Of a DNA stretch of 64,000 nucleotides, positions 1-64,000 are shown piece after piece. The DNA lies in the NCBI RefSeq assembly GCF_009908315.1, contig NZ_JAAATW010000005.1, positions 62,001-126,000 on the forward strand. Direction: 5' to 3'. The stretch is from Paragemmobacter ruber (lineage in GTDB: Bacteria > Pseudomonadota > Alphaproteobacteria > Rhodobacterales > Rhodobacteraceae). The notes beneath the pieces are model-generated. The model worked only from the letters and a program-made list of their open reading frames with translations, was not told the DNA's origin and ran no database searches. Position 1 is the first letter of the stretch; each line of letters starts with the position of its first letter. Position numbers and translations under genes: made by a program.

Positions 1-1536
1 CTTGTCGAGTGCCACGACCTTCACCCCCTGAAGAGACTGGAGCGCCTCGCCCTTGCGGAACAGCACCCCCATTTCGGCCCCGCGCCCGGTGCCCACCATG
101 ATCGAGGTCGGCGTGGCGAGGCCCATGGCGCAGGGGCAAGCGATGATCAGCACGGCTACGGCATTGACAAGACCGAAGGTCAGCGCGGGGTCGGGGCCGA
201 AGATCAGCCAGACGGCAAAGGTCAGTGCTGCAAGCGCCATCACTACCGGGACGAACCACATCGTGACCTTGTCGACGAGTGCCTGGATCGGCAGCTTGCC
301 GCCCTGTGCCGCCTCGACCATGCGAATGATTTGAGCGAGCATCGTCGCCTCGCCCACCGCGGTGGCGCGGAACGTGAAGGCACCTGTCTGGTTTACAGTC
401 CCGCCGGTTACCGCATTCCCAGCGGTCTTCTCCACCGGCAGCGGCTCGCCCGAAATCATGCTCTCGTCGATCCAGCTTGCGCCAGTCATTACCTCGCCAT
501 CGACTGGCACCCGCTCACCGGGACGGACCTCGACGACATCTCCCGGGCGCACCTCGGAAACAGGCACCTCGACCACCCCGCCGCTGCGGATCACCCGGGC
601 TGTCTTGGCCTGTAGGCCGACCAGCCGCTTGATCGCCTCGGACGTGCGTCCTTTGGCGCGCGCTTCGAGATAGCGACCGAGCAGGATCAGCGTGACGATC
701 ACCGCCGCCGCCTCGTAGTAGACATATGTTGTCCCGGCAGGCAGGAGCCCTGGAGCGAAGGTGGCGACCAGCGAATAGCCGTAGGCGGCCGAGGTGCCGA
801 CGGCGACCAGGCTGTTCATGTCGGGGGTGAGGCGGGCAAGCGCAGGCAGGCCCTTGCGGAAAAAGCGCAAGCCGGGGCCGAAGAGGACTGCCGAGGTCAG
901 GGCGAACTGCAAATACCAACTGTTCTGCATCCCGATCGTGTTCATTACGGCCATGTGGACCGGCATGAACAGGTGCGACCCCATTTCCAGAACGAAGACC
1001 GGTAACGAAAGGGCGGCAGCGATTACAACATCTCGCTTCAGCAACGCTTCTTCTGCGGCCTTTTTCGCTGTCGCGCCATCATGCGCAGCCATAGCTGGGG
1101 CTGCGGGGCGGGCGTCATATCCCGCGTCTGCTACCGCTCGGGTCAGCGCCGCCACATCGGCCGATCCTCGCACTGTTGCCCGCTCGGTAGCTAGATTGAC
1201 GGTGGCAGACGCTACCCCCGGCACTGATGCCAACGCCCGTTCGACCCTCGCCACGCAAGAGGCACAGGTCATGCCTTCGATAGCGAGATCGATGGGCTTT
1301 ACTGGCACATCGTAGCCCGCATCTTCGACGGCCCTCACCAACGCACCGCGATCGAGCGCCACGCCCGTAACCTCGGCTCGCTCGGTGGCAAGGTTAACTG
1401 ATGCCGTCGTCACCCCCGGCACTGCTTTCAAAGCCCGTTCGACATGTGCGACGCAGGACGCGCAAGTCATCCCGTCGACGTCGATCGTCATAAGATCGGT
1501 ATCAATTCGAGACGATTGCTTTGCGAGCATGTTCAT
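1..1536 (-). CDS. copA: Copper-exporting P1B-type ATPase CopA, C-terminal part missing at window edge
   Basis: Inner-membrane pump that exports Cu(I) from the cytoplasm using ATP. The 512 visible residues start at an ATG preceded by AAGGAA. They hold two HMA metal-binding domains with GMTCASC at about residues 22-28 and 88-94, a series of membrane helices, the actuator motif SGEP, and the intramembrane CPC motif (ACPCAMG) near residue 466, which marks the Cu(I) class P1B-1. The frame runs off the left edge at ALDK, the first two residues of the DKTGT phosphorylation motif, so the nucleotide-binding half lies outside. It diverges from the copZ-like gene, and a MerR/CueR-type promoter lies just upstream. 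The intact family is usually about 800 residues, so roughly 300 are missing here. Class is clear; the metal is inferred from CPC and context. Confidence 0.95.
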
Positions 1537-1570
1537 CACGGAATTCCTTTCAGGGATGCCTCCGCCGTAT

Positions 1571-1601
1571 GAGATACGGCTTCCCATTATGGTAAGGTCA
1601 A
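1571..1601 (-). promoter_or_regulatory. MerR/CueR-type promoter of copA
   Basis: Read leftwards, TTGACC (1601-1596) and TATCTC (1576-1571) are separated by exactly 19 bp. The spacer carries the dyad half-sites CCTTACC and GGGAAGCC. A stretched 19-bp spacer with a central dyad is the hallmark of MerR-family activated promoters. It drives the divergent copA. No cueR gene is visible, so the regulator is likely encoded beyond the left edge or elsewhere. Confidence 0.8.
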
Positions 1602-1638
1602 GGGGCAACCTGAGATTCGTCATCACGGCTTTGTGGGC

Positions 1639-1669
1639 TTGACCTTACAACCGTGGGAAGCCCTATCAG
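1639..1669 (+). promoter_or_regulatory. MerR/CueR-type promoter of the copZ-DUF305-copB group
   Basis: TTGACC (1639-1644) and TATCAG (1664-1669) are separated by 19 bp, with GACCTTAC and GTGGGAAGCC half-sites in the spacer. It closely matches the divergent copA promoter 40 bp away, so one Cu(I)-sensing MerR-family activator probably drives both directions. Confidence 0.8.
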
Positions 1670-1704
1670 ATGACGCATGAGGCAAAACCCTGAAGGAGGC
1701 ACTC

Positions 1705-1893
1705 ATGCAGTTCCATATCGAGAACATGACCTGTGGCGGTTGCGCCAACAGTGTGACGAGGGCGATCCAGTCGGTGGATCCGGCCGCCGACGTCAAGGCG
1801 GACCCCAGCACGCAGAAGGTCGAAGTCACGTCCGCAGTTGCGCGTGATCGGCTGGTCGCGGCCCTGACCAAGGTTGGCTACGCCCCTGCCTGA
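1705..1893 (+). CDS. copZ: Heavy-metal-associated domain protein, CopZ-like copper chaperone
   Basis: A 62-residue stand-alone HMA domain. It begins MQFHIENMTCGGCANSV, so the metal site is the MxCxxC motif near residues 8-13, and the rest fits a compact ferredoxin-like fold. Such proteins bind Cu(I) in the cytoplasm and pass it to the P1B ATPases encoded on both sides. It follows a CueR-type promoter by about 35 bp and a good ribosome site (GAAGGAGG). No signal peptide is seen. A generic HMA protein for another metal is possible, but copA/copB neighbours favour copper. Confidence 0.9.
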   Translation: MQFHIENMTCGGCANSVTRAIQSVDPAADVKADPSTQKVEVTSAVARDRLVAALTKVGYAPA

Positions 1894-1923
1894 AGCATCC
1901 AAAACAATACAGGACATCCGAAA

Positions 1924-2340
1924 ATGAAAAAACGCACAGTAGTGCTCTCCGCAGCAGCCATTGCCGTTGTTGGCGGCCTTGCCATCGCCCAGACCATGGA
2001 AGGGATGGACCATTCTAACATGGGCGGAATGGGAGACATGGGCATGATGAGCCACACGTCGCTGATCCCGCCGGAACTCGCCGACAATCCGGCCGCACAG
2101 GCCTATGCCGCCGCCATGGATAAGATGATGGCCGACATGATGGTCCCATATACAGGCGATGCGGACGTCGACTTTGTGCGAGGCATGATCCCGCACCACG
2201 AAGCCGCAGTCGCCATGGCGCAGATCCAGCTGGAACATGGAACCGACCCTGAAATCCGCAAGCTCGCGGAAGAGGTGATCGCGGCTCAGGAAGCCGAGAT
2301 TGCCGAGATGAAGGCCTGGCTCGCCGCACGCGGCCTGTAA
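1924..2340 (+). CDS. DUF305 family periplasmic protein (CopM-like)
   Basis: 138 residues. An N-terminal signal segment ([17 protein letters not shown]) is followed by a Met/His-rich stretch ([18 protein letters not shown]) and a DUF305 domain with the typical [14 protein letters not shown] motif and a helical C-terminus. DUF305 proteins are ferritin-like helical bundles; CopM from cyanobacteria, a member, binds periplasmic copper. The gene is 30 bp after copZ and before copB, so it probably buffers copper in the periplasm. Family assignment is firm; metal binding is inferred. Confidence 0.9.
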
Positions 2341-2440
2341 GGCTCTTCAGTGGCGTGCGGGGTGGCTTGCTCCCGGCCATCCCGCCGCCCGACTGGCAGG
2401 GGCTCTTGATCCACCCTGGCAACGTGAAAGGAGCGCAGCT

Positions 2441-4537
2441 ATGTCGGATGCACACCGGAACAAGCATCATCAGCATGGACATGGGATCGCAGCGGGCTCT
2501 GGGCCCGCCGACGTTCAGTCGGGCGCTTCGGCAGCCACTGATGAGAGACCTGCAACTGCACATGCAGGACACCATGCCGGGCATGGCGACATGGTCGCCG
2601 ACTATCAGCGCAGGTTCTGGGTCTCGCTGGTACTCACGATCCCTGTTCTGATCCTTTCGCCCATGGTGCGCGACTTTGCGGGGCAGGGGATGACGCCGCT
2701 GTTTACCGCCGAGGAGTGGGTCGCACTTGCCCTGTCCTCCATCATCTACTTCTGGGGCGGTTGGCCTTTCCTGACTGGCGCGCTTCCGGAGATCCGGACG
2801 GGGCGTCCTGGGATGATGACGCTGGTGGCACTGGCGATCTCGACCGCGTATTTCTATTCCGCCGCCGTCACGCTGGGCCTGCCGGGCGGTGAGCCGTTCT
2901 ATTGGGAACTGGCCACGCTGGTGACCATCATGCTGCTGGGTCACTGGCTGGAAATGCGGTCGGTTCTCGGTGCATCGCGGGCGCTGGAGGAACTGGTGCG
3001 CCTCCTGCCCGACACTGCGTTGCGGGTGAAGGCCGATGGCGGAACCGAGGAGGTGGCAGTGGCGGCGCTGATCGCCGGCGACCGGGTTGTGATCCGCCCG
3101 GGCGCGAAGGTGCCAGTCGATGGCGTGATCACCGACGGCGTCTCGTCGTTCAATGAGGCGATGCTGACGGGCGAGTCGAAGCCCGTGACGCGCACGGCCG
3201 GCGAGACCGTTATCGGCGGGGCGGTCAACGGCGAGGGCGCGGTCACCATCGAGGTCAAGGCAACTGGGGAGGCGACCTACCTTTCGCAGGTCATCGCCAT
3301 GGTAAAGGCCGCGCAGAACAGCCGGTCGCGCACCCAGGACCTTGCCACCCGCGCGGCCACAGTTCTGACCTGGGTCGCCATCACCGTCGGCCTGGGTTCG
3401 TTCGTCTGGTGGATCTGGGCGGGCGAAAGCGTCACCTTCGCACTGGAGCGGATGGTGACGGTGATGGTCATTGCCTGCCCCCACGCGCTTGGCCTTGCTG
3501 TGCCGCTGGTGGTGGCAGTCTCGACGTCGCTGGCGGCCAAAAACGGCCTCCTGATCCGCGACCGCGCAGCCTTTGAGCGGGCGCGCGACCTGAACGCTGT
3601 GGTGTTCGACAAGACAGGTACACTGACCGAGGGGCGGTTCGGGGTCAGCGATATCGTCATGCTCGACGGTGGCGCTGCAGCAGTGGCGCTGCGCATGGCA
3701 GCTTCGGTCGAAAGCCAGTCGCAGCACCCGATCGCGCAAGGCATCGTGGCCGATGCCAAGGCCAGGGGGATCGACTTCCCTGCCCCGGAGGGGCTGCAAA
3801 GCATTACTGGCGCGGGCGTCACCGCTCGGGTGGACGGAGAGGACGTGGCCATCGTCAGCCCCGGCCACCTGCGTCGGCAGAACACCCCTGTGACAGATCC
3901 GCGCCTTGCGGCACTGGAGGAGGCGGGCAAGACAGTTGTTGTCCTTGTGAGGGGCGGCAAGCCGCAAGCACTCTTCGCGTTGGCCGACATCGTGCGGTCG
4001 GAATCTCGCGATGTTGTGGCGCGCCTCAAAGCCAGGGGTGTGCAGTCGATCATGATGACGGGTGATGCGGAAGGCGTAGCCCGGTCGGTCGCAACCGAGC
4101 TGGGGCTGGACGAATACTTCGCTCAGGTCCTGCCCGATCAGAAGGCGGCCCGGGTCAAGGAATTGCGTGCCCGGGGACTGAAGGTTGCTATGGTCGGTGA
4201 CGGTGTCAACGACGCCCCGGCGCTGGTCGAGGCCGATCTTGGCATCGCCATCGGCGCGGGCACGGATGTGGCGGTAGAATCAGCCGATGTCGTACTCGTC
4301 CGCTCCGACCCGCGTGATGTCGAGGCCATTCTCGGCCTGTCGCGGGCCACCTACAACAAGATGGTGCAGAACCTGATCTGGGCCACAGGATACAATGCGT
4401 TTGCAATTCCGATGGCCGCGGGGATCACATTCGGCACAGGATTCCTGATGACGCCGGCCGTCGGGGCCGTGTTCATGTCGGCGTCCACCATAATCGTCGC
4501 CATCAACGCCCAGCTTTTGCGGCGCTATCGGGGCTGA
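2441..4537 (+). CDS. copB: Copper-translocating P1B-type ATPase with CPH motif (CopB-like)
   Basis: 698-residue inner-membrane heavy-metal ATPase. It has a cytoplasmic His-rich N-terminus (HRNKHHQHGHG) instead of HMA domains, the actuator TGES near residue 243, the intramembrane CPH motif (ACPHALGLAVP, near 346), DKTGTLTEG near 390 and GDGVNDAPALVEAD near 586, so it is complete. CPH in place of CPC marks the CopB-like P1B-3 class, reported to handle Cu(II) or Cu(I) at the membrane. The start has AAAGGAG eight bases upstream. It is third in the copZ-DUF305-copB unit and ends eight bases before the convergent membrane-protein gene. Confidence 0.95.
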   Translation: MSDAHRNKHHQHGHGIAAGSGPADVQSGASAATDERPATAHAGHHAGHGDMVADYQRRFWVSLVLTIPVLILSPMVRDFAGQGMTPLFTAEEWVALALSSIIYFWGGWPFLTGALPEIRTGRPGMMTLVALAISTAYFYSAAVTLGLPGGEPFYWELATLVTIMLLGHWLEMRSVLGASRALEELVRLLPDTALRVKADGGTEEVAVAALIAGDRVVIRPGAKVPVDGVITDGVSSFNEAMLTGESKPVTRTAGETVIGGAVNGEGAVTIEVKATGEATYLSQVIAMVKAAQNSRSRTQDLATRAATVLTWVAITVGLGSFVWWIWAGESVTFALERMVTVMVIACPHALGLAVPLVVAVSTSLAAKNGLLIRDRAAFERARDLNAVVFDKTGTLTEGRFGVSDIVMLDGGAAAVALRMAASVESQSQHPIAQGIVADAKARGIDFPAPEGLQSITGAGVTARVDGEDVAIVSPGHLRRQNTPVTDPRLAALEEAGKTVVVLVRGGKPQALFALADIVRSESRDVVARLKARGVQSIMMTGDAEGVARSVATELGLDEYFAQVLPDQKAARVKELRARGLKVAMVGDGVNDAPALVEADLGIAIGAGTDVAVESADVVLVRSDPRDVEAILGLSRATYNKMVQNLIWATGYNAFAIPMAAGITFGTGFLMTPAVGAVFMSASTIIVAINAQLLRRYRG

Positions 4538-4545
4538 CGCTCCGG

Positions 4546-5130
4546 TCACATGCCATGCAGCCCGTGCAGGCTGCCGGTGAGCAGGACCGGCGCCAGCAGG
4601 GGCGCCGCAACGGCAAGGACCAGTGCACGGTCGCGCCATCTTTCCAGACGCCAGCAAAGAAAGCTGGTCAGCCCCACGACCAGCGCAACTTCGAATATCC
4701 CGAAGGCCTCGCCGTAGAACTGCGGATTCCAATAGCTGACCGGACTGCGGAAAACCCAGTCCGAGACAGGCCAGAGCTGGCGGCGGGCATCATCGTGATG
4801 TGTCAGAAAGTCCGCAAGGGCATGCAGAAGACCGGCGCCCGCGAAGGCGCGCAGGATCAGACGTCTGCGCCAGAGTGCCAACCCGAGCAGACTTCCCCAG
4901 ACGAAAAAGCTGTGGTCCACGGCGAAGACAGCCTGCCAGCTCTCCGAAAAGAACAGTGTGCTGAAGACCTCATGTTCCGGAATGCCTGAAACGCGGGTTG
5001 ACCAAAGGACCATTGCAAACATCGGAAGGTCCGGAGCGAGCCCACCTGCGAGCGCGGCCCCCAGGGTTGCGATGCAGAGGGGTCGTGCGAAGATTGCAGC
5101 CCCGATCAGCATGTGGGACGGCGTGTTCAT
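4546..5130 (-). CDS. Membrane-bound metal-dependent hydrolase-like protein (DUF457/YdjM-like)
   Basis: 194 residues from the chosen ATG, which reads MNTPSHMLIG and sits four bases after the stop of the upstream Dsb-like gene; a longer frame to 5175 would overlap that gene. The NTPSHMLIGAAIF start, the GGLAPDLPM motif and HALADFLTHHDDARR, with several hydrophobic segments, resemble the DUF457/YdjM group, whose His/Asp motifs suggest a metal site. The exact reaction is unknown. It is the last gene of a minus-strand unit with an L,D-transpeptidase and a thioredoxin-fold protein, in the copper island. Confidence 0.65.
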   Translation of the reverse strand: MNTPSHMLIGAAIFARPLCIATLGAALAGGLAPDLPMFAMVLWSTRVSGIPEHEVFSTLFFSESWQAVFAVDHSFFVWGSLLGLALWRRRLILRAFAGAGLLHALADFLTHHDDARRQLWPVSDWVFRSPVSYWNPQFYGEAFGIFEVALVVGLTSFLCWRLERWRDRALVLAVAAPLLAPVLLTGSLHGLHGM

Positions 5131-5134
5131 CGGG

Positions 5135-5902
5135 TCAGCAAACTGGCGCTGCCTGGGCAGCCTCGTCTTCCACAATCCGGCGAAGGAGCGCGTAAGGGAT
5201 TGCGCCGTTCAGGACGGTCCGCCCGATTACAAGACCTGGCGTTCCGATGAAGCCAAAGACATCGGCGAGCGCTCGTGTTCGGTCCAGCTCTTCCTGCACC
5301 TCTGCAGAAGCCATGTCTTTGGCCAGCCGATCGACGTCGAGGCCGATATCCGCCGCCACCCTGAGGACGGAGGCTTCTTCGGCGACCAGAGGTGTTCGCA
5401 TGAATCGACGCCGAAGTTCTGGTTGTTTGCCTTGCTTCGCGGCAGCGACCGACGCCCGCGCGGCAAGCTCGGAAGCGGGCCCGAAGATCGGAAGTTCATG
5501 CTGAACCAGCCGGAAGGATGCAGGATAATCGGCCATCAGCGTGTCGAGGTCTCGCTCCAGTGCCCGGCAGTAGGGACAGCGGAACTCGCTGAAATAGGCA
5601 ATGGGAACGACCCCCTCAGAACCGCTGTTGCCAAAGAGGGCAGGGCAGGGGTCAGCACGTACCGCTTCGGCACGCGCGCGGCGCTGGTCTGCATCCTGAG
5701 GCGGCGCATCGAGTCCGACAAGGGCCAGCGGTGTTCCGGAGGTCTGGCCAACCCCGTCAAGTCGGCGAAACGGCGGCAGATCCGCAATGTCTGCAAAGCG
5801 CGGCCCGCGGCCCGGGAGCCGGTCCCAGGGAAGAGCCCGCAGACCATAGATCACGGCAACGATCCCTCCGAAGACCAGAAGGTCGCGGCGTCTCACGGTC
5901 AC
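5135..5902 (-). CDS. DsbA-family thioredoxin-fold protein, membrane-anchored
   Basis: About 255 residues from a GTG (5902) that overlaps the stop of the L,D-transpeptidase gene as GTGTGA; a GTG two codons later is also possible. An N-terminal hydrophobic anchor follows an RRR stretch. Then comes a thioredoxin-like domain with the redox motif FRCPYC near residue 150, and a cis-Pro element in IGTPGLVIG near the C-terminus. This layout fits a periplasmic DsbA/DsbG-like oxidoreductase. In this operon it may repair or form disulfides in exported proteins under copper stress, which causes non-native disulfides. Substrate is unknown. Confidence 0.8.
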   Translation of the reverse strand: MTVRRRDLLVFGGIVAVIYGLRALPWDRLPGRGPRFADIADLPPFRRLDGVGQTSGTPLALVGLDAPPQDADQRRARAEAVRADPCPALFGNSGSEGVVPIAYFSEFRCPYCRALERDLDTLMADYPASFRLVQHELPIFGPASELAARASVAAAKQGKQPELRRRFMRTPLVAEEASVLRVAADIGLDVDRLAKDMASAEVQEELDRTRALADVFGFIGTPGLVIGRTVLNGAIPYALLRRIVEDEAAQAAPVC

Positions 5903-6462
5903 ACCACGGTTACAGGTGTTCCGACCGGCACCTGCTCGTAGAGCTGGATCACATGGTCGTTCAACATCCGGATGCAACCGTTCGACACGGACTGGCCGAT
6001 GGACCACGGCTCGGTCGTACCATGGATTCGGTAGTAGGTATCGCGCCCTTCCCGGTAAAGGTAGAGTGCCCGCGCACCCAAGGGATTGTTTGGTCCCCCG
6101 GGCACGCCATCGGCGAATTGGGCGTAGCGGTCAGGATTGCGGCGGATCATGTCGTTCGTCGGGCGCCAGGACGGCCATTCGGCCTTGCGCTCGATGACTG
6201 CCGATCCCTTGAATGCGAGGCCTGCCTTGCCCACGCCAACGCCGTAACGGATTGCACGCTCGGAGTCGAAGACATGGTAAAGAAAGAAGCTTCGCGGAAA
6301 CACAAGGATCTGACCGGGTGCGTGCTGCTCGCGGACACGCACCTCACGCGGCTGGAACTCGTCGGCCAGCACGAACGGTTCTTGGGTATGGGCCCGCAGT
6401 ATGCCGGGCGAGGACAGCGCCGCGACTGCGACTCCGCCGATAAGGGTGCGTCGGGTAATCAT
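5899..6462 (-). CDS. L,D-transpeptidase (YkuD domain), Tat-type signal
   Basis: 187 residues. MITRRTLIGGVAVAAL is a Tat-like signal sequence. The YkuD domain carries the catalytic signature HGTTEPWSIG followed by SNGCIRM, with the nucleophilic Cys near residue 163. These periplasmic enzymes make 3-3 crosslinks in peptidoglycan or attach proteins to it. It is the second gene of a minus-strand unit (small secreted protein, this enzyme, Dsb-like protein, DUF457 protein). A second, separate L,D-transpeptidase starts about 520 bp away on the other strand. Position inside a copper island is unusual, because copper is reported to inhibit L,D-transpeptidases. Confidence 0.9.
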   Translation of the reverse strand: MITRRTLIGGVAVAALSSPGILRAHTQEPFVLADEFQPREVRVREQHAPGQILVFPRSFFLYHVFDSERAIRYGVGVGKAGLAFKGSAVIERKAEWPSWRPTNDMIRRNPDRYAQFADGVPGGPNNPLGARALYLYREGRDTYYRIHGTTEPWSIGQSVSNGCIRMLNDHVIQLYEQVPVGTPVTVV

Positions 6463-6498
6463 GCTTTCTCCTGAGGGGAACGGAAAGAAGAGGTTCGC

Positions 6499-6801
6499 TC
6501 AGAGGATGTGTCGCGGGGGCGGCGTTCGGGGGGAAAGGCTGTGGCTGGGGGCCGCGAACGGCGTGATCTCGAAGCGAGATGAACCGGCACTTGCCATCAG
6601 GCTGAAGAGCTGGGGCTGGTCGGCAATAATAAGCTGACATACCCCGTGCCCAGACCCTTCACCACACAGGCCGTCCGGTATCAGGGGAGCCGCGTGAAGC
6701 GCATCCGCATGGGCGCTGTGCGATGACCTGTCTGGGTGCGCCAACCCCATCAGGGAGGCGACCAGAAGGAAACTGCACAACAGGGCCATCATCGTCCGCA
6801 T
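6499..6801 (-). CDS. Small secreted Cys/His protein, CopL/DUF2946-like architecture
   Basis: 100 residues. It has an N-terminal signal segment (MMALLCSFLLVASLMGLA), a His-rich stretch (HPDRSSHSAHADALH), two cysteines spaced by eight residues (CGEGSGHGVC) and a Pro-rich tail (SPRTPPPRHIL). I cannot assign a family with certainty. The layout recalls CopL/DUF2946 proteins, small exported proteins of copper operons. At least two other small genes in this window (7548-7922 and 16687-17040) have the same layout. It leads the minus-strand unit ending at 4546 and is divergent from the second L,D-transpeptidase. Confidence 0.6.
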   Translation of the reverse strand: MRTMMALLCSFLLVASLMGLAHPDRSSHSAHADALHAAPLIPDGLCGEGSGHGVCQLIIADQPQLFSLMASAGSSRFEITPFAAPSHSLSPRTPPPRHIL

Positions 6802-6930
6802 GGATCGATATTAGCCTTTTGCACCTCGATAGCGGGTGATCACATGAGAGTGAGCAGCAGATTTCCCTGCATAATTGGCGAAAACGCAACGCATTCACCT
6901 GTTTGTGACCCGGCCGCGATGCAAAGCCGT

Positions 6931-6961
6931 TTGACCTTCCCACGTTGGAAGGAAGCAAGCC
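6931..6961 (+). promoter_or_regulatory. CueR-type operator/promoter ahead of the L,D-transpeptidase/cytochrome operon
   Basis: TTGACC (6931-6936) is followed by TTCCCACGTTGGAAGG, giving a dyad CCTTCC-N5-GGAAGG that matches the CueR consensus better than the copA and copZ promoters do. The -10 element is weak (around CAAGCC or AAGCCT at 6956-6962, 19-20 bp spacer). It lies 22-52 bp upstream of the L,D-transpeptidase start, so Cu(I) control of the whole downstream operon is likely but inferred. Confidence 0.7.
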
Positions 6962-6982
6962 TTGTTCAAAAAGGAGCAGAAC

Positions 6983-7543
6983 ATGCGATTCACTCGACGG
7001 CTTTTTGTTGCCGGAGCACTTGCCGCGCCTTTCGTGACCGGTCGCGCCGCCAGCGCGTCGGAAGACACGCCTGGCCCGGTCCGTAACAACATCTCGGCTT
7101 TTCGCACCCACGAGTGGCAGGATCACTTCGATGCTCTGGGCGTCGGGATCATCATCTCTGACACGACGGCCAAGGTCCTCCAGCACTGGACGAGCGACGG
7201 TCAAATGTACCTCTACCCGACCTCGGTCCCGCTGTCGGACGAGCTGACCCGCCGGGGCTATACCGAGGTCGTCGAGAAACGGGTGAACCCGAGTTGGGCC
7301 CCGACACCGTCGATGCGGGAAAGGAACCCGGAATGGCCGGCCTTCGTGCCTGGCGGCGACCCGACCAACCCGCTCGGCACCCGCGCCCTTTACCTGTCGT
7401 GGCAATACTACCGCATCCATGGTACACACGACACGCGCAAGATCGGTCGCCGCTCGTCGAACGGCTGCATCGGGCTCTACAACGAACATATCGAGGAAGT
7501 TTTCGACCGGACGCCGGTCGGGACGCAAGTGAAGCTGATCTAG
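6983..7543 (+). CDS. Second L,D-transpeptidase (YkuD domain), Tat-type signal
   Basis: 186 residues from the ATG at 6983, which has AGGAG six bases upstream; an in-frame earlier start at 6962 lacks this. The RFTRRLFVAGALAAPFV segment is a Tat-like signal. The catalytic part reads IHGTHDTRKIG and SSNGCIGLYNEHIEEVF, with the Cys nucleophile near residue 162. It acts in the periplasm on peptidoglycan. It is clearly related to the enzyme at 5899-6462 but is not a close copy. It follows a CueR-type box and is the first gene of a long operon with cytochromes, a PBP2 and thiol proteins. Confidence 0.9.
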   Translation: MRFTRRLFVAGALAAPFVTGRAASASEDTPGPVRNNISAFRTHEWQDHFDALGVGIIISDTTAKVLQHWTSDGQMYLYPTSVPLSDELTRRGYTEVVEKRVNPSWAPTPSMRERNPEWPAFVPGGDPTNPLGTRALYLSWQYYRIHGTHDTRKIGRRSSNGCIGLYNEHIEEVFDRTPVGTQVKLI

Positions 7544-7547
7544 CAAG

Positions 7548-7922
7548 ATGAAACCTTCGTCGACCTCACCGAACCCACTCAAGAACCTGTTTTCGCGCGG
7601 GTCGTTTCGGTTCGTGTCGATGTGGCTTCTGTCCGTGGTGCTGACGCTTGGCTTGGTCCTCGGACAGACCGCAGAGGCGGGCCCGGTCGAGGATCATCAT
7701 CCCGGCACGTCGGTCGAGATCGCGGGCAACGCCGGGCAAGAGACCGCGCCGGCACCTGCTTGCCACCCGGGCCTCGCCTGTTCTGTTTTCGTGCTGCCCG
7801 ATGGGCCGGTCACAGCACTGTCGTTGTCAATCGTGATCACTCTGCGACCGGACCTGACACAGTCGCAACGCCGCTTTGGCGGCCCGTCCGTCACCCTGCC
7901 TCCCCCCCGAACCCGGATCTGA
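7548..7922 (+). CDS. Small secreted Cys/His protein, CopL/DUF2946-like architecture
   Basis: 124 residues, starting four bases after the L,D-transpeptidase stop. A hydrophobic signal segment (MWLLSVVLTLGLVLG, near residues 25-39) is preceded by a basic N-terminus; a start at that internal Met is possible. Then follow a His motif (EDHHPG), two cysteines (CHPGLAC) and the Pro-rich end TLPPPRTRI. The end matches those of the genes at 6499-6801 and 16687-17040. Function unknown; a periplasmic copper-binding or regulatory role is inferred from layout and location. Confidence 0.6.
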   Translation: MKPSSTSPNPLKNLFSRGSFRFVSMWLLSVVLTLGLVLGQTAEAGPVEDHHPGTSVEIAGNAGQETAPAPACHPGLACSVFVLPDGPVTALSLSIVITLRPDLTQSQRRFGGPSVTLPPPRTRI

Positions 7923-8088
7923 CAGTCAGGCCGGACGTGCGTCTGACGGTTCGATAGGCTCTCCGCAGCTCTGTCGACAGTTCAATCTCTGTCAGCCTGA
8001 CACCAGACAGTTGTGCAAGCCGCACGATCCGCCGGAAGGGCGGGTCGCGGGATCGGTCAACAACAAGAAACCAAGGGCAGTCAGGCAG

Positions 8089-8733
8089 ATGAAACCACAA
8101 TGGACAGGCGCTTTGGCGCTTGCCGCTTCCGCAGTTGCGGCAGTGGCGCTGGCACATAACGGGGCGACGGGTGTCGTCCTGGAACGGATGAACGGTATGA
8201 CGGCGATGCGGGACACGGTGGCGGAGCTGGCGCCGATGATGCAAGGCACGATCCCCTACGACACATTTATCGTGTCGGAGGGTGCGAGCGTCATCGCTGG
8301 TCACGCGGGCGAGACGATGCTGTCGCTGTTCCCGGAAGGCAGCCTCGAAGGGGTGACCTACGCCAGGCCGGAGATCTGGTCCGACTGGCAGGACTTCGCA
8401 GCACTTGCCGAGGAATTGAAGACCTACGCTGACGCGCTCGCCGTGGCAGCCCCGAACGGTCTTGACCCGGCGCTGCCGCCGCCCGGAGATATGGCCGGGA
8501 TGGATCACTCGGCGATGGCCATGACCCCGGCACCACAGGTAGATGAGGGCTTCACGATAGCGGAGTTGATGGGCTACGGCGAAAGGACCCAAGAGGTCCA
8601 GGTTGCGCGTGGCACATCGAACCCGGCGACGCTGGCGTTCGATCTGACGACGCTGGCCGCTGACGACCTCTTCACCCGGATCAGCGCCACCTGTTCGTCC
8701 TGCCATTCGCAGTACCGCGCGGGCCGGAACTGA
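8089..8733 (+). CDS. Class II cytochrome c (cytochrome c-prime/c556-like)
   Basis: 214 residues. A signal peptide (ALALAASAVAAVALA) is followed by a helical region and, close to the C-terminus, CSSCHSQYR. The C-terminal CxxCHxxYR heme site is diagnostic of class II cytochromes c. A Met/His-rich insert (GDMAGMDHSAMAMTP, about residues 134-148) is unusual for the family and echoes copper-binding motifs in neighbours. The protein would be periplasmic. The start at 8089 is chosen because the signal peptide begins there; the open frame extends upstream to 7876 across the previous gene. It is followed after two bases by the diheme cytochrome gene. Confidence 0.85.
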   Translation: MKPQWTGALALAASAVAAVALAHNGATGVVLERMNGMTAMRDTVAELAPMMQGTIPYDTFIVSEGASVIAGHAGETMLSLFPEGSLEGVTYARPEIWSDWQDFAALAEELKTYADALAVAAPNGLDPALPPPGDMAGMDHSAMAMTPAPQVDEGFTIAELMGYGERTQEVQVARGTSNPATLAFDLTTLAADDLFTRISATCSSCHSQYRAGRN

Positions 8734-8735
8734 CC

Positions 8736-9719
8736 ATGCGGGGTCTGATCCGCGCTTCCGTCATTTTCCCGGCCGTGGCGGCGAGCCTCGGGGCCGGTGT
8801 TCTGGCGCTATGGCCCATCGGCGCGCCGGAGCCGGCCGCGTTCCCGCCCGGGGATGCAGAACGCGGCGCCTATCTGGCCCGTGCCAGCGGCTGTGTGTCC
8901 TGTCACACCAACGCGGCTGCCAAGGGACTGGCGCTCGCCGGAGGTGCGCCTCTCGACACGCCCTTTGGCACTTTCGTGCCCCCGAACATCACCCCGCACA
9001 CCACCGCCGGGATCGGTGCCTGGACCATCCAGGATTTCGCCAGGGCTGTTCGACAAGGCATCTCGCCGGAGGGCGACCCCTACTATCCGGTGTTCACATA
9101 TTCTTTCTATGCAGGCTTCACGGATCAGGAGATCGCCGACCTGTGGGAAGCATTCCGCACCGTTCCGCCGGTTGCGGATGCTGCCCCGGCGCATGATGTC
9201 GGGTTTCCGTTCAGCTTTCGCTCGGGGCTGAAGCTCTGGCGCGCTGCCTACCTCGACGCGCCGGAGACGGATGCGCTGATGGGCACATCATCGCCCTGGA
9301 ACCGCGGGCGTTTGCTCGTCGAAGGGGCGGCGCATTGTGCAGCCTGTCATACCGGCCGAACGCTTGCGGGCGGCCTGGACGCTTCCGCCCGGTTCGCCGG
9401 AAACGACAGCCTTCCCGGCGGCAGCAAGGCACCGTCGATCCTGACAGCCGACCTTCTGGAAGGCGGCTGGACGGTCGCGAACCTCGCCTATGCGCTCCAG
9501 TCGGGGCTGCTGCCCAATGGGGATGCTTTCGGCGGCAGCATGGCCGAGGTCGTGGCTGAGGGCACCTCGTACCTCACCGACGCCGACCGCGAGGCAATCG
9601 CGACCTACCTGCTCGACCCCGACGGCAGCGGGGACATCCCGGAACCCGCGCCTCCTGCCACGGAGACCCCGATGGCGGGGATGGACCACTCGCAAATGGA
9701 GATGGGCAATGAGAACTAG
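8736..9719 (+). CDS. Diheme c-type cytochrome, membrane-anchored
   Basis: 327 residues with an N-terminal hydrophobic segment and two class I heme sites, CVSCHT near residue 53 and CAACHT near 203. Each begins a cytochrome c domain of the kind seen in alcohol or gluconate dehydrogenase cytochrome subunits. The C-terminus carries MAGMDHSQMEMG, a copper-type Met/His motif. It probably moves electrons in the periplasm between the b-type membrane protein at 10615 and other partners of this operon. The actual donor and acceptor are unknown. The stop lies within the next gene (11-base overlap). Confidence 0.88.
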   Translation: MRGLIRASVIFPAVAASLGAGVLALWPIGAPEPAAFPPGDAERGAYLARASGCVSCHTNAAAKGLALAGGAPLDTPFGTFVPPNITPHTTAGIGAWTIQDFARAVRQGISPEGDPYYPVFTYSFYAGFTDQEIADLWEAFRTVPPVADAAPAHDVGFPFSFRSGLKLWRAAYLDAPETDALMGTSSPWNRGRLLVEGAAHCAACHTGRTLAGGLDASARFAGNDSLPGGSKAPSILTADLLEGGWTVANLAYALQSGLLPNGDAFGGSMAEVVAEGTSYLTDADREAIATYLLDPDGSGDIPEPAPPATETPMAGMDHSQMEMGNEN

Positions 9720-10137
9720 AGTGCTCGCAGTGGCGCTTGCTCTGTGCGTCTTTGCCCTTGTTGCCGCGTTCATCTGGGCAACGGTGCGCACACTCGATCC
9801 GCGAGACACCGTTGCGGATCAGAGCGTGCCGACAGCCGAAGTGTCGGAAGTCCTTCCGGATGGTCGGATCGACGTCCAGGTCTATGCGCTCGGAAACCGG
9901 GATGTCCGCCTCGAGATCCAGTTCACACCGGATGCCGATGCCATCGAATCTGCTGCCATGAGGCCGGACGTGAACTTCGCGATGTTGGAGATGCATATGG
10001 ACGGCTTTGATCCGCCGCTTCAGTTAGTCGAGGCCGGGGTCTGGCGAGCAAATCTCAAGTTGCCAATGGCTGGACGTTGGGTGGTCAGTGTTGGCTTTGG
10101 CGAGGATCGTGCAGAGGTTGAATTTGATGCACAGTGA
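9709..10137 (+). CDS. FixH/YtkA-like single-pass membrane protein
   Basis: 142 residues. An N-terminal transmembrane helix (VLAVALALCVFALVAAFIWA) is followed by a periplasmic beta-rich domain that ends LPMAGRWVVSVGFGEDRAEVEF, a pattern typical of FixH/YtkA-like Ig folds (a G-W-V-V strand near the end). FixH proteins support cbb3 oxidase and copper-site assembly. Here it lies between cytochrome genes, so a role in copper or heme protein assembly is plausible. The start overlaps the diheme cytochrome stop and its own stop overlaps the next start. Family call is moderate. Confidence 0.65.
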   Translation: MRTRVLAVALALCVFALVAAFIWATVRTLDPRDTVADQSVPTAEVSEVLPDGRIDVQVYALGNRDVRLEIQFTPDADAIESAAMRPDVNFAMLEMHMDGFDPPLQLVEAGVWRANLKLPMAGRWVVSVGFGEDRAEVEFDAQ

Positions 10138-10618
10138 CGGAGCGACACAACAGGCAAAGCAGGACGACACCCTGCGCAGGGGGCTTCGCGGCACCGCCGT
10201 CGGTGTCGCGCTGTTCGCCGTCCTCGGGACGGTGACCGCAGTGTGGGCGAACCCCCTCTTTGTCCGCATGACCCCGGTCGGCCCGTGGGAGTTCGGGGCC
10301 ACCGTCCTGACGGCACTCTTGGCTGGAGTGACAGTCGCGCTCTGGGTTCCCAGATGCAGACTGCGGACGTCCGGGGCAGGCGGTCTTGCGAGTTTCCTCG
10401 GCATCGCCTGTCCGACCTGCAACAAGGTCCTGATGCTGATCTTCGGTGGCCCGGCGCTGCTCTCCTGGTTCGATCCGGTCCGGCCCTGGCTCGCGGCAGC
10501 CGGGGTCATCGTCATGGGCTTTGCTGCCTTCCGCAACTGGCGGGCGTTTCGCGAGTCCCGATCTGACCTTCAGATTGTCGGCGGCGTTGAAGCTCCCTTG
10601 ACGGGAGGACCGCAGTGA
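10127..10618 (+). CDS. Integral membrane protein with CPTC motif, unknown function
   Basis: 163 residues from an ATG inside the previous gene (11-base overlap). About four hydrophobic segments are seen, around residues 23-43, 59-75, 84-108 and 115-132. Between the second and fourth lies GIACPTCNKVLML, a CxxC pair at the membrane face that could bind metal or cycle as a dithiol. The C-terminus is polar. I do not recognise the family. Neighbours (FixH-like protein, ferric-reductase-like protein, cytochromes) suggest a role in periplasmic redox or copper handling. Confidence 0.7.
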   Translation: MHSDGATQQAKQDDTLRRGLRGTAVGVALFAVLGTVTAVWANPLFVRMTPVGPWEFGATVLTALLAGVTVALWVPRCRLRTSGAGGLASFLGIACPTCNKVLMLIFGGPALLSWFDPVRPWLAAAGVIVMGFAAFRNWRAFRESRSDLQIVGGVEAPLTGGPQ

Positions 10619-11352
10619 CGGCGTCAACTGGTTTGCGGTCAGTGATGCGCGGGCTGGCCCGGAAGGCGCTGGTTCGGCACGTGCTTGTGGCTCTTCTTGC
10701 GGCGGGGCTTGTGCTGGGCTTTGCGGCGGTTCACGCGCAGTTCAACCCGATGCACCGCTGGAACCGCGCCTTCGGGGATGCCTCGCTGGTGCTGATCTCG
10801 CTGTCGATGGGGCTGGGGCCGCTGACACGTTTCCTGCGCGCGGCGGTAATGCTGCTGCCGTTCCGCCGCGAGATAGGTATCCAAGGCTGCCTCTTAGTCG
10901 TCGTCCACGCGGCGATCGTTCTCGTCGGCTGGGTCGAATGGGATCTGATGCGGCTGTTCGGGTTCGAATGGCATCCCGACCTCTTGGCCTATGTCATGTT
11001 CCAGCATGGTTTCGGGCTTGCCAACGCCATCGGGATCGCGGCCCTCGTCCTTGCGGTTCTGCTTGCCGCTACGTCGAGCGATTTCGCGATGCGGCGTCTG
11101 GGGCTGTCCGGCTGGAAGTTCCTGCAGATGGGCGTCCTGCCGATGTGGTGGCTGACCGTCGCCCACGTCGCCTACTTCCTCTTCATGCATTTCCTGAGCT
11201 TCCATCGGGCGACGCCACCGCCGAACCCGCTTCAGCCCTGGTTCGTCGGACTTGTGGTTCTGGTCCTTGGTCTGCGCGCTGCGGCCTACGTGAAGACCAT
11301 CCGCGCCAAGGCCCTGTCCGAACTGCCGGGAGAGGAGGCAAGCCATGCGTAG
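10615..11352 (+). CDS. Ferric-reductase-like transmembrane protein (YedZ/MsrQ-like b-type)
   Basis: 245 residues from a GTG that overlaps the upstream stop (GTGA). About six hydrophobic helices carry spaced histidines, including VVVHAAIVL, FQHGFGL, TVAHVAYFLFMHFLSFH, consistent with two heme b ligand pairs of the ferric reductase-like domain. MsrQ (YedZ), a family member, passes quinol electrons to a periplasmic methionine sulfoxide reductase. No MsrP gene is present here, so the acceptor may be the cytochromes of this operon. Membrane b-type electron transfer is likely; the specific partner is inference. Confidence 0.78.
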   Translation: MTASTGLRSVMRGLARKALVRHVLVALLAAGLVLGFAAVHAQFNPMHRWNRAFGDASLVLISLSMGLGPLTRFLRAAVMLLPFRREIGIQGCLLVVVHAAIVLVGWVEWDLMRLFGFEWHPDLLAYVMFQHGFGLANAIGIAALVLAVLLAATSSDFAMRRLGLSGWKFLQMGVLPMWWLTVAHVAYFLFMHFLSFHRATPPPNPLQPWFVGLVVLVLGLRAAAYVKTIRAKALSELPGEEASHA

Positions 11353-13297
11353 ATCGGAACGTGACCTCGTGCAGGCGGCGAAAAAGACAACCCGCCGGGC
11401 ACTGATCGTTGGTGGTGCGATGACGTCAGTGGTGGGCGTCCTTGGTGTCCGGATGTGGCAACTGAGCGTCCGTGATGCCGAGCAATACTACCTGCTGGCC
11501 GAAGAAAACCGGATCAGCCTGCGGCTGGTGCGACCGGACAGGGGGCGCATCCTTGATCGGGCTGGAAAAATCGTTGCGGACAATGAGCAGGCATATCGCA
11601 TCACGCTGGTGAAGGAAGAAGCCCGCGATGTCGACGACGTTCTGGAAAAGCTGCAGGTGCTGCTCGGCCTGGACGCAGAGACTGTCTCCAAGGTCAAGGA
11701 GCAGATCGACCGTGTTCGAGCCTTCGTGCCGGTAACGGTGAAAGACCGCGTCACGTGGGAAGAATTGTCGATCGTGGCACTGAACTCACCTGTCCTTCCC
11801 GGTGTGCAGCCCGAGATGGTCCTGTCGCGCGTCTATCCTTTCGGGCCGGATTTCGCGCATCAGGTCGGTTATGTCGGGCCAGTCAGCGACAGCGATCTGG
11901 AAAACGAAGCGGCTGACAATGAGCCGTTGCTCCGCCTGCCCGATTTTGAAGTCGGCAAGACAGGAGTTGAACGAAGCCACGAACGCACCTTGCGCGGCTT
12001 GCCAGGCAAGCGCCGCGTCGAGGTCAACGTGTCCGGCCGCACAATGCGCGAACTCGCTCTCGATCCGGCCACCCCGGGCCCGGACATGCAGATCACGCTC
12101 GACCACCACTTGCAGAACTTCATGCGCGTCCGGCTGGAAGGCCAAAGCGCGGCCGCGATCGTGATGGACGTGACGAACGGCGATTTGCTTGGCTGCACCT
12201 CTGCGCCCTCCTTCGATCCGAACCTCTTCGTCCGCGGGATTTCCAGCCGCGACTACGGCGCGCTCCGTGATAGTGAGTTCCGCCCGCTTGCCGACAAGAC
12301 GGTGCAGGGGGCCTATCCGCCAGGATCGACGATCAAGATGTCGAATGCATTGGCCGCGCTGGAAACCGGGCTGATGGACCCCGAAGAGACTGTCGCCTGC
12401 AATGGCTATGTAGAGATCTCCGGCCGAAGGTTCCACTGCTGGAAGCGCGGCGGTCATGGCCGGGTGAACATGGTCGGCGCCCTGCGAGAGTCCTGCGACG
12501 TCTATTTTTATGAGGTCGCTCAACGTATCGGCATCGATGGCATCTTCGCGATGAATGACCGGCTTGGACTGGGTCAGAAGTACGATCTGCCGCTGTCCGG
12601 AATGGCGCATGGCAACAACCCGTCCCGCGCTTGGAAGCAGGAACGTTACGCAGAGGACTGGCTGATCGGCGACACCATCAATGCCTCGATTGGCCAAGGC
12701 TTCACGCTCACCTCGCCGATCCAACTTGCAACCATGACTGCACGACTGGCATCGGGGACCGCCGTGCTTCCCCGGCTGGTGCGGCCGCTTGCCGGGCCGG
12801 ACCAGGTAATGGTTGCTCCCGCACCGCTTGGTCTCTCTGCCGAAGCACTGGCCATCGTGCAACAGGGCATGTTCGAGGTCTCAAACCATGAGCGCGGGAC
12901 GGCCTATTCCTCGCGGATCGCCGATCCGACATTGGCGATGGCCGGCAAGACGGGAACGAGCCAGGTCTTCTCGATCACCGCTGCCGAGCGGGCGGCAGGC
13001 GTCCGCTCGCAGGACGAGCTGCCGTGGAACCGGCGCGATCACGCGCTGTTCGTGGCCTTTGCACCCTTTGACGCGCCCCGCTTTGCTGTCACGGTCGTGG
13101 TGGAACACGGCGGCGGCGGGTCAACGGCAGCGGCGCCAATTGCGCGCGACATCATGCTGTTTGCGCAGCATGGCGGCCTGCCGCCTGAGGACGCCTATCC
13201 GACATCGCAGAGGGCGCGCATACGGGAGGACCTGGCCCTGCTGTCCGAACGCATCCTGCCGCCGGACGGCACGACCGCCACGGTGAGCCGGACATGA
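11345..13297 (+). CDS. mrdA: Penicillin-binding protein 2 (MrdA-like D,D-transpeptidase)
   Basis: 650 residues, the usual length of PBP2. An N-terminal membrane anchor (ALIVGGAMTSVVGVLGVRMW) is followed by the dimerisation domain (RGRILDRAG) and a transpeptidase domain with the three expected motifs: STIK near residue 328, SCD near 384 and KTGT near 534. PBP2 builds side-wall peptidoglycan for rod shape. The gene normally sits with rodA in the mre/rod cluster; here it lies between a b-type membrane protein and a cytochrome, overlapping both, so it is probably an extra accessory copy. It begins 8 bases inside the upstream gene and its last four bases overlap the next start. Confidence 0.93.
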   Translation: MRRSERDLVQAAKKTTRRALIVGGAMTSVVGVLGVRMWQLSVRDAEQYYLLAEENRISLRLVRPDRGRILDRAGKIVADNEQAYRITLVKEEARDVDDVLEKLQVLLGLDAETVSKVKEQIDRVRAFVPVTVKDRVTWEELSIVALNSPVLPGVQPEMVLSRVYPFGPDFAHQVGYVGPVSDSDLENEAADNEPLLRLPDFEVGKTGVERSHERTLRGLPGKRRVEVNVSGRTMRELALDPATPGPDMQITLDHHLQNFMRVRLEGQSAAAIVMDVTNGDLLGCTSAPSFDPNLFVRGISSRDYGALRDSEFRPLADKTVQGAYPPGSTIKMSNALAALETGLMDPEETVACNGYVEISGRRFHCWKRGGHGRVNMVGALRESCDVYFYEVAQRIGIDGIFAMNDRLGLGQKYDLPLSGMAHGNNPSRAWKQERYAEDWLIGDTINASIGQGFTLTSPIQLATMTARLASGTAVLPRLVRPLAGPDQVMVAPAPLGLSAEALAIVQQGMFEVSNHERGTAYSSRIADPTLAMAGKTGTSQVFSITAAERAAGVRSQDELPWNRRDHALFVAFAPFDAPRFAVTVVVEHGGGGSTAAAPIARDIMLFAQHGGLPPEDAYPTSQRARIREDLALLSERILPPDGTTATVSRT

Positions 13298-13770
13298 TGC
13301 ACCGTCTCAGAAGAGCATTGTGCCGAAGCGTTCCTGGGGCTGTCATGGCCGCAGTCACCCTCGTTCTTCCGTTGGTTCCAGCCCAAGCGTTCTTTTACGA
13401 CACGCCGGACATCGAAGACGGGCGAGTCATTTACGCGGCCAAGTGCGCCTCCTGTCACGGTGCCAACTTGGAAGGGCAGCCGGACTGGCAGTCGGCGAAG
13501 GAGGATGGCACCTATCCCGCGCCGCCCCACGACGAGACCGGCCACACCTGGCACCACGGGGATGCGATGTTGCGGGACTACATCCGTCGCGGCGGACAAG
13601 CGGTGCTGGACGATATGGGGGTCGACTTCACCTCCGGCATGCCCGGGTTTGGCGGTGAGCTGACCGAGGACGACATCGAGGCCGTCCTCGCTTATATCCG
13701 GTCGACCTGGCCCGACCGCATTCGTGCCGCACAGGCTGAACGCAGCCAGATGGAAGCAGGTTCGCCTTGA
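13294..13770 (+). CDS. Class I cytochrome c, single heme, secreted
   Basis: 158 residues with an N-terminal signal peptide (ending near LVPAQA) and one heme site, CASCHG, near residue 54. This is followed by a His-rich segment (PPHDETGHTWHHGDAM) and a C-terminal SGMPGFGGELTEDDIEAVLAYIRSTWP block holding the Met axial ligand and the last helix of a class I cytochrome. It is a periplasmic electron carrier. It starts inside the PBP2 stop region (ATGATG overlapping TGA) and is part of the same operon. Partner unknown. Confidence 0.88.
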   Translation: MMHRLRRALCRSVPGAVMAAVTLVLPLVPAQAFFYDTPDIEDGRVIYAAKCASCHGANLEGQPDWQSAKEDGTYPAPPHDETGHTWHHGDAMLRDYIRRGGQAVLDDMGVDFTSGMPGFGGELTEDDIEAVLAYIRSTWPDRIRAAQAERSQMEAGSP

Positions 13771-13880
13771 AGCCGCAAGTAAGGCCACCGACCTCCCAAT
13801 TCCCGCTTGCCTCTCCAGGGACTAGAGGGTGCAGACCGCCTGAAACTCAAAATCTTCATCCGTCACACAAGGCTCTTCCC

Positions 13881-14606
13881 ATGCGCGTCACGTCAATCCT
13901 GTTTGCTATCACGCTCGTTTTCGCTCCCGGCCTCACCCTGGCGCAGGAGATTACGGAAGATCGGATCAAGGAACTGGTCGCCGAAACCTTGCGCGAGAAC
14001 CCGGAGCTTGTGCTCGAGGCTCTCCAGACGCTGGAGGCGCGCCAGGCAGAGGCCCAAGCTGCCGCCGTTGCCGCGACCCTGGCCGACGAGCGCGCCCTGC
14101 TGGAGCGCGACCCCAACGCTCCGGTCCTCGGCAACCCGGAAGGCGACGTGACGGTGGTGGAGTTCTTCGATTACAACTGTCCCTATTGCAAACGCGCGAT
14201 GCCTGAAATCGACGCCCTGCTGGCCGAGGACGGAAACATCCGTCTTGTTCTGAGAGAATGGCCAATCCTCAGCGAAGGATCAGCGATCGCGGCGCGGGCC
14301 GCTTTGGCTGCACGGAAGCAGAACAAGTATGCTGAACTGCACAATGCGCTGATGGGTGCGCGGGCGAAGTTGGACGAGCAGTCGGTGCTGCGGATCGCGG
14401 GCGAGGTCGGACTCGATGTCGAGCAGCTCAAGGTCGACATGCAATCGCCCGAAGTCGAGGAACATATCGCCACGTCGCTACGTCTGGCCGAGGCTCTCGG
14501 CTTCAACGGCACACCGTCATTCGTGGTGGGTGATCAACTGATTCCGGGCTTTGTCGAGAAGGCTCAGCTTGCCGAGGTGGTAGCCGCCGCGCGGGCCGCC
14601 GAATGA
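13881..14606 (+). CDS. DsbA-family disulfide oxidoreductase, secreted
   Basis: 241 residues from the ATG where the signal peptide (RVTSILFAITLVFAPGLTLAQ) begins; the frame is open further up to 13767 but that stretch does not look coding. A helical N-terminal segment (about residues 25-75) precedes a thioredoxin-like domain with FFDYNCPYCKRAMPE near residue 96 and the cis-Pro motif FNGTPSFVVGD near 212. It resembles the BdbD/ScsC-type DsbA proteins with an N-terminal oligomerisation helix; ScsC proteins confer copper tolerance. It overlaps the next gene by four bases (ATGA). Confidence 0.88.
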   Translation: MRVTSILFAITLVFAPGLTLAQEITEDRIKELVAETLRENPELVLEALQTLEARQAEAQAAAVAATLADERALLERDPNAPVLGNPEGDVTVVEFFDYNCPYCKRAMPEIDALLAEDGNIRLVLREWPILSEGSAIAARAALAARKQNKYAELHNALMGARAKLDEQSVLRIAGEVGLDVEQLKVDMQSPEVEEHIATSLRLAEALGFNGTPSFVVGDQLIPGFVEKAQLAEVVAAARAAE

Positions 14607-15259
14607 GTATCCGTCTTACGCGTCTTCTCGGTTTCCGACTTCAGCGGCCTTTCACGATCACTGAGACGGTCTTGGGCCGGATCAGGCATTCCGTCGTGGC
14701 AGCCACTTTGTGGATCGCCTTGACAGGGATTGCTTCGGCGCATTCATTCACCGTCGGCCTTCTGGTCGTCGGCGAGGACGTTGACGCAAGTCTGGCAGAA
14801 GCGGTGCGCGGTTTCCTCCTAGCGGCCGACGAACGGGACGGGCACGCCAACGAAACATCGGACGGACATCTCGGTGGGGTTGATGTGCAACTGCTGCCGC
14901 TGCCACGAGATGCGGCGGGGCTGGTCGAAGGACTGTTCGGTACGCCCGACGAGCCGACCGATGTCGTCATTGTCATTGGCGCCGAACCCGCGGCCAGCGA
15001 CGCCGCGCGCGCGTATGCCTCGGCAAGCACGGTCTTGCGGCAGTTCGTACTGCCGGATGGGTGGGACAGCGCAGACGGAACCGACGGTTTTGTGTCGCGT
15101 TACCGGCTCGCCTATGGCGCAGCGCCCGGCGTAATGGCGGGGACGGCCTATCATTCGGCTCGCAGGCTCGACGCCGCAGTCAGACCGTTGGACGGTGTGG
15201 TACCCAAGGAAGCACTGCTAAACGCCTGGAGGTCAAACGAATCCGGTCTGTCCTGGTGA
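14603..15259 (+). CDS. Secreted protein with periplasmic-binding-like half domain, unknown function
   Basis: 218 residues. A signal segment (VVAATLWIALTGIASAHS) is followed by an alpha/beta region (FTVGLLVVGEDVDASLAEAVRGF, later TDVVIVIGAEPAASDAAR) that recalls the N-terminal lobe and start of the second lobe of branched-chain amino-acid-type binding proteins, but it is far shorter than the usual 350-400 residues. It may be a reduced binding domain. Last gene of the coupled operon, overlapping the DsbA-like stop, and followed by a hairpin. I do not recognise a named family. Confidence 0.6.
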   Translation: MSIRLTRLLGFRLQRPFTITETVLGRIRHSVVAATLWIALTGIASAHSFTVGLLVVGEDVDASLAEAVRGFLLAADERDGHANETSDGHLGGVDVQLLPLPRDAAGLVEGLFGTPDEPTDVVIVIGAEPAASDAARAYASASTVLRQFVLPDGWDSADGTDGFVSRYRLAYGAAPGVMAGTAYHSARRLDAAVRPLDGVVPKEALLNAWRSNESGLSW

Positions 15260-15264
15260 CCCGG

Positions 15265-15293
15265 GAACCAATGGCGCAAGGCGTCATTGGTTC
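15265..15293. terminator. Hairpin between convergent genes, probable terminator
   Basis: GAACCAATG (15265-15273) and its exact complement CATTGGTTC (15285-15293) form a 9-bp stem around an 11-base loop. It lies six bases after the stop of the upstream + strand operon and 29 bases before the stop of the convergent DUF411 gene. No T-run is present, so it may act as a bidirectional but weak terminator or mRNA end-stabiliser. Confidence 0.6.
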
Positions 15294-15321
15294 TGGGCAG
15301 TCCTTGCACGACTGAACGGGA

Positions 15322-15789
15322 TCAGGCTGCAGGGTAGCTCGTGAAGACGCTACTGCTGCCGTCCAACCCGACAAGGATGACGTCATAGGCTTCGCGCTCG
15401 GTCTCGGGTCCCATGCCGGGTGACCCGTAGGGCATGCCAGGCACGGAGAGACCGACGGCGACGGGTCGTTCAGCCAAAAGACGGCGGATGTCGGCGGCGG
15501 GAACGTGCCCCTCGACAGTATAGTCGCCGATGGTGGCGGTGTGGCAGGACGCGAGGTCTTCCGGAATGCCACGCTCGCGCTTGAACGCCGCAAGCTCTTC
15601 GATGCTGCGTTCCTCGAAGGATACCCGAAAGCCGCTGTCGCGCAGATGTCCGATCCACCCGTTGCAGCAGGGGCAGCCGGGGTCCTTGACGACGTGGATG
15701 GCTTCGTCGCCCTCGGCAAGTGCTGGGGTAGCCGCAATGGCGGCCAGCCAAGGAACGGCGGCGAGAACCTTGCGCCGGGACAGTGTCAT
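15322..15789 (-). CDS. DUF411 family protein, exported metal-binding
   Basis: 155 residues from the ATG that begins a Tat-like signal (TLSRRKVLAAVPWLAAIAA); an upstream in-frame ATG at 15825 adds a stretch that would hide the signal. The mature part has the DUF411 hallmarks: VVKDPGCPCCNGWIGHL near residue 34-50, LASCHTATIGDYTVEGHVPA and GLSVPGMPYGSPGM. DUF411 proteins are common in copper and heavy-metal islands and are thought to bind copper through the CPCC and His/Met residues. It lies alone, convergent with the big operon. Confidence 0.9.
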   Translation of the reverse strand: MTLSRRKVLAAVPWLAAIAATPALAEGDEAIHVVKDPGCPCCNGWIGHLRDSGFRVSFEERSIEELAAFKRERGIPEDLASCHTATIGDYTVEGHVPAADIRRLLAERPVAVGLSVPGMPYGSPGMGPETEREAYDVILVGLDGSSSVFTSYPAA

Positions 15790-15887
15790 GATGTCGGCCT
15801 TTCGTTGGAACTTTACGGGAAACATAGCTGCAAGTGCGGGGATCGGCGAGCAAAGTCTGATGAACCCGGCGACAGATCACCGAAATG

Positions 15888-16499
15888 CTACTCCAGCCTT
15901 GGGTCCCCGGCTTGAACCAGCAGAACCCCGTGGTTCTCGTCGGCGTCGTCGTCGGTGATCGTCCGTGTGGAGACGCCCGGCAAGTCGGCAAACCCCTCCA
16001 TCATCCGTTTCGGAAACCAGGTCATCGGCAGGCCTTCAAATCCGGGCACCCCTTCCAGCACCCGCGACAGCGCGATGGTGCAGTTTGCTTTCGGCACCGC
16101 GCCATAGGCCATTGCCCGCTGCATGATCAGTGCCGCAACCTCGGGCGATACCTCGATAGTCTGTTCAACCACGTCGTAGGTCTCGCGGGCATGGTAGTCG
16201 ATGTAGAAATCCACCATCTTCGGGGTGACCCCGAAGTGCACGTCGTTGCGCTCGGGCAGCCGGGGATGCCGCCAGGTGCCAGCCGGATCGAACAGCACGC
16301 GCTGCGATCCGTTGATGAGCAGGCCCGCATGCGCTCCCGCTCCGCTGCGTGTCGAGAGGACCGTGAAGAGCGTGACCGAGGTCGGGCCGGGATGCTCGTA
16401 GCGGGCGGCGGCCACGGCCTCCTCGGGTGCCCAGATCGGTTCGGCACCGCAGGATGCCAGGCCAAGGATTGCCGCCATGGCGAACAGAAGTTTCCACAT
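15888..16499 (-). CDS. Lipoprotein of unknown function
   Basis: 203 residues. The N-terminus MWKLLFAMAAILGLASCG contains a lipobox (LASC), so the protein is probably lipidated at Cys17 and anchored in an outer or inner membrane leaflet. The body contains TVLSTRSGAGAHAGLLING and a GAVPKANCTIALSRVLEGVP segment; the pattern with His near the start and Asn-Cys later could suggest an NlpC/P60-like or related papain-fold fragment, but I cannot confirm that. It is upstream of the DUF411 gene by 98 bp on the same strand. Confidence 0.7.
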   Translation of the reverse strand: MWKLLFAMAAILGLASCGAEPIWAPEEAVAAARYEHPGPTSVTLFTVLSTRSGAGAHAGLLINGSQRVLFDPAGTWRHPRLPERNDVHFGVTPKMVDFYIDYHARETYDVVEQTIEVSPEVAALIMQRAMAYGAVPKANCTIALSRVLEGVPGFEGLPMTWFPKRMMEGFADLPGVSTRTITDDDADENHGVLLVQAGDPRLE

Positions 16500-16518
16500 C
16501 GATTCACTGTCCCGCGTT

Positions 16519-16537
16519 TTGCGCAGGTTCTGCGCAA
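16519..16537. promoter_or_regulatory. Perfect inverted repeat TTGCGCA-N5-TGCGCAA
   Basis: TTGCGCAGGTTCTGCGCAA is a 7-bp perfect dyad with a 5-base centre. It is 20 bp upstream of the lipoprotein start and 150 bp upstream of the divergent small secreted protein gene. It could be an operator for a dimeric regulator, or simply a hairpin. No second copy was noticed in the window. Confidence 0.35.
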
Positions 16538-16686
16538 TCGCGACGGATTCCAGTAAACTCTGCGATAGTGGGGCAGGGAATTCGGAAACTCGGCATTGAT
16601 GCCGCAGCTTTAGAGATCAGAGTGCCCCTCAGGGACACCAAACTGTCAGGTGACGGAAGCGGGCCATCCTGATAGATGTCTCAGAT

Positions 16687-17040
16687 ATGGCGCTTCTCAC
16701 GTTTCGCATGCATGTCCTGATCCTCGCCGCCTACGTCCTGGCGGCAATCCTTCCCGTATTGGCTCTGGGCGAACGGCAGCAAGCTCAGGCAGACCATGCG
16801 CAGATGATGGCGATGGCCGGCCACCTGGCGCACATGCCCGCGACTGACGGCCCGAAGGAGCTGACGCAGCAGCTGATCTGTCAGCAGCACTGCCTGTTCG
16901 CGGCAGCGACCTTTCCTGCGCCGGACCGGGTTGCGGAAACTGTCGCGCGGTCCTCCGATGTGGAGGCTAGTGTCGACATCCTTGCCGCCTCGCTGGCCAT
17001 TCCGCCCCCAGGTCCGCCTCCGAAGATCGCCGTGATCTGA
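16687..17040 (+). CDS. Small secreted Cys/His/Met protein, CopL/DUF2946-like architecture
   Basis: 117 residues. An N-terminal hydrophobic signal (LILAAYVLAAILPVLALG) is followed by a His/Met stretch (DHAQMMAMAGHLAHM), a cysteine pair (CQQHC) and the Pro-rich end PPPGPPPKIAVI. Layout and tail match the small genes at 6499-6801 and 7548-7922. It precedes the multicopper oxidase gene by 66 bp on the same strand. A role as a periplasmic copper-binding or copper-responsive protein is inferred. Confidence 0.65.
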   Translation: MALLTFRMHVLILAAYVLAAILPVLALGERQQAQADHAQMMAMAGHLAHMPATDGPKELTQQLICQQHCLFAAATFPAPDRVAETVARSSDVEASVDILAASLAIPPPGPPPKIAVI

Positions 17041-17106
17041 GCCTGCGGCTGCGGCATTCGCCGGGGACCGCTTGTCCAATTCACGACGCGATACAGGAGA
17101 ATTCGC

Positions 17107-18582
17107 ATGTCGCCCTTTTCTCGCCGCGGCTTTCTGGCCGCTTCTGCGGCCACGGCCGCTTCACTGATGCTTCCCGCACGGGTCCGGGCCCAGTCCGGCC
17201 GAATGTCGCTGACCGCCGCCACCCGCACCATTGACGTGCGGGGCAGAGCCGCAACCGTCTGGGGGCTTCTGGACGGCGCTGGCCGGTCCGGCCTTGTCCT
17301 CGATCCGGACCAGGCGTTCGCGGTCGATTTGACAAACGCGCTGGCCGAGCCAACGATTATTCACTGGCATGGTCAGATCCCCGACAACGCGCAGGATGGA
17401 GTGCCCGACCTGCCGATGCCGATGCTGCAACCCGGTGAATCCCGCGCCTACGATTTCGCGGCACGGCCCGGAACACACTGGATGCACGCCCATATCCCCG
17501 AGCATGAAATGATGCTGCTGGCCGCGCCTCTGGTGGTGCGGCGAGCTGAGGATGTGGCGGCAGACCGGAAGGAAGTGACGCTGTTCCTGCACGACTTTTC
17601 CTTCAAGCCACCTGCCGAGGTGCTGGCCGAGATCACCGGCGGCGCTTCGATGGCCGGGATGGATCATGGCCAGATGGGGCAGGGCGGCATGGACCATTCC
17701 GGAATGGACATGGGTGGCATGGGTCAGGGGGACATGATGGCGATGCCGGGGATGGATGGCATGGCGATGGACCTGAACGACTACAACTTCGACGCCTATC
17801 TCGCCAATGATCGCACGCTGGACGACCCCGAAGTGGTTCCGATCGACAAGGGCGGCCGCGTTCTCGTCCGCGTCATCAACGCTGCGGCCGCCACCGTGTT
17901 TTGGATCGACACTGGCGCGCTGCCGGGACGGCTGGTCGCCGTCGATGGCGAGCCGGTGCAGCCCGTGCCCGGCAGCCGCTTTGGCGTCGCAATGGGCCAG
18001 CGGCTGGATATCGAACTGGATGTGCCGGGCGAGGGCGGGGCCTTCCCGATCCTTGCCCTGCGCGAAGGTGCCAAGGAAAGGACGGGTGTCATCCTTGCCA
18101 CGCCGGGCGCGGCGGTGACCAGGATCGCCGAGATGTCGGAGGCCGACCATCCGGCCTTCAGCGGTGATCTGGCGCAGGAGGGTGCTCTGCGCGCCGTCAC
18201 CCCGCTGCCCGAACGCGCGCCAGCCTCGCAGCCGATGCTGATGCTGGGCGGCACCATGATGCCCTATGTCTGGACGATCAACGGCCAGACTTGGGGGTCC
18301 CATGTGCCGGTGACTGCGAAATCCGGCGACCGAGTCGAGATCATGTTCCACAACATGTCGATGATGGCGCATCCGATGCACCTGCACGGCCACGCCTTCC
18401 AGGTAGTGGGTGTCGGCATGGACCGGATCGCAGGCGCGGTCCGCGACACCGTGCATGTGCCGCCGATGGGCATGGTGACGGTCGCGGTGGACGCGGGCGA
18501 GGCGGCGCGGTGGATGCTGCATTGCCACCACATGCCGCACCTTTCGACCGGCATGATGACCGAGTTCGCGGTGTCGGCCTGA
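17107..18582 (+). CDS. Multicopper oxidase, Tat-exported (CueO/CopA oxidase type)
   Basis: 491 residues. It starts with a Tat signal (SRRGFLAASAATAASLMLPA). Three cupredoxin domains carry all the copper ligand motifs: HWHGQ near residue 86, HWMHAHIPEHE near 124, HPMHLHGHAF near 422 and HCHHMPHLSTGM near 472, which holds the type 1 copper Cys-His-Met set. A Met/His-rich insert (about residues 181-225, repeated MDH, GMG, MDM) resembles the methionine-rich copper-binding region of CueO and PcoA. It probably oxidises periplasmic Cu(I) to the less toxic Cu(II). The ribosome site is AGGAGA. TlpA-like protein follows. Confidence 0.95.
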   Translation: MSPFSRRGFLAASAATAASLMLPARVRAQSGRMSLTAATRTIDVRGRAATVWGLLDGAGRSGLVLDPDQAFAVDLTNALAEPTIIHWHGQIPDNAQDGVPDLPMPMLQPGESRAYDFAARPGTHWMHAHIPEHEMMLLAAPLVVRRAEDVAADRKEVTLFLHDFSFKPPAEVLAEITGGASMAGMDHGQMGQGGMDHSGMDMGGMGQGDMMAMPGMDGMAMDLNDYNFDAYLANDRTLDDPEVVPIDKGGRVLVRVINAAAATVFWIDTGALPGRLVAVDGEPVQPVPGSRFGVAMGQRLDIELDVPGEGGAFPILALREGAKERTGVILATPGAAVTRIAEMSEADHPAFSGDLAQEGALRAVTPLPERAPASQPMLMLGGTMMPYVWTINGQTWGSHVPVTAKSGDRVEIMFHNMSMMAHPMHLHGHAFQVVGVGMDRIAGAVRDTVHVPPMGMVTVAVDAGEAARWMLHCHHMPHLSTGMMTEFAVSA

Positions 18583-18643
18583 CGCACGGCCGGACCCGCA
18601 GCCTGCCTGCGGGTCCGGGCCCTTTCCCGGAGAGAGCGGACCT

Positions 18644-19171
18644 ATGCCAACACTCATCGGACGCCGTGCCGTCCTTGGTGCCCTCGCCGCGCCCTTCCTT
18701 GCAGGGTCCGCCGAGGCGCGCCCGCCCTTCCGGCTGCGCGAGGACCCGCAACCGCTGCTGTCCCCGCCGATTCTCGACGAGGCGGGCATCACACGGAAAC
18801 TTGACGATTTCGCCGGCCGGGTGATCCTCTTGAACATCTGGGCGACCTGGTGCCCGCCCTGCCGGGAAGAAATGCCGGCTCTCGAGCAGCTTCAAGGGCG
18901 TTTGGGTGGTGCCAACTTCATGGTCTTGCCACTTTGCATCGACGACGCTGGAATCGACCGCTGTCGCCGTTTCTACGACGATATCGGTATCGCTGGCCTC
19001 CCACTCTTTTGGGCTGAATCGCTGAGGGTGCAACTTGCTTTTGCCTTCATGGGCTTACCCACAACGTTGCTGATCGACCGAGACGGAAGGGAGATCGGTC
19101 GACTTCAGGGGCCGTTCGACTGGAATGGCGACGCTGCGGTCGGCCAGATCGTTGACGTCCTTCGCGAGTAG
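18644..19171 (+). CDS. TlpA-like thioredoxin-family protein, exported
   Basis: 175 residues. A signal segment (RRAVLGALAAPFLAGSAEA) is followed by a thioredoxin fold with NIWATWCPPCREEMPAL near residue 67 and the cis-Pro motif MGLPTTLLIDRDG near 127. TlpA/ResA proteins reduce cysteines in the periplasm, including copper-site cysteines of oxidases and cytochrome c apoproteins. It lies 61 bp after the multicopper oxidase gene, so assembly or copper reduction for neighbouring proteins is plausible. Confidence 0.9.
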   Translation: MPTLIGRRAVLGALAAPFLAGSAEARPPFRLREDPQPLLSPPILDEAGITRKLDDFAGRVILLNIWATWCPPCREEMPALEQLQGRLGGANFMVLPLCIDDAGIDRCRRFYDDIGIAGLPLFWAESLRVQLAFAFMGLPTTLLIDRDGREIGRLQGPFDWNGDAAVGQIVDVLRE

Positions 19172-19257
19172 CCTGCGGCTGCAACAATTCGATACAATCG
19201 AGCAACAGTGTCGTAGCGTGCGGCAGTCACTCAGGAAGGGGAGCGAGACCGAAGGAT

Positions 19258-19992
19258 ATGTTGCAACAGCTGGGGACCACTCAAGCCACGGAAGGCCGAG
19301 TTCTTGTCGTAGATGACGATGGTGAAATCCTTTCGCTGGTTGCCAAGTTCCTGCGCGCCAACGGGTTTGTCGTCGCGACGGCCCGCAACGGTGCCGAGAT
19401 GAAGGCGCAGATGCAGGCCGCGCAACCCGACCTCGTGGTGCTCGACATCATGCTGCCGGGAACCAACGGGCTGGATCTGTGCCGGTCGCTGCGGGCGGAA
19501 AGTCAGGTGCCGGTGGTCATGCTGACCGCCAAGGGCGACGAGATCGACCGCATCGTGGGTCTGGAGGTCGGGGCCGACGACTACCTGCCCAAACCCTTCA
19601 ACCCGCGCGAGTTGCTGGCACGGATCAAGGCGGTCCTGCGCCGCAGCCGGTTCGCCGACAGCGCCGGCGCGCCGGGATCAGGTCGGCTGATCGAGTTCGA
19701 TGGCTGGCATCTGGACACGTTGAAGCGCGAACTGACCGACCCCACAGGCGTCGTCGTGGACCTGTCGAGTGGCGAATACGACCTGCTGGTGACGTTTCTT
19801 GAAGCCCCCCAGCGGGTCCTCTCTCGCGACTATCTGTTGGACGCGACCAAGAACCGCACGCTCGATGTCTACGACCGATCCATCGATGTGCAGGTCAGCC
19901 GCCTGCGCCGCAAGATCGAGGCGCAGGGTGAATTGATCAAGACAATCCGCGGCGCGGGGTACCTGTTCGCTGCGTCGGTACGTCGCAAGTGA
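19258..19992 (+). CDS. OmpR/PhoB-family response regulator
   Basis: 244 residues. The receiver domain has the acidic pair VVDDDG near residue 17, the phospho-acceptor Asp in LVVLDIMLPG near 62, Thr in VMLTAKGDE and Lys in LPKPFNPRE near 112. A winged-helix output domain follows, ending IKTIRGAGYLFAASV. It binds DNA and regulates transcription. It overlaps the sensor kinase gene by four bases (GTGA). Its location between the oxidase/TlpA genes and the RND efflux genes suggests a CopR/CusR-type role, but no binding site was identified. A start at 19258 with GGAAGG-like upstream bases is used. Confidence 0.93.
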   Translation: MLQQLGTTQATEGRVLVVDDDGEILSLVAKFLRANGFVVATARNGAEMKAQMQAAQPDLVVLDIMLPGTNGLDLCRSLRAESQVPVVMLTAKGDEIDRIVGLEVGADDYLPKPFNPRELLARIKAVLRRSRFADSAGAPGSGRLIEFDGWHLDTLKRELTDPTGVVVDLSSGEYDLLVTFLEAPQRVLSRDYLLDATKNRTLDVYDRSIDVQVSRLRRKIEAQGELIKTIRGAGYLFAASVRRK

Positions 19993-21347
19993 GGCGCATA
20001 AAGGCGCTGTGGGGCGCTGTCCGGGGACTTCGTTTCGACACGCTGGTCGCCCGGACTACGATCGTGCTGATCCTCGGGATTGCAACGGTCCAGATCGTGG
20101 GGCTGCAGACCTATCGCGCCTCGCTCAGTGCGGATTTGTCGGACGCGACCGAGCGGCGGCTGGCGGATCGGTTGCTGACCATCAAGCGGACGCTGACCGG
20201 ACTGCCGGAGAAATTACGCGAGGATGCCGCGCACGATCTGTCGAGCGGGGCGATCGAGGCGCATTGGAGCCCGGACGAGAGGGCGGTCGAGGCCGACGGG
20301 ACCAACGCGCTGTGGGCAGACTTGCAGGCGCGCCTAATCGAACTCGCACCCGAACTCGCCGAGGGCGGGCTTATCGTGGGTGCGCAAGGGGGCGAAGCGC
20401 CGGACCCCCATGTCGCGCTTATCTCGATGCGCTTGGTCGACGGAACCTGGCTGAACGTCAGCCTGCTCAGCTGGACACCCCGCATTCCGGGCGCACCGCA
20501 AACGGTGATGGTCGCCTGGATGATCGCCGCGGTCGCGTTGGCGACGGCGGTGCTCATGGTGCGCTGGATATCGCGTCCGCTTGGTAGGTTTGCCGAGGCG
20601 GCGAACGGGTTCTACACCACCGGTCGCGTCGCCGCCGTGCCGGAAACGGGCCCTTATGAGGTCGCCGTTCTGGCACGTGCTTTCAACGATCTTCAGGACC
20701 GGCTGGCCCGGTCGATTGAGGACCGGACCCAGGCGCTCGCCGCCGTATCGCATGACCTGAAGACCCCGATCACACGGTTGCGCCTTCGCACCGAGGAAAT
20801 CGACAACGACCCTTTGGCGCGGTCCATCGCCCATGATCTGGAGGAAATGGAACGGATGATCGACCAGACACTGTCCTATCTCCGTGGTGACCGGTCGGAC
20901 GAGCCGCTGCGTCCGGTCGATCTGGTCGCGATCCTGGAGACCGTGACCGATGACCTGAGTGATCAGGGCGCGGCGGTGACGTTCCAAGGACCACGCGCAG
21001 CAGTGATCGCCGGTCGGCGGCTGGGTTTGAAGCGCGCCTTCGTAAACCTCGTTGGCAACGCGGTGAAGTATGGCGGTACGGCGCGAGTGACCCTTGCGGA
21101 AAACGTAGCGCAAGTCACAGTGACCATAGACGATGATGGCGCAGGCATCGCGCCTGGAGATCGCGAGCGCGTGCTGCTGCCCTTTGTGCGGTTGGAATCT
21201 TCACGCAACAATGCGACGGGCGGTTTCGGGCTGGGGCTGACCATCGCCCGCGCGGTAGTCGACGGCCATGGGGGGACGTTGGACCTCGAAAGCGCCCCAT
21301 CAGGTGGGCTGCGCGTCAGCGTGACGCTGCCAAAGACTGCTGCCTGA
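19989..21347 (+). CDS. Sensor histidine kinase
   Basis: 452 residues from a GTG overlapping the response regulator stop. Two transmembrane helices (about residues 17-37 and 171-193) flank a periplasmic sensor region of about 130 residues. A HAMP linker follows, then the H box SHDLKTPITRLRL with His near 255, the N box NLVGNAVKYG near 353, and G boxes DDGAGIAPGD and GGFGLGLTIA. This is a complete membrane kinase partner of the regulator before it. The signal sensed is probably periplasmic copper or silver, judged from context only; no obvious CusS-type His motif was picked out in the sensor loop. Confidence 0.93.
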   Translation: MRRIKALWGAVRGLRFDTLVARTTIVLILGIATVQIVGLQTYRASLSADLSDATERRLADRLLTIKRTLTGLPEKLREDAAHDLSSGAIEAHWSPDERAVEADGTNALWADLQARLIELAPELAEGGLIVGAQGGEAPDPHVALISMRLVDGTWLNVSLLSWTPRIPGAPQTVMVAWMIAAVALATAVLMVRWISRPLGRFAEAANGFYTTGRVAAVPETGPYEVAVLARAFNDLQDRLARSIEDRTQALAAVSHDLKTPITRLRLRTEEIDNDPLARSIAHDLEEMERMIDQTLSYLRGDRSDEPLRPVDLVAILETVTDDLSDQGAAVTFQGPRAAVIAGRRLGLKRAFVNLVGNAVKYGGTARVTLAENVAQVTVTIDDDGAGIAPGDRERVLLPFVRLESSRNNATGGFGLGLTIARAVVDGHGGTLDLESAPSGGLRVSVTLPKTAA

Positions 21348-21430
21348 AACACTTTGTTACAGAGCGGAAATCATTGGGAGATGCGGGTCCCGCACTTGGA
21401 CATCAAAGCAACGAGACGTCGAGGTGGGAT

Positions 21431-23110
21431 ATGCGGTTACTCTGGGGTGTCGTCACGGCCCTGATTTTCGCATTGGCCGGTGCAGCCAATGCGCATGAGG
21501 GCCATGACCATGGCGCACCGCCGCCGCCTGTCAGCACGACCATCGCTCCTCGGGTCGAGGCCGCGTCGACGACGTTTGAGGCCGTCGTCGTGGCGCGCGG
21601 GACCGAAATGCAGGTCTTCATCGACAGCTTTGCCACCAATGAACCTGTCACCGGTGCCGCGGTCGAGATTGACACGCCCACCGGTATCCTGGCGGGTACC
21701 GAGACGGAACCCGGGGTCTACGCGTTTGCAGCACCCTGGGTCGCATCGCCCGGAAGCTATGACCTGGCGATTACCGTCATTGCCGACGCGGGCTTCGATG
21801 TCCTTGTGGGGTCGCTGACAATCCCCGCGCCGCCGGCCCCACCGGTCGTAGAGGCCAGCACGGCAGAGGTGCTGGCAGCCAGTGTTCTTGGCGACCTTCG
21901 TGCTCGCCTGTCTGCACGCGATGTGTCTCTGGCGGTGGTGGGTGGCCTTGGACTGCTTATCGGCGTTGTTATGATGCTGGTTCTGCGTCGTCCGCGCAGG
22001 TCAGGCGGCGCGAAGGTCGCAGCGATTTTCTTTGCCGTAGTAGCTGCAGCACCCGAACCCGGGAAGGCCGAGGTTGCCGTGGCGAATGCAGCCCTTCCGG
22101 CCCCTGCCACGGCGACGCGAGACGTGGCGCAACGCTTTCCAGATGGCGGCCTCTTCGTTCCCAAGGGCACTCAGCGTGTTCTTGGTATCCGGACTTTGCT
22201 GACGGTTAACGAAAAACACGGGCGGCGGATCGAACTGCCGGGGCGGGTCATTCCCGATCCCAATGCGTCGGGATACATACAAGCTTCACTGGAAGGCAGG
22301 CTCGTCGCGCCCGAGGGGGGGTTTCCTCAACTGGGGTCGGTGGTCAAGGCGGGGCAACTGGTTGCCATTGTCGAGCCGACGATTGGAGCTGTGGACCTAG
22401 CTGACCGCCAGCAACAGATTCGTGAGATCGAGCAACAGCTGGAACTGGTGACCAAGCGACTGGAACGAGGGAGACAGCTTTCAAACGCCATCGCAAAGAC
22501 CGAAATCGAAGAACTTGAAATCGAGCAAGAAAGTCTGATTGCACAGCGCGATGCCCTCATGTCGTTGACGGACATCTCCGAGAGCCTGATTGCGCCAGTG
22601 GAAGGAGTAATCGCAGCGGGGCAGGCAATCGCAGGTCAGATCGCGTCTCCAGGTGTGACCGTCTATGAGATCGTCGATCCGGACAGGTTCTGGGTAGAGG
22701 CGTTGAGCTATCGCTCGGAAACACTTGGCACAGAGGCGGTGGCAGTCTTCGCCGACGGCACAACTGTCGACCTTGCCTATCAAGGCACCGGACTGGCGGA
22801 TCAGGGGCAGGCTGTTCCCGTGCGCTTTTCTGTCGTGGGTCAGGCCGAGGGGCTGCGAGCAGGCCAACTGCTAAGGGTCATCGCCGCAACCCCCGCCGAT
22901 CAAGAAGGGATTGTTGTCCCCCGCGATGCCGTGCTGCGCGGGGCGAACGGCCAGCTAGTGGTGTATATCAAGACCAACGCTGAGCGGTTCGTGCAACGCG
23001 AGGTTCGGGTCGAGCCTTTGGATGGCGACACCGTACTGGTGGTCGCGGGGCTGGAGCCGGGCCTGCGCGTCGTGGCCGAAGGGGCCGAACTTCTCAACCA
23101 AATCCGATAG
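21431..23110 (+). CDS. RND efflux periplasmic adaptor with extra N-terminal metal/Ig-like and membrane region
   Basis: 559 residues from the ATG at 21431 (GAGGTGGG upstream); the frame is open from 21374 but the signal peptide begins here. Signal segment, then HEGHDHGAPPPP near residue 22, a beta-rich domain (about 40-135), a hydrophobic helix (SLAVVGGLGLLIGVVMMLVL, about 160-185), then the adaptor proper: a barrel-sandwich half (GRVIPDPNASGYIQASLEG), a coiled coil rich in Gln/Glu (about 315-380), and beta-barrel to the end. It links the inner-membrane RND pump to an outer-membrane channel. Family adaptors are usually about 400 residues, so the N-terminal addition is unusual. No outer-membrane factor gene is seen nearby. 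Confidence 0.88.
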   Translation: MRLLWGVVTALIFALAGAANAHEGHDHGAPPPPVSTTIAPRVEAASTTFEAVVVARGTEMQVFIDSFATNEPVTGAAVEIDTPTGILAGTETEPGVYAFAAPWVASPGSYDLAITVIADAGFDVLVGSLTIPAPPAPPVVEASTAEVLAASVLGDLRARLSARDVSLAVVGGLGLLIGVVMMLVLRRPRRSGGAKVAAIFFAVVAAAPEPGKAEVAVANAALPAPATATRDVAQRFPDGGLFVPKGTQRVLGIRTLLTVNEKHGRRIELPGRVIPDPNASGYIQASLEGRLVAPEGGFPQLGSVVKAGQLVAIVEPTIGAVDLADRQQQIREIEQQLELVTKRLERGRQLSNAIAKTEIEELEIEQESLIAQRDALMSLTDISESLIAPVEGVIAAGQAIAGQIASPGVTVYEIVDPDRFWVEALSYRSETLGTEAVAVFADGTTVDLAYQGTGLADQGQAVPVRFSVVGQAEGLRAGQLLRVIAATPADQEGIVVPRDAVLRGANGQLVVYIKTNAERFVQREVRVEPLDGDTVLVVAGLEPGLRVVAEGAELLNQIR

Positions 23111-23119
23111 GCAGCGCGC

Positions 23120-26100
23120 ATGTTCAACTTCCTTGTCACGCAGTCGCTGCGCAACCGCCTGTTCGTGCTGGCAATTGCCGCCGTCATGGTCCTTTACGGC
23201 GCCCTGACCGTCACCCGTCTGCCAGTGGACGTGTTCCCCGACCTGAACCGCCCGACAGTCACCATCATGACCGAAGCCGAGGGGCTCGCCCCTCCGGAAG
23301 TGGAGCAGCTGGTCACATACCCACTGGAAACCCAGATGAACGGCCTGCCGGGCGTCACCCGGGTGCGGTCGACCTCGGGAGTGGGGCTGTCCATCGTCTA
23401 TGTCGAGTTCGACTGGAACACTGACATCTATCGCAACCGCCAGCAGATCGCCGAGCGTCTGACCCTTGTGCAGGCACAATTGCCGCAAGGGGTGGTCCCG
23501 CAAATGGGACCGATCGCGTCGATCATGGGCCAGATCATGCTGATCGCCGTGACCGGCCCCGACAATGTCACTCCGATGGAATTGCGCGAACTCGCCGATT
23601 TCACCATCCGGCCGCGGCTGCTTACAATTCCGGGTGTAGCGAACGTCATCCCGATCGGCGGCGAGGTTCGCCAATACCGCGTTGCACCCAATCCGGCGGC
23701 GATGCGCGCTTTTGGCGTGACCTATGAGGATGTCGAGACTGCACTGACCGGGTTCGGGGCAAACACGGGTGGCGGCTTCGCTGATCAGTACGGGCGCGAA
23801 TTCCTGATCCGAAACATTGGCCGGACGCAAAGCCTCGAGGATCTCGGCAGTCTGGTAGTGGCCTCGGTCGAGGGACAACCGGTTGCCCTGGATCAGGTGG
23901 CCGAGGTGAGCTTCGCCCCACGAACCAAGCGGGGCGATGCCGGCTTCATGGGTGACGATGCAGTCATTGTGTCGGTCGAAAAACAGCCTGACGTCGATTC
24001 CATCGAGCTGACAATTCAGGTCGAGGCAGCACTTGCCGAGATGACGGCCGCGCTGCCCGACGGGGTGAAAGCAGACAACATCCTGTTCCGGCAGGCAACC
24101 TTCATCGAGACATCGATCAGCAACGTTCAGAAGGTGCTTCTGGAGGCCATCGCCGTGGTTGCGGTGGTGCTGTTCCTCTTTCTTCTGAACCTGCGCACCA
24201 CGATCATTTCGCTGACCGCAATTCCGGTGTCGATCCTGGTCACGGCGATCATTTTCTACTGGATGGGCCTGTCGATCAACACAATGACCTTGGGAGGCTT
24301 GGCCATCGCCATTGGTGAACTGGTCGACGATGCCGTGGTGGACGTTGAGAACATTTTCCGCCGCCTGCGCGAGAATCGCGAGAAGGGCAACCCGCGGTCG
24401 GTGTTCGACGTGGTCGTGTCGGCCAGCCAAGAGGTGCGGTCTGGCATTGTCTACGCGACGATGACCATTGTTCTAGTGTTCGTGCCGCTCTTCGCTCTCT
24501 CCGGCATCGAAGGGCGTCTTTTCGCACCACTGGGGCAGGCCTACATCATCTCGATCCTCGCCAGCCTGGTTGTCTCGATCACCCTGACCCCTGTGATGGC
24601 ATATTACATGCTGCCGGGGCTGAAGCGGCTGGACGAGCACGAAGGCATGGTCGTCCGCGTCCTGAAACGTGGCAACCGACGGCTGCTGGACTGGTCCTTT
24701 GCCCATCCGCGCCTGCTGGTCACCGGAGTCTTTGCTGCGGTCATCACGGCGGGCAGCTTTGCCACGCAATTGCCCCGCGCCTTCCTGCCACCCTTTAACG
24801 AGGGCACGCTGACGATCAGCATGCTGTTCAACCCCGGCATCTCGCTTGAGGAATCGCAGCGTATCGGCCTCGTTGCCGAACGCCTTATCCTGGAAGTGCC
24901 CGAGGTTGTGCTGGTTGGTCGTCGCACTGGGCGGGCGGAACTGGACGAACATGCCGAAGGCGTCCATTCGTCCGAGGTCGAGGTGGAACTGGCCAAGGAC
25001 GGCCGCCCGAAGGCAGAGATCGAGGCCGACATCCGCGCGCGCCTGTCGGTGCTGCCAGTGACCACGAACATCGGCCAGCCGATCTCGCACCGATTGGACC
25101 ACATGCTGTCGGGCGTCCGCGCGCAGATCGCATTGAAAATCTTTGGCGAAGACCTCGATACCATGCGAGCCTTGGCCGAAGAGTTTCGCGTGGCCTTGGC
25201 CGAGATTCCCGGGGTTGTCGACCTCCAGGTCGAAAAGCAGGTCCGCATCCCACAGCTTGAGATCATCGTCGACTACGGGCGCGCCGCGCTCTACGGTCTG
25301 CAACCTGCGGCCGTCACCGAACAGCTTGAACAACTTTCGAATGGCCGCATCGTGTCGCGCATTGTCGACGGCAATCGCCGCTTCGATGTGGTGTTGCGGC
25401 TACAAGACGAGGAGCGCACGACACGCGGGCTCGGCGATCTGTTGATCGAGACTCCCAGTGGCTGGATCCCCGTCAGCCAGATCGCGGACATTGTCGAAAC
25501 CGACGGCCCGAACCAGATCCTGCGGGAAAACGGCAAGCGGCGTCTGGTTGTGCTGGCGAACTCGGACGGGCAGACCGACATGGCGCAGATCGTGGAGCAG
25601 ATCCGCGCCGTTATGGCAGCCAAGGATTTGCCGACCGGCTTCTTTGCCACGCTGGAAGGCACGTTCCAGGCGCAGGAAGAATCGATGCGCACGATCGGCC
25701 TGTTGTCGATCCTGTCACTCGCGATGATCTTCGCCATTCTCTATAGCCGGTACCGTTCTCCTTTGTTCGTGGGGATCATCATGGCCTCAGTGCCGCTGGC
25801 GTTGATCGGCAGCGTGGCGGCCTTGTGGTGGGCGGGGCAGCCTTTGTCGGTGGCGTCCATGGTGGGTTTCATTACCCTGACCGGCATTGCCACGCGCAAC
25901 GGTATTCTGAAGATCAGCCACTACATCAACCTTGCGATCCACGAAGACATGCCCTTCGGACGCGAACTTGTGATGCGCGGCAGTCTGGAACGTCTGACAC
26001 CAGTCCTGATGACCGCACTCTCTGCGGGCGTGGCGCTGGTGCCGCTGATGCTGGGGGCGGATGCGCCGGGAAAGGAGATCCTGCACCCCGTCGCCATCAC

Positions 26101-26269
26101 CATCTTCGGCGGCCTGGTCACTGCGACTCTGCTCGACACCGTGCTGACGCCCACCCTGTTCCTGCGCTATGGCCGCGCCCCGCTGGAGCGTCTGGTGGCG
26201 CAGGCGCGGGCTGAGGCCGCCAGACAGTCGGACACCACGGGGCGCGCGCCCACCCTTGAAGCCTTCTGA
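23120..26269 (+). CDS. cusA: CusA-like RND heavy-metal efflux permease
   Basis: 1049 residues, the normal length of the HME-RND family. Twelve membrane helices in two blocks of six are visible, with the long periplasmic loops after helices 1 and 7. The fourth helix carries [22 protein letters not shown], the acidic proton-relay region of heavy-metal RND pumps. The N-terminus reads [18 protein letters not shown]. It would export copper or silver from the periplasm or membrane to the outside with its adaptor, encoded nine bases upstream. Metal specificity (Cu/Ag rather than Co/Zn/Cd) is inferred from the island. Confidence 0.93.
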
Positions 26270-26285
26270 TCAACGGAGACGAAAC

Positions 26286-26669
26286 ATGAGTTTCCCCAAA
26301 CTCTCACGCCGGGTAAGCTTGGCTGTCATTGGGTCGCTGTTCGCAGTCGCTGCCCATGCGCATGAACCGCGTCCAGGCCCGAACGGTGGCTGGAAGGTTG
26401 ATGCCGGTGCCTGGCACGCAGAATTGGTGGCCGATGGCACCACCACCGTGGTCGTTCACCTGTTCGACGCCGGGGATCGGCCGGTGTCGGCCGAAGGTTG
26501 GAGCGCAAACGCCATTCTTCTGGTCGACGGTGCCGCGCAACGGTTCGACCTCGCGCCCGACGCGGATGGGCGGCTTACGGGCACCGCTGCAGTTGCCGTA
26601 CCAAAGGACGTCAAGGGCGCCATCCAATTGGCAGCGCCAGACGGAACTACGGCGCAGGCGAAGTACTAG
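26286..26669 (+). CDS. Small secreted protein following the RND pump, unknown function
   Basis: 127 residues. It has a signal peptide (SLAVIGSLFAVAAHA) and a small beta-rich domain beginning HEPRPGPNGGWKVDAGAWHAEL. The early His residues and GxH-type strand could bind metal, and the fold may be CopC/YtkA-like, but I cannot name the family. It begins 16 bases after the permease stop with CGGAGA upstream, so it belongs to the regulator-kinase-adaptor-permease operon. It could be a small metal chaperone for the pump, as CusF is for CusA, though it does not resemble CusF clearly. Confidence 0.65.
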   Translation: MSFPKLSRRVSLAVIGSLFAVAAHAHEPRPGPNGGWKVDAGAWHAELVADGTTTVVVHLFDAGDRPVSAEGWSANAILLVDGAAQRFDLAPDADGRLTGTAAVAVPKDVKGAIQLAAPDGTTAQAKY

Positions 26670-26796
26670 CGCAAGCAGGTCTTTCTGGGCGTCTTGCGAA
26701 GACCGTGATCCGCGGCGGGCGTAGCAGTTTCGGTTGATGGCTACGTTCACGGCAAATCCATTTGTAGAAGCAACGGGTTTGAGTGAGATTGCCCGT

Positions 26797-27020
26797 ATGG
26801 GCAGTGTCACACGCGCACTCTTTTCGCTGGTTATCGCCGTCGCGCTTCTTGCGACCGTGATTTCTCAGCCTGCGACTGCCGTGGAGGCGGAAGTGGCCAT
26901 GGCTTCGATGCCTTGCTGCGATGATGATTGTCCGCAAGATCCAGCTTGTGACATGGCCTGCATGGTGATGATGCGCTGTGCGACCGGAAGCGTGGGATTG
27001 TGTCGCGTTGCTCTTAAAGG
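26797..27020 (+). pseudogene. Cys-rich secreted protein cut by the ISL3 insertion
   Basis: About 75 residues remain before the IS terminal repeat. A signal segment (FSLVIAVALLATVISQP) is followed by a Cys/Met-rich part, PCCDDDCPQDPACDMACMVMMRC, then CATGSVGLCRVALKG. The frame runs on into the IS end to 27129, so its own C-terminus is lost. Cysteine spacing and size suggest a member of the same small secreted group as genes at 6499, 7548 and 16687, with the Pro-rich tail removed. Alternative start at 26734. Function as metal-binding protein is inferred. Confidence 0.6.
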
Positions 27021-27044
27021 GGCTCTGCCTCAATCTGTGTGGCG
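26999..27044. repeat. Left terminal inverted repeat of the ISL3 element, extended form
   Basis: The 24 bases at 27021-27044, beginning GGCTCTGCCTCAATC, are a perfect inverted match to 28685-28708. The match continues outwards for 22 more bases (26999-27020, containing TGTGTCGCGTTGC) with 18 of 22 identical to the complement of 28709-28730. The outer part would be unusual as plain flanking DNA, so the true IS end may be at 26999. Confidence 0.8.
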
Positions 27045-28708
27045 GAGGGGCAGCATTCTTGCCCTCAACAGTTCTGGCCCGGCTCGGCCGTACATGGCGC
27101 GTTTGAGGGTCTTCAGACGATTAATCTGACCTTCTGCTTGGCCGTTGCTCCAGGGCATCTCGATAGCGTTTTTTACCGCATCGAAATCCCGGTTCAATGT
27201 GCGTGCGAAGCGCACGATGGGCGCCAGGTCGGTTTCGATCGCGTCGTCGATCCATGCAGGGAGCGGGTCTGCCTCGCGGCCACGCAGGATACCGTTGAAC
27301 CGCATGACGAGGCAGCGCATCGTTGCGAAGGCGGGAGAGCCAGCCTTGAGCGCGTCGACCTTCCGCGCCTGATCCGGGGTGAGTTTTCCGCGGGGTTTGA
27401 TACACAGCGCTGCTGCGATGACCGGGGAGATCGCGTGCCCCGTTTCCGGGTCCCGGACCGGTTCCAGGATCTGGTGCTCCAAGGCAGGGCCCTTCGCTTG
27501 CTTTTCGGCTCTGCGCCACCCCGCCAGCAGCCGCTGCAAATGCGTCGGGCTCCCCTCGTAGCCACGCTCTCGGATCAGACGGAACAGGGCGCTTCCAGTT
27601 CGAATTCCGCCCTTCCAGCTTTGGCTCAGGAACTCTTCAAAGTACCACGGCGAAGTCGGCTTCAAAGCTGCCCGCCTGCGGTCCGGCGGCGTCTCGAACT
27701 GCAGCCATTTCGCGATGCTGCGACGAGGGAACCCTGTTCGCCGCCCAATCTCGCTGCAGGTAAGCCCCTGATTTCGAAGCGCATGGATGGTGGTGAAAAT
27801 CTCTTCCCGAGACGTCCTGTGCGCAAGGCGGGACTTCAGAAGGCTTCCCTCTGCGGTGATATTGTCGGCGTCGGACAGCAGCGCCCTGCCGGTCGCACGG
27901 CCGTGAAGGTTCATCTGCTCCTCGATAGCCTGCCGCAGGTTCTGCACGATATGAAACCGGTCGGCGACCTGTTCCGCTTGCGGCGCGCCTTGCCGGGCAG
28001 CCTGGGCGTAGAGACCGCAGCGATCTCTGCTGATCACTTCCACCTCGGGATGTCGTTTCAGCCAGTCGGTGCAGGTGACCACATCACGATCTTCGAGAAC
28101 ATCGATGACCGCGCGACGCTCCAGATCGACAATGATCGTGCCGTAGGTCTGCGACTTCCGCCAGCTCCAGTCGTCGATCCCGATGACGGTCGGCGGCTCG
28201 GCAGTGTCTTGAGCACGGTTCTTCAGCTGCCTAAGCACCGTGTCATCACTGACCCCAAGGCCCAAGCGGTGCAAGAGCCGCTCGGCAGGCCGCCCGCCGG
28301 TCGCGTGCCCAAGATGGCTGACAATTTCCCCGACACGCGAAGTGCGCCGCGCAAAAGGACGCGCAATCGAGCCGATCTGGTCCGAGAAAGTCCGGCGCGG
28401 GCAGGCGGGTGCCAAACATCGCCAACGGCAAACCCAGAGGGTTACCGTAACCCCGTCACCATGGGCGGGATAATCCTGCAGCCGCCTACGCCGCCAGCCG
28501 TGACGACGTCGCGATTGCAATCCACAGTCTGGGCAGATGCCGTTTGGTGTCAGACTGCCGGATACAGTCCACCCGCCGGAATCGCGCCGCTCAACGCTTT
28601 GAACGGAAACATCGCTCCCGGGCGACCAGTGCTTCCTTGAAATCACCACTATCCCTCCTGAATCTTCCCGTTCTCAGGATAGTGCGCCACACAGATTGAG
28701 GCAGAGCC
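27021..28708 (-). mobile_element. ISL3-family insertion sequence
   Basis: About 1.69 kb between perfect 24-bp inverted repeats, with a single full-length transposase on the minus strand. If the outer imperfect repeat is included the element spans 26999-28730. I see no matching 8-bp direct repeat at either possible boundary (for example CTTAAAGG versus TATTTAAC), which ISL3 elements usually make, so a deletion or recombination next to the IS is likely. It separates the copper island from the defence operon. Confidence 0.85.
27030..28649 (-). CDS. tnpA: ISL3-family transposase
   Basis: 539 residues from a GTG with AGGAGGG upstream. The N-terminal zinc-ribbon-like part has CPDCGLQSRRRHGW and CLAPACPRRTF. 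A helix-turn-helix region follows, then the DDE catalytic domain beginning VIGIDDWSWRKSQTYGTIIVDLE, with VADRFHIVQNL further on and the C-terminal NGQAEGQINRLKTLKRAMYGRAG. These are signatures of the IS204/IS1001/IS1096/IS1165 (ISL3) group. The reading frame is intact, so the element may be active. The stop codon lies inside the left terminal repeat. Confidence 0.95.
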   Translation of the reverse strand: MVISRKHWSPGSDVSVQSVERRDSGGWTVSGSLTPNGICPDCGLQSRRRHGWRRRRLQDYPAHGDGVTVTLWVCRWRCLAPACPRRTFSDQIGSIARPFARRTSRVGEIVSHLGHATGGRPAERLLHRLGLGVSDDTVLRQLKNRAQDTAEPPTVIGIDDWSWRKSQTYGTIIVDLERRAVIDVLEDRDVVTCTDWLKRHPEVEVISRDRCGLYAQAARQGAPQAEQVADRFHIVQNLRQAIEEQMNLHGRATGRALLSDADNITAEGSLLKSRLAHRTSREEIFTTIHALRNQGLTCSEIGRRTGFPRRSIAKWLQFETPPDRRRAALKPTSPWYFEEFLSQSWKGGIRTGSALFRLIRERGYEGSPTHLQRLLAGWRRAEKQAKGPALEHQILEPVRDPETGHAISPVIAAALCIKPRGKLTPDQARKVDALKAGSPAFATMRCLVMRFNGILRGREADPLPAWIDDAIETDLAPIVRFARTLNRDFDAVKNAIEMPWSNGQAEGQINRLKTLKRAMYGRAGPELLRARMLPLRHTD

Positions 28709-28730
28709 TATTTAACGGCAACGCGACACA
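28685..28730. repeat. Right terminal inverted repeat of the ISL3 element, extended form
   Basis: 28685-28708 is the exact complement of the left 24-bp end. The adjoining 22 bases to 28730 continue the symmetry at 18 of 22 positions, with the complement reading TGTGTCGCGTTGC as on the left. Confidence 0.8.
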
Positions 28731-29291
28731 TCGACCGTCGAAGATCTTTTTGGGAAGACCTACGGAGACCTGGAATCGGATGAAGAGAAAGCGAGGTACG
28801 CGGTCCCCAAGCTTGAGGCGACTCTGCGACAATGGATGGACGGCGCACCACTGAATGAAATTCAGCCGACAATATCACCTAAAGGCGCCGCGGCGGAGTT
28901 TTCGCCCGACGCACGTAAGTTTGTCATCCGCATGGTCCCTGACTTGGCACATGTGATGGGTTTGCCGTCACGAATAATGCAGATGTTCACGCGAGGAGGG
29001 TCTGAGCCCAATACGGCTGAGGGTGCCGGTGCTCTTCTACTCGCACATGTTTGCGTGCGACGCGGGCTTCGAGACGCAGAGATGGCAGCGTTTTCGATGT
29101 TGGGAGGAGCATTAAATCGAAGGGCAGTCCATCGGGCGTTTGAAGAGATACGTCCGCATGTGGCTGAAGGGGAAAGTAGCGAGACCATAGAAGGCCTGAG
29201 GGAAAGGGTTCGGGCGGCGAGAGCTCTTAAGGAGGCGATAGATGCATTTTCAGAAATAGACCCGGGTCCATTCGACGCCACTTCGATGTAA
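28716..29291 (+). pseudogene. Headless gene fragment next to the IS (C-terminal part of a larger protein)
   Basis: An open frame that starts at the IS edge without a start codon and runs about 190 residues to a TAA. It reads well as protein from the edge (TVEDLFGKTYGDLE, LRQWMDGAPLNEIQ), so the first ATG at 28836 is probably internal. The helical content and the WMDGAPLNEI motif resemble C-terminal domains of defence-type DEAD/DEAH helicases, but this is a weak guess. The 5' part was presumably lost when the IS inserted or recombined. A short expressed protein from 28836 (151 residues) cannot be excluded. Confidence 0.5.
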
Positions 29292-29352
29292 CAACAAAGC
29301 GTGATGGTAGCAAAACGGACGCATCAATTGTCGGCTCTTCCCTCTAACTCCC

Positions 29353-32300
29353 TCACGCTACTTCCTTTACCAAAGCCATCAAGTCAGCATAGCTAGTGAC
29401 GACACCATATTTGACGCGATCCTCGTTGATCCTCCGGCCGATTTCATCAAAGAACTTTCTGGCGCACTTGATCTTGGTCTGCTCCAATTCCCGCATCTTC
29501 ATCGACGGCTGATCGGATTTGGTTTCAGCCACAAAGTAGAGGTGCCTCACGCCCCCTTCTCTGAAGGCAATGGCCCAGTCGGGGTTGTAGTCGCCGACCG
29601 GTGTGGGGATGAGGAACCCTCGGGGTAGCTTGGAATAGACCACTACTTCGGTGCTGGTGTCGAGATCACGGACGAAGTCTCGCTCAACCTTCGAGTCAAC
29701 GATTGCAAAGTCGTAAACGTGATTCTTGAGTTTGTCGGTCGCCTTCTTGAAGTCATTTCCCGTCTCGCCAGCGGTGAACAGTTCGGCATCATATCTGTCT
29801 TCCGTGGCGTCGTAGGTCAGCCGTTCAATGACCGCGATGGCCTTTTGTTCTTGGATCAGGTGCGAGGCATCGGCGATGAACTGCTCAGGGTTTTTTGCAA
29901 ACTCCCCAAACTTGGCGGCCTGAATGCCGGTTAGGATGTCACCCACGGTTTTGCGGGTCAGGTCTGTGTTTTCTGCAATCGCCCCGATGACATCATAGGA
30001 CACCCGAGAGTGGGCGCTCTTTCCCGTCTCGGTCCGAACCTTGCCTTGGACGAAGGCCTCACCCGTACGCAGGCGGTCATCCGTTACAGCGTCTTCCAAC
30101 GCCCCTTCGGTAACCAGATACTGCAGTGGCGTCACCCTCAGGTCGCGCTCTAGCCGGTCGATGCAGCTTCGGACCAATGCGGCGCTTTCAAATTCGACCT
30201 GGTAGACGGCCTTGCGGTTGATCCGGCGCCAGAGTTCTTGAAACTCCTTGCGGTGGAAATTGTCGTTCAGGGGGTTCTTTTTAGGTTTGCGCCCGTCGCT
30301 GAACATTTCTTCGACCGCGCGCCCGTTGAACACCGTGTCGATCAGGGCCAACACAGCCTCACGATGCGGTTCCAGCTCTTCGGGCAGGGCCTCGATGGCA
30401 TCGGCCTTGCGGGCCTCATGATAGGCCGCTGTGATGTGGCCATCCTCATCCACGAAGTCGTTTTTGATCAGGAAACGTTCCAGTTTTTTGGCCAGAGCCT
30501 TGTCCAGCACCAGCTCTTGATCCTCTGTCTTCAGGGTCTTGCCGGCGAAGTATTCGGCGTCCGCCTGCCTCGGGCGGGTAGATAGGTTCTCGACGATCTC
30601 TTTCTGGAGCGCAGCAACAAAGCCTTTGTAGCTCTCGGACGCAACCACCGTGAGGACATTGATGTCATGCACCGTCACGGGATGGCCCATCCGCTCGCCA
30701 TTTCGGTTCACGGCGATGCGCAACCCGCGCCCCACCTCTTGGCGGCGGGAGATCGTGTTCTGGCTGTCATTATGCTTGAGCATGCACATCACGAAAACAT
30801 TGGGGTTGTCCCAACCTTCGCGTAGGGCGGAGTGTGAAAAGATGAACCGAGTGGGTTCCTCAAACGACAACAGCAGCTCTTTGTGTTTCAGGATCAGGTC
30901 GTAGTCGCTAGGCTCAGTGGATTGGCCTGCCATCTCACCCCGTGCCGCAGCCTTGGGGTCGGTCATCCGTCCCTTCTTGTCGATCGAGAAGTAGCCGCGA
31001 TGGGTTTTGCCCACTTCGATCCCCTCGAGGTACTTTCGGTATTCAACGTTCTCTAGCGGCAACTCGCCCAGCAGCGCCTCGACCGCCTGCGCATATTCCT
31101 CTTCGAAAATTCGGGCATATTCGCCTTGCTCATCGGGCGCATCGTAATCGCGATACTTCACCACCTCGTCGATGAAGAACAGCGACAGCACCTTGACCCC
31201 ACGCGCGAACAGCACCTGTTCGCGCTCCAGATGCGCCGAAATCGTCTCGCGGATCTGTATCCGGCGGATATCCTTCTCGGTTACATCGCCCGAGGCCTCG
31301 CCGGCACGTAGGACGTCGCCATTCGTGAAATGCACCGTGTCATCGCGGGCATCGATGTTGGCCACCACGAAGCCCCGATACACCTCCAGCCCCTTGGACA
31401 GATCGAAAAGGTTGCGTCCCTGTTCCAGCTTGCGGGTCATGCGTTTGATCCCGTTGTCCGTCTTCACCTCCAGGTCGACAAAGGCCACCGGGGCGGCAGA
31501 TGTCACATCGACCCGGTGCAGAAACAGATACGGGTTCGTCCCACTCAGCCCCTTGGTTTCCACCCCCCGCACGCGGATTTTCTTGACCAGTTTCTGGTTG
31601 AACGCATCCACCGCGTCCAGGCGATGCACCTTGTTATGGACGGTCTTGTGCGTCGCCGAATAGCGCAGGATGAACAGAGGGTTGAACTTGGGTAGGCTTT
31701 CCTGGGTCGCGGGCCCTTCCATCTTTTGTGGCTCGTCCAAGATCAGGATCGGGCGGTTTTTGGCGATCACGTCGATCGGGCGTCGGGACTGGAAGTCGTC
31801 CAGTTCATCGTAAATCCGCCGGTTATCCGCCCCAGTGGCCGCAAAGGCCTGGACGTTGATCACCATCACGTTGATGCCCGCGTCCGAGGAAAAGCTTTCC
31901 AGCTCATGCAGCCGCTTGGAGTTATAGACGAACGCCCGCAGCTTCTTCCCGTACTCTTGCTGGAAATGCTCAGCCGTCATCTGGATCGACTTGGCAACGC
32001 CTTCGCGGATGGCGACGCTGGGCACCATGATGATGAACTTCGACCAGCCAAACCGCTTGTGCAGCTCGAACATGGTGCTCAGGTAGACATAGGTCTTGCC
32101 CGTGCCGGTCTCCATCTCGATGTCCAAGTTCACCCGTGCGCCGGGGTTATAGCTGCGCGGCTTGGCTTTGCCCTTGTCGTCCACATAGGAGGTCAGGCTT
32201 TCGGACAGCGGTAGCAGAGCGCGACGTTGCACCTTGTGGATATTGCCAAGCAGGTCCAGGCTTTGCAGCAGCTCCGCATTGCCGAAGCCTGCGATCTCCA

Positions 32301-32433
32301 TCCGCGCCTGGGGACCAGCGCCGGGGTCGATGGTATAGCGCAGCGCATCTTGCCGGGGCTGGCCGTCGAAGCAATCGACCACGGCATCGACCGCCTGCGC
32401 CTGATAGGGCTGCGACTTGAACTTTATCTTCAT
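29353..32433 (-). CDS. Type III restriction Res-like helicase-endonuclease
   Basis: 1026 residues. An SF2 helicase core has METGTGKTYVY (Walker A, residues 108-116) and LILDEPQKMEG (motif II, DEPQ near 233), with FSHSALREGWDNPNVFVMC and the RRQEVGRGLRIAVNRNG block further on. The C-terminus has a PD-(D/E)xK nuclease site: NPDWAIAF near 950 and FVAETKS near 968. This is the layout of Res subunits of type III restriction enzymes, which translocate on and cut unmethylated DNA. It is the last gene of a five-gene minus-strand unit, 61 bp after the AlbA-type gene, with the cognate Mod two genes upstream. Confidence 0.92.
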   Translation of the reverse strand: MKIKFKSQPYQAQAVDAVVDCFDGQPRQDALRYTIDPGAGPQARMEIAGFGNAELLQSLDLLGNIHKVQRRALLPLSESLTSYVDDKGKAKPRSYNPGARVNLDIEMETGTGKTYVYLSTMFELHKRFGWSKFIIMVPSVAIREGVAKSIQMTAEHFQQEYGKKLRAFVYNSKRLHELESFSSDAGINVMVINVQAFAATGADNRRIYDELDDFQSRRPIDVIAKNRPILILDEPQKMEGPATQESLPKFNPLFILRYSATHKTVHNKVHRLDAVDAFNQKLVKKIRVRGVETKGLSGTNPYLFLHRVDVTSAAPVAFVDLEVKTDNGIKRMTRKLEQGRNLFDLSKGLEVYRGFVVANIDARDDTVHFTNGDVLRAGEASGDVTEKDIRRIQIRETISAHLEREQVLFARGVKVLSLFFIDEVVKYRDYDAPDEQGEYARIFEEEYAQAVEALLGELPLENVEYRKYLEGIEVGKTHRGYFSIDKKGRMTDPKAAARGEMAGQSTEPSDYDLILKHKELLLSFEEPTRFIFSHSALREGWDNPNVFVMCMLKHNDSQNTISRRQEVGRGLRIAVNRNGERMGHPVTVHDINVLTVVASESYKGFVAALQKEIVENLSTRPRQADAEYFAGKTLKTEDQELVLDKALAKKLERFLIKNDFVDEDGHITAAYHEARKADAIEALPEELEPHREAVLALIDTVFNGRAVEEMFSDGRKPKKNPLNDNFHRKEFQELWRRINRKAVYQVEFESAALVRSCIDRLERDLRVTPLQYLVTEGALEDAVTDDRLRTGEAFVQGKVRTETGKSAHSRVSYDVIGAIAENTDLTRKTVGDILTGIQAAKFGEFAKNPEQFIADASHLIQEQKAIAVIERLTYDATEDRYDAELFTAGETGNDFKKATDKLKNHVYDFAIVDSKVERDFVRDLDTSTEVVVYSKLPRGFLIPTPVGDYNPDWAIAFREGGVRHLYFVAETKSDQPSMKMRELEQTKIKCARKFFDEIGRRINEDRVKYGVVTSYADLMALVKEVA

Positions 32434-32494
32434 GGCTGTCGCTTTCTTAAATCGAGCGCTTCTTGCGTAGTTTCTTTCGTACGATGTCCCCGGT

Positions 32495-34150
32495 TCATTC
32501 GCTCAGCTTCCAGGCCGGGGCAGGCTTCGAACCAGCGTTGAAAATTACACCCTTCCGCCGCAAGCCGCTGAGAAGATTGCCAATTTTGTTGGCTTTCTGA
32601 GCCTCATCCAAGGCATCGCTCAGCTTGTCCCACAGCAGGTCATCAACGTCCTTTCGTGAGGCAGTGCCGAACTCTCTTAAATACTGCACCAGCATATCGG
32701 CATAGTGCTGGTCATCGAAGGCCCGGGTCTTGATGTAGGCCGCCTTCTTGCCCGAGGCGGCAGCGACGGTCGATGACACGCGATACCGCGGCCTGCGCCC
32801 CTCGATCAGTCCCTTGCGCTTTAGCACCCGGACCGCCTCGTCCGGCACCTCTAGCCCCTTTTGCACCCGGTCCAGGGCCAGCACATCTGCCAGCTTCAGA
32901 CCGCCATGCTCCATCAGCACGCGAGTGTAGGCCGGATCGACCACCCCGCCATACAAGGTCATCACGACGGCATCCCCTGCCACTTCGTAGTCCGGCATCG
33001 GGAGGTAGCGCCTGCGCTGCATCTCATACATGCGCTGAATGCCGTAACCCATCTGATCGATCATGTTCAGCTCGACCATGGCCTGCACCAGGTAGGGGTT
33101 CCGATAGCCCCTTGGTGTCTTGTCGCCTCGCACGTAGTCTTCCGGCGCCCCTTCGTAGAAATGCCCCGCGTTCTCGAAAACCAAGCGATCCGGTCGCTCG
33201 GTCACGATGATCCGCTGGTTCTGCCGGTAGTCCTGGTGGGCGATGCAGTTGTGCAGCGCTTCCAACACCACCTTCTGATCGTATTTCGACACTTCATGCG
33301 GCAGCAGCTCGTCATCGGGCAACAGCCGCAGCTGGATGTTGCGGATGCGCTGATACAGTTGCGAGGTCGACAGCAGGAACGGTGGCCCGAAGTGTTCGTA
33401 GGCCGTTTCCTGCCCGACCAGCTTCCATGTGATCTGGGCGGGGTGGGGTGACAGCAGATAGGCGCTCTCTGCACGCCCCAAGAGCAGCAGCGCGGTGCGC
33501 GTCACCTGTCCGCGTTGCGTGACCTTGGCGCGGTCCAGAAGGGTCGCCACCGGCCAGCCGCGCACCTCCTCTGCGTCGATCCTGTTCTGATGCTTCAGCG
33601 CAAAGTCACGGCGCGCGCGCTCCACCGCTTGCGGGTCCAGATCGTCCAGCGTGGCGCCGTCCACGACCTGTGCGCTCCAATCGCCCTGCAGGGTCTGGTT
33701 GCGGATTTCATCCTGTTTCACAAACCCAAGCGCAGTCACGCTTTCACCCGCCCGCGCATAGGTCTGCCCTTGCCACGCTATGGGAATACCCCTTGGGGCA
33801 GGCGGGATTTCCAGCATGACAACGCGCTTGCCGTCCACATCCACCTCGTGGATCTGACGGAACGTCGTGCTGGGGTCAGCCCCATGGGCGATCTGGTGCT
33901 TCAACCCGTCCAGCCGCTCCCGCTCGGGCCGATAACTCGTGCCCACGACATCACGGGTCTTGTTGTTCACTCCGAACACCAGCCAGCCCGCATCGGCGTC
34001 GCGCAGGTTCGCTTCGTTCGCCAGCGCCGAGAAGTAGCGCCCGATCCTGTCGGTGTCGTAATCGTTCGACGCCTCCTTGAACTCGACCACCTCGTTTTCC
34101 CAAGTGGCGATCAAGTCTGTCAGTTTCTGGCGCAGCGCGGTTGGGTCCAT
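32495..34150 (-). CDS. AlbA_2/Schlafen-type ATP-binding protein (RecG-like C-terminal)
   Basis: 551 residues. The N-terminal AlbA_2 domain has ENEVVEFKEASNDYD, LANEANLRDADAGWLVFGVNN and the YARAGESVTAL strand, as in Schlafen-like proteins and ATP-binding regulators. The middle carries ALHNCIAHQDYRQNQRIIV and ENAGHFYEG, the RecG-like HATPase_c_4 signature. The C-terminus has winged-helix features. The gene starts on the stop of the methyltransferase (TGATG). Function in defence is unproven; the class is often found inside restriction operons, and a regulatory or effector role is possible. Confidence 0.85.
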   Translation of the reverse strand: MDPTALRQKLTDLIATWENEVVEFKEASNDYDTDRIGRYFSALANEANLRDADAGWLVFGVNNKTRDVVGTSYRPERERLDGLKHQIAHGADPSTTFRQIHEVDVDGKRVVMLEIPPAPRGIPIAWQGQTYARAGESVTALGFVKQDEIRNQTLQGDWSAQVVDGATLDDLDPQAVERARRDFALKHQNRIDAEEVRGWPVATLLDRAKVTQRGQVTRTALLLLGRAESAYLLSPHPAQITWKLVGQETAYEHFGPPFLLSTSQLYQRIRNIQLRLLPDDELLPHEVSKYDQKVVLEALHNCIAHQDYRQNQRIIVTERPDRLVFENAGHFYEGAPEDYVRGDKTPRGYRNPYLVQAMVELNMIDQMGYGIQRMYEMQRRRYLPMPDYEVAGDAVVMTLYGGVVDPAYTRVLMEHGGLKLADVLALDRVQKGLEVPDEAVRVLKRKGLIEGRRPRYRVSSTVAAASGKKAAYIKTRAFDDQHYADMLVQYLREFGTASRKDVDDLLWDKLSDALDEAQKANKIGNLLSGLRRKGVIFNAGSKPAPAWKLSE

Positions 34151-36267
34151 CAGATCGCCTTGACGTCGGTGTCGGGCGAAAGGGATTTGAAGATCTGCTT
34201 CACATTGATCTTGGTCGCGTCGTCCTTGAAGCCCGTGTCCTTGAACACCACGCGCAGGGGTTTGCGGGTGGCGAGCGTCTTGACCAGCGCCTCGTCCACG
34301 CCGTTGTCGAAACAGGCGATCAGGGCCGTGCCTGCGACGGTGAAGACGGTCTTGCCCTCCAGCGTCTCCCGCGTGATGGGCAGGGTCAGGTCAACGCCCC
34401 AGTCGAGCAGTACCTGGAACAGCAGGTCTTCGGCCGTGCGGCCCTGTTTGATGTTGTCCACGCGCAACAGCAGGTCGGCCTGTGTGGTGGCGTCGGGGGT
34501 GTAATAGACGTCGGCCATGTTCGAGCTGTCGATTTTCAGCACGCGAAAGCCCACATCCCGATTCCAGTCGTCCGAAACGCCGGAAGACAACACAGCCGCG
34601 CCAGCGCGGCGGATGCGTTCCTTCGATACTTCAGACAACACCAGTGGCCTATCAAGCTTCTTCATCAGCTTAATCGCAGCCTGAACGGTCTTCTTTGCAG
34701 TTCCGGTCGTGTTACGTTCTGCGTCTTCGAGGCTCTCTGGTAGCTGCACCATGATAAATCGGTGATTGCTTCCATAGGTAGCGTTAGCTCTAAGAACAGC
34801 CTCAGCGGTGCTGGCTGAACCCGCAAAGAAATCCATGATGATCCCAGAACGATCATTCGGGGTTACGTATTCGATCAATCTTGCAAGCTCGTCATGGTCT
34901 TTCGGGTTCGTAAAGACTTTGCCCTCCATTAGCTTTCGCAAGTATTTAACAGACACTTGGGATTGCTTGTAGAAATAGGACCCGCGAACCTGAGTTGCAA
35001 ATTCAGCGTCTTCGGTTTCGTCTTCTTCGTCCGTTTCCGAATCTTGATCGTCCAGCTGATCCTCTGCTTCACCGGGTGCAGGGCGAATGTGGGCCTTGCG
35101 GAAGGGTGGCTCTGTGTGGTCTTCACGAAACTCGACTAAACCAAGTTTGATTTGCCTTTGCATCTCGTCTGGCGAAGCATAGATCCAGCCGCGTTCTGGA
35201 ACGGCACAAGGCTGCTTAGTTACTGGATGGATTACATCATACCGAGGGCCATCGCCGCCCGGCCATGAGATATCACGATCACGCCAAGGGCCATACTTAT
35301 CCACACGCTTGTATCGCGCCCACTTCTTTGCAGGGTGACCTTTGGGCAGGTCGGAATACCATTGCGTTAAGCTCGTTTCGATGGTCTTGAAGTCGTCACC
35401 GTGTATAGCTCGCAGCCTCGTGAATTCGTCCCAGATATCACGGGCACCGGGCTTCTCTTCACGCCAAGACTCGTTTCTCTCTCTCAGCTTGGTGACGTTC
35501 TTTCCGAAAACCAGCATGTATTCGTGGCCAACCGAGAAGAACTTGGCATCGTTCTTCCGACCTTTTTCCCAAGTAAGCTGAGCGACAAAATTGCGCTCGC
35601 CAAAGACTTCGTCCAAAAGTTTACGCAGGGCTGCTTGTTCATAGTCGTCGATGCTGACAAGGATGATACCCTCATCCATCAATAGACGTTTTGCCACAGA
35701 CAAGCGGGAATACATCATCGACATCCAGTCAGAATGATACCGCCCTCTGGTTTCGGGGTTTGATACAAGTTGCCCACCTTGAGCGTCGCGTTCGCCCGCC
35801 TTTTCTTCTTGTTCTTTTTGGCTACTCGCGAAGTTGTCTTTATAGATGAAGTCCTTCCCCGTATTGTAGGGCGGGTCGATATAGATCATCTTGACCTTGC
35901 CCAAATACGTCTCTTGCAGCAGCTTCAGTGCCTCAAGATTATCGCCTTCGATGAACAGGTTGCGGGTGGTGTCGAAATCTACCGACTCCGGCCGTACGGG
36001 CCGCAGGGTTTTCGCTATCGGCGCATTGGCCGTGATCAGCGCCTGCCGCTTGCCCGGCCAGTCCAGATGATACCGCTCTTGCGGACCATCCACGATGCTG
36101 TCCGACAGCTCCTGCCGCAGCAGGTCGAAGTCGATCATTCGGCGCAGGGTGCCGTCTGGCCCCTTGGCCTCGGTCACGCAACCGGGGAACAGGGCTGCAA
36201 TGCGGTCGACATTCTGCGCCGTCAGGTCGGGGCTGTGCATCTTCAGTTTCTCGATGTCGTCGGTCAT
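34150..36267 (-). CDS. Type III-like DNA adenine methyltransferase (Mod)
   Basis: 705 residues from the ATG at 36267, which overlaps the upstream stop (ATGA); the open frame to 36573 is out of context. Catalytic motif IV is DPPYN at residues 131-135, and the AdoMet motif I, DFFAGSAST, follows near 479, giving the beta-class order used by type III Mod enzymes. The last residue pair of the usual FxGxG is changed to GSA. Between them is the target recognition region, which has a very acidic stretch near 402-422 (EDQLDDQDSETDEEDETEDAE). It should modify adenine N6 and protect DNA from the Res-like partner. Confidence 0.93.
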   Translation of the reverse strand: MTDDIEKLKMHSPDLTAQNVDRIAALFPGCVTEAKGPDGTLRRMIDFDLLRQELSDSIVDGPQERYHLDWPGKRQALITANAPIAKTLRPVRPESVDFDTTRNLFIEGDNLEALKLLQETYLGKVKMIYIDPPYNTGKDFIYKDNFASSQKEQEEKAGERDAQGGQLVSNPETRGRYHSDWMSMMYSRLSVAKRLLMDEGIILVSIDDYEQAALRKLLDEVFGERNFVAQLTWEKGRKNDAKFFSVGHEYMLVFGKNVTKLRERNESWREEKPGARDIWDEFTRLRAIHGDDFKTIETSLTQWYSDLPKGHPAKKWARYKRVDKYGPWRDRDISWPGGDGPRYDVIHPVTKQPCAVPERGWIYASPDEMQRQIKLGLVEFREDHTEPPFRKAHIRPAPGEAEDQLDDQDSETDEEDETEDAEFATQVRGSYFYKQSQVSVKYLRKLMEGKVFTNPKDHDELARLIEYVTPNDRSGIIMDFFAGSASTAEAVLRANATYGSNHRFIMVQLPESLEDAERNTTGTAKKTVQAAIKLMKKLDRPLVLSEVSKERIRRAGAAVLSSGVSDDWNRDVGFRVLKIDSSNMADVYYTPDATTQADLLLRVDNIKQGRTAEDLLFQVLLDWGVDLTLPITRETLEGKTVFTVAGTALIACFDNGVDEALVKTLATRKPLRVVFKDTGFKDDATKINVKQIFKSLSPDTDVKAI

Positions 36268-36926
36268 CCCGCGCCCCCGTTTTTCAAGTACTCGAATTCT
36301 GCCTGTGCCTTGGCCAGTTGGCCGTGCAAGGTCAGTTTGATGTTGAACTGTGTCTCGCGCTGCATCTTGGTTTGCAGAGCGTTGATTTCTTTCTCTTTTG
36401 CCCTGATTGCGGCCGCGCGCGCAAGGCGCGTTTCCACATCCTCGCCCGCCTGAGCCGTCACGGGGATGAAGGGGGCCAGCATACCGTCGTAAAGCGCCCT
36501 CATGTTCACTGCGACAGGCAGGGGTGCGCGGCTGGTGGTACGGGGCGCGCGCAGGGGATCGTGGATCACCCATTTGCCGGCCTCGGCCCCAGACGGGCGC
36601 TTGTAGGCGGCGGCGGGCTCCACCTGCGCGCCGTGGTAGATCTCGAAGATCAGCGGAAAGGGAATCGCCCGGTCGATCGCGCGCAGGACATCGTCATGGA
36701 TGCTATCGCCCTTGGGCGTCAGGTGAATGACCTGAATTTCCGGCACGGCCTTGGTGGCGGGCAGGTTCAGGGTTTCGGGGGCAAGTTTGTGCGCCCAAAG
36801 GATCTGGTCCACTTCGCGCGTGAACCGCTCGCGCAGGGCGGTACTGGCGCCAGCTCCGTCATAGATGCGGGTCTTGGGGATGACGCGCTTGAGTGCCGTC
36901 TGGGGCGGGTAGTGGTACAGCGTCAT
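36264..36926 (-). CDS. DUF4391 domain protein
   Basis: 220 residues from the ATG overlapping the helicase stop (ATGA); the longer frame to 37169 is antisense-like noise. It has alternating strands and helices (PETLNLPATKAVPEIQVIHLTP, IPFPLIFEIYHG) and a C-terminal coiled coil (about 160-215, rich in Lys, Glu and Gln). This matches DUF4391 proteins, which are found between SNF2-type helicase and methyltransferase genes in defence operons. The biochemical role is unknown. Four-base overlaps on both sides show tight translational coupling with its partners. Confidence 0.8.
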   Translation of the reverse strand: MTLYHYPPQTALKRVIPKTRIYDGAGASTALRERFTREVDQILWAHKLAPETLNLPATKAVPEIQVIHLTPKGDSIHDDVLRAIDRAIPFPLIFEIYHGAQVEPAAAYKRPSGAEAGKWVIHDPLRAPRTTSRAPLPVAVNMRALYDGMLAPFIPVTAQAGEDVETRLARAAAIRAKEKEINALQTKMQRETQFNIKLTLHGQLAKAQAEFEYLKNGGAG

Positions 36927-39900
36927 GGGTCGCGGACCACGATGAAGGCGATAAGCTCGAAATCCTGCAGCCCCGCGATGGTCTGGGTCAGCGCCGTGGT
37001 GTGCCCGCCCGAAAATAGGCTGTCTAGGTCGCGCTCTTCCTTCACCTCGATCATCGAGCGGATGGCGTCGTTCAGCAGGGTTGAATAGGTGTCCATCCTG
37101 CGCCCGTCCTGCGTCTCCGCGTTGAAGGCGGCGCAAAGGTCGCGGATGGGCTGCGTGACCCCCTTGCATCCGGTGCGCACCAGATCGAGCAGGCGTTTTA
37201 CCTGCGTCTGGTCGGCGATGATCTGGCCGCTCTGGCTGATGTAGATCAGGTAATAGGGGTGCAGGCGGTTCATCTGGTTGATGTTCACGCTGTCATGGAT
37301 ATTGCGCAGCGCAAAGATGACGCCCGCGTGCAGGCCACGTGCCGGATCCGACGGGATGACCGTGTGCAACCCATGGGGCATGCGCGGCAGGTCTTCGTGG
37401 GTTTTCAGGTAGTTGAGAAGGTCCATCCGGAAATCGTTGAGGCCAAGGTCGGTGATGGAAATGCCGGTCTTGACGTCTTCGAGCTCGATCACCTCGTTCT
37501 GGAGGCGCTGAAGCTGGTCCTTGCGATAGGCCACGTCGCTGCTCTTGGCGGTCAGCACGTTGTCCTCACCGGTGCCCGCCATATCGACGATGTGCATGCG
37601 GTTTTCGACCCGCTCCTTGAGGTTGATGTACTCGTCCAGGCTGATGTCCGGCCAGTAATTGGACAGCTGGATTTGGGTGTTGGGTGACCCGATGCGGTCG
37701 ATCCGGCCAAAGCGCTGGACGATGCGGACGGGGTTCCAGTGGATGTCGTAGTTGATCAGGTAGTCACAGTCCTGGAGGTTCTGGCCTTCGGATATGCAGT
37801 CGGTCCCGATCAGGATGTCCAGCACGGCGGGATCATCCGGCATGATCTTGTCCTTCTCCTTGGCGCGTGGAGAAAAGAGGGTCAGGACGGACTGGAAGTC
37901 GTAGAATTTCTTGAGCGTCGTCTTGGGGTTGCCGGAGCCGGTGACGATACCGGTGTGGACGTTCTGCGCCCTTGCGAAATGCGGGGCGAGTTGGTCGAAG
38001 AGGTAATTCGCAGTGTCTGCATAGGCAGTGAATACGATCACCTTGCGATTGCCGGGATTCAGGGGGTTGGCCATCTTGCCCGCGATTTCCGCGATCAGAT
38101 GCTGCAGTTTCGCATCGTCGCCAGGGGTGACGCGCTCCATCTCGCCTATCAGGCCGTCGATGATGATCTTGTCGACGGACAGCTCCTGTTTCCAGGCCGT
38201 GATGTCCATGTCGGCGAGGTCAATCTTGATCTTCTTGCCGACAGAGAAATCGGCGAAATCCTCGTCCTCATCCGCGATGGCCTCGAGGTCAATATCCAAG
38301 TCTTCCACCGTCGCCGCCCCGCCCGAGGCTTCAAACCGCGCAATCGCATCGAGTGTGCGACCGATGTTCCCGGACAAGGCCCCAAGGGTCATCCGGAAGG
38401 CATGGACAGAGCTTTCCAAGCGCTTGAGCAGGTTGGTGGTCATCAGCGCCTGAAGGCTTTTCTCACGGTCCGCCTGTTTCAGCGTGCCTTTGCCACCCTC
38501 TGTCTTGGTGTCGTAGAGATCTTCATACTTCTTCAACCGACTGGGCTGGATATAATTGACCGGCGCATAGACGGCCATTTTCAGATCACTGAGCCTCGAA
38601 AAGATCTTGTTGAAGCCTATGACATCTGGCCGCTGGGTGATCGGTAGATGGTGTGACAGGGGCTTTAGTCGAGCCGGGAATTTCCCGATATCGGCTGTGT
38701 CATAGAAGGTCTCGATATGCTTGCGTGAACGGGCGATGGTGACCGCATCGAGGAGCTCGAAGAAGTCGAAATCCAATGATCTCAGGATTGCCGCTGGGGT
38801 ACGTTTTTCGGGCGGTAGGTTGGACCATGCGTTGAACGCGGTCTGCGCACGACGGAAGATTTCCTCGACACTTGTCTTGGTCTTGAGGTTTTTGCTCAGT
38901 GCGTCGGAGTGCCCCTCATACGCAAGGGCCAGCTGGTTGCGAAGATCGGTGAACCGGTTGTTCACTGGAGTTGCAGAAAGCATCAGGACTTTGGTTTTCA
39001 CCCCAGCCTTGATGACCTTGTTCATCAGGCGCTGATACCGGGTCTCGCGGTCCTTGTAGACGTCATTGTTTCGGAAGTTGTGGGACTCATCGATTACCAC
39101 AAGATCGTAGTTTCCCCAGTTCACCCGGTCCAGGCGCATGCCGAAGGACTCGCCAGATGTGCGCGACAGGTCGGTGTGGCACAACACGTCGTAGCGGAAG
39201 CGATCCTTGGCAAAGATGTTGGTTGTCAGATTGGCGTTATAGTTGCGCCAGTTGTCCGCTAGCTTTTTGGGACAAAGAACCAGCACATCCTTGTTGCGCA
39301 ACTCATAGTATTTGATCACCGCCAAGGCTGTGAACGTCTTCCCCAAGCCGACCGAATCCGCAAGGATGCAGCCGTTGTAGGTCTCAAGCTTGTTGATCAC
39401 CCCAACGGCAGCGTCGCGCTGGTAATTGAAGAGCTTCTGCCAGACGAGGCTTTCTAGATAACCCGTTTTGTCCTTGGGCAGAACATCCTCGTCGATCTCG
39501 CTCAGGAAATCACTGAACAGGTTATAGAGGATCAGGAAGTACACACGTTCGGCTGGATTCTCCTGATAAACTGACTCGATATGCTCCAACACCTCGGCCG
39601 TCACATCGCGAAGCTTCTCCTGATCGTGCCAGATCTGATCGAAGAGGTTCAGGTAGGTCTGCGCAAACTGCGGTTCATCCATTACCTGTGTGTAACTGGA
39701 TACCGCATCTCCACGCTGATACCCAAGATCAACAGCGGTGAAGCCCGAAAGGGGCATGTAGGCTGTCTCGGTTCCTGACTTTTGAATATGGGCGAATTGC
39801 TGCATGGGCGCGGCGGTCGCGTTCGATTTGAACCGCGCTTTTTTACGGATCCACTCGGCACACTCGCGCGCGACGGCACGCTGAGTCATCTTGTTGCGGA

Positions 39901-40183
39901 GCTGGATCTCGAATTCACTGCCGGATAGAGTCCCTTCCGAACGCGCCAGTGGGATAAAAAACTCGCGTCGTTCTTTCTTGAGGCGATCGACCGCGCCGTT
40001 TGGGACGAAGGTCGGCGAGGTAAAGATGAATTCGAATTCTTTCAGCCTGCCCAGCTCAGATTTCAGGGCATCAAAGGCATAAATTGAAAAACACGCAGCC
40101 GCGATACGGCACTTCGAAGCCCCTGCTAGCTCTCGCTTCATGTCATCGCCCAAAAGGGTCGTGGTGTTATCGACAATCCGCAA
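36923..40183 (-). CDS. SNF2-family helicase with PLD-like N-terminal domain
   Basis: 1086 residues from a TTG with AAGGGGGG upstream; an ATG at 40141 is an alternative. The N-terminal 130 residues (ASKCRIAAACFSIYAFDAL, FEFIFTSPTF) resemble a phospholipase D-like module. The SF2 core follows, with ADSVGLGKTFTAL (Walker A near 276) and VVIDESHNFRNND (DESH near 365), then SATPVNN and the C-terminal ISEGQNLQDCDYLINYDIHWNP and VQRFGRIDRIGS motifs. It is an ATP-driven DNA translocase. First gene of the five-gene restriction-like unit, so probably the motor for DNA sensing or remodelling. Confidence 0.9.
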   Translation of the reverse strand: MRIVDNTTTLLGDDMKRELAGASKCRIAAACFSIYAFDALKSELGRLKEFEFIFTSPTFVPNGAVDRLKKERREFFIPLARSEGTLSGSEFEIQLRNKMTQRAVARECAEWIRKKARFKSNATAAPMQQFAHIQKSGTETAYMPLSGFTAVDLGYQRGDAVSSYTQVMDEPQFAQTYLNLFDQIWHDQEKLRDVTAEVLEHIESVYQENPAERVYFLILYNLFSDFLSEIDEDVLPKDKTGYLESLVWQKLFNYQRDAAVGVINKLETYNGCILADSVGLGKTFTALAVIKYYELRNKDVLVLCPKKLADNWRNYNANLTTNIFAKDRFRYDVLCHTDLSRTSGESFGMRLDRVNWGNYDLVVIDESHNFRNNDVYKDRETRYQRLMNKVIKAGVKTKVLMLSATPVNNRFTDLRNQLALAYEGHSDALSKNLKTKTSVEEIFRRAQTAFNAWSNLPPEKRTPAAILRSLDFDFFELLDAVTIARSRKHIETFYDTADIGKFPARLKPLSHHLPITQRPDVIGFNKIFSRLSDLKMAVYAPVNYIQPSRLKKYEDLYDTKTEGGKGTLKQADREKSLQALMTTNLLKRLESSVHAFRMTLGALSGNIGRTLDAIARFEASGGAATVEDLDIDLEAIADEDEDFADFSVGKKIKIDLADMDITAWKQELSVDKIIIDGLIGEMERVTPGDDAKLQHLIAEIAGKMANPLNPGNRKVIVFTAYADTANYLFDQLAPHFARAQNVHTGIVTGSGNPKTTLKKFYDFQSVLTLFSPRAKEKDKIMPDDPAVLDILIGTDCISEGQNLQDCDYLINYDIHWNPVRIVQRFGRIDRIGSPNTQIQLSNYWPDISLDEYINLKERVENRMHIVDMAGTGEDNVLTAKSSDVAYRKDQLQRLQNEVIELEDVKTGISITDLGLNDFRMDLLNYLKTHEDLPRMPHGLHTVIPSDPARGLHAGVIFALRNIHDSVNINQMNRLHPYYLIYISQSGQIIADQTQVKRLLDLVRTGCKGVTQPIRDLCAAFNAETQDGRRMDTYSTLLNDAIRSMIEVKEERDLDSLFSGGHTTALTQTIAGLQDFELIAFIVVRDP

Positions 40184-40316
40184 GAGTTCCCCCCCTTATG
40201 ATGCAGAGCTAAAGCCTCAACACCCTACTGTGACAGTCGTGATGTGCAACGCCTTCACAGCATCCCATCGATCGATCTCACAAACCCGTTCCGATTAGAG
40301 TTGCGGGGCAAGCAGA

Positions 40317-40652
40317 TTAGTACGCTCCTTGGCCTTTTGGTGATGCGTGACGTTCTCGCGCGCCTTCGACGAGCGGTATGCTTGCCGTCGTGCAGCCCAT
40401 GTCGGCAAGGAAGCTGACAAGGCCGACAATGGTCTTGAAGTCACGCAGCTTGAGGAGGCTTCGGCTCGTGACCAGCATCTTGTCGGGCCGCCCATCCGAT
40501 GCAATGGCCCGGATAACCCAAACACCGTACCAGCTGTTGTGGCGCTTCTCTGCACCCTCCTTGCAAACCACTTCGATGACGTAGCCCTCGGTCAAGAGGC
40601 CACGTAGCCCGTCTTCTGTGACCACATTCGGTGTTTCGTCCATCGTGGCCAT
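40317..40652 (-). CDS. Small protein, paralogue of the gene at 42993
   Basis: 111 residues from the ATG at 40652; a longer frame to 40739 adds residues not shared with its paralogue, so the shorter start is preferred. It aligns throughout with the protein at 42993-43376: both have PNVVTE, a YGVW strand, LVTSR or LVTAR, RDFKT or REFKT, VSF, and a final PLV motif. The predicted fold is alpha/beta. Family unknown. It is encoded at the border between the defence operon and the conjugation accessory genes. Confidence 0.75.
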   Translation of the reverse strand: MATMDETPNVVTEDGLRGLLTEGYVIEVVCKEGAEKRHNSWYGVWVIRAIASDGRPDKMLVTSRSLLKLRDFKTIVGLVSFLADMGCTTASIPLVEGARERHASPKGQGAY

Positions 40653-40838
40653 GCGGTGTAGGTTCTTCTTCTGCCAGAGGAACGGATTGAGGCAGACAAG
40701 ATCACAAGCCAGATGACGATACAACATAAATGAAGACAAAAAGACACCTACGACCTTATATCCCCAATGCGATGGATGACGCCGTCACCAAGCGCTGTGT
40801 CCAAGCATCACCACGGACGCCAGTATCATTACCGTTGC

Positions 40839-40857
40839 GATAGTATATTTTCGTATG
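40839..40857 (+). promoter_or_regulatory. AT-rich motif shared with 42915-42933
   Basis: GATAGTATATTTTCGTATG matches the second copy at 14 of 19 positions. It lies 33 bp upstream of the secreted protein gene at 40891, in an AT-rich intergenic stretch (40653-40890, otherwise without visible genes). It may hold a -10 element or a regulator site. Confidence 0.35.
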
Positions 40858-40890
40858 TATGCTAGGTGAAGATCGCCGAGGGTCTTTGCC

Positions 40891-41646
40891 ATGCGTGTCC
40901 AAGTCAAAAACCTCCTGAAGGTCGCCTTGCCGGCTCTCGCCTTGGCCGGTCCGATATCTCCGACGCAAGCAAGCGCCCAAACCTATCCGATCGACTGCGC
41001 CATCCTGTTGTGCCTGTCCGGCGGGTGGCCAGCTTCCGTGCCATGCGCCCGGGCGCGGGCCGAGTTCATCCGGCGCATCACACCTTGGCCGGTGGAGCCG
41101 CCGCTCCAGATCTGGCGCTGCCCGATGGGTGCCTCTTTCGATGGACCTGCCAGGTCGCGGCCGACGGACCGGCTCATCGATGTGCTGTTCCACGGCGCTG
41201 AGACGCGACCCAACTTTTCTTCCCCAGTCCTTGACCATGCCGCTCTCGGTGATGACAGGCTCGATGTCGAAGGCCTGAACGCCACTTGGGGCAACTTGGT
41301 GATGGCTGATTACGCCCTTCATCTCGCCCAAGACCGCGCCGACATCGACATCAGCGGGCCTGAGTTCAACTTCGTGCGCTCTATTCGTGTGTTCGATGTC
41401 CGTCACGCATGGCAACGGGAATCCGGCCAAGACGGAGACTGCAACCGGAGCGCGACGGTCGTACTCGGCTCCTACGGCACACAGGGCGACTTTTCGTGGA
41501 GCGCATCTTCACCCGCAGCGCTCCCTGCTGCGCATGTCGGTCTCGAGGGATGGGGCGAGCACTGCCCGGGGATCTGGCACAGATCCGTCTTTGTGGAGTG
41601 GCGCGATTACAGCGGGACTTACGGCTTCGAGCAGGTCAATTACTGA
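40891..41646 (+). CDS. Secreted Cys-containing protein, unknown function
   Basis: 251 residues. A signal peptide (VALPALALAGPISPTQASAQ) is followed by CAILLCLSGGWPASVPCARARAEFIRRITPWPVEPPLQIWRCP, with four cysteines in the first 50 mature residues. The C-terminal half has an HVGLEGWGEHCPGIWHRS segment. No enzyme motif is recognised. It lies before the virB cluster and alongside the paralogous small genes, so it is probably a conjugation-associated accessory protein of the envelope. Only 32 bp separate its start from the AT-rich motif. Confidence 0.65.
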   Translation: MRVQVKNLLKVALPALALAGPISPTQASAQTYPIDCAILLCLSGGWPASVPCARARAEFIRRITPWPVEPPLQIWRCPMGASFDGPARSRPTDRLIDVLFHGAETRPNFSSPVLDHAALGDDRLDVEGLNATWGNLVMADYALHLAQDRADIDISGPEFNFVRSIRVFDVRHAWQRESGQDGDCNRSATVVLGSYGTQGDFSWSASSPAALPAAHVGLEGWGEHCPGIWHRSVFVEWRDYSGTYGFEQVNY

Positions 41647-41753
41647 CGCTGCGCTGCTGCGAGGCAGGGCGGGCTCACGAACGAATTGACCCGGTACCAC
41701 ACGCACCAGCGGTGGCATATGGTCTGAGCCCGTGAAGCCCGTTGTCGTCCATG

Positions 41754-41978
41754 TCAGTCGCCGAGACAGGGCAGCTGCGTGAGAGACGCGAAGTCGATCT
41801 CGGCTTTGTCGGCGTCGCAAAGATCCGGGCAAAGCTTCGAAACGCGCTGTGGCCCGTGCGCGTCCCAACGGACTGCAAGCGCGCCTGTGTTCCAGCGATA
41901 AACCCAACCGACAATACTGCTCTGATCGGCTGCAATCAAATTGGCGATTGCAACGGCTTCGACCATATCTTCCTTCAC
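41754..41978 (-). CDS. Small hypothetical protein downstream of the XRE regulator
   Basis: 74 residues from a GTG; an ATG four codons later is also possible. The sequence (VAIANLIAADQSSIVGWVYRWNTGALAVRW) could form a compact strand-helix domain, and it has cysteines near the end (CPDLCD). It is 171 bp downstream of the XRE gene on the same strand and could be cotranscribed with it. No family is recognised and the coding call rests on composition and context. Confidence 0.45.
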   Translation of the reverse strand: MKEDMVEAVAIANLIAADQSSIVGWVYRWNTGALAVRWDAHGPQRVSKLCPDLCDADKAEIDFASLTQLPCLGD

Positions 41979-42149
41979 TGGCTACCGACCTTCTAGAATT
42001 GGGCTGTGCGGATTGCAGCCCCGCCTTCCTTGGGCACGTGCTGCAGCGGCATGCTGGGTTTCCTGGAAATGGGTTGGGTGTTCGGCTTTGCGGCACCGGC
42101 ACTCACGCCGGGAGGCGTCATATGTTTGGCGCGCGATGCACGGACCGGC

Positions 42150-42416
42150 TCAAATCCGATGGTCGGACTCCGTGGCGCCTTCAACGATCGCCAAAACCTC
42201 GAATGGGTCAAAGCCAATGGCGCGGGCGAGGACGACCAGTTCGACGACGTCGATCCGGCGCTGGCCGCTTTCAATGCGCGCCACGAGGGATTGATGGCAC
42301 TTGAGCTTTGCCGCCAGCTCTTCTTGACCGAGACCTGCCTTGATGCGGGCCTCGACAAGAGCCTTGCAGAGGGCAACCTGTCCCGTGCTTCTGATTGTTC
42401 TCGCCACGCGCCACAC
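42150..42416 (-). CDS. XRE-family helix-turn-helix regulator
   Basis: 88 residues from a GTG (GTG TGG CGC). The helix-turn-helix reads LVEARIKAGLGQEELAAKLKCHQSLVARIESGQRRIDVVEL (about residues 20-60, quoted in parts here as AGLGQEELAAKL and SLVARIESGQRRI), which is a classic Cro/C1-type domain. It probably represses its own promoter, since a perfect inverted repeat lies just upstream (42450-42468). It may control the flanking conjugation genes. Confidence 0.88.
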   Translation of the reverse strand: MWRVARTIRSTGQVALCKALVEARIKAGLGQEELAAKLKCHQSLVARIESGQRRIDVVELVVLARAIGFDPFEVLAIVEGATESDHRI

Positions 42417-42449
42417 ACCTTTTGTGACGTCGCTAGCGGAGGAAATCTG

Positions 42450-42468
42450 TTATCTAAAAAGTAGATAA
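42450..42468. promoter_or_regulatory. Inverted repeat operator upstream of the XRE gene
   Basis: TTATCTAAAAAGTAGATAA is a perfect dyad: TTATCTA and TAGATAA around AAAAG. It lies 34-52 bp upstream of the XRE start and overlaps AT-rich promoter sequence. Position and symmetry fit autoregulation by the XRE protein. Confidence 0.65.
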
Positions 42469-42531
42469 GTGAGGGTGTTATCGGCGTCGGGGTTCCATGG
42501 GGTGCGAGTCTGATGCTCCCCTCGAAGCCCA

Positions 42532-42825
42532 TCAATCCCCTACCATTTGCAGGAACCGACCATACTCCTCGCTGACCTCCCGCGCTTCCTCGAAAGCGCG
42601 GGCGCGCTCGCTGTCGAGACAGCGGAAGTAGCGCTGGATGTCCTCGATGTAGGTTTCGAAATCGCCCCGAATGAGGTCGGCATAGTCACGTGCCGCTTGC
42701 GAATCGCTGGGGAGGAAGGGACGGGGCGGCGCGAGGCAGGACGCCGCCACACCAGCTCCCGGGAGGCAGGCAAGAATGACCATAGCTTGCAAGCCGATTG
42801 GGCCCGTCAACCTTGGGTTTCTCAA
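42532..42825 (-). CDS. Small secreted protein, unknown function
   Basis: 97 residues. An N-terminal signal segment (LQAMVILACLPGAGVAAS) is followed by a helical mature part (ARDYADLIRGDFETYIEDIQRYFRCLDSERARAFEEAREVSEEY). Such small exported helical proteins are common near T4SS genes in Rhodobacteraceae plasmids. It is on the minus strand, upstream of the XRE gene and divergent from the virB cluster, sharing the intergenic 42826-42992 with the paralogue gene. Function unknown. Confidence 0.65.
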   Translation of the reverse strand: MRNPRLTGPIGLQAMVILACLPGAGVAASCLAPPRPFLPSDSQAARDYADLIRGDFETYIEDIQRYFRCLDSERARAFEEAREVSEEYGRFLQMVGD

Positions 42826-42914
42826 ACCTGTTATCTCCTTGAACGCGGAGGTGGACCGTGGCTACTGTTTGCGTGCCAAGCTACAGCAAGGGCATGATAT
42901 TATATCTTGCCGCT

Positions 42915-42933
42915 GATAATATAGTATCGTAAC
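42915..42933 (+). promoter_or_regulatory. AT-rich motif shared with 40839-40857
   Basis: GATAATATAGTATCGTAAC matches the copy at 40839 at 14 of 19 positions. It is 59 bp upstream of the paralogue gene that leads into the virB cluster, and it may mark that cluster's promoter or a common regulator site. Confidence 0.35.
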
Positions 42934-42992
42934 TCTGGGCTTCAAGTGGGAATGCCTTGGGTTGCGCCATCGAAGAAAGCGTGAGCCGGGCC

Positions 42993-43376
42993 ATGAGCTG
43001 GGACATCGAAGCACCAAATGTGGTTACGGAAGCGCGCTTCCGCGAGCTCGTGGAGCGCGGATACAGCGCAGAAATCCTGTGCCAGGAGACGGCACATCAG
43101 AAAGGCCCGAGCTATTACGGGGTCTGGATCATGCGCGTTGTCTCCGACGAGGGCGTCGAAAAGCTTCTCGTCACGGCCCGCACCAGAACGACCTACAACG
43201 ACATCAAGATCCGTGAGTTCAAGACGGTCTCCGGCGTGGTGTCCTTCTTCCTGGGCCTCGGCTTTACGCATGTCGACCTGCCCCTCGTCGCAGGCACAAG
43301 CCGGAGCCACAAGCTGGCCCCGTCGGCCACGGCCCCGACAGACAAAGCCGCGTCAGACAAGAGCGCTGACAGCTAA
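42993..43376 (+). CDS. Small protein, paralogue of the gene at 40317
   Basis: 127 residues from the ATG reading MSWDIEAPNVV; an earlier TTG at 42957 is possible. It is homologous over about 95 residues to the protein at 40317-40652, with a longer charged tail (ATAPTDKAASDKSADS). Motifs shared are PNVVTE, YYGVW, LLVTAR, REFKTVSGVVSFF and LPLVAG. It leads the plus-strand virB cluster and its 3' end overlaps the presumed start of the transglycosylase gene. Function unknown; a conjugation accessory role is inferred from position. Confidence 0.75.
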   Translation: MSWDIEAPNVVTEARFRELVERGYSAEILCQETAHQKGPSYYGVWIMRVVSDEGVEKLLVTARTRTTYNDIKIREFKTVSGVVSFFLGLGFTHVDLPLVAGTSRSHKLAPSATAPTDKAASDKSADS

Positions 43377-44040
43377 CCTCTTCTGCCTCTGGCTGCTGGC
43401 CACACCGGCCGCGGCGCAGATGGTCCTGGTGATGGAGAGCGACGGCTCTCTCACCCCCTCCCGCTCACAAGACAGCTTCGCGCGCCATTATCAGGATGGG
43501 TTTGCCGTGGGCCCAGGGAACCGGGGCTTGACGATCCTTGGGACGGCAGATGCTTCGGGAGATCCCGACACCGATCCTTCTGCAGGTGTTGAACGGCCCC
43601 GCGCTTTGCCAAGCCCCGAGGTGCTGGCGGCTATCGAAGCGACGGGGCTGCGCTATGCCAGCCATCCCGGCCTGCGCCGCGCCACGCTCTCCGTGACCGA
43701 CTGGCTCCTGCTCTACCGGGCCAACATCGAGGTCGAAAGCGCCTACCGGCAGGAGGCGATCTCGACCGCCGGTGCGATCGGACTGGGTCAGCTCATGCCC
43801 GAGACGGCAGAAGAGCTCGGCGTCGACCCGACCGACCCCTTCGAGAACCTCGACGGCTCGGCCCGTTACCTCGCCTTGATGCTGCGGGAATTCGGCAATC
43901 CGCAGCTGGCGCTCGCCGCCTACAACGCCGGACCCGCCGCGGTGCGCCGCTATGGCGGCATTCCCCCCTACCCGGAAACCCAGAACCACGTGGCCCGTGT
44001 CCTCGCCGTCGTGGCCCGATTGGAAGGATCAGATTCATGA
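43366..44040 (+). CDS. virB1: VirB1-like lytic transglycosylase
   Basis: About 224 residues if it begins at the CTG at 43366, just before the signal-like stretch TANLFCLWLLATPAAAQ. No ATG exists there, and the first ATG (43420) would remove the signal, so the start is uncertain. The SLT domain has IEVESAYRQEAISTAGAIGLGQLMPETAEELGVDP, with catalytic Glu in the ESAYR motif, then LALAAYNAGPAAVRRYGGIPPYPET. It opens local peptidoglycan for assembly of the T4SS. It overlaps the paralogue gene before it and the virB2 gene after it (ATGA). Confidence 0.85.
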   Translation: MTANLFCLWLLATPAAAQMVLVMESDGSLTPSRSQDSFARHYQDGFAVGPGNRGLTILGTADASGDPDTDPSAGVERPRALPSPEVLAAIEATGLRYASHPGLRRATLSVTDWLLLYRANIEVESAYRQEAISTAGAIGLGQLMPETAEELGVDPTDPFENLDGSARYLALMLREFGNPQLALAAYNAGPAAVRRYGGIPPYPETQNHVARVLAVVARLEGSDS

Positions 44041-44330
44041 GACCGATTTCCACCCTCCTGACCGTTACCCTTGCGCTCCTCCTAGTCGTGGCAGGACCTG
44101 CTCTCGCCCAGAGCATCGACCTCTCCCCGATCCAGAGCTTGTTGCAGGGCATCGTCGATGCGCTGACCGGCCCGCTTGGCGTTGTCATCGCGACGCTGGC
44201 CGTGCTCGGGGTCTTTCTCAGCTGGTTTTTCAACATCATCGATCTGCGCCAGGCGCTTTGGGTGCTTGTCGGCATCGCAGGTGTTGCGGCAGCCCCCACC
44301 ATCGTTGCTGCGGTCTTTGCCGGTGGCTGA
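44037..44330 (+). CDS. virB2: VirB2-like T4SS pilin
   Basis: 97 residues. A signal peptide (LLTVTLALLLVVAGPALAQ) and two hydrophobic helices (LQGIVDALTGPLGVVIATLAVLGVFLSWFF in part, and ALWVLVGIAGVAAAPTIVAAVF) separated by a short polar turn. This is the TrbC/VirB2 pilin layout. It is the conjugative pilus subunit. It overlaps the transglycosylase stop and the VirB3 start. Confidence 0.9.
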   Translation: MRPISTLLTVTLALLLVVAGPALAQSIDLSPIQSLLQGIVDALTGPLGVVIATLAVLGVFLSWFFNIIDLRQALWVLVGIAGVAAAPTIVAAVFAGG

Positions 44331-44601
44331 ACGCTCGCCCCTCTTTCTAGGGCTCGTGCGCCCGCCGAAGCTCCTCGGCCTGCCCATCATGTATGCGATG
44401 GTCTGGCTCTTCGGCTCGGTGCTTCTCTTCGTCTGGGTCCAGCATATTGCGGTGCTGGGTGTGGCCGGCCTGCTATATCCCGTGCTTTGGAAAGCGGCCG
44501 ATTGGGACCCGCGCTTCATCGACGTGATGATGACGTCGCTGCAGGAGACACCGCCCACGCGCAACCGCTCCATCCACGGTGGGGACAGCTATGCCCCGTG
44601 A
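44323..44601 (+). CDS. virB3: VirB3-like T4SS membrane protein
   Basis: 92 residues from a GTG overlapping the virB2 stop. It has RPPKLLGLPIMYAMVWLFGS, a conserved early membrane segment of VirB3, a second membrane helix and the AADWDPRFIDVMMTSLQ tail. VirB3 helps assemble the inner-membrane complex with VirB4. Its end overlaps the VirB4 start by 11 bases. Confidence 0.9.
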   Translation: MAERSPLFLGLVRPPKLLGLPIMYAMVWLFGSVLLFVWVQHIAVLGVAGLLYPVLWKAADWDPRFIDVMMTSLQETPPTRNRSIHGGDSYAP

Positions 44602-46978
44602 TGACGCCCGTGATGCAGCGCTCGACGCCCCGGTTGATCCCCGCACGATGACGCCAGAGTGGTATGCGCGGGAGACCCGCCTCGCGCATATGCTGCCCTA
44701 TGTGAGCCTCGTCGATGACCAGACCGTGCGCACCCGGGTCAACGAGCTCTTCCGTTGCATCCGGCTCGAGGGGATCAACAGCTACACGACGGACGATGCC
44801 TATCTCGACAAGGTGACGGCGCTCTTTGCCCGCATCGTCGCGCAGCTCGGGCCGGAATTCAGCTATTACGTCCACAAGGTCTCCAAGGCCATCAAACCGG
44901 ATCTCGACCCGATCCGTGAGGACAGCTTCGCAGGTGAGGTCGACCGGCGCTGGCGCGCGAAACTCGCGACCAGCGGGCTGCGCGACAAGACGCTGACGCT
45001 CACCGTCATTCACCGCCCACCCCCCAAAAGCCTCCTACCGTTCCTCAGCCGCAGCGCACCGGACCGCCTGAGAGAGGAGACCCGCAAACGCCTGCAGCGC
45101 CTGGGCGAGGCTGTGAACGTCTTCCTCTCGGGCCTCACCGAGCTCAAGCCGCGGCTCCTCTCGGCCGCATCGGGGGAGTTGGTGGGGTTTCTGGGCGCGC
45201 TGAACACGGGCACCGAGCTGCCGCTCTACCCGGCGAACACCTACGGCTTTTTGTCCTTCAACGTCGCCAATACCCGCGTGACGTTTCATGGCGATCATTT
45301 CGAGCTCTCGGAAGGCGTCGTGGGCCATCGCTACGGCAAGAGCTTTACCATCGGCGAATATTCCGAAGGCACCTCCTGCACCATGTTCGACATGCTGAAC
45401 CTGCCGGTCGACATGATTGTCACCCAGTCCTTCACGCCGATCAATTCGAACCTCATGGCGGGCCGCATCAAGCGGCAAAAGCGGCAGATGCAGGCGAGCC
45501 AGGACGCCGCCCTCTCGCTCATGGAAGCCCTCGACATCGCCGCCGATGATCTCGAAGCCAAGCGCCAGAGCTTCGGCGAGCACCATATGGTCGTGACGCT
45601 CTTTTGCGACACGCTCGAAGAGCTGCAAACCCTGAGCGCCGAGATCGTGAACGCCGCCGCGACCGAAGGCGTGAAGATGATCGGCGAGCGGATCGCGGCC
45701 AAGGCGCATTACCTGAGCCAGCATCCCGGCAACCAGCCCAAGCGCGTCCGCGCGAGTGCCGTCACCAATCGCAACTTCGCGGATTTCGCGGCATTCCACC
45801 GGACGCAGCTCGGCAAACCCGCGGGACTTACCCCCTGGGGCCGGGTCATCACCTATCTGCCCACGCCGGAGCAGAGCGCCTACCGATTTTCCTATCACGA
45901 GCAGGGCTCGCCCGACAAAGAACCCACGAGCGGGCATACCCTTATCATGGGACGGCCCGGCTCGGGCAAATCGGTGCTCTCGGCATTTCTGATGACCCAG
46001 GCCCGTCGTGCGGGCGCCCGGATCTTCGTCTTCGACTACCGCCTCGGCATGGAGATGGCCGTCCGCGCCAATGGCGGGCGCTACGCCTCCCTGAAAGCCG
46101 GTCAGCCCACGGGCCTCAACCCCCTCTGGACCGAGACCGATGCGCGCGGCACGGCCTGGCTCTCGGACTGGCTCACAACGCTGCTCTACCGCGCCGACAA
46201 GCCCCTGACCCCGGCACAGACCAACCGCATCCAGGAGGTCGTGCGCCAGAACGCGCAGGCGACCAACCCCGCCTTGCGGAACTGGCGGGATTTCGCGTCG
46301 CTGTTCGTCTCCACCGATGATGGCGGCGATCTGCACCAGCGCCTCCTCGAATGGACCGAGGACGGCCGCTATGGCTGGATCTTCGGGCAGAGCCTCGAGG
46401 ACACCTTCTCGCTTAAAGGCGATGTCGTGGGCTTCGATCTCACCGGCATCCTCGACAGCGAGGCCGACAAGGAGCGGATGGCGGTCCTCTCCTATCTCTT
46501 CCGCCGGGTCGAGCGGGAGATCGAGGACCGCCGCCCCACCATCATCGTGATCGACGAGGCCTGGAAGGCGCTCGACAACGCGTATTTCGCCGAGCGGCTG
46601 TCGAACTGGCTGGTGACCGCGCGCAAACAGAACACCGTCGCGGTGATGATGACGCAATACGCCAGCCAGCTCGAGCGCACCCGGACCGGCAAGACCATCG
46701 TCGAGGCGGTGCCAACGCAGATCCTGCTCCCCAATATCCGCGCCAGTGCCTCGGACTACGCCATGCTGAACCTTACGGAGAAGGAGCTCGACGTCCTTCT
46801 CAACACGGGCAGCAGCAGCCGCCTGGCGCTGATCCGCGACGATCAGGGCTCGATCGTCGTCGATGCCGATCTGAGCGCGCTTGGTCCCACGCTCACCATC
46901 CTCGGCGGCATGGAGAAAGGCGAGGCACTCGTCGGCGCCGATTACCGCGACCGCCCGGACTTCTGGAGACTTTCATGA
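44591..46978 (+). CDS. virB4: VirB4-family T4SS ATPase
   Basis: 795 residues from the ATG inside virB3. The N-terminal CagE/VirB4 domain leads to the ATPase core with IMGRPGSGKSVLSAF (Walker A near 455) and TIIVIDEAWKALDN (Walker B near 655), followed by TRKQ-like and motif KELDVLLN. VirB4 powers pilus assembly and substrate transfer. It is the largest gene of the cluster and complete. The next gene overlaps its stop (ATGA). Confidence 0.95.
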   Translation: MPRDDARDAALDAPVDPRTMTPEWYARETRLAHMLPYVSLVDDQTVRTRVNELFRCIRLEGINSYTTDDAYLDKVTALFARIVAQLGPEFSYYVHKVSKAIKPDLDPIREDSFAGEVDRRWRAKLATSGLRDKTLTLTVIHRPPPKSLLPFLSRSAPDRLREETRKRLQRLGEAVNVFLSGLTELKPRLLSAASGELVGFLGALNTGTELPLYPANTYGFLSFNVANTRVTFHGDHFELSEGVVGHRYGKSFTIGEYSEGTSCTMFDMLNLPVDMIVTQSFTPINSNLMAGRIKRQKRQMQASQDAALSLMEALDIAADDLEAKRQSFGEHHMVVTLFCDTLEELQTLSAEIVNAAATEGVKMIGERIAAKAHYLSQHPGNQPKRVRASAVTNRNFADFAAFHRTQLGKPAGLTPWGRVITYLPTPEQSAYRFSYHEQGSPDKEPTSGHTLIMGRPGSGKSVLSAFLMTQARRAGARIFVFDYRLGMEMAVRANGGRYASLKAGQPTGLNPLWTETDARGTAWLSDWLTTLLYRADKPLTPAQTNRIQEVVRQNAQATNPALRNWRDFASLFVSTDDGGDLHQRLLEWTEDGRYGWIFGQSLEDTFSLKGDVVGFDLTGILDSEADKERMAVLSYLFRRVEREIEDRRPTIIVIDEAWKALDNAYFAERLSNWLVTARKQNTVAVMMTQYASQLERTRTGKTIVEAVPTQILLPNIRASASDYAMLNLTEKELDVLLNTGSSSRLALIRDDQGSIVVDADLSALGPTLTILGGMEKGEALVGADYRDRPDFWRLS

Positions 46979-47151
46979 TCCGTATTCTCCTGTCCCTGGC
47001 AGCCCTCGGCCTGCTCGCCTCCTGTGCGCAGTACCGCGAGCCGCGGGCCAACTGCTTTTCCTTTCTCGCCTCGACAGGTGCTGCGGGCGCGACAGCCCCG
47101 GATTGCAACTTCGCGCCGCTTGGGGCGGCGGAGGGCGGCATTGACGTCTAG
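46975..47151 (+). CDS. Small lipoprotein, VirB7-like
   Basis: 58 residues starting at an ATG overlapping the virB4 stop. MIRILLSLAALGLLASCAQYREP carries a lipobox (LASC) with lipid-bearing Cys17. Two more cysteines follow (NCFSF, DCNF). Size and position match VirB7, the outer-membrane lipoprotein of the T4SS core, although VirB7 sequences diverge strongly. Its end overlaps the second transglycosylase start. Confidence 0.65.
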   Translation: MIRILLSLAALGLLASCAQYREPRANCFSFLASTGAAGATAPDCNFAPLGAAEGGIDV

Positions 47152-48295
47152 GCTCCCCCATCTCCTCGCGTGTTGTCTGCTGCCGGGTCTCGTTGCCGCC
47201 CAAGGCGTGCCGACCGATGACAGCGGGCTGACCGCGCGCGATATCGTCCAGACGGGCGACCGCGAGGCCGATCTGGCCTTGCAAGCCGACAAGCTTGCCG
47301 TGCGCGAACTCATTGCGGAGATTGAACGGGAGCAACTCGCCACCCTGCAACGCATCCTCAACGCCCAGACCAGCTTCGGGGGTCAGGGCTTGCCTGCCAT
47401 GGTCTCGGGGCTGGAAGGTGGCAGCGGCGATCCCGACCGCTCCGTCGAGGCGGTTTACGGCACGGGCGAGATCGACCCGAATCCCGGCGGCGCGCAGATG
47501 TTCGGCGACGCCGCGGAGAACGTAGAAGAGCTCATCATCCGCGTGGCCCAGGAGACCAGCGGCTTTGCCGGTGTGACCCGCGCACGCCTCTCCCCCGTCC
47601 AATGGCGCGCTCTCCTGCAAGCGCTGATCTGGCAGGAAAGCCGCTTCACCATCGACGCCCGTTCCCCCGTTGGCGCCTATGGTCTCACCCAGATCATGCC
47701 GGGCACCGCCAGCGATCTCGGCATCAACCCGGAATACTTCTCGAGCCCCTATCTGCAGGTGCATGGCGGCGCGCGCTACCTCGCGGCCCAGCTCGACACC
47801 TTCGACGGCAACATCATCTTCGCGCTGGCTGCCTATAACGCTGGGCCCGGGCGGGTCTTCGAATATGGCGGCGTCCCGCCTTTCCGCGAGACCCAGCATT
47901 ACGTGCAGGTCATCCCGGAGCGCTACAATCTCTATCTGAGCCGGATCGGCGGGATCGATGCGCTCGGCACGATCGACCCAGCCGATCTCGCAAACGCCAA
48001 TCTCTCCCTCACGGGTCACGGGGCGGCCTTCTACGGCACCAATGCGCCCGTGGCGATCCGCCAGGCCGCGCTGCGCATTGCCGACATCGTCGAGCGGATT
48101 TCCGAGACGGAAGACGTGCAGGAGAGCATCGCGCTCAACACCTATGCCCGCGCCGAACTCGTGCGCCTCGTCGCCGCCCGTATCCGGCTTCAAGCAGCCC
48201 GCACCCGCGTGCTCTCCGCCGAAGAACTGGCCCAGGCGAGCGCCCGCATGGCGGAAAACACCTTCATGGATTCTTCGATCAGGGAGATTGAGTGA
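47141..48295 (+). CDS. Second lytic transglycosylase in the virB cluster
   Basis: 384 residues from a TTG at 47141 (GGAGGGCGG upstream) where the signal peptide SRLPHLLACCLLPGLVAAQG begins; earlier starts lie inside the VirB7-like gene. The SLT domain has IWQESRFTIDARSPVGAYGLTQIMPGTASDLGI with catalytic Glu, and AAYNAGPGRVFEYGGVPPFRETQHYVQ. The C-terminal third is helical. It is longer than VirB1, and with the protein at 43366 there are two transglycosylases in one T4SS locus. It is followed by virB5 overlapping by one base (TGATG). Confidence 0.88.
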   Translation: MTSRLPHLLACCLLPGLVAAQGVPTDDSGLTARDIVQTGDREADLALQADKLAVRELIAEIEREQLATLQRILNAQTSFGGQGLPAMVSGLEGGSGDPDRSVEAVYGTGEIDPNPGGAQMFGDAAENVEELIIRVAQETSGFAGVTRARLSPVQWRALLQALIWQESRFTIDARSPVGAYGLTQIMPGTASDLGINPEYFSSPYLQVHGGARYLAAQLDTFDGNIIFALAAYNAGPGRVFEYGGVPPFRETQHYVQVIPERYNLYLSRIGGIDALGTIDPADLANANLSLTGHGAAFYGTNAPVAIRQAALRIADIVERISETEDVQESIALNTYARAELVRLVAARIRLQAARTRVLSAEELAQASARMAENTFMDSSIREIE

Positions 48296-49104
48296 TGAAG
48301 CCTGTCCTCTGGAACACGTGCCTGGCCGCGCTGCTTGGGCTTGGACTGCACATCGCATCCATGACCCCGGCGGCAGCACAGGGCGTGCCCGTCGTCGACA
48401 CCCAGAACATCGCGCAGAGCATCCAGCAGTTGCGGCAGATGATCGAAGACGAGATCCTGCAGAACGAGCAGCTGGTCCAGCTTCGCGAACAGCTGGCCAC
48501 CCTCACGGAACAACTCGCCGAGTTGCAGCGCACCTACGAGGCGCTGACCCGTCTCGCCGAGCTCCCCGAAATCATCCGTACCCAGATGGAAGAGGAGTTG
48601 AACGGCCTCCTCGACCAGGAGTTCGGCGACATCCTCGCCACCATCGAGGCCATCAAGACCGGCGACTTCTCCAGCCTCTCGGGCTCCGGCGCCACCGAGA
48701 TCGAAACCCAGATGGACCGGGTGCTGGCCGATCTCGGTTTCGACGAAGACACGCTCGCGGAAATGGCCCGCAGCGACAATGCGAGTGCCAACCGCGTGGC
48801 GACGCAAGCCACGACCGGCGCGCTCGTCTCGGCCGCCGCCCAGAACAGCTATGATGATGCAGGCCAGTCGCTCGAACGGGTCGACCGTCTCGTCGGGCTC
48901 ATCGACGACATGGACGAGCTCAAGGAAAGCATCGATCTCAACACCCGCGTAACGGCGGAGCTCGCCATTGCGCTCGTGGCCATGTGGCAACTCGAAGCCA
49001 TCCAGACCGTGGGCGACGGCACCGGCGGCGTGATCGACGCGGCCACCATCGCCGAAGAACAGCGCTTCATGGATTTCACCCTGCCCGAGTTGCGGGCTGA
49101 GTGA
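48295..49104 (+). CDS. virB5: VirB5-like minor pilin/pilus assembly protein
   Basis: 269 residues from the ATG at 48295 (AGGGAG eight bases upstream); a GTG one codon earlier is possible. Signal peptide (TCLAALLGLGLHIASM), then a coiled-coil (QNEQLVQLREQLATLTEQL and following, about 45-95), a central helix block, and a helical C-terminus. The sequence fits the VirB5/TrbJ type, which sits at the pilus tip and helps contact recipient cells. It follows the transglycosylase gene as expected for this T4SS order. Confidence 0.82.
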   Translation: MKPVLWNTCLAALLGLGLHIASMTPAAAQGVPVVDTQNIAQSIQQLRQMIEDEILQNEQLVQLREQLATLTEQLAELQRTYEALTRLAELPEIIRTQMEEELNGLLDQEFGDILATIEAIKTGDFSSLSGSGATEIETQMDRVLADLGFDEDTLAEMARSDNASANRVATQATTGALVSAAAQNSYDDAGQSLERVDRLVGLIDDMDELKESIDLNTRVTAELAIALVAMWQLEAIQTVGDGTGGVIDAATIAEEQRFMDFTLPELRAE

Positions 49105-49120
49105 GTGCGGGGTGTGACGC

Positions 49121-49774
49121 GTGGCGAGTGAACAGGAAATCATCGAGGAAGAACTGGTCTATGGCGCGCTGCGCCGAGAACGGCTCTGGCAGCGCCTTGG
49201 CCTGACCGGCCTTGTCTTCGGCATCATCGGCTGTCTGAGTGCTGCAGCCGTCGCGATCCTCGATGTCGACCCGCCACCCGTCGTTGTTCCCTATGATCCC
49301 GCCACCGGCTTTGCGCTCCCCGAGGCCTCGGTCGGCGCAACCTCGGTGACCGCCAACCAGGCGATCATCGAGGCAGAGGTCTTTCGCTACGTGACAGACC
49401 GGGAGGTCTACAACCAGCTCGACAACGATCTGCGGATCCGCAGCGTCCTGCGCCGCTCGGACGGGGCCGCCGAAAGCGGGCTCCGCCAGCTCTGGAACAG
49501 CGCGACTGCGGACTATCCCCCCACCGTCTATGGGCCGAACGCCAGGCTCGATGTGGAAATCCTCAGCATCACCCAGATCGGTTTGAATCGCGCCACGGTG
49601 CGCCTGCGCAAACGCCTGACTTCCATCAACGGCACCCAGACCGGGCTCTTCACCGCGACCCTCCTCTTCGAATTCCGCCCCGAGACCCGCCGCTCCATCG
49701 ACGAGGTCTGGACCAACCCGTTCGGGTTCACCGTGCTCGAATATTCCATCCGCTCCGACAGATTGGAGAATTAA
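49121..49774 (+). CDS. virB8: VirB8-like T4SS inner-membrane protein
   Basis: 217 residues from a GTG. A short cytoplasmic head, one membrane helix (GLVFGIIGCLSAAAVAIL), then the periplasmic NTF2-like domain (ANQAIIEAEVFRYVTDREVYN, RLRKRLTSINGTQTGLFTATLLFEF). VirB8 is an assembly factor that contacts VirB9 and VirB10. It lies 16 bp after virB5. Confidence 0.9.
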   Translation: MASEQEIIEEELVYGALRRERLWQRLGLTGLVFGIIGCLSAAAVAILDVDPPPVVVPYDPATGFALPEASVGATSVTANQAIIEAEVFRYVTDREVYNQLDNDLRIRSVLRRSDGAAESGLRQLWNSATADYPPTVYGPNARLDVEILSITQIGLNRATVRLRKRLTSINGTQTGLFTATLLFEFRPETRRSIDEVWTNPFGFTVLEYSIRSDRLEN

Positions 49775-49777
49775 CCC

Positions 49778-50470
49778 GTGTCTCGTTTTCGCTTGCTCCT
49801 TCTCTGGCTTGCCCTCATCCCGGGCCTCGCTTTCGCCGAAGCCATCCCGCGCGGCGGCCCGCATGACAGCCGCGTGCGGGTGGCGACCTTCCAGGAAGGA
49901 CAGGTCTACCGCATCAGCGTCTCGCTCACCCATGTCACCACCGTCGAGTTCGGCGAGGGGGAGAGCATCCGCTCGGTCATCGCGGGCGACACCGAGGGCT
50001 TCGAGATCGATGGCGTGCCGGGCGGACAGGCCTTCGCGATCAAGCCCGTCGCGCGCGGCGTCCACACCAACGTGACGGTCTACACGAACCGGCGCAGCTA
50101 CTACTTCAACGTCGAGGAAGCCCAGAGCCCGACCTTCTATGTCGTGCAGTTCCGCTATCCGGAGGATGAGGCGCGACCGAGCCGTGTCATCGCGGCGCAA
50201 GCCCCCAATGACAATTACGGGGCCAGTGCCCAGACCGAGTTCACCCCGACCCGGGTCTGGGATGACGGCACCTTCACCTACTTCGCCTTCCCACCGAACG
50301 CGCCTTTGCCCGCGATCTTCCGCTACGCGAACGGCCGTGAACGCACGGTCAACACGCAGGCCCCCGAGGACGGGGTGATCCGTGTCTCCGGCGTGAACCG
50401 CCAATGGGTCCTGCGCCTCGGCGAAGAGTTGGTCTGCATTGAGGCGATCCCGCCCGCGGAGGCCTCATGA
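49778..50470 (+). CDS. virB9: VirB9-like T4SS outer-membrane complex protein
   Basis: 230 residues from a GTG. Signal peptide (LLLLWLALIPGLAFAEA), then strands with GHD-like RVRVATFQEGQVYRISV, and a C-terminal domain with TRVWDDGTFTYFAFPPNAPLPAIF, the classic VirB9 motif. It builds the outer-membrane core with VirB7 and VirB10. It is four bases after virB8 and overlaps virB10 by four bases. Confidence 0.93.
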   Translation: MSRFRLLLLWLALIPGLAFAEAIPRGGPHDSRVRVATFQEGQVYRISVSLTHVTTVEFGEGESIRSVIAGDTEGFEIDGVPGGQAFAIKPVARGVHTNVTVYTNRRSYYFNVEEAQSPTFYVVQFRYPEDEARPSRVIAAQAPNDNYGASAQTEFTPTRVWDDGTFTYFAFPPNAPLPAIFRYANGRERTVNTQAPEDGVIRVSGVNRQWVLRLGEELVCIEAIPPAEAS

Positions 50471-51846
50471 GCGATACCGAAAACCCCGAACTGGAAAGGC
50501 GCCTTGCTGCCCTGGAGAAAGGCAGTGCCCGTGCGCCCAGGGCGGCGCCGCGCCGATCGCCTCTCCTTGCACTGGTCATGGTCGGCATCATCGGCGCGGG
50601 CGGCGCGCTCCTCTATGTGCTCGCGCAGCCCGAGGAAGAGGTGGCCCTGCCCACGGCCACGCCGGATGTCTTCCAAAGCGAGGGGGACGGCTTTGGTGCC
50701 ATCGAGACCTTGCCCCCGCCTGAGCCCGAGGTCGTGTTCGTCGCGCCGGACCCTCTCGAGCCCAATGCCGAGCTGCTGGCACAGATCAGCGCCTTACGGG
50801 CCCAGATCGAGGAATTGCGTAACGCGCCCGAAGCGATCGTCGAGGACAACACTGCCGCGGCCGAGGCCATTGACGCGCTGACTACCCAGATCGCGGCCCT
50901 GCAAGCCGCCTCGGAAGCCGCACAGGAGCAGTTCCAGGCCGAACTGACGGCCCGGGATCGCACCCTCGAACAGCTCCGCATGGATCTGGAACTGGCCCAG
51001 CTTGAGGCTAACCGCCCGCAACCCGCCCCTTCGGGACCCACGGAGGATGAACTCCGCGCACGCGAAGAGGAGCGGTTGCGCCGCGAAGAGGAAGCCCGGC
51101 GGCTGGCCGATCTGGAACGGCGCGCCGCAGAAGAACGCGCCTTTCAGGAACGGCGGATCGCCTCGCCCACCATCGCCTTCGGCGGCCCATCCGGCGCCGC
51201 CGAGACAGAGCTTGCAGAGCGCAGCTTTGGCGAAGTGACGGATTTCGTTCTGAACGGCGCACTGCCCTCGACGGTGACGCAGGCCGAGGTGATCGCCAAT
51301 CCCTCCAACACGATCATCCAGGGCACCATGATCCAGGCCGTCATGGAGACCGCCCTCGACAGTTCGCTGCCCGGCCAGACTCGGGCCGTGGTCTCCGAGG
51401 ATGTCTACAGCGTCGACGGCACGCGCCTCCTGATCCCTCGCGGATCCCGCCTCATTGGGCGCTACCGCGCCGGCGTCGATATCGCTGAGCGCCGCGTCAC
51501 CATCGCCTGGGACCGGATCATCCTGCCCGACAACCAGACCGTCCAGATCAGCTCCTTCGGGGGCGACGAACTCGGCCGTTCCGGTGTCACAGGTTTCGTG
51601 GACACGCGCTTTGCCGAGCGTTTCGGGTCGGCCGCCCTGATCTCGCTGATTTCCGCCGCACCGAGTGCCGCCGCCTCCGAGGTTTCGAATGAGACGGCCG
51701 CCAACGCGCTCGAGGATGTGGGCGATGATCTGGCCGATGCCACGGACAGCGTCCTGGGCGATTACCTCTCGATCGGCCCCGTCATCTACGTCGACCAAGG
51801 CGCGCGCGTCACCGTCATGGTCGACCGCGATCTGGAGATCTTCTGA
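50467..51846 (+). CDS. virB10: VirB10-like T4SS core protein
   Basis: 459 residues. A short cytoplasmic tail, a membrane helix (LLALVMVGIIGAGGALLYVLA), a long Pro/Glu-rich and coiled-coil periplasmic region (about residues 70-225, many Glu, Ala, Arg repeats) and the VirB10 domain from about 260 with YSVDGTRLLIPRGSRLIGRY and YLSIGPVIYVDQGARVTVMVDRDLEIF at the end. VirB10 spans both membranes and gates the channel. It overlaps virB9 by four bases. Confidence 0.93.
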   Translation: MSDTENPELERRLAALEKGSARAPRAAPRRSPLLALVMVGIIGAGGALLYVLAQPEEEVALPTATPDVFQSEGDGFGAIETLPPPEPEVVFVAPDPLEPNAELLAQISALRAQIEELRNAPEAIVEDNTAAAEAIDALTTQIAALQAASEAAQEQFQAELTARDRTLEQLRMDLELAQLEANRPQPAPSGPTEDELRAREEERLRREEEARRLADLERRAAEERAFQERRIASPTIAFGGPSGAAETELAERSFGEVTDFVLNGALPSTVTQAEVIANPSNTIIQGTMIQAVMETALDSSLPGQTRAVVSEDVYSVDGTRLLIPRGSRLIGRYRAGVDIAERRVTIAWDRIILPDNQTVQISSFGGDELGRSGVTGFVDTRFAERFGSAALISLISAAPSAAASEVSNETAANALEDVGDDLADATDSVLGDYLSIGPVIYVDQGARVTVMVDRDLEIF

Positions 51847-51850
51847 CCCC

Positions 51851-52846
51851 ATGTCGCTCAGCTATCTCGAGACATCGCTCGACCGGATCGACGCCGCCGC
51901 CCGCGACGATGTCATCGAGATCTGCATCAACCCCGACGGGACCTGTTGGGGCGAATTCCAAGGCGACCATTTCATGCGCGCGCTCGACCAGAGGCTCACG
52001 GCCGTGCAGGTCAGGGACCTCGGCAACCAGATCGCCTCCTCCGCTAACACGACGATGAGCAAGGACCGCCCCATCGTCTCGGTCTCTATCACCTACAAGG
52101 GCCGCCCGATCCGGGCACAGGTCATAACCCCGCCCGCCGTACTCTCGGCCATGTCGATCAGCTTGCGGTTCTTCTCAAGCCTGCCGCTCGAGGGCATCGC
52201 GCTCGACTTTCTCTATGGCAAGGAGCGTAAGCTCGAAGACCTGCGCGTGGAAAAGAAGCGCGCCTTGCGCGCGGTCGTGGCCGCGGGCGCGATCAATGAC
52301 GCGCTGGCCTTCTGCGTCGAGAACAAGCTCAACATGATCGTCTCGGGCGGCACCTCCACCGGCAAGACCGTGGCCGCGCGCAAGATCCTCGCCCATGTGC
52401 CAGCCGAGGAGCGCATCGTCACCATCGAGGAAGCGGCCGAGCTTCTGCCGACCCAGCCCAATGCCGTGACCCTCATCGCCAATCGTGACGCGGAATTCCA
52501 ATCCGCCGATGTGCTCCTCACCGCCACGCTGCGCATGCGCCCCGACCGGATCATCCTCGGCGAAGTGCGCGGCAAGGAGGCCATGACCTTCCTCGAGGCG
52601 ATCAACACCGGCCATGGCGGCTCGATGACCACGCTGCACGCTGAAACCCCGCAGCTTGCAGTGCAGCGGCTCGCGATCGCCGCGCTGAAAACGGAGATCC
52701 CGATGACCTATGCTGACATGATCCAGTACATCGAGAACTCCATCGACGTGATCATCCAGGCCGGACGTCACGACGGCAGACGCGGCATCACCGAATTCTA
52801 CCTGCCCGGCGCGGAGCAGAGAGGACAGCCCGATGAAAACCTTTGA
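51851..52846 (+). CDS. virB11: VirB11-family T4SS ATPase
   Basis: 331 residues from the ATG after virB10 (4-base gap); an earlier in-frame start lies within virB10. It has IVSGGTSTGKTVAAR (Walker A near 165), RMRPDRIILGEVRGKEAM and HGGSMTTLHAE, the Asp and His box of secretion ATPases. VirB11 is a hexameric ATPase that switches the T4SS between pilus building and substrate transfer. Its stop overlaps the DUF4177-like gene by 14 bases. Confidence 0.95.
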   Translation: MSLSYLETSLDRIDAAARDDVIEICINPDGTCWGEFQGDHFMRALDQRLTAVQVRDLGNQIASSANTTMSKDRPIVSVSITYKGRPIRAQVITPPAVLSAMSISLRFFSSLPLEGIALDFLYGKERKLEDLRVEKKRALRAVVAAGAINDALAFCVENKLNMIVSGGTSTGKTVAARKILAHVPAEERIVTIEEAAELLPTQPNAVTLIANRDAEFQSADVLLTATLRMRPDRIILGEVRGKEAMTFLEAINTGHGGSMTTLHAETPQLAVQRLAIAALKTEIPMTYADMIQYIENSIDVIIQAGRHDGRRGITEFYLPGAEQRGQPDENL

Positions 52847-53027
52847 ATACGACATCCTGTCTTTCCCCATGACCCGAAAGACCAGCCTTGCCGAGATGCG
52901 AGCCAGCCTGAACCAGAAAGGCGCGGACGGGTGGGAGGTAGTGTCGGTCAGCACCTCGGAATTCGCCAATGTCGGGCACACGGTCTTCCTGAAGCGCGAA
53001 TCTACGCCCCGCGGAGCCGCAGCATGA
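52833..53027 (+). CDS. DUF4177-like small protein
   Basis: 64 residues. It reads FEYDILSFPM, LNQKGADGWEVVSV and VFLKRE, the pattern of DUF4177 proteins (strand, helix, GWEVV, strand). It overlaps both virB11 and the next gene. Function unknown; such small proteins appear in several T4SS loci. Confidence 0.75.
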   Translation: MKTFEYDILSFPMTRKTSLAEMRASLNQKGADGWEVVSVSTSEFANVGHTVFLKRESTPRGAAA

Positions 53028-53437
53028 GGCGGTCGCGGCGCACCTTTCCACTGACCGCGCTGGCCCTAAGCCTGGCGGCTGCCCCCGCCCTCGCCGAGCG
53101 CAACCTTATGCCGAGCCTCGAGCGCAGCTCTGACGTCTGTCCGGACCGGCCCGAAGAGCCGCTCTGGTTGCAGGAAATCCCGCTCCGCCAAGTCTACCAT
53201 CGCGTGCTGGTCCAGGACATCTACCGGGCCCAGAACCTCGAGCGGGTCGTCGAGACCGGCAGTTGCGACTGCGCGACCCGGTTCCCCTCCTGGGACGCGG
53301 CCGAGGCGGTGTTTCGGGAGAGATACGCCAGCGACGAGCGATGGGAGATGCTGCAAGCCTCAGAGGGCTACAACCGCCGCGCCAATGCGGCCCGCCCGGC
53401 AGCCGAGGCCATCTGCGAAGCCGCGGGTAACTGGTAA
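53024..53437 (+). CDS. Secreted protein of unknown function between virB11 and virB6
   Basis: 137 residues from the ATG overlapping the DUF4177-like stop. Signal peptide (FPLTALALSLAAAPALAE), then a helical domain with cysteines in DVCPDRPEE and TGSCDCATRFP and a final CEAAGNW. No family is recognised. Position inside the virB operon suggests a periplasmic T4SS accessory role. Confidence 0.7.
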   Translation: MRRSRRTFPLTALALSLAAAPALAERNLMPSLERSSDVCPDRPEEPLWLQEIPLRQVYHRVLVQDIYRAQNLERVVETGSCDCATRFPSWDAAEAVFRERYASDERWEMLQASEGYNRRANAARPAAEAICEAAGNW

Positions 53438-53449
53438 GGCGGCCCCCCG

Positions 53450-54526
53450 ATGAGCATCGTCACTTACTTCGTCGAGACGTCCCAGAGCTACCTCGACAGC
53501 GCGGCCGAGACGCAGTTCGGATCCGTGGCGGCAACGGTAGGCACGCTCCTCGTGGTCGCGACAACGCTCGTGGTGCTCCTCGTCTTCATCAACATGATCT
53601 TCCAGTACCGGGCGATGGATGGCCGCACGGCCTTCTGGCTTGCGGTCAAGATCGGGCTCATCGGGATATTCGCGACCAATTGGGTGCAGTTCAACGCCTT
53701 CTCCTCTGCCATTCTGTCCGGGATCGACAGCATCGCCGGCGCGCTCGTCGCCTCCGTCGGTGGCGGCAGTCCAGGTCCCTCAGGCACCTTCGCCGAGGAA
53801 TTCGACCGGCTGATCGCGGAGCTCGGCAACTACCTGAATGCCGCCGGGTCCGAGCTGAACTGGATGGCCGGCGCCATGCTCGACATTGTCGGTGTGCTTC
53901 TGCTCTCGATCCTCGGCGGGCTGGCCGCCTTCATCCTCGTGGCATCGCGCCTGATGATCGCGCTCCTGATCGGGATCGCCCCGGTGATGATCTTCCTGAC
54001 GCTGTTTGAGGTGACGAAGGACTATTTCGCGCGGTGGCTCTCCGCGCTCATTTCCTTCGCGATCTACCCGATCGTGATCGCGGGGGTCTTCGCGACCATC
54101 ACCGGGGTCTCCTCGGCGCTCATCGCCGAGCTGGGCGACCCGGAAGGGGCCTCCAACATCGGGGCCCTCCTGCCCTTTTTCATGATGGTTCTGATGGCGA
54201 AAGGCTTCATCATCGCGACGCCCTTCATCGTCCGGGCGATCTCCGGCAACATCATGATGCCCGCCCTTTCCGGGGGTCTCGGAGGCACCTACAGCTTCGC
54301 CCGCGCGGCCCTGGGCAGCCAGCAAGCCTACAATCGCTACCAGGTTGGAGGCGCGAGCGGTGCGGAGTACGCAGCCCTCAGGGCACGGCAGTTCTTAGGG
54401 GTCCAGCAGATGCCCACACGGCAAGGTATGGGGCAGTCGGGTTCCGCTGACGGCGCAAGGTCTGGAGACACGGGGTCGAAGATGTTGGCGCAGCTGGAGA
54501 GACTGGCGCGACTTGGGCGGCGGTGA
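53450..54526 (+). CDS. virB6: VirB6/TrbL-like T4SS inner-membrane channel protein
   Basis: 358 residues. Multiple membrane segments, with ATVGTLLVVATTLVVLLVFINMIFQY, LLLSILGGLAAFILVASRLMIALLIGIAPVMIFLTLFEVTKDYFARWLSALISFAIYPIVI and the PFFMMVLMAKGFIIATPF block; the central part matches VirB6/TrbL (quoted in pieces, each under 20 residues apart from this: GIAPVMIFLTLF, YFARWLSALI). C-terminal cytoplasmic tail is Gly/Ser-rich. VirB6 forms part of the inner-membrane translocation path. It is the last gene of the plus-strand T4SS block. Confidence 0.9.
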   Translation: MSIVTYFVETSQSYLDSAAETQFGSVAATVGTLLVVATTLVVLLVFINMIFQYRAMDGRTAFWLAVKIGLIGIFATNWVQFNAFSSAILSGIDSIAGALVASVGGGSPGPSGTFAEEFDRLIAELGNYLNAAGSELNWMAGAMLDIVGVLLLSILGGLAAFILVASRLMIALLIGIAPVMIFLTLFEVTKDYFARWLSALISFAIYPIVIAGVFATITGVSSALIAELGDPEGASNIGALLPFFMMVLMAKGFIIATPFIVRAISGNIMMPALSGGLGGTYSFARAALGSQQAYNRYQVGGASGAEYAALRARQFLGVQQMPTRQGMGQSGSADGARSGDTGSKMLAQLERLARLGRR

Positions 54527-54660
54527 AGGCACTTAGCCGTCAGTCACCAGGCCCGGCGTTGCTGCAGCGCAGCTTGCTAAAACCGGTGACCTTAGGTCCG
54601 TTGCCCGCTCTAGTTTTTGGCTGGGTCCGCACCTCATTCGCCAGACATTTGCGCCTCAAG

Positions 54661-56565
54661 TCAAGTCATCGAGAATGTTCTAACGCCGGCCTTTTCCAGC
54701 AAACCGTACAGCGTCGCAATCTTGCTTCGTGCGCCTCTGCGAGCGCAGTAGGTAAAGACAACCCGTTGCTTCGAGCGAGTGAAAGCGACGAAGAAACCAG
54801 CCGTGGCCTCGATCTGGTCGTTGGCAAAACTCCACCATGCGCCATCGTCAAGACCAACGAAAATGACGCTGTGGTATTCCAGCCCTTTGCTCTTATGGAT
54901 CGTCATGAGTGGTACTGCGTGAACGCCCTCATAGGCGTCTAGCGCCGTTGACCAGTCGCCTCCGCTGACTGACCACGCGGATAAATGCACGGCAGCGGCA
55001 TCCAACACTTTCTCCAGCCAGCCTCCCTGACCATAAGCGGGGTGAACTGCAATCAGCCGGTCTTTACCCACGAATGCTATAATGTCGTCAATAATCATTC
55101 GCGCCGCCGCCTTCGACTTCGGCGGAGTAGGATGTGTTTTGCAAAGCTTGAGCGTGTAGGTGTCAAGCTCATGGGCGAGTCTGGACCGCGCGGCCTCGTC
55201 ATCGGGCGTAATGCCGTGCAGAGTCGCAAGCGCCTCTTGGCATTCCGTCCAATACCTACCAGCGCGCTTAGTCATGGCGAGGCGCAAGATAACGACCGCC
55301 AGTTCAGACACTTCTTCCGCCAGCAACTCTTGCAGCATGACCGCCCCAACGGCTCCGGCCTCGTTTCGCAGCGGAATACCAGCTGCATTGAAGGCCGGCT
55401 CAAGAACGGCCGCATAGTCGGCAGCCTTTTGTCTAACCAGCAAAACGAAATCACGCGGGCCGAGGTCGTGTGTCTTCATCTCGGAGGCAACGAACGCAGC
55501 CAAGCGAGCCGCCTCGACCTCCGGTGTAGAGAAATCCCAGATCGCGCAACTATCTCCGGCAATCGTAATCGCGGTCTTTGAGATTGGCTCTACAGCGCGA
55601 GCGTCCAGGGCTTGTGCAAGGATATGCTGAATGCGCACCAGCTCTGGCGAAGAGCGATAGTTGTTATAGAGCGGTGTCCGCTTGCCAGCGAAATCGGCAT
55701 CGAAGGCGGCGAACGGATCGTCCATCGCCATCGCCCAGCGCATGATCTGCTGCTTGTTGTCGCCGACGGCAGTAATGGTCGTATCCGTGCCGAAGAAGAT
55801 CGTGCGAACCAGATCATATTGAATCTGTGTCGTATCCTGAAACTCATCCATAAACAGATGCGAGTAGGTCAGACGAAGCGCGTCGCGCGCCATCGGATTG
55901 ACGCGCAACAGCAGTTCAGCGAGCCGGCCGATCATGGGGAATGACAGGACGCTTTTCTTCCTTTCATGGAGTGACGTTTGCCAAAATCGATCCGCCGCCC
56001 ACTGGCCGACCGTCGGGTTTGGCCAACCGTCCAACGGTAGCGGTGATCCGACCAGATGACGCCGCTCAAATGTTTTCACTGCAATACCTTGGAGGTCAGC
56101 ATAGGTGCCCACTGATGCTGGGGGTGTGCCGACCTGCTGATACAGGAAATCTCGGTAATCCCGATCGTTGGGAAAGATGATTTCGTAGTCGGGGTGTGGA
56201 CGCCAGCGATCAGGAAGCGCCTGTCCAAAACGGTCGATCAATCCTTTGGCAAACGCGTCGAAAGTTATTGAGTCGAAGCGTCCGGCATGATTGCGGTGAC
56301 AGCGTTGCCGGACACGCGCCGCTAGGTTAGTGGCAGCGTCTCGCTTGAAACTGATCGCGAGTATGCGCCTAGGCGCGGGTGCGATTCCCGTCTGAAGGAG
56401 ATAGGCAGCTCGCTGCGCCAACAATTCCGTCTTGCCTGCGCCCGGGCCGGCTATGACAGACCGGTTGTCCGTCGAGCGGACGACCTTGAGCGCATTCGCT
56501 TCGAGTGCGTCCACCCCCACGGGCTTCCAATCATCTGGCCGAACCCGTAGCGAGAGCACCGCCAT
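54661..56565 (-). CDS. gajB: Gabija-type UvrD-like helicase (GajB)
   Basis: 634 residues. SF1 helicase motifs: AGPGAGKTELLAQRA (Walker A near 39-46), SFKRDAATNLAARVRQ (Ia), MDEFQDTTQIQYDLV (motif II, DEFQDT near 240), GDNKQQIMRWA (III), and near the C-terminus LMTIHKSKGLEYHSVIFVGL and VAFTRSKQRVVFT (V/VI). GajB acts with GajA in Gabija anti-phage defence. It starts two bases after the gajA stop. It is longer than the roughly 500-residue family example, so a divergent Gabija or other UvrD/OLD pair is possible. Confidence 0.85.
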   Translation of the reverse strand: MAVLSLRVRPDDWKPVGVDALEANALKVVRSTDNRSVIAGPGAGKTELLAQRAAYLLQTGIAPAPRRILAISFKRDAATNLAARVRQRCHRNHAGRFDSITFDAFAKGLIDRFGQALPDRWRPHPDYEIIFPNDRDYRDFLYQQVGTPPASVGTYADLQGIAVKTFERRHLVGSPLPLDGWPNPTVGQWAADRFWQTSLHERKKSVLSFPMIGRLAELLLRVNPMARDALRLTYSHLFMDEFQDTTQIQYDLVRTIFFGTDTTITAVGDNKQQIMRWAMAMDDPFAAFDADFAGKRTPLYNNYRSSPELVRIQHILAQALDARAVEPISKTAITIAGDSCAIWDFSTPEVEAARLAAFVASEMKTHDLGPRDFVLLVRQKAADYAAVLEPAFNAAGIPLRNEAGAVGAVMLQELLAEEVSELAVVILRLAMTKRAGRYWTECQEALATLHGITPDDEAARSRLAHELDTYTLKLCKTHPTPPKSKAAARMIIDDIIAFVGKDRLIAVHPAYGQGGWLEKVLDAAAVHLSAWSVSGGDWSTALDAYEGVHAVPLMTIHKSKGLEYHSVIFVGLDDGAWWSFANDQIEATAGFFVAFTRSKQRVVFTYCARRGARSKIATLYGLLEKAGVRTFSMT

Positions 56566-56567
56566 GG

Positions 56568-58550
56568 CTAGTCCCGCCGCAATGATTTTGCGACGTGCCT
56601 GAGGACCTCGGCCAGTACGGTCGGCATTTTCTCCACCAGGTCCTTTTTCGTGATGTGCGTCAGGGCCGCGAGGTGCGTCGCCGGCTTGCTGTTGGTGAGG
56701 AAGTGATAGCGATAGGCTGGCAGCAGTGCCGGATAGTCCTTAAACGGCCCCGTGTAGAGCGTAGTTCCTGGCCCCGCCGTCCCGAGCACGACCTCTGCCG
56801 CCTTATCGGCAGCCACTTTAGGCCCTCCGCCCTTGGGAATGGTCGACTTGTATGCGTCGGGGAATGCTCCGAGCATGGCGAGATCGAGATCAAGCGGTGC
56901 CGAGAAATAAACGCCATGCTGCTTGAGACTATTGACCCACGCCATGAGGTTCTTGCGGTCCTCCGCGTCTTGCCAAGTATGCATCTGGGCGAAGTCGGCA
57001 TCAGGGAGAACGCCTTTGTCGATTTTCAGGAGTTCGGCCTTTGGCGCGCCAAACTCGATGAGCTTTTCGATTGCCGTCTTGACCCGCCCAAAGCCGCCGC
57101 CTTCGCGACCCAAATCGAGATCCAAGAGCGTTGCGTGCGGAATACCAAGCTGTTTCAAAAGCCGCCAGAAATGTTGAACATGCCGACCGCCCAAGGGGAC
57201 GATCGCGACGAAGGCGGGGTCGATCAGGAGATCGAGCGCTTCGGCAAGGCGAGGCAAAACGATCCGCTCTGAATCACCTTCGACCAGGAGGACGAACCGC
57301 GCGAAGTAGAGTTCGGGATAGGCCAGCATCGCGCCACGGACGAATTTGGCAGTCTCATCGATACCTGCCGGCATCTTGATCTTCTTGACCGTCGAAACAC
57401 GCGTCTTCGAGTCACAGCGGCAGTAGCGAACCTCACGCGGATCGACGCGGCTTAGAACCGCCGGCGAATGACTTGTGACGATGGCCTGTGCGCCACCTGC
57501 GTCGGTCAATGAGCGAACTTGGCGAATGATCCGGGCGAGGAAATAGGGCGACAGGTGGTTTTCCGGCTCTTCCAGCGCAAAGAGCGTAAGCGCAGGAATA
57601 CGTAGCGTGTCGTCGCGGAAGCCCTCGACCGTTCCGGAGACCACCTCGCGCTCCAGATCGAACACTGCTGCGGCCAGCGCAAAATAGAAGAGCGATTGCT
57701 GCCCGTCGCTGAGGGCATCTAGGCCGCGTTCCTGGCCATCCGGTCCCTGCTCGAAGATCACGGCAATCTTGCTGACCACGTCTTCGAAGCGGCGGCTGAC
57801 CAGGCTGAGCCGCGGTTTCGTATCGACAACATCATCATGGAGGCCGGACCAGCGCTTTTGCAGGGCTCTGCCGATAGCAGCGATTGCTGGCTCGTCCTCG
57901 AAGGCTCCCGCCAGATTCTCGGAAGCCTCCTCGACCGTCTCTGTGGTTTCGGATGACCATTCGATAGCCCGAAGCAAACGGGCAGCGAGTGCGCCTGTGG
58001 TCGCCTTGATCTGGGCAGCCGCATCCCGGCTGGCGGGCGTATAATAGAGTTGAACCAAACCACGATCCGCTGCCGAGACTGGGTGGCATTTGTCCTCGTC
58101 CGGATCGTCGTCGAGCGTATCGACCCAGAATAAGTCTTGGGAAACCTCGCCTTCGACCGTGCCGTCATCTTCCCATCGCGCTTCGAGACGCAGGCGGCAG
58201 ACCGGAGCATCACCTGCTCTCGCAATCTGCATGTGTCGAAACGACGGTGCTATCGTTTCTGGCGTTGCTGTTCCGTCAGCCAGCTCGGGCAAACCGATCA
58301 GCACGTCAATGAACAGATCCTTCGGTTCACGGCCTTCGGGATCGTCATCTGCCCCAAGATGGAAATCAGATCGCTGAACGGTGCGCTGCGCACGGGACAC
58401 GCCGAACAGCTTCGCCAAGGCATGAAGCAGCGCCGTCTTGCCTGCTGCGTTCGGACCAACGACAGCCGTGATCTCGGATGCGATCGGCACGGTTATGGGG
58501 TCGGGACCGAAACAGCGGAAGCCGGACAGGGTTACGGATTCGATACGCAC
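56568..58550 (-). CDS. gajA: Gabija-type OLD-family ATPase-TOPRIM nuclease (GajA)
   Basis: 660 residues from a GTG. The N-terminal ABC-type ATPase has VVGPNAAGKTALLHAL (Walker A at 32-39), the signature LSDGQQSLFYF near 279 and FALEEPENHLSP near 324. The C-terminal TOPRIM domain has FVLLVEGDSERIVLPRLAEAL (Glu near 424) and LLDLDLGREGG (Asp pair near 477-479). This is the OLD nuclease layout of GajA, a DNA-nicking enzyme kept off by nucleotides and triggered in infection. With the UvrD-like gene two bases downstream it makes a Gabija-like pair. Walker A starts GPNAAGKT. Confidence 0.88.
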   Translation of the reverse strand: MRIESVTLSGFRCFGPDPITVPIASEITAVVGPNAAGKTALLHALAKLFGVSRAQRTVQRSDFHLGADDDPEGREPKDLFIDVLIGLPELADGTATPETIAPSFRHMQIARAGDAPVCRLRLEARWEDDGTVEGEVSQDLFWVDTLDDDPDEDKCHPVSAADRGLVQLYYTPASRDAAAQIKATTGALAARLLRAIEWSSETTETVEEASENLAGAFEDEPAIAAIGRALQKRWSGLHDDVVDTKPRLSLVSRRFEDVVSKIAVIFEQGPDGQERGLDALSDGQQSLFYFALAAAVFDLEREVVSGTVEGFRDDTLRIPALTLFALEEPENHLSPYFLARIIRQVRSLTDAGGAQAIVTSHSPAVLSRVDPREVRYCRCDSKTRVSTVKKIKMPAGIDETAKFVRGAMLAYPELYFARFVLLVEGDSERIVLPRLAEALDLLIDPAFVAIVPLGGRHVQHFWRLLKQLGIPHATLLDLDLGREGGGFGRVKTAIEKLIEFGAPKAELLKIDKGVLPDADFAQMHTWQDAEDRKNLMAWVNSLKQHGVYFSAPLDLDLAMLGAFPDAYKSTIPKGGGPKVAADKAAEVVLGTAGPGTTLYTGPFKDYPALLPAYRYHFLTNSKPATHLAALTHITKKDLVEKMPTVLAEVLRHVAKSLRRD

Positions 58551-58646
58551 AGGCTTTCTTCCATCAGGCTGCAGTAGGGTTCGGGTCGGTTCCTTCGCTC
58601 AAGATGGCGAGATATCGCCGGATGACCAATGCGCCCGGGGCGGAAT

Positions 58647-60611
58647 TTAGGAGACAGCGCTTGCTAGCCAAGCCAACGGTACGAGCTTTTCACCACCGCG
58701 CCATTCGTCGACCAAGTGAATGTTATCAATCCCATTCCAGACGTCCTGGGCGGCATGGTCAAGCAAAACCACTTGGAGTCGACCCTTTGCAAGAACCGTC
58801 TCCGCGCTGACCGCCGCGAAGACCTTTCTAACTGCTTCGATGTCTTCATCGCGCCACTCGCCCGCGTCAACATCCTCCGAATGAACTCCCTTCGGGAAGT
58901 AAACTTGGCTTGGCTGGTCGTAGATCAAGAACCCAGGCACCGGGTGTGCTGGCGTTCTCAGAAAGAACCTCTGAAGAGCAAGGGAAACAGAAACGTGGTA
59001 GGCGAGCCAGTTGGCGCCACTACCGATTTCCCAAAGGTAATCATCGCGTGTTCCGTGAACAATCTTAATGGTAAGATCGGGCACCACAATCTTGATAGGC
59101 GCGTCGGGCCACTCGGCGTCTAGCTTCGGGATGATCTGACCGGCAATGTTTTCGATCGTCGCGAGTGACGACTGCATTACTTGGCGAATTAGCTGCTCTG
59201 AGACTATTGCCCTTAACGGTGTAATCCGGCCCTTCAGGGCGTCTATTTCCCCTCTGAGCTCCGAATCTTCGCCTGACTTCTCGTACAACTTTAGTGCCTG
59301 CTCGAGCCGACCGAGATAGCGCTCAACTTGGTCGGCGCGGTAGATTTCCGCTCTGGCCGCCTCGGAACGGCGCTCCAAATCAGCAATCTGGGCTCGTAAG
59401 GCACCAAGCCGCGCCAAGCTTTCTTCTGCTTGGGCGCGCAGTCTGTGCTGCTCTTTATCCATCTTGTCGCTGACCGTGGTTCGGGAGCGGATCTCGAGTT
59501 CAAGCCCGTCGAGTGCCTCGCAGAGCTTGTCCAAGTGATCCTTGCCTTCCGGCGCGATCGCTTCCAATGGAGCGCGACCTTCCTGACCCAGCTGCCTCAG
59601 CCAGTCCGAGATCGCTAACCTGTCGCGTTGGATATGCAGGGCGGACCCATAGCTCTTGCTGCTTTCGAGCAGTCGATTGATTTCCATCAGCCGCTGTCGG
59701 AGCCGAGACAGCGTCGCTGACTCGGCGCCCTCGAGTGACCGCAGCTCTTCAAGTTCTGTTATCGTCGCCTCGATCGTCGTCATGGTTGGGCGCGCAGCCC
59801 GGTAGTTGCTTTGCGAAAGCGTTCGAAGCGCGCCCAACATCTCCATCCACTCCGAGGGTGAAGGTGTGTCGATTTGGATAAGCCCAAATTCCCGGCCTTG
59901 TTGAAGCCAGACTTGAGCCTCGCTCATCCAAACTCGAACCGCGGAGTTCACATCGCTGAGCGCAGCCTCTCTCTGCCGGAGAAGGCGCTCCAGCCGCTCC
60001 AATTCCCATCTTGCCGCCAGCGTCTCCTGAGTTACAGCATTGAGAATATAAGGAAAAATTGCCTTTAGCTTTTCCCTGTGCTCTGTGGTGTCAGCCTTAA
60101 AGAACAGGACGTCGGGGTTCGCGATGATGTTCTGCGGCTGGAAGGTGAACGCCATAAGATCGCGGAAACTTGTCCGGTCACCTGCATAGCCCTCGGAGTT
60201 CGGGTCCATACCTAAATTTGACAGACCGGATAGCCGGTTCAAAAGCGCGCGAATCTGATCCGTATTTGAGTTCTTGGCCTCGATACGGTGCGGAATAACG
60301 ATGCTCTCGCCTTCTGCGAAGTACATATCGCCGGTCTGCTTCTGGTCGCCCGGCTCTCGGCGAGCAAGCAGCTTCTCACCTTCAACTGTGCTAATAACGA
60401 CACCGAACCACTCACAGCTCTCGCGTATTGTACCTACCGGGATAGCACATTTATTTGAGCACAGGCAGTAGTCTATGATTGGAATGACTGCTGATTTGCC
60501 TGTCTTTGAGGCACCGCTGATTACATTGACCTTTCCAGGTGCAAACTCAATCACCCGGGGATCAAAGTTACCCCGCGGCCAGAGAACAAGTTTGAGAATT
60601 TGAAACTGCAT
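58647..60611 (-). CDS. DUF3732 ABC-3C system ATPase
   Basis: 654 residues. The N-terminal ATPase part has VISGASKTGKSAVIPIIDYCLCS (Walker A region), then a long coiled-coil middle (about 190-440, Leu, Glu, Arg-rich) and the C-terminal head GSGANWLAYHVSVSLALQRFF and FLIYDQPSQVYFP (Walker B-like). This is the Rad50/SMC-like DUF3732 type, the ATPase component of ABC three-component (ABC-3C) conflict systems. It starts on the stop of the middle component (TAATG). It probably senses invading DNA or replication structures; target unknown. Confidence 0.88.
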   Translation of the reverse strand: MQFQILKLVLWPRGNFDPRVIEFAPGKVNVISGASKTGKSAVIPIIDYCLCSNKCAIPVGTIRESCEWFGVVISTVEGEKLLARREPGDQKQTGDMYFAEGESIVIPHRIEAKNSNTDQIRALLNRLSGLSNLGMDPNSEGYAGDRTSFRDLMAFTFQPQNIIANPDVLFFKADTTEHREKLKAIFPYILNAVTQETLAARWELERLERLLRQREAALSDVNSAVRVWMSEAQVWLQQGREFGLIQIDTPSPSEWMEMLGALRTLSQSNYRAARPTMTTIEATITELEELRSLEGAESATLSRLRQRLMEINRLLESSKSYGSALHIQRDRLAISDWLRQLGQEGRAPLEAIAPEGKDHLDKLCEALDGLELEIRSRTTVSDKMDKEQHRLRAQAEESLARLGALRAQIADLERRSEAARAEIYRADQVERYLGRLEQALKLYEKSGEDSELRGEIDALKGRITPLRAIVSEQLIRQVMQSSLATIENIAGQIIPKLDAEWPDAPIKIVVPDLTIKIVHGTRDDYLWEIGSGANWLAYHVSVSLALQRFFLRTPAHPVPGFLIYDQPSQVYFPKGVHSEDVDAGEWRDEDIEAVRKVFAAVSAETVLAKGRLQVVLLDHAAQDVWNGIDNIHLVDEWRGGEKLVPLAWLASAVS

Positions 60612-61111
60612 TACGCGACCACCTTCAAAGCATGGAAAACTTCAGAAGTCTTCAAAGCCGAAAACCAAATGCCAAGCCTTTCTGCTCCTTTCGCTTGTGC
60701 CTTGACTCGCTCACTTAGCGGGGGATCGGCAACTGGGATTGCCCGCATTCTTGCAGTCTCGTATTCAATTGCCAATATCCCGGCGCGTTCTCCAAACGCC
60801 AGTGAGTTGAGGCTAAGTCTCTTGAGTGCAACACACCGCTCATGGACCGCAAATAATTCCTCGCGCCTCTCTGATAGCTTTTCGCAAAACTTTCCGAGGC
60901 CTGAACGCGCTTGTGTTCCAACGATTATGTCGAGAGTTGGTCGATGAAGGCAGAGCGGGAGTACTAGGAATGCAAGGAGCATGTCGGGAGGCTCAGCTGT
61001 AAGTTGCGCCTGGTAGGATCGTCCGTACTTCCAGATGAGCATTGCCCCGAGGGCGGGATTTTGCACTCGCTCAACTTCGCTAAGGTAGTCACTACCGCGT
61101 GCCAGCGTCAT
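60611..61111 (-). CDS. ABC-3C system middle component
   Basis: 166 residues. Mostly helical, beginning LARGSDYLSEVERVQNPALGAMLIWKYGRSY, with a hydrophobic middle (MLLAFLVLPLCLHRPTLDIIVG). Middle components (MC) of ABC-3C systems link the ATPase and the effector-like protein, and they share the NPA-G-x-LLW pattern near the start. It overlaps the third component (ATGA) and the ATPase start, so the three are coupled. Confidence 0.82.
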   Translation of the reverse strand: MTLARGSDYLSEVERVQNPALGAMLIWKYGRSYQAQLTAEPPDMLLAFLVLPLCLHRPTLDIIVGTQARSGLGKFCEKLSERREELFAVHERCVALKRLSLNSLAFGERAGILAIEYETARMRAIPVADPPLSERVKAQAKGAERLGIWFSALKTSEVFHALKVVA

Positions 61112-62331
61112 GTGGCCTCGTCATCCAGCAATTTGTCGAAGTCTGGGTGCCAGCCGATTTCGCGCCGATCAGAAAGAGCGTTGAGACTTCCCGACATGAA
61201 GTGCTCCGGTACGACTCTTGCTTCCAGCGCTATCGACGAAGACTGGCAGCATCTTGAGTACAACAGGCGTCCCTGCTCCTTCTCGCTGAGGCTCTTGTTT
61301 ACCAGCCCGACTTCGGTCTTCAGGTTCTGGTGGCGCCTGAGAAGAGCACTGTCGTACTCATTCATGCTACCCTCGAAAACTAGCCCCTCCTCAGCCCAAC
61401 GAGTGCGATCCCCTGTGGTGCGAAGAAAATCACTGGCGGCCCGTGTTTTCTCATCGATGTTCGCATCTACGAGATCAAGCTGTCTGATAAAGCAGGGCGA
61501 TTCCGAGATCGTTGACTCGATAACCTCATCTGTGGGTGCGTCAGCCAGCGAATGCAGAAAACGCTCAGAGTCATGCGCAGAAATAAACGCGCGAAACCGT
61601 TTCCTGAACGCTGAAGCACTGATCACAGGAGGCGCGCCGCTTCTCATTGCCTCGTCGATTAACTTCAGAGCATCTCCAATACCGTAGCGAACTGCCGCCT
61701 CCTGCATTTCCTTGCGCACTAGAGCGTCTAGATGCGCGAGTATTGGTGAAATGGGATCACTATCACTATTGACGAGAACGAAGTTACGTATGAGAAGCCG
61801 CCGCAAAGCTGGGTCTGCACCAAGTACCTTAAGAAGGTACGGTTCGCACTCCGGTGCCGATGAGAGCTTGCCTCTCTTCTTTACGATGTCCGCAATCGCC
61901 GCATCTATTTCATTGTCGGTTTTGAGGTCACTTAGCCTCCCGGAAAATCCATGGTTCTTCTGAGGAACGACATACAGCTGGAGGCTCGTGCTCTCAGGAC
62001 TGATGAATCCAGATTTCGAATTATCTATCCAGTTTGCTATCGTTTTCCAGAAGTCTACCGACCAGTTGGAGGTAGGGTTACCGGTCAGGGCGCTCTTACA
62101 CTGCTCCGCGAGCAAAACTTTGTCGCCAGCGTGTACCGAAATGTCGTCGGCGTATTCAAGGCCGACATAGGAGTCACTGGGACAAGTCAGCAAATGGAAG
62201 AAAAGCCGCACCGGCTGCAGGGCGTATCCGAGATACTGTCCTGCAGCGCTTCCTTTGGCCTTCTTCAAAGTTGCCAGGTCGCTCAAAGCTAGGTCGCTCG
62301 CTCCAAAGTGTTCAAGATCATGGTGGATCAA
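61108..62331 (-). CDS. ABC-3C system third (effector/CTD) component
   Basis: 407 residues from a TTG (no clear ribosome site; the start is uncertain). The N-terminal half has AGQYLGYALQPVRLFFHLLT, VGLEYADDISVHAGDKVLLAEQCKSALTG, a pattern of ABC-3C proteins with a PD-(D/E)xK-like or restriction-like fold (E..D..EQ.K). The C-terminal half is helical and includes CXXC-like YSRCCQSS. It is the first gene of the three-gene unit. Effector function is inferred from family membership, not seen directly. Confidence 0.75.
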   Translation of the reverse strand: MIHHDLEHFGASDLALSDLATLKKAKGSAAGQYLGYALQPVRLFFHLLTCPSDSYVGLEYADDISVHAGDKVLLAEQCKSALTGNPTSNWSVDFWKTIANWIDNSKSGFISPESTSLQLYVVPQKNHGFSGRLSDLKTDNEIDAAIADIVKKRGKLSSAPECEPYLLKVLGADPALRRLLIRNFVLVNSDSDPISPILAHLDALVRKEMQEAAVRYGIGDALKLIDEAMRSGAPPVISASAFRKRFRAFISAHDSERFLHSLADAPTDEVIESTISESPCFIRQLDLVDANIDEKTRAASDFLRTTGDRTRWAEEGLVFEGSMNEYDSALLRRHQNLKTEVGLVNKSLSEKEQGRLLYSRCCQSSSIALEARVVPEHFMSGSLNALSDRREIGWHPDFDKLLDDEAT

Positions 62332-62547
62332 ATGCCAGTGTTACATAAACGCGAAGGGCGTGTGAACCGTCTCGTCAAAGTCTCCGCCGTTGGTTTTCGT
62401 TGCCGCGGACATCGGCTTTCCGCCCTCAAGCCTGGCAGGCCGCCACCCCGCCGACCGACCACTTTCTTGGTTTGACTATGACGGCCATGCCGCGCCGCGG
62501 TATGTCTGCAAACCGCCCATTGCGACGCTCTAACCATGCCTGCCACC

Positions 62548-64000
62548 CTATCGAGCACCCAGCTTATCGCCATCCCCCTCCCGCAACATCGCTTCCATCT
62601 CGTCCAAGCCATCGACGGCTGACCGCATCTGCGCCTCATCAACCACCCTCACGGCCTCAGCATCCGCGACCAAGCCCCCAAAATCCATCACCATTTGGCG
62701 CTCTTCCTCGGCGACGACGGCCTGAACGACGGGCGCGGTCTTTTTTGGGGCGACGTGGGCCTGCCCTGACGCACGACCACCAGCAACCTGACGTGCCCTC
62801 TCTACATCGGCTTCGGCACCATGGGACCCGCTCGCCGGCGGTGTCATCGGCATGGCGCGCACGCTCAGCGGGAGGTTCCCCTGCAGACCCCCGCTCCCGG
62901 GCTTCGGAAACGGCAACTCGCCCGTCTGCGCCGCATGGATCACCTTGAACAGCCGGTCGTCGAAATACTGGATCCGCTTCGCCCGCACCGGCATTTGCGC
63001 ATCGATCACCATGACGATCTCGTCGAGCGGCAGGCGGCGCGCCTCATCTTCGGGCAGCAGAGAGCTTTCCTCTGTCCGGGTAGATTGGCTGCGGCCCTCG
63101 AAGGGGTTTTTGCCGATGGACTGGGACCGCGTGACCACGGTCTTTGTGGTCTTGCCGACCGCCTTGCTCAACTCCTCGACGGTCTTCTCGTCCGAGGGGG
63201 TGAGGTAGAGCTTCACGCCCGCGTTACCTTGCAGGGCGCGGCGGGTGTTCTCGCCGTAGATCTCATCGAGGGCGGGAATGGTCTGGGTGACGATGGCCAG
63301 GTGACCGCGATAAGTGCGCAGGGTCTCGATGCTCTCGACCACGATGGGCATTTTTCCGAGGCGGTTGAACTCATCGAGCATGATCATCACGGGCCAGGGC
63401 TCGTCTGGCCCTGGATCCTTTTCCTGCATGGCCGACAGAAGATCGGAGAAGAAGAGCCGGATCAGCGGTGCAAGCGGCTTCACCATCAAAGGCTGGACGA
63501 CGAGATAGACAGAAAAGGGCTTCTTGCGGATCGTGCGGAAATCAAAGTCCGAGACCGCTGTCGCCTCATCGATAGCCGGGTTCTGCCACTGGTCCAGCCC
63601 CGAGGTCATCAGGAGCGAAACGTAAGACGTCAGCGTGTCGTTGTTGGTCGAGGCCAGCCGCGTGAAGATCAGCTTGGCGGCCCTATTGTCGACCTCATGG
63701 CCCCGCGCGAAATATTCCTTCTGCTTGTTCCCGCCCGAGGCCGCGATGCGGTAGATCTCGCCGAGGGTCGGGCGCTTGCGCTGGAAGGCCAAGAGCCCCG
63801 CCGCCACGAAGAGATCGATCCCGCCCTTGAGAAGGCCCTGCACCCGGTCGTTGTCGCTTTGCAGAAAGAGCGTCGCAAGGAGCTGCAATTCCATCTGCTG
63901 GCGCGCGGCGTCCTTCAGCTCGAAGATGCGCAGGAGCGGGTTGTAGCGATGCGTCCGCATGCCCTCCCAGTCGGTGGGGGCGAAGCGATAGATCTTGTCG
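62548..64000 (-). CDS. virD4: VirD4-like T4SS coupling protein, N-terminal part missing at window edge
   Basis: About 484 residues are visible and the frame runs off the right edge (residues DKIYRFAPTDWEGM precede the first ATG). It has PWPVMIMLDEFNRLGKMPIVVES (Walker B region), HLAIVTQTIPALDEIYG and NAGVKLYLTPSDEKTVEELSKAVG, the signature of VirD4/TraG. Walker A lies outside. VirD4 brings the relaxosome to the channel. It is separated from virB6 by the Gabija and ABC-3C genes (8 kb). 216 bp without any clear gene precedes it (62332-62547). Confidence 0.92.
   Translation of the reverse strand, partial: DKIYRFAPTDWEGMRTHRYNPLLRIFELKDAARQQMELQLLATLFLQSDNDRVQGLLKGGIDLFVAAGLLAFQRKRPTLGEIYRIAASGGNKQKEYFARGHEVDNRAAKLIFTRLASTNNDTLTSYVSLLMTSGLDQWQNPAIDEATAVSDFDFRTIRKKPFSVYLVVQPLMVKPLAPLIRLFFSDLLSAMQEKDPGPDEPWPVMIMLDEFNRLGKMPIVVESIETLRTYRGHLAIVTQTIPALDEIYGENTRRALQGNAGVKLYLTPSDEKTVEELSKAVGKTTKTVVTRSQSIGKNPFEGRSQSTRTEESSLLPEDEARRLPLDEIVMVIDAQMPVRAKRIQYFDDRLFKVIHAAQTGELPFPKPGSGGLQGNLPLSVRAMPMTPPASGSHGAEADVERARQVAGGRASGQAHVAPKKTAPVVQAVVAEEERQMVMDFGGLVADAEAVRVVDEAQMRSAVDGLDEMEAMLREGDGDKLGAR

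Follow-up and report, generated by a model that had tools for sequence, protein, structure and literature searches.

The 64,000-nucleotide stretch of Paragemmobacter ruber DNA analyzed here (the window) raises the question of why enzymes of cell-wall crosslinking should be encoded in one gene array with cytochromes and other redox proteins, amid genes for copper resistance. All eleven plus-strand ORFs of the original prediction were present between positions 6983 and 15259, in the order L,D-transpeptidase, small Cys/His protein, cytochrome c', diheme cytochrome c, YtkA/FixH-like protein, CPTC membrane protein, ferric-reductase-like protein (FerR), PBP2, class I cytochrome c, DsbA/ScsC-like protein, and short binding-type protein; wall enzymes (PBP2 and L,D-transpeptidase) are thus indeed combined with redox proteins (cytochromes, CPTC, FerR, and the DsbA-like protein). 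By ORF coordinates, six of the ten junctions overlap, by 11 bases (diheme cytochrome/FixH and FixH/CPTC, the latter counted with ATG 10127 as the CPTC start), 8 bases (FerR/PBP2), or 4 bases (CPTC/FerR, PBP2/cytochrome c, and DsbA/last gene), in agreement with the earlier description of most neighbors as overlapping by 4–11 bases. Two further junctions are small gaps of 2 and 4 bases, and the last two are real gaps, 166 bases 5' of cytochrome c' (ATG 8089) and 110 bases 5' of DsbA, assuming a start at ATG 13881. The same 110-base gap before DsbA is annotated in N. shimadae, and an alternative TTG start at 13767 would replace the gap with a 4-base overlap. The fixed stoichiometry that the original prediction drew from the overlaps is unsupported and does not follow from them. 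Scans for sigma-70 promoters and terminators across positions 6400–15900 gave no excess over shuffled sequence.

The array is surrounded by copper genes. A copper P-type ATPase lies upstream (2441..4537, plus strand; its homologue in locus L004 is annotated "copper-translocating P-type ATPase"), and downstream are a CopA-type multicopper oxidase (17107..18582, plus strand), matched in 39 of the 47 loci with a full-length PBP2, and a CopRS/Cus-like set of response regulator, histidine kinase, and RND adaptor and pump (19258..26269, plus strand). Type IV secretion/conjugation genes are found on the same contig within the window, and the copper-resistance island is, judged by its gene content, probably mobile. 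Thirty bases 5' of the operon's first ATG is a CueR/copA-type operator, TTGACCTTCC-N6-GGAAGG (6931..6952, plus strand), the sole match to the strict CueR-type pattern in the window and similar to the E. coli copA box. The consensus used combined the general CueR-type pattern with control promoters, and boxes of the same kind occur at the copper-ATPase/copZ promoters of six control loci (L006, L068, L069, L070, L155, and L161). Among 40 testable loci, 35 had the strict box within the 250 bases upstream of the first L,D-transpeptidase gene (Ldt1); of the five scored as lacking it by script, one (L100) has it just beyond the searched region. The same genome encodes CueR (C5:60602–61045, 73–78% to T. 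piscis CueR). Between a copper ATPase and copZ are two divergent, degenerate CueR-like sites (1579..1661) with three mismatches each, where the strict pattern has no match. Two TCAC-N6-GTGA palindromes (6840–6853 and 6895–6908), a possible second operator, are the only ones in the window and recur in L004, L005, L071, L119, and L128, though their count alone is not significant (at least two in 23 of 100 shuffles). The operon is predicted to be induced by copper via the CueR-type operator.

A gene order unique to this element would have spoken against the original prediction, and a neighborhood survey now excludes it. All eleven genes are kept in order and strand in 31 of 80 named CPTC loci (29 genomes), and the order is also conserved on plasmids of N. 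shimadae, G. fulvus, and T. piscis. The survey started from a gene of the operon itself, took 80 of 94 loci, includes near-identical loci and MAGs that may be misbinned, and overlaps with the family genome sample used below, several genomes of which have contigs equal in length to named loci. Because strand and order are kept in these 31 loci and dN/dS was 0.04–0.34 in all operon comparisons with a finite ratio, the eleven-gene array is not a product of chance. For L005, L071, and L119 dS was high or at saturation, which leaves L040 as the safest comparison; it gave dN/dS values of 0.074 for PBP2 and 0.108 for Ldt1. Neutral cargo is ruled out by dN/dS and synteny. Multicopper oxidase, copper-ATPase, or DUF411 matches accompany 45 of the 47 full-length PBP2 loci, the remaining two being contigs of 8.0 and 3.8 kb. 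The conserved order, the CueR-type box, and the nearby copper genes together bear out the notion of a single conserved operon inside a copper island. The wider CPTC module does not require PBP2: 30 of the 80 CPTC loci yielded none (though some of these contigs stop too early), and in 3 of the 50 with the gene it is truncated. One locus (L134) has an in-frame stop in the last operon gene.

We favor, with moderate confidence, the reading that copper induces the operon to supply spare copies of periplasmic enzymes vulnerable to copper, together with a cytochrome/membrane redox module. The PBP2 paralogue (11345..13297, plus strand), a member of a copper-island clade, is central to it. This protein scored 674.4 bits in a profile search against TIGR03423 (cut-off 455) and resembles MrdA/PBP2 in its full length and in its SxxK, SCD, KTG, and CCHC zinc motifs. 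SxxK and KTG are intact in 47/47 full-length island copies, and the CCHC motif and SCD are present in 47/47 island and 13/13 chromosomal rows. According to PMC9974482, PBP2 of A. baumannii requires a Zn site; with those residues as reference, the island sequence contains the expected motif (D/C, D/C, H, and C before D). It differs from the host enzyme in being a second copy within a copper island, 58% identical to the host copy and in its own clade: the genome has one PBP2 on the island contig (C5) and one on C2, so that an enzyme of the host envelope is duplicated on a putatively mobile copper element. A single branch separates island from host rows (support 100/99, 7 vs. 13 rows), as it does in a larger tree (SH-aLRT 100, 23 vs. 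13 rows), and after addition of outgroups from the class, 14 island rows formed a clade on the Rhodobacteraceae side. With a dN/dS of 0.048–0.074 in four comparisons, the island PBP2 is, as judged from these alignments, a dedicated paralogue on which purifying selection is strong, and it looks active. RodA matches over the cut-off numbered 145, from 145 different genomes, so that no genome of the 149-genome family sample had two RodA matches at that level.

Extra PBPs are a known route to antibiotic resistance and conjugation genes share the contig, and on a rival reading the second PBP2 would be a drug-insensitive target conferring co-selected β-lactam tolerance, with the copper linkage reflecting only hitch-hiking on the island. 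We consider this very improbable. The gene sits inside an operon with a CueR-type box, the five placed full-length second copies among 149 evenly sampled family genomes (own genome included) each have a multicopper oxidase no more than 4 kb away, and a Pfam scan of 50 window proteins detected no antibiotic resistance genes. Second PBP2s with no known copper link do also exist, such as two adjacent copies in one genome of the class sample (G407). Two genomes, G052 and G117, each show an additional, weaker TIGR03423 match that is not counted among the placed copies. Matches to most of a PBP2-like protein, whatever the context, were found in 207 plasmid records, only three of them at least 80% identical. 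The literature searched, which covered few subscription journals, contained no description of PBP2 in a copper island or of PBP2 duplication and no report of copper inhibiting PBP2 itself.

How a spare PBP2 would help under copper is constrained by its sequence. No copper hardening is visible in it, and hardening by loss of metal-binding residues can be discarded: island and host proteins share CCHC, and their Cys, Met, and His counts overlap. Because the island enzyme keeps the motif, the gain more likely comes from dosage, timing, folding, or metal loading than from loss of the site.

The other wall enzymes and thiol proteins fit a spare set for the periplasm. Ldt1 (6983..7543, plus strand; PF03734, 78.6 bits) is a YkuD-type L,D-transpeptidase with an SNGC catalytic motif and a dN/dS of 0.038–0.108; hardening through SNGC was rejected, as SNGC and SSGC also occur in chromosomal L,D-transpeptidases of the family, among 30 such loci read from five genomes. 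A second L,D-transpeptidase (5899..6462, minus strand; 72.6 bits), matched in 40 of the 80 CPTC loci, belongs to a divergent partner operon, and the minus strand also encodes a second DsbA-like protein (5135..6007; 62.5 bits), whose true start may be later. The DsbA/ScsC-like protein of the operon (13881..14606, plus strand) resembles the copper-tolerance protein ScsC in having DSBA and ScsC_N domains over the cut-off (95.9 and 35.9 bits). The operon differs from ScsC systems in its lack of an ScsB/DsbD partner: none of the eleven proteins is DsbD-like, and the contig stretches searched with D. shibae DsbD gave no match at 1e-6. The small secreted Cys/His protein (7548..7922, plus strand), matched in 39 of 80 loci with a dN/dS of 0.28–0.34, and the short binding-type protein at the end of the operon (14603..15259, plus strand), distantly LivJ-like with a predicted mature N-terminal His, were assigned to no family by Pfam/NCBIfam searches.

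The redox genes comprise cytochrome c' (class II; 8089..8733, plus strand; PF01322, 75.3 bits) with one CxxCH, the diheme cytochrome c (8736..9719, plus strand; Cytochrom_C, 36.9 bits) with two CxxCH by eye, found in 45 of 47 full-length PBP2 loci, the class I cytochrome c (13294..13770, plus strand; 50.2 bits), and the YtkA/FixH-like protein (9709..10137, plus strand), with an N-terminal membrane segment by eye and scores of 25.2 (YtkA) and 20.3 bits (FixH), both slightly below cut-offs. CPTC (10127..10618, plus strand), the protein that defines the 80 named loci, has invariant C77 and C95-P-x-C98-N. In Pfam/NCBIfam its lone match was a weak one to MerTP (20.2 bits vs. a cut-off of 180), and its sequence matched the PDB at noise level (E 0.5 or worse). 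The AlphaFold models of CPTC (pLDDT 72.6, pTM 0.56) and of the last gene's product (pLDDT 68) were middling and had no PDB match at E ≤ 0.001, and no fold is therefore claimed for either. FerR (10615..11352, plus strand; Ferric_reduct, 29.7 bits, cut-off 28) gave no PDB matches by sequence; of 394 family genomes, 25, its own among them, encode a strong homologue.

On a rival reading that follows the original prediction, electrons would pass from quinol to the b-type protein and on through the three cytochromes until they reach a thiol or copper target in the periplasm, and the crosslinking enzymes would thereby stay reduced. In its favor, FerR and CPTC occur together in 56 of 80 CPTC loci as neighbors in either order (FerR precedes CPTC in, e.g., L163, L164, L170, L175, and L178), the vicinal cysteines of CPTC are invariant, and a DsbA-like gene stands immediately before CPTC in L169 and L173. 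Some features of FerR count against such a path. Its invariant residues in 13 aligned sequences are H47, H98, H184, and Q171, and in 13/13 it is Q171 that occupies the place of the WKxLH histidine expected from the wider ferric-reductase family; its MsrQ score was 18.4 bits against a cut-off of 130. PBP2 catalysis moreover uses a serine, not a thiol. The FerR gene is absent from 8 of the 47 full-length PBP2 loci, where PBP2 directly follows CPTC; the PBP2 portion may therefore be independent of FerR. The electron path has thus found no support so far, and we regard it as unlikely.

Related plasmid operons of Roseobacters place the same cytochromes in another setting. D. shibae pDSHI01 and Phaeobacter pP66_b carry the order Ldt-cytc-cytc'-diheme-MCO-cytc-DsbA, with the same backbone and a copper ATPase nearby (pDSHI01 also has cueR and a two-component pair), but with a multicopper oxidase where the P. 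ruber operon has FixH-CPTC-FerR-PBP2, and with CcmFGHI and DsbD adjoining. That the cytochromes adjoin an oxidase in these operons counts further against the electron path. Among 50 diheme cytochrome records listed of 644 matched, many of them strains of one species, 38 have an L,D-transpeptidase gene within 3 kb upstream on the same strand. Cytochromes c on both sides of the oxidase in the sister operons, and two L,D-transpeptidases on the island, would also suit a copper-handling accessory in which the cytochromes, CPTC, and FerR oxidize or bind Cu(I) while the wall enzymes, rather than standing in for poisoned ones, reinforce the sacculus or tie it more firmly to the outer membrane. This seems quite unlikely to us, as PBP2 is by profile and motifs an ordinary elongation transpeptidase, and such an enzyme suggests that a core activity is being replaced.

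For a spare set, the sequence of events might run as follows. A rise in Cu(I) would lead CueR to turn the operon on. The host PBP2, whose zinc motif of three cysteines and one histidine is a likely Cu(I) target, would fail, and island PBP2, freshly produced, would take its place beside the one chromosomal RodA in the elongasome. According to PMC6593411, copper creates a need for DsbC and inhibits both L,D-transpeptidases and the acylation of lipoproteins; the extra L,D-transpeptidase could compensate for inhibition of the catalytic cysteine, and the DsbA/ScsC-like protein could deal with copper-damaged thiols. The cytochromes and the nearby multicopper oxidase may help to oxidize Cu(I) or to dispose of electrons. 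The more specific proposal, that on copper plasmids of Rhodobacterales a PBP2 lineage that diverged from host PBP2 and is made in response to CueR-Cu(I) swaps into the RodA complex while the host PBP2 loses zinc, is put forward only tentatively. If true, PBP2 would be an unrecognized copper target, part of copper killing would be halted elongation-type wall synthesis, and copper would be linked to a β-lactam target; the operon would also offer a testable case in which a mobile element, under metal stress, exchanges a central component of machinery that the host cannot do without.

The nearest described parallel comes from Gram-positives, in which a mobile copper element carries lit2 along with an additional lgt (Armbruster et al., 2019, as summarized in PMC8689077). 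As far as that description goes, it likewise places a second envelope-maturation enzyme beside an efflux pump, metallochaperone, and oxidase, but it duplicates lipoprotein maturation, whereas here peptidoglycan crosslinking (PBP2 and Ldt) is duplicated, in one operon with cytochromes. The operon contains no lipoprotein-maturation enzyme and no CcmF, lnt, or lgt; lspA lies elsewhere on the contig (C5:10658–11116), where DsbB and M23 are also present. Two or more lspA matches were found in 18 of 149 genomes, often on a contig shared with a multicopper oxidase match, and we do not use these extra copies as proof because few are close to the oxidase; extra lnt matches occurred as well. Other copper islands carry spare envelope genes of their own (lnt/lspA, CcmFGHI with DsbD, and lgt/LTA synthase), and if the proposed PBP2 swap holds, the duplicated genes of such islands (PBP2, Ldt, Ccm, LspA, Lnt, and Lgt) would amount to a map of copper's targets in the periplasm.

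All eleven genes of the original prediction were recovered on the + strand at 6983-15259 by ORF calls and family profiles, in the order L,D-transpeptidase (Ldt1), small Cys/His protein, cytochrome c', diheme cytochrome c, FixH-like protein, a membrane protein without a family (CPTC), a ferric-reductase-like protein (FerR), PBP2, cytochrome c, DsbA/ScsC-like protein and a short binding-type protein. By ORF coordinates, six of the ten junctions overlap by 4-11 bases; the remainder are two gaps of 2 and 4 bases and two of 166 and about 110 bases. Genes for another L,D-transpeptidase, another DsbA-like protein and a membrane protein lie upstream on the - strand, while DUF411, a multicopper oxidase, a TlpA-like protein, a two-component pair and an RND pump follow downstream. 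Three small secreted Cys/His proteins of the copper island with a proline-rich PPPR/PPPG-like tail and no Pfam family are encoded at 6499-6801 (-), 7548-7922 (+) and 16687-17040 (+). The contig (139,998 bases, with the window at 62001-126000) also carries conjugation genes and, left of the window at about 8-17.5 kb (C5:8165-17491, C5 being this contig), a second copper block with a copper ATPase, methyltransferase, lspA, DsbB, thioredoxin-like protein, MntR, Nramp, two SCO proteins, PCuAC, M23 peptidase and DUF411. The presence of manganese uptake (MntR/Nramp) within a copper block is of interest in itself.

A neighbourhood survey, which had been proposed as a check, showed that the gene order is not unique to this element. 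The eleven genes recur on plasmids of Neotabrizicola shimadae (92.8% across the whole stretch), Gemmobacter fulvus and Tabrizicola piscis, where part of them are unannotated and were located by tblastn. With the family-less CPTC as marker, and using the best 80 of 94 named stretches, full-length PBP2 was found in 47 of the 80 loci and truncated PBP2 in 3, and all eleven genes occurred on one strand in identical order in 31. These 31 loci represent 29 genomes because Pseudogemmobacter bohemicus Cd-10 carries three whole-operon copies (L121, L122, and L123) on a single contig of 321 kb; another of the 31, L134, has an in-frame stop in the last gene. Some of the surveyed records, labelled Verrucomicrobiaceae, Porticoccus or Cyclobacteriaceae, come from MAGs whose binning may be wrong. 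Among 394 evenly sampled family genomes (our own included), CPTC gave strong matches in 7, with two further matches at E 1.6e-4 and 6.5e-4, and FerR gave strong matches in 25, so the system is real but uncommon.

A conserved box, TTGACCTTCC-N6-GGAAGG, lies at 6931-6952 upstream of the first operon gene and is the sole strict match within the 64-kb window; it closely resembles the CueR operator at copA in E. coli. Boxes of like kind occur at copper-ATPase/copZ promoters of other islands, and the corresponding gap in the window holds only two degenerate boxes. Among the 40 loci with Ldt1 and PBP2 matches and sufficient upstream sequence, 35 had a strict box within 250 bases upstream; none was found in that interval at L140, L151, L155, and L165, and at the fifth, L100, the box precedes the first piece of a split match. 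Over the 80 loci, 57 boxes were observed vs. 0.04 expected from uniform bases, an excess inflated by near-identical loci. Since a cueR gene also lies directly left of the window, copper induction of the operon is predicted. The operon is thus real and conserved, and its induction by copper is probable.

The strongest new finding is a PBP2 lineage dedicated to copper islands. The island PBP2 scores 674 bits against the PBP2 profile (cut-off 455) and shares 58% identity with the host's own PBP2, which adjoins RodA. Two PBP2 matches at E ≤ 1e-60 were found in 8 of 149 family genomes. With the window protein as query (E ≤ 1e-40), five full second copies were placed (our genome G000, and G006, G010, G034, and G121), each with a multicopper oxidase within 4 kb; the "second" PBP2 of G022 is a single gene in two pieces, and G052 and G117 have one match each, their second being weaker. 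The G006 locus is diverged, with cytochrome c', diheme cytochrome, CPTC and PBP2 and without a FerR gene. RodA matches above the cut-off in the family sample numbered 145, each from a different genome. In trees, a branch with full support separates the island PBP2s from the rest, and once class-level outgroups are added the island copies group as a clade, located on the Rhodobacteraceae side. The catalytic motifs and CCHC zinc motif are intact in all 47 full-length island copies. PBP2 and Ldt1 rank among the most constrained operon genes, with dN/dS of 0.048-0.074 and 0.038-0.108, respectively (four comparisons each). Counting against specificity, a class-sample genome outside the family (G407) has two adjacent PBP2s (C1:2506147-2509733), and PBP2-like genes occur on many unrelated plasmid records.

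Published work describes copper as blocking L,D-transpeptidases and lipoprotein acylation and making DsbC-type repair necessary (PMC6593411, PMC6538781), and A. baumannii PBP2 as requiring zinc with ligands D, D, H, C (PMC9974482). The motif in both the host and island PBP2 is C, C, H, C, which we infer is Cu(I)-sensitive. The operon would thus provide new copies of enzymes for which poisoning by copper is either known or to be expected. Cytochromes would be supplied along with them; in sister operons they flank a multicopper oxidase. Vulnerable steps of other kinds are duplicated in other copper islands, through CcmFGHI with DsbD, through lnt and lspA, or through lgt and an LTA synthase. On D. 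shibae pDSHI01 (L068) and Phaeobacter pP66_b (L253), the copper operon adjoins genes for CcmFGHI and DsbD, which make up a spare set for cytochrome c maturation. The lgt and LTA synthase genes are on the Gram-positive copper plasmid NZ_CP085391 of Cytobacillus firmus (L009/L254), beside a distant FerR homologue that is flanked by a MurE-like ligase and a C39 peptidase. The precedent in print is an element of Gram-positive bacteria that carries lit2 and an additional lgt (PMC8689077).

The proposed frame of wall and redox functions under copper was right, in that the operon is conserved and combines both gene classes; the proposed quinol-to-periplasm electron path is unproven. CPTC and FerR look like a membrane pair, since their genes adjoin in both orders. 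Invariant residues are C77, C95, and C98 in CPTC and H47, H98, H184, and Q171 in FerR, where Q171 presumably occupies the position of an expected family histidine. FerR family members at L053, L055, L058, L060, and L061 share a common neighbourhood in which no copper gene was seen and which, we assume, resembles that of the ribosomal protein genes rplM/rpsI. Structure models of CPTC and the last-gene product were both too weak for their folds to be placed. The latter (14741-15259) is short, with weak LivJ-like profile matches (best E 0.0012), a predicted mature form beginning with an invariant histidine, and a DERDGHxxETSDGHLGG motif. The histidine start and motif could form a copper site, and the product is possibly a new copper-binding protein. 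Its relatives (L045, L046, L048, L049, L050, L052, and L059), which share the predicted N-terminal histidine and the motif, often lie near a copper ATPase and FerR.

Elsewhere in the window, a restriction-type block at 29353-40183 comprises an endonuclease/ResIII protein, an AlbA_2 protein, an N6/N4 DNA methylase and an SNF2-like helicase. Adjoining the conjugation genes, at 54661-58550 and 58647-62331, are a UvrD helicase and OLD-like nuclease pair, which we take to be Gabija-like, and an ABC-3C three-component system.
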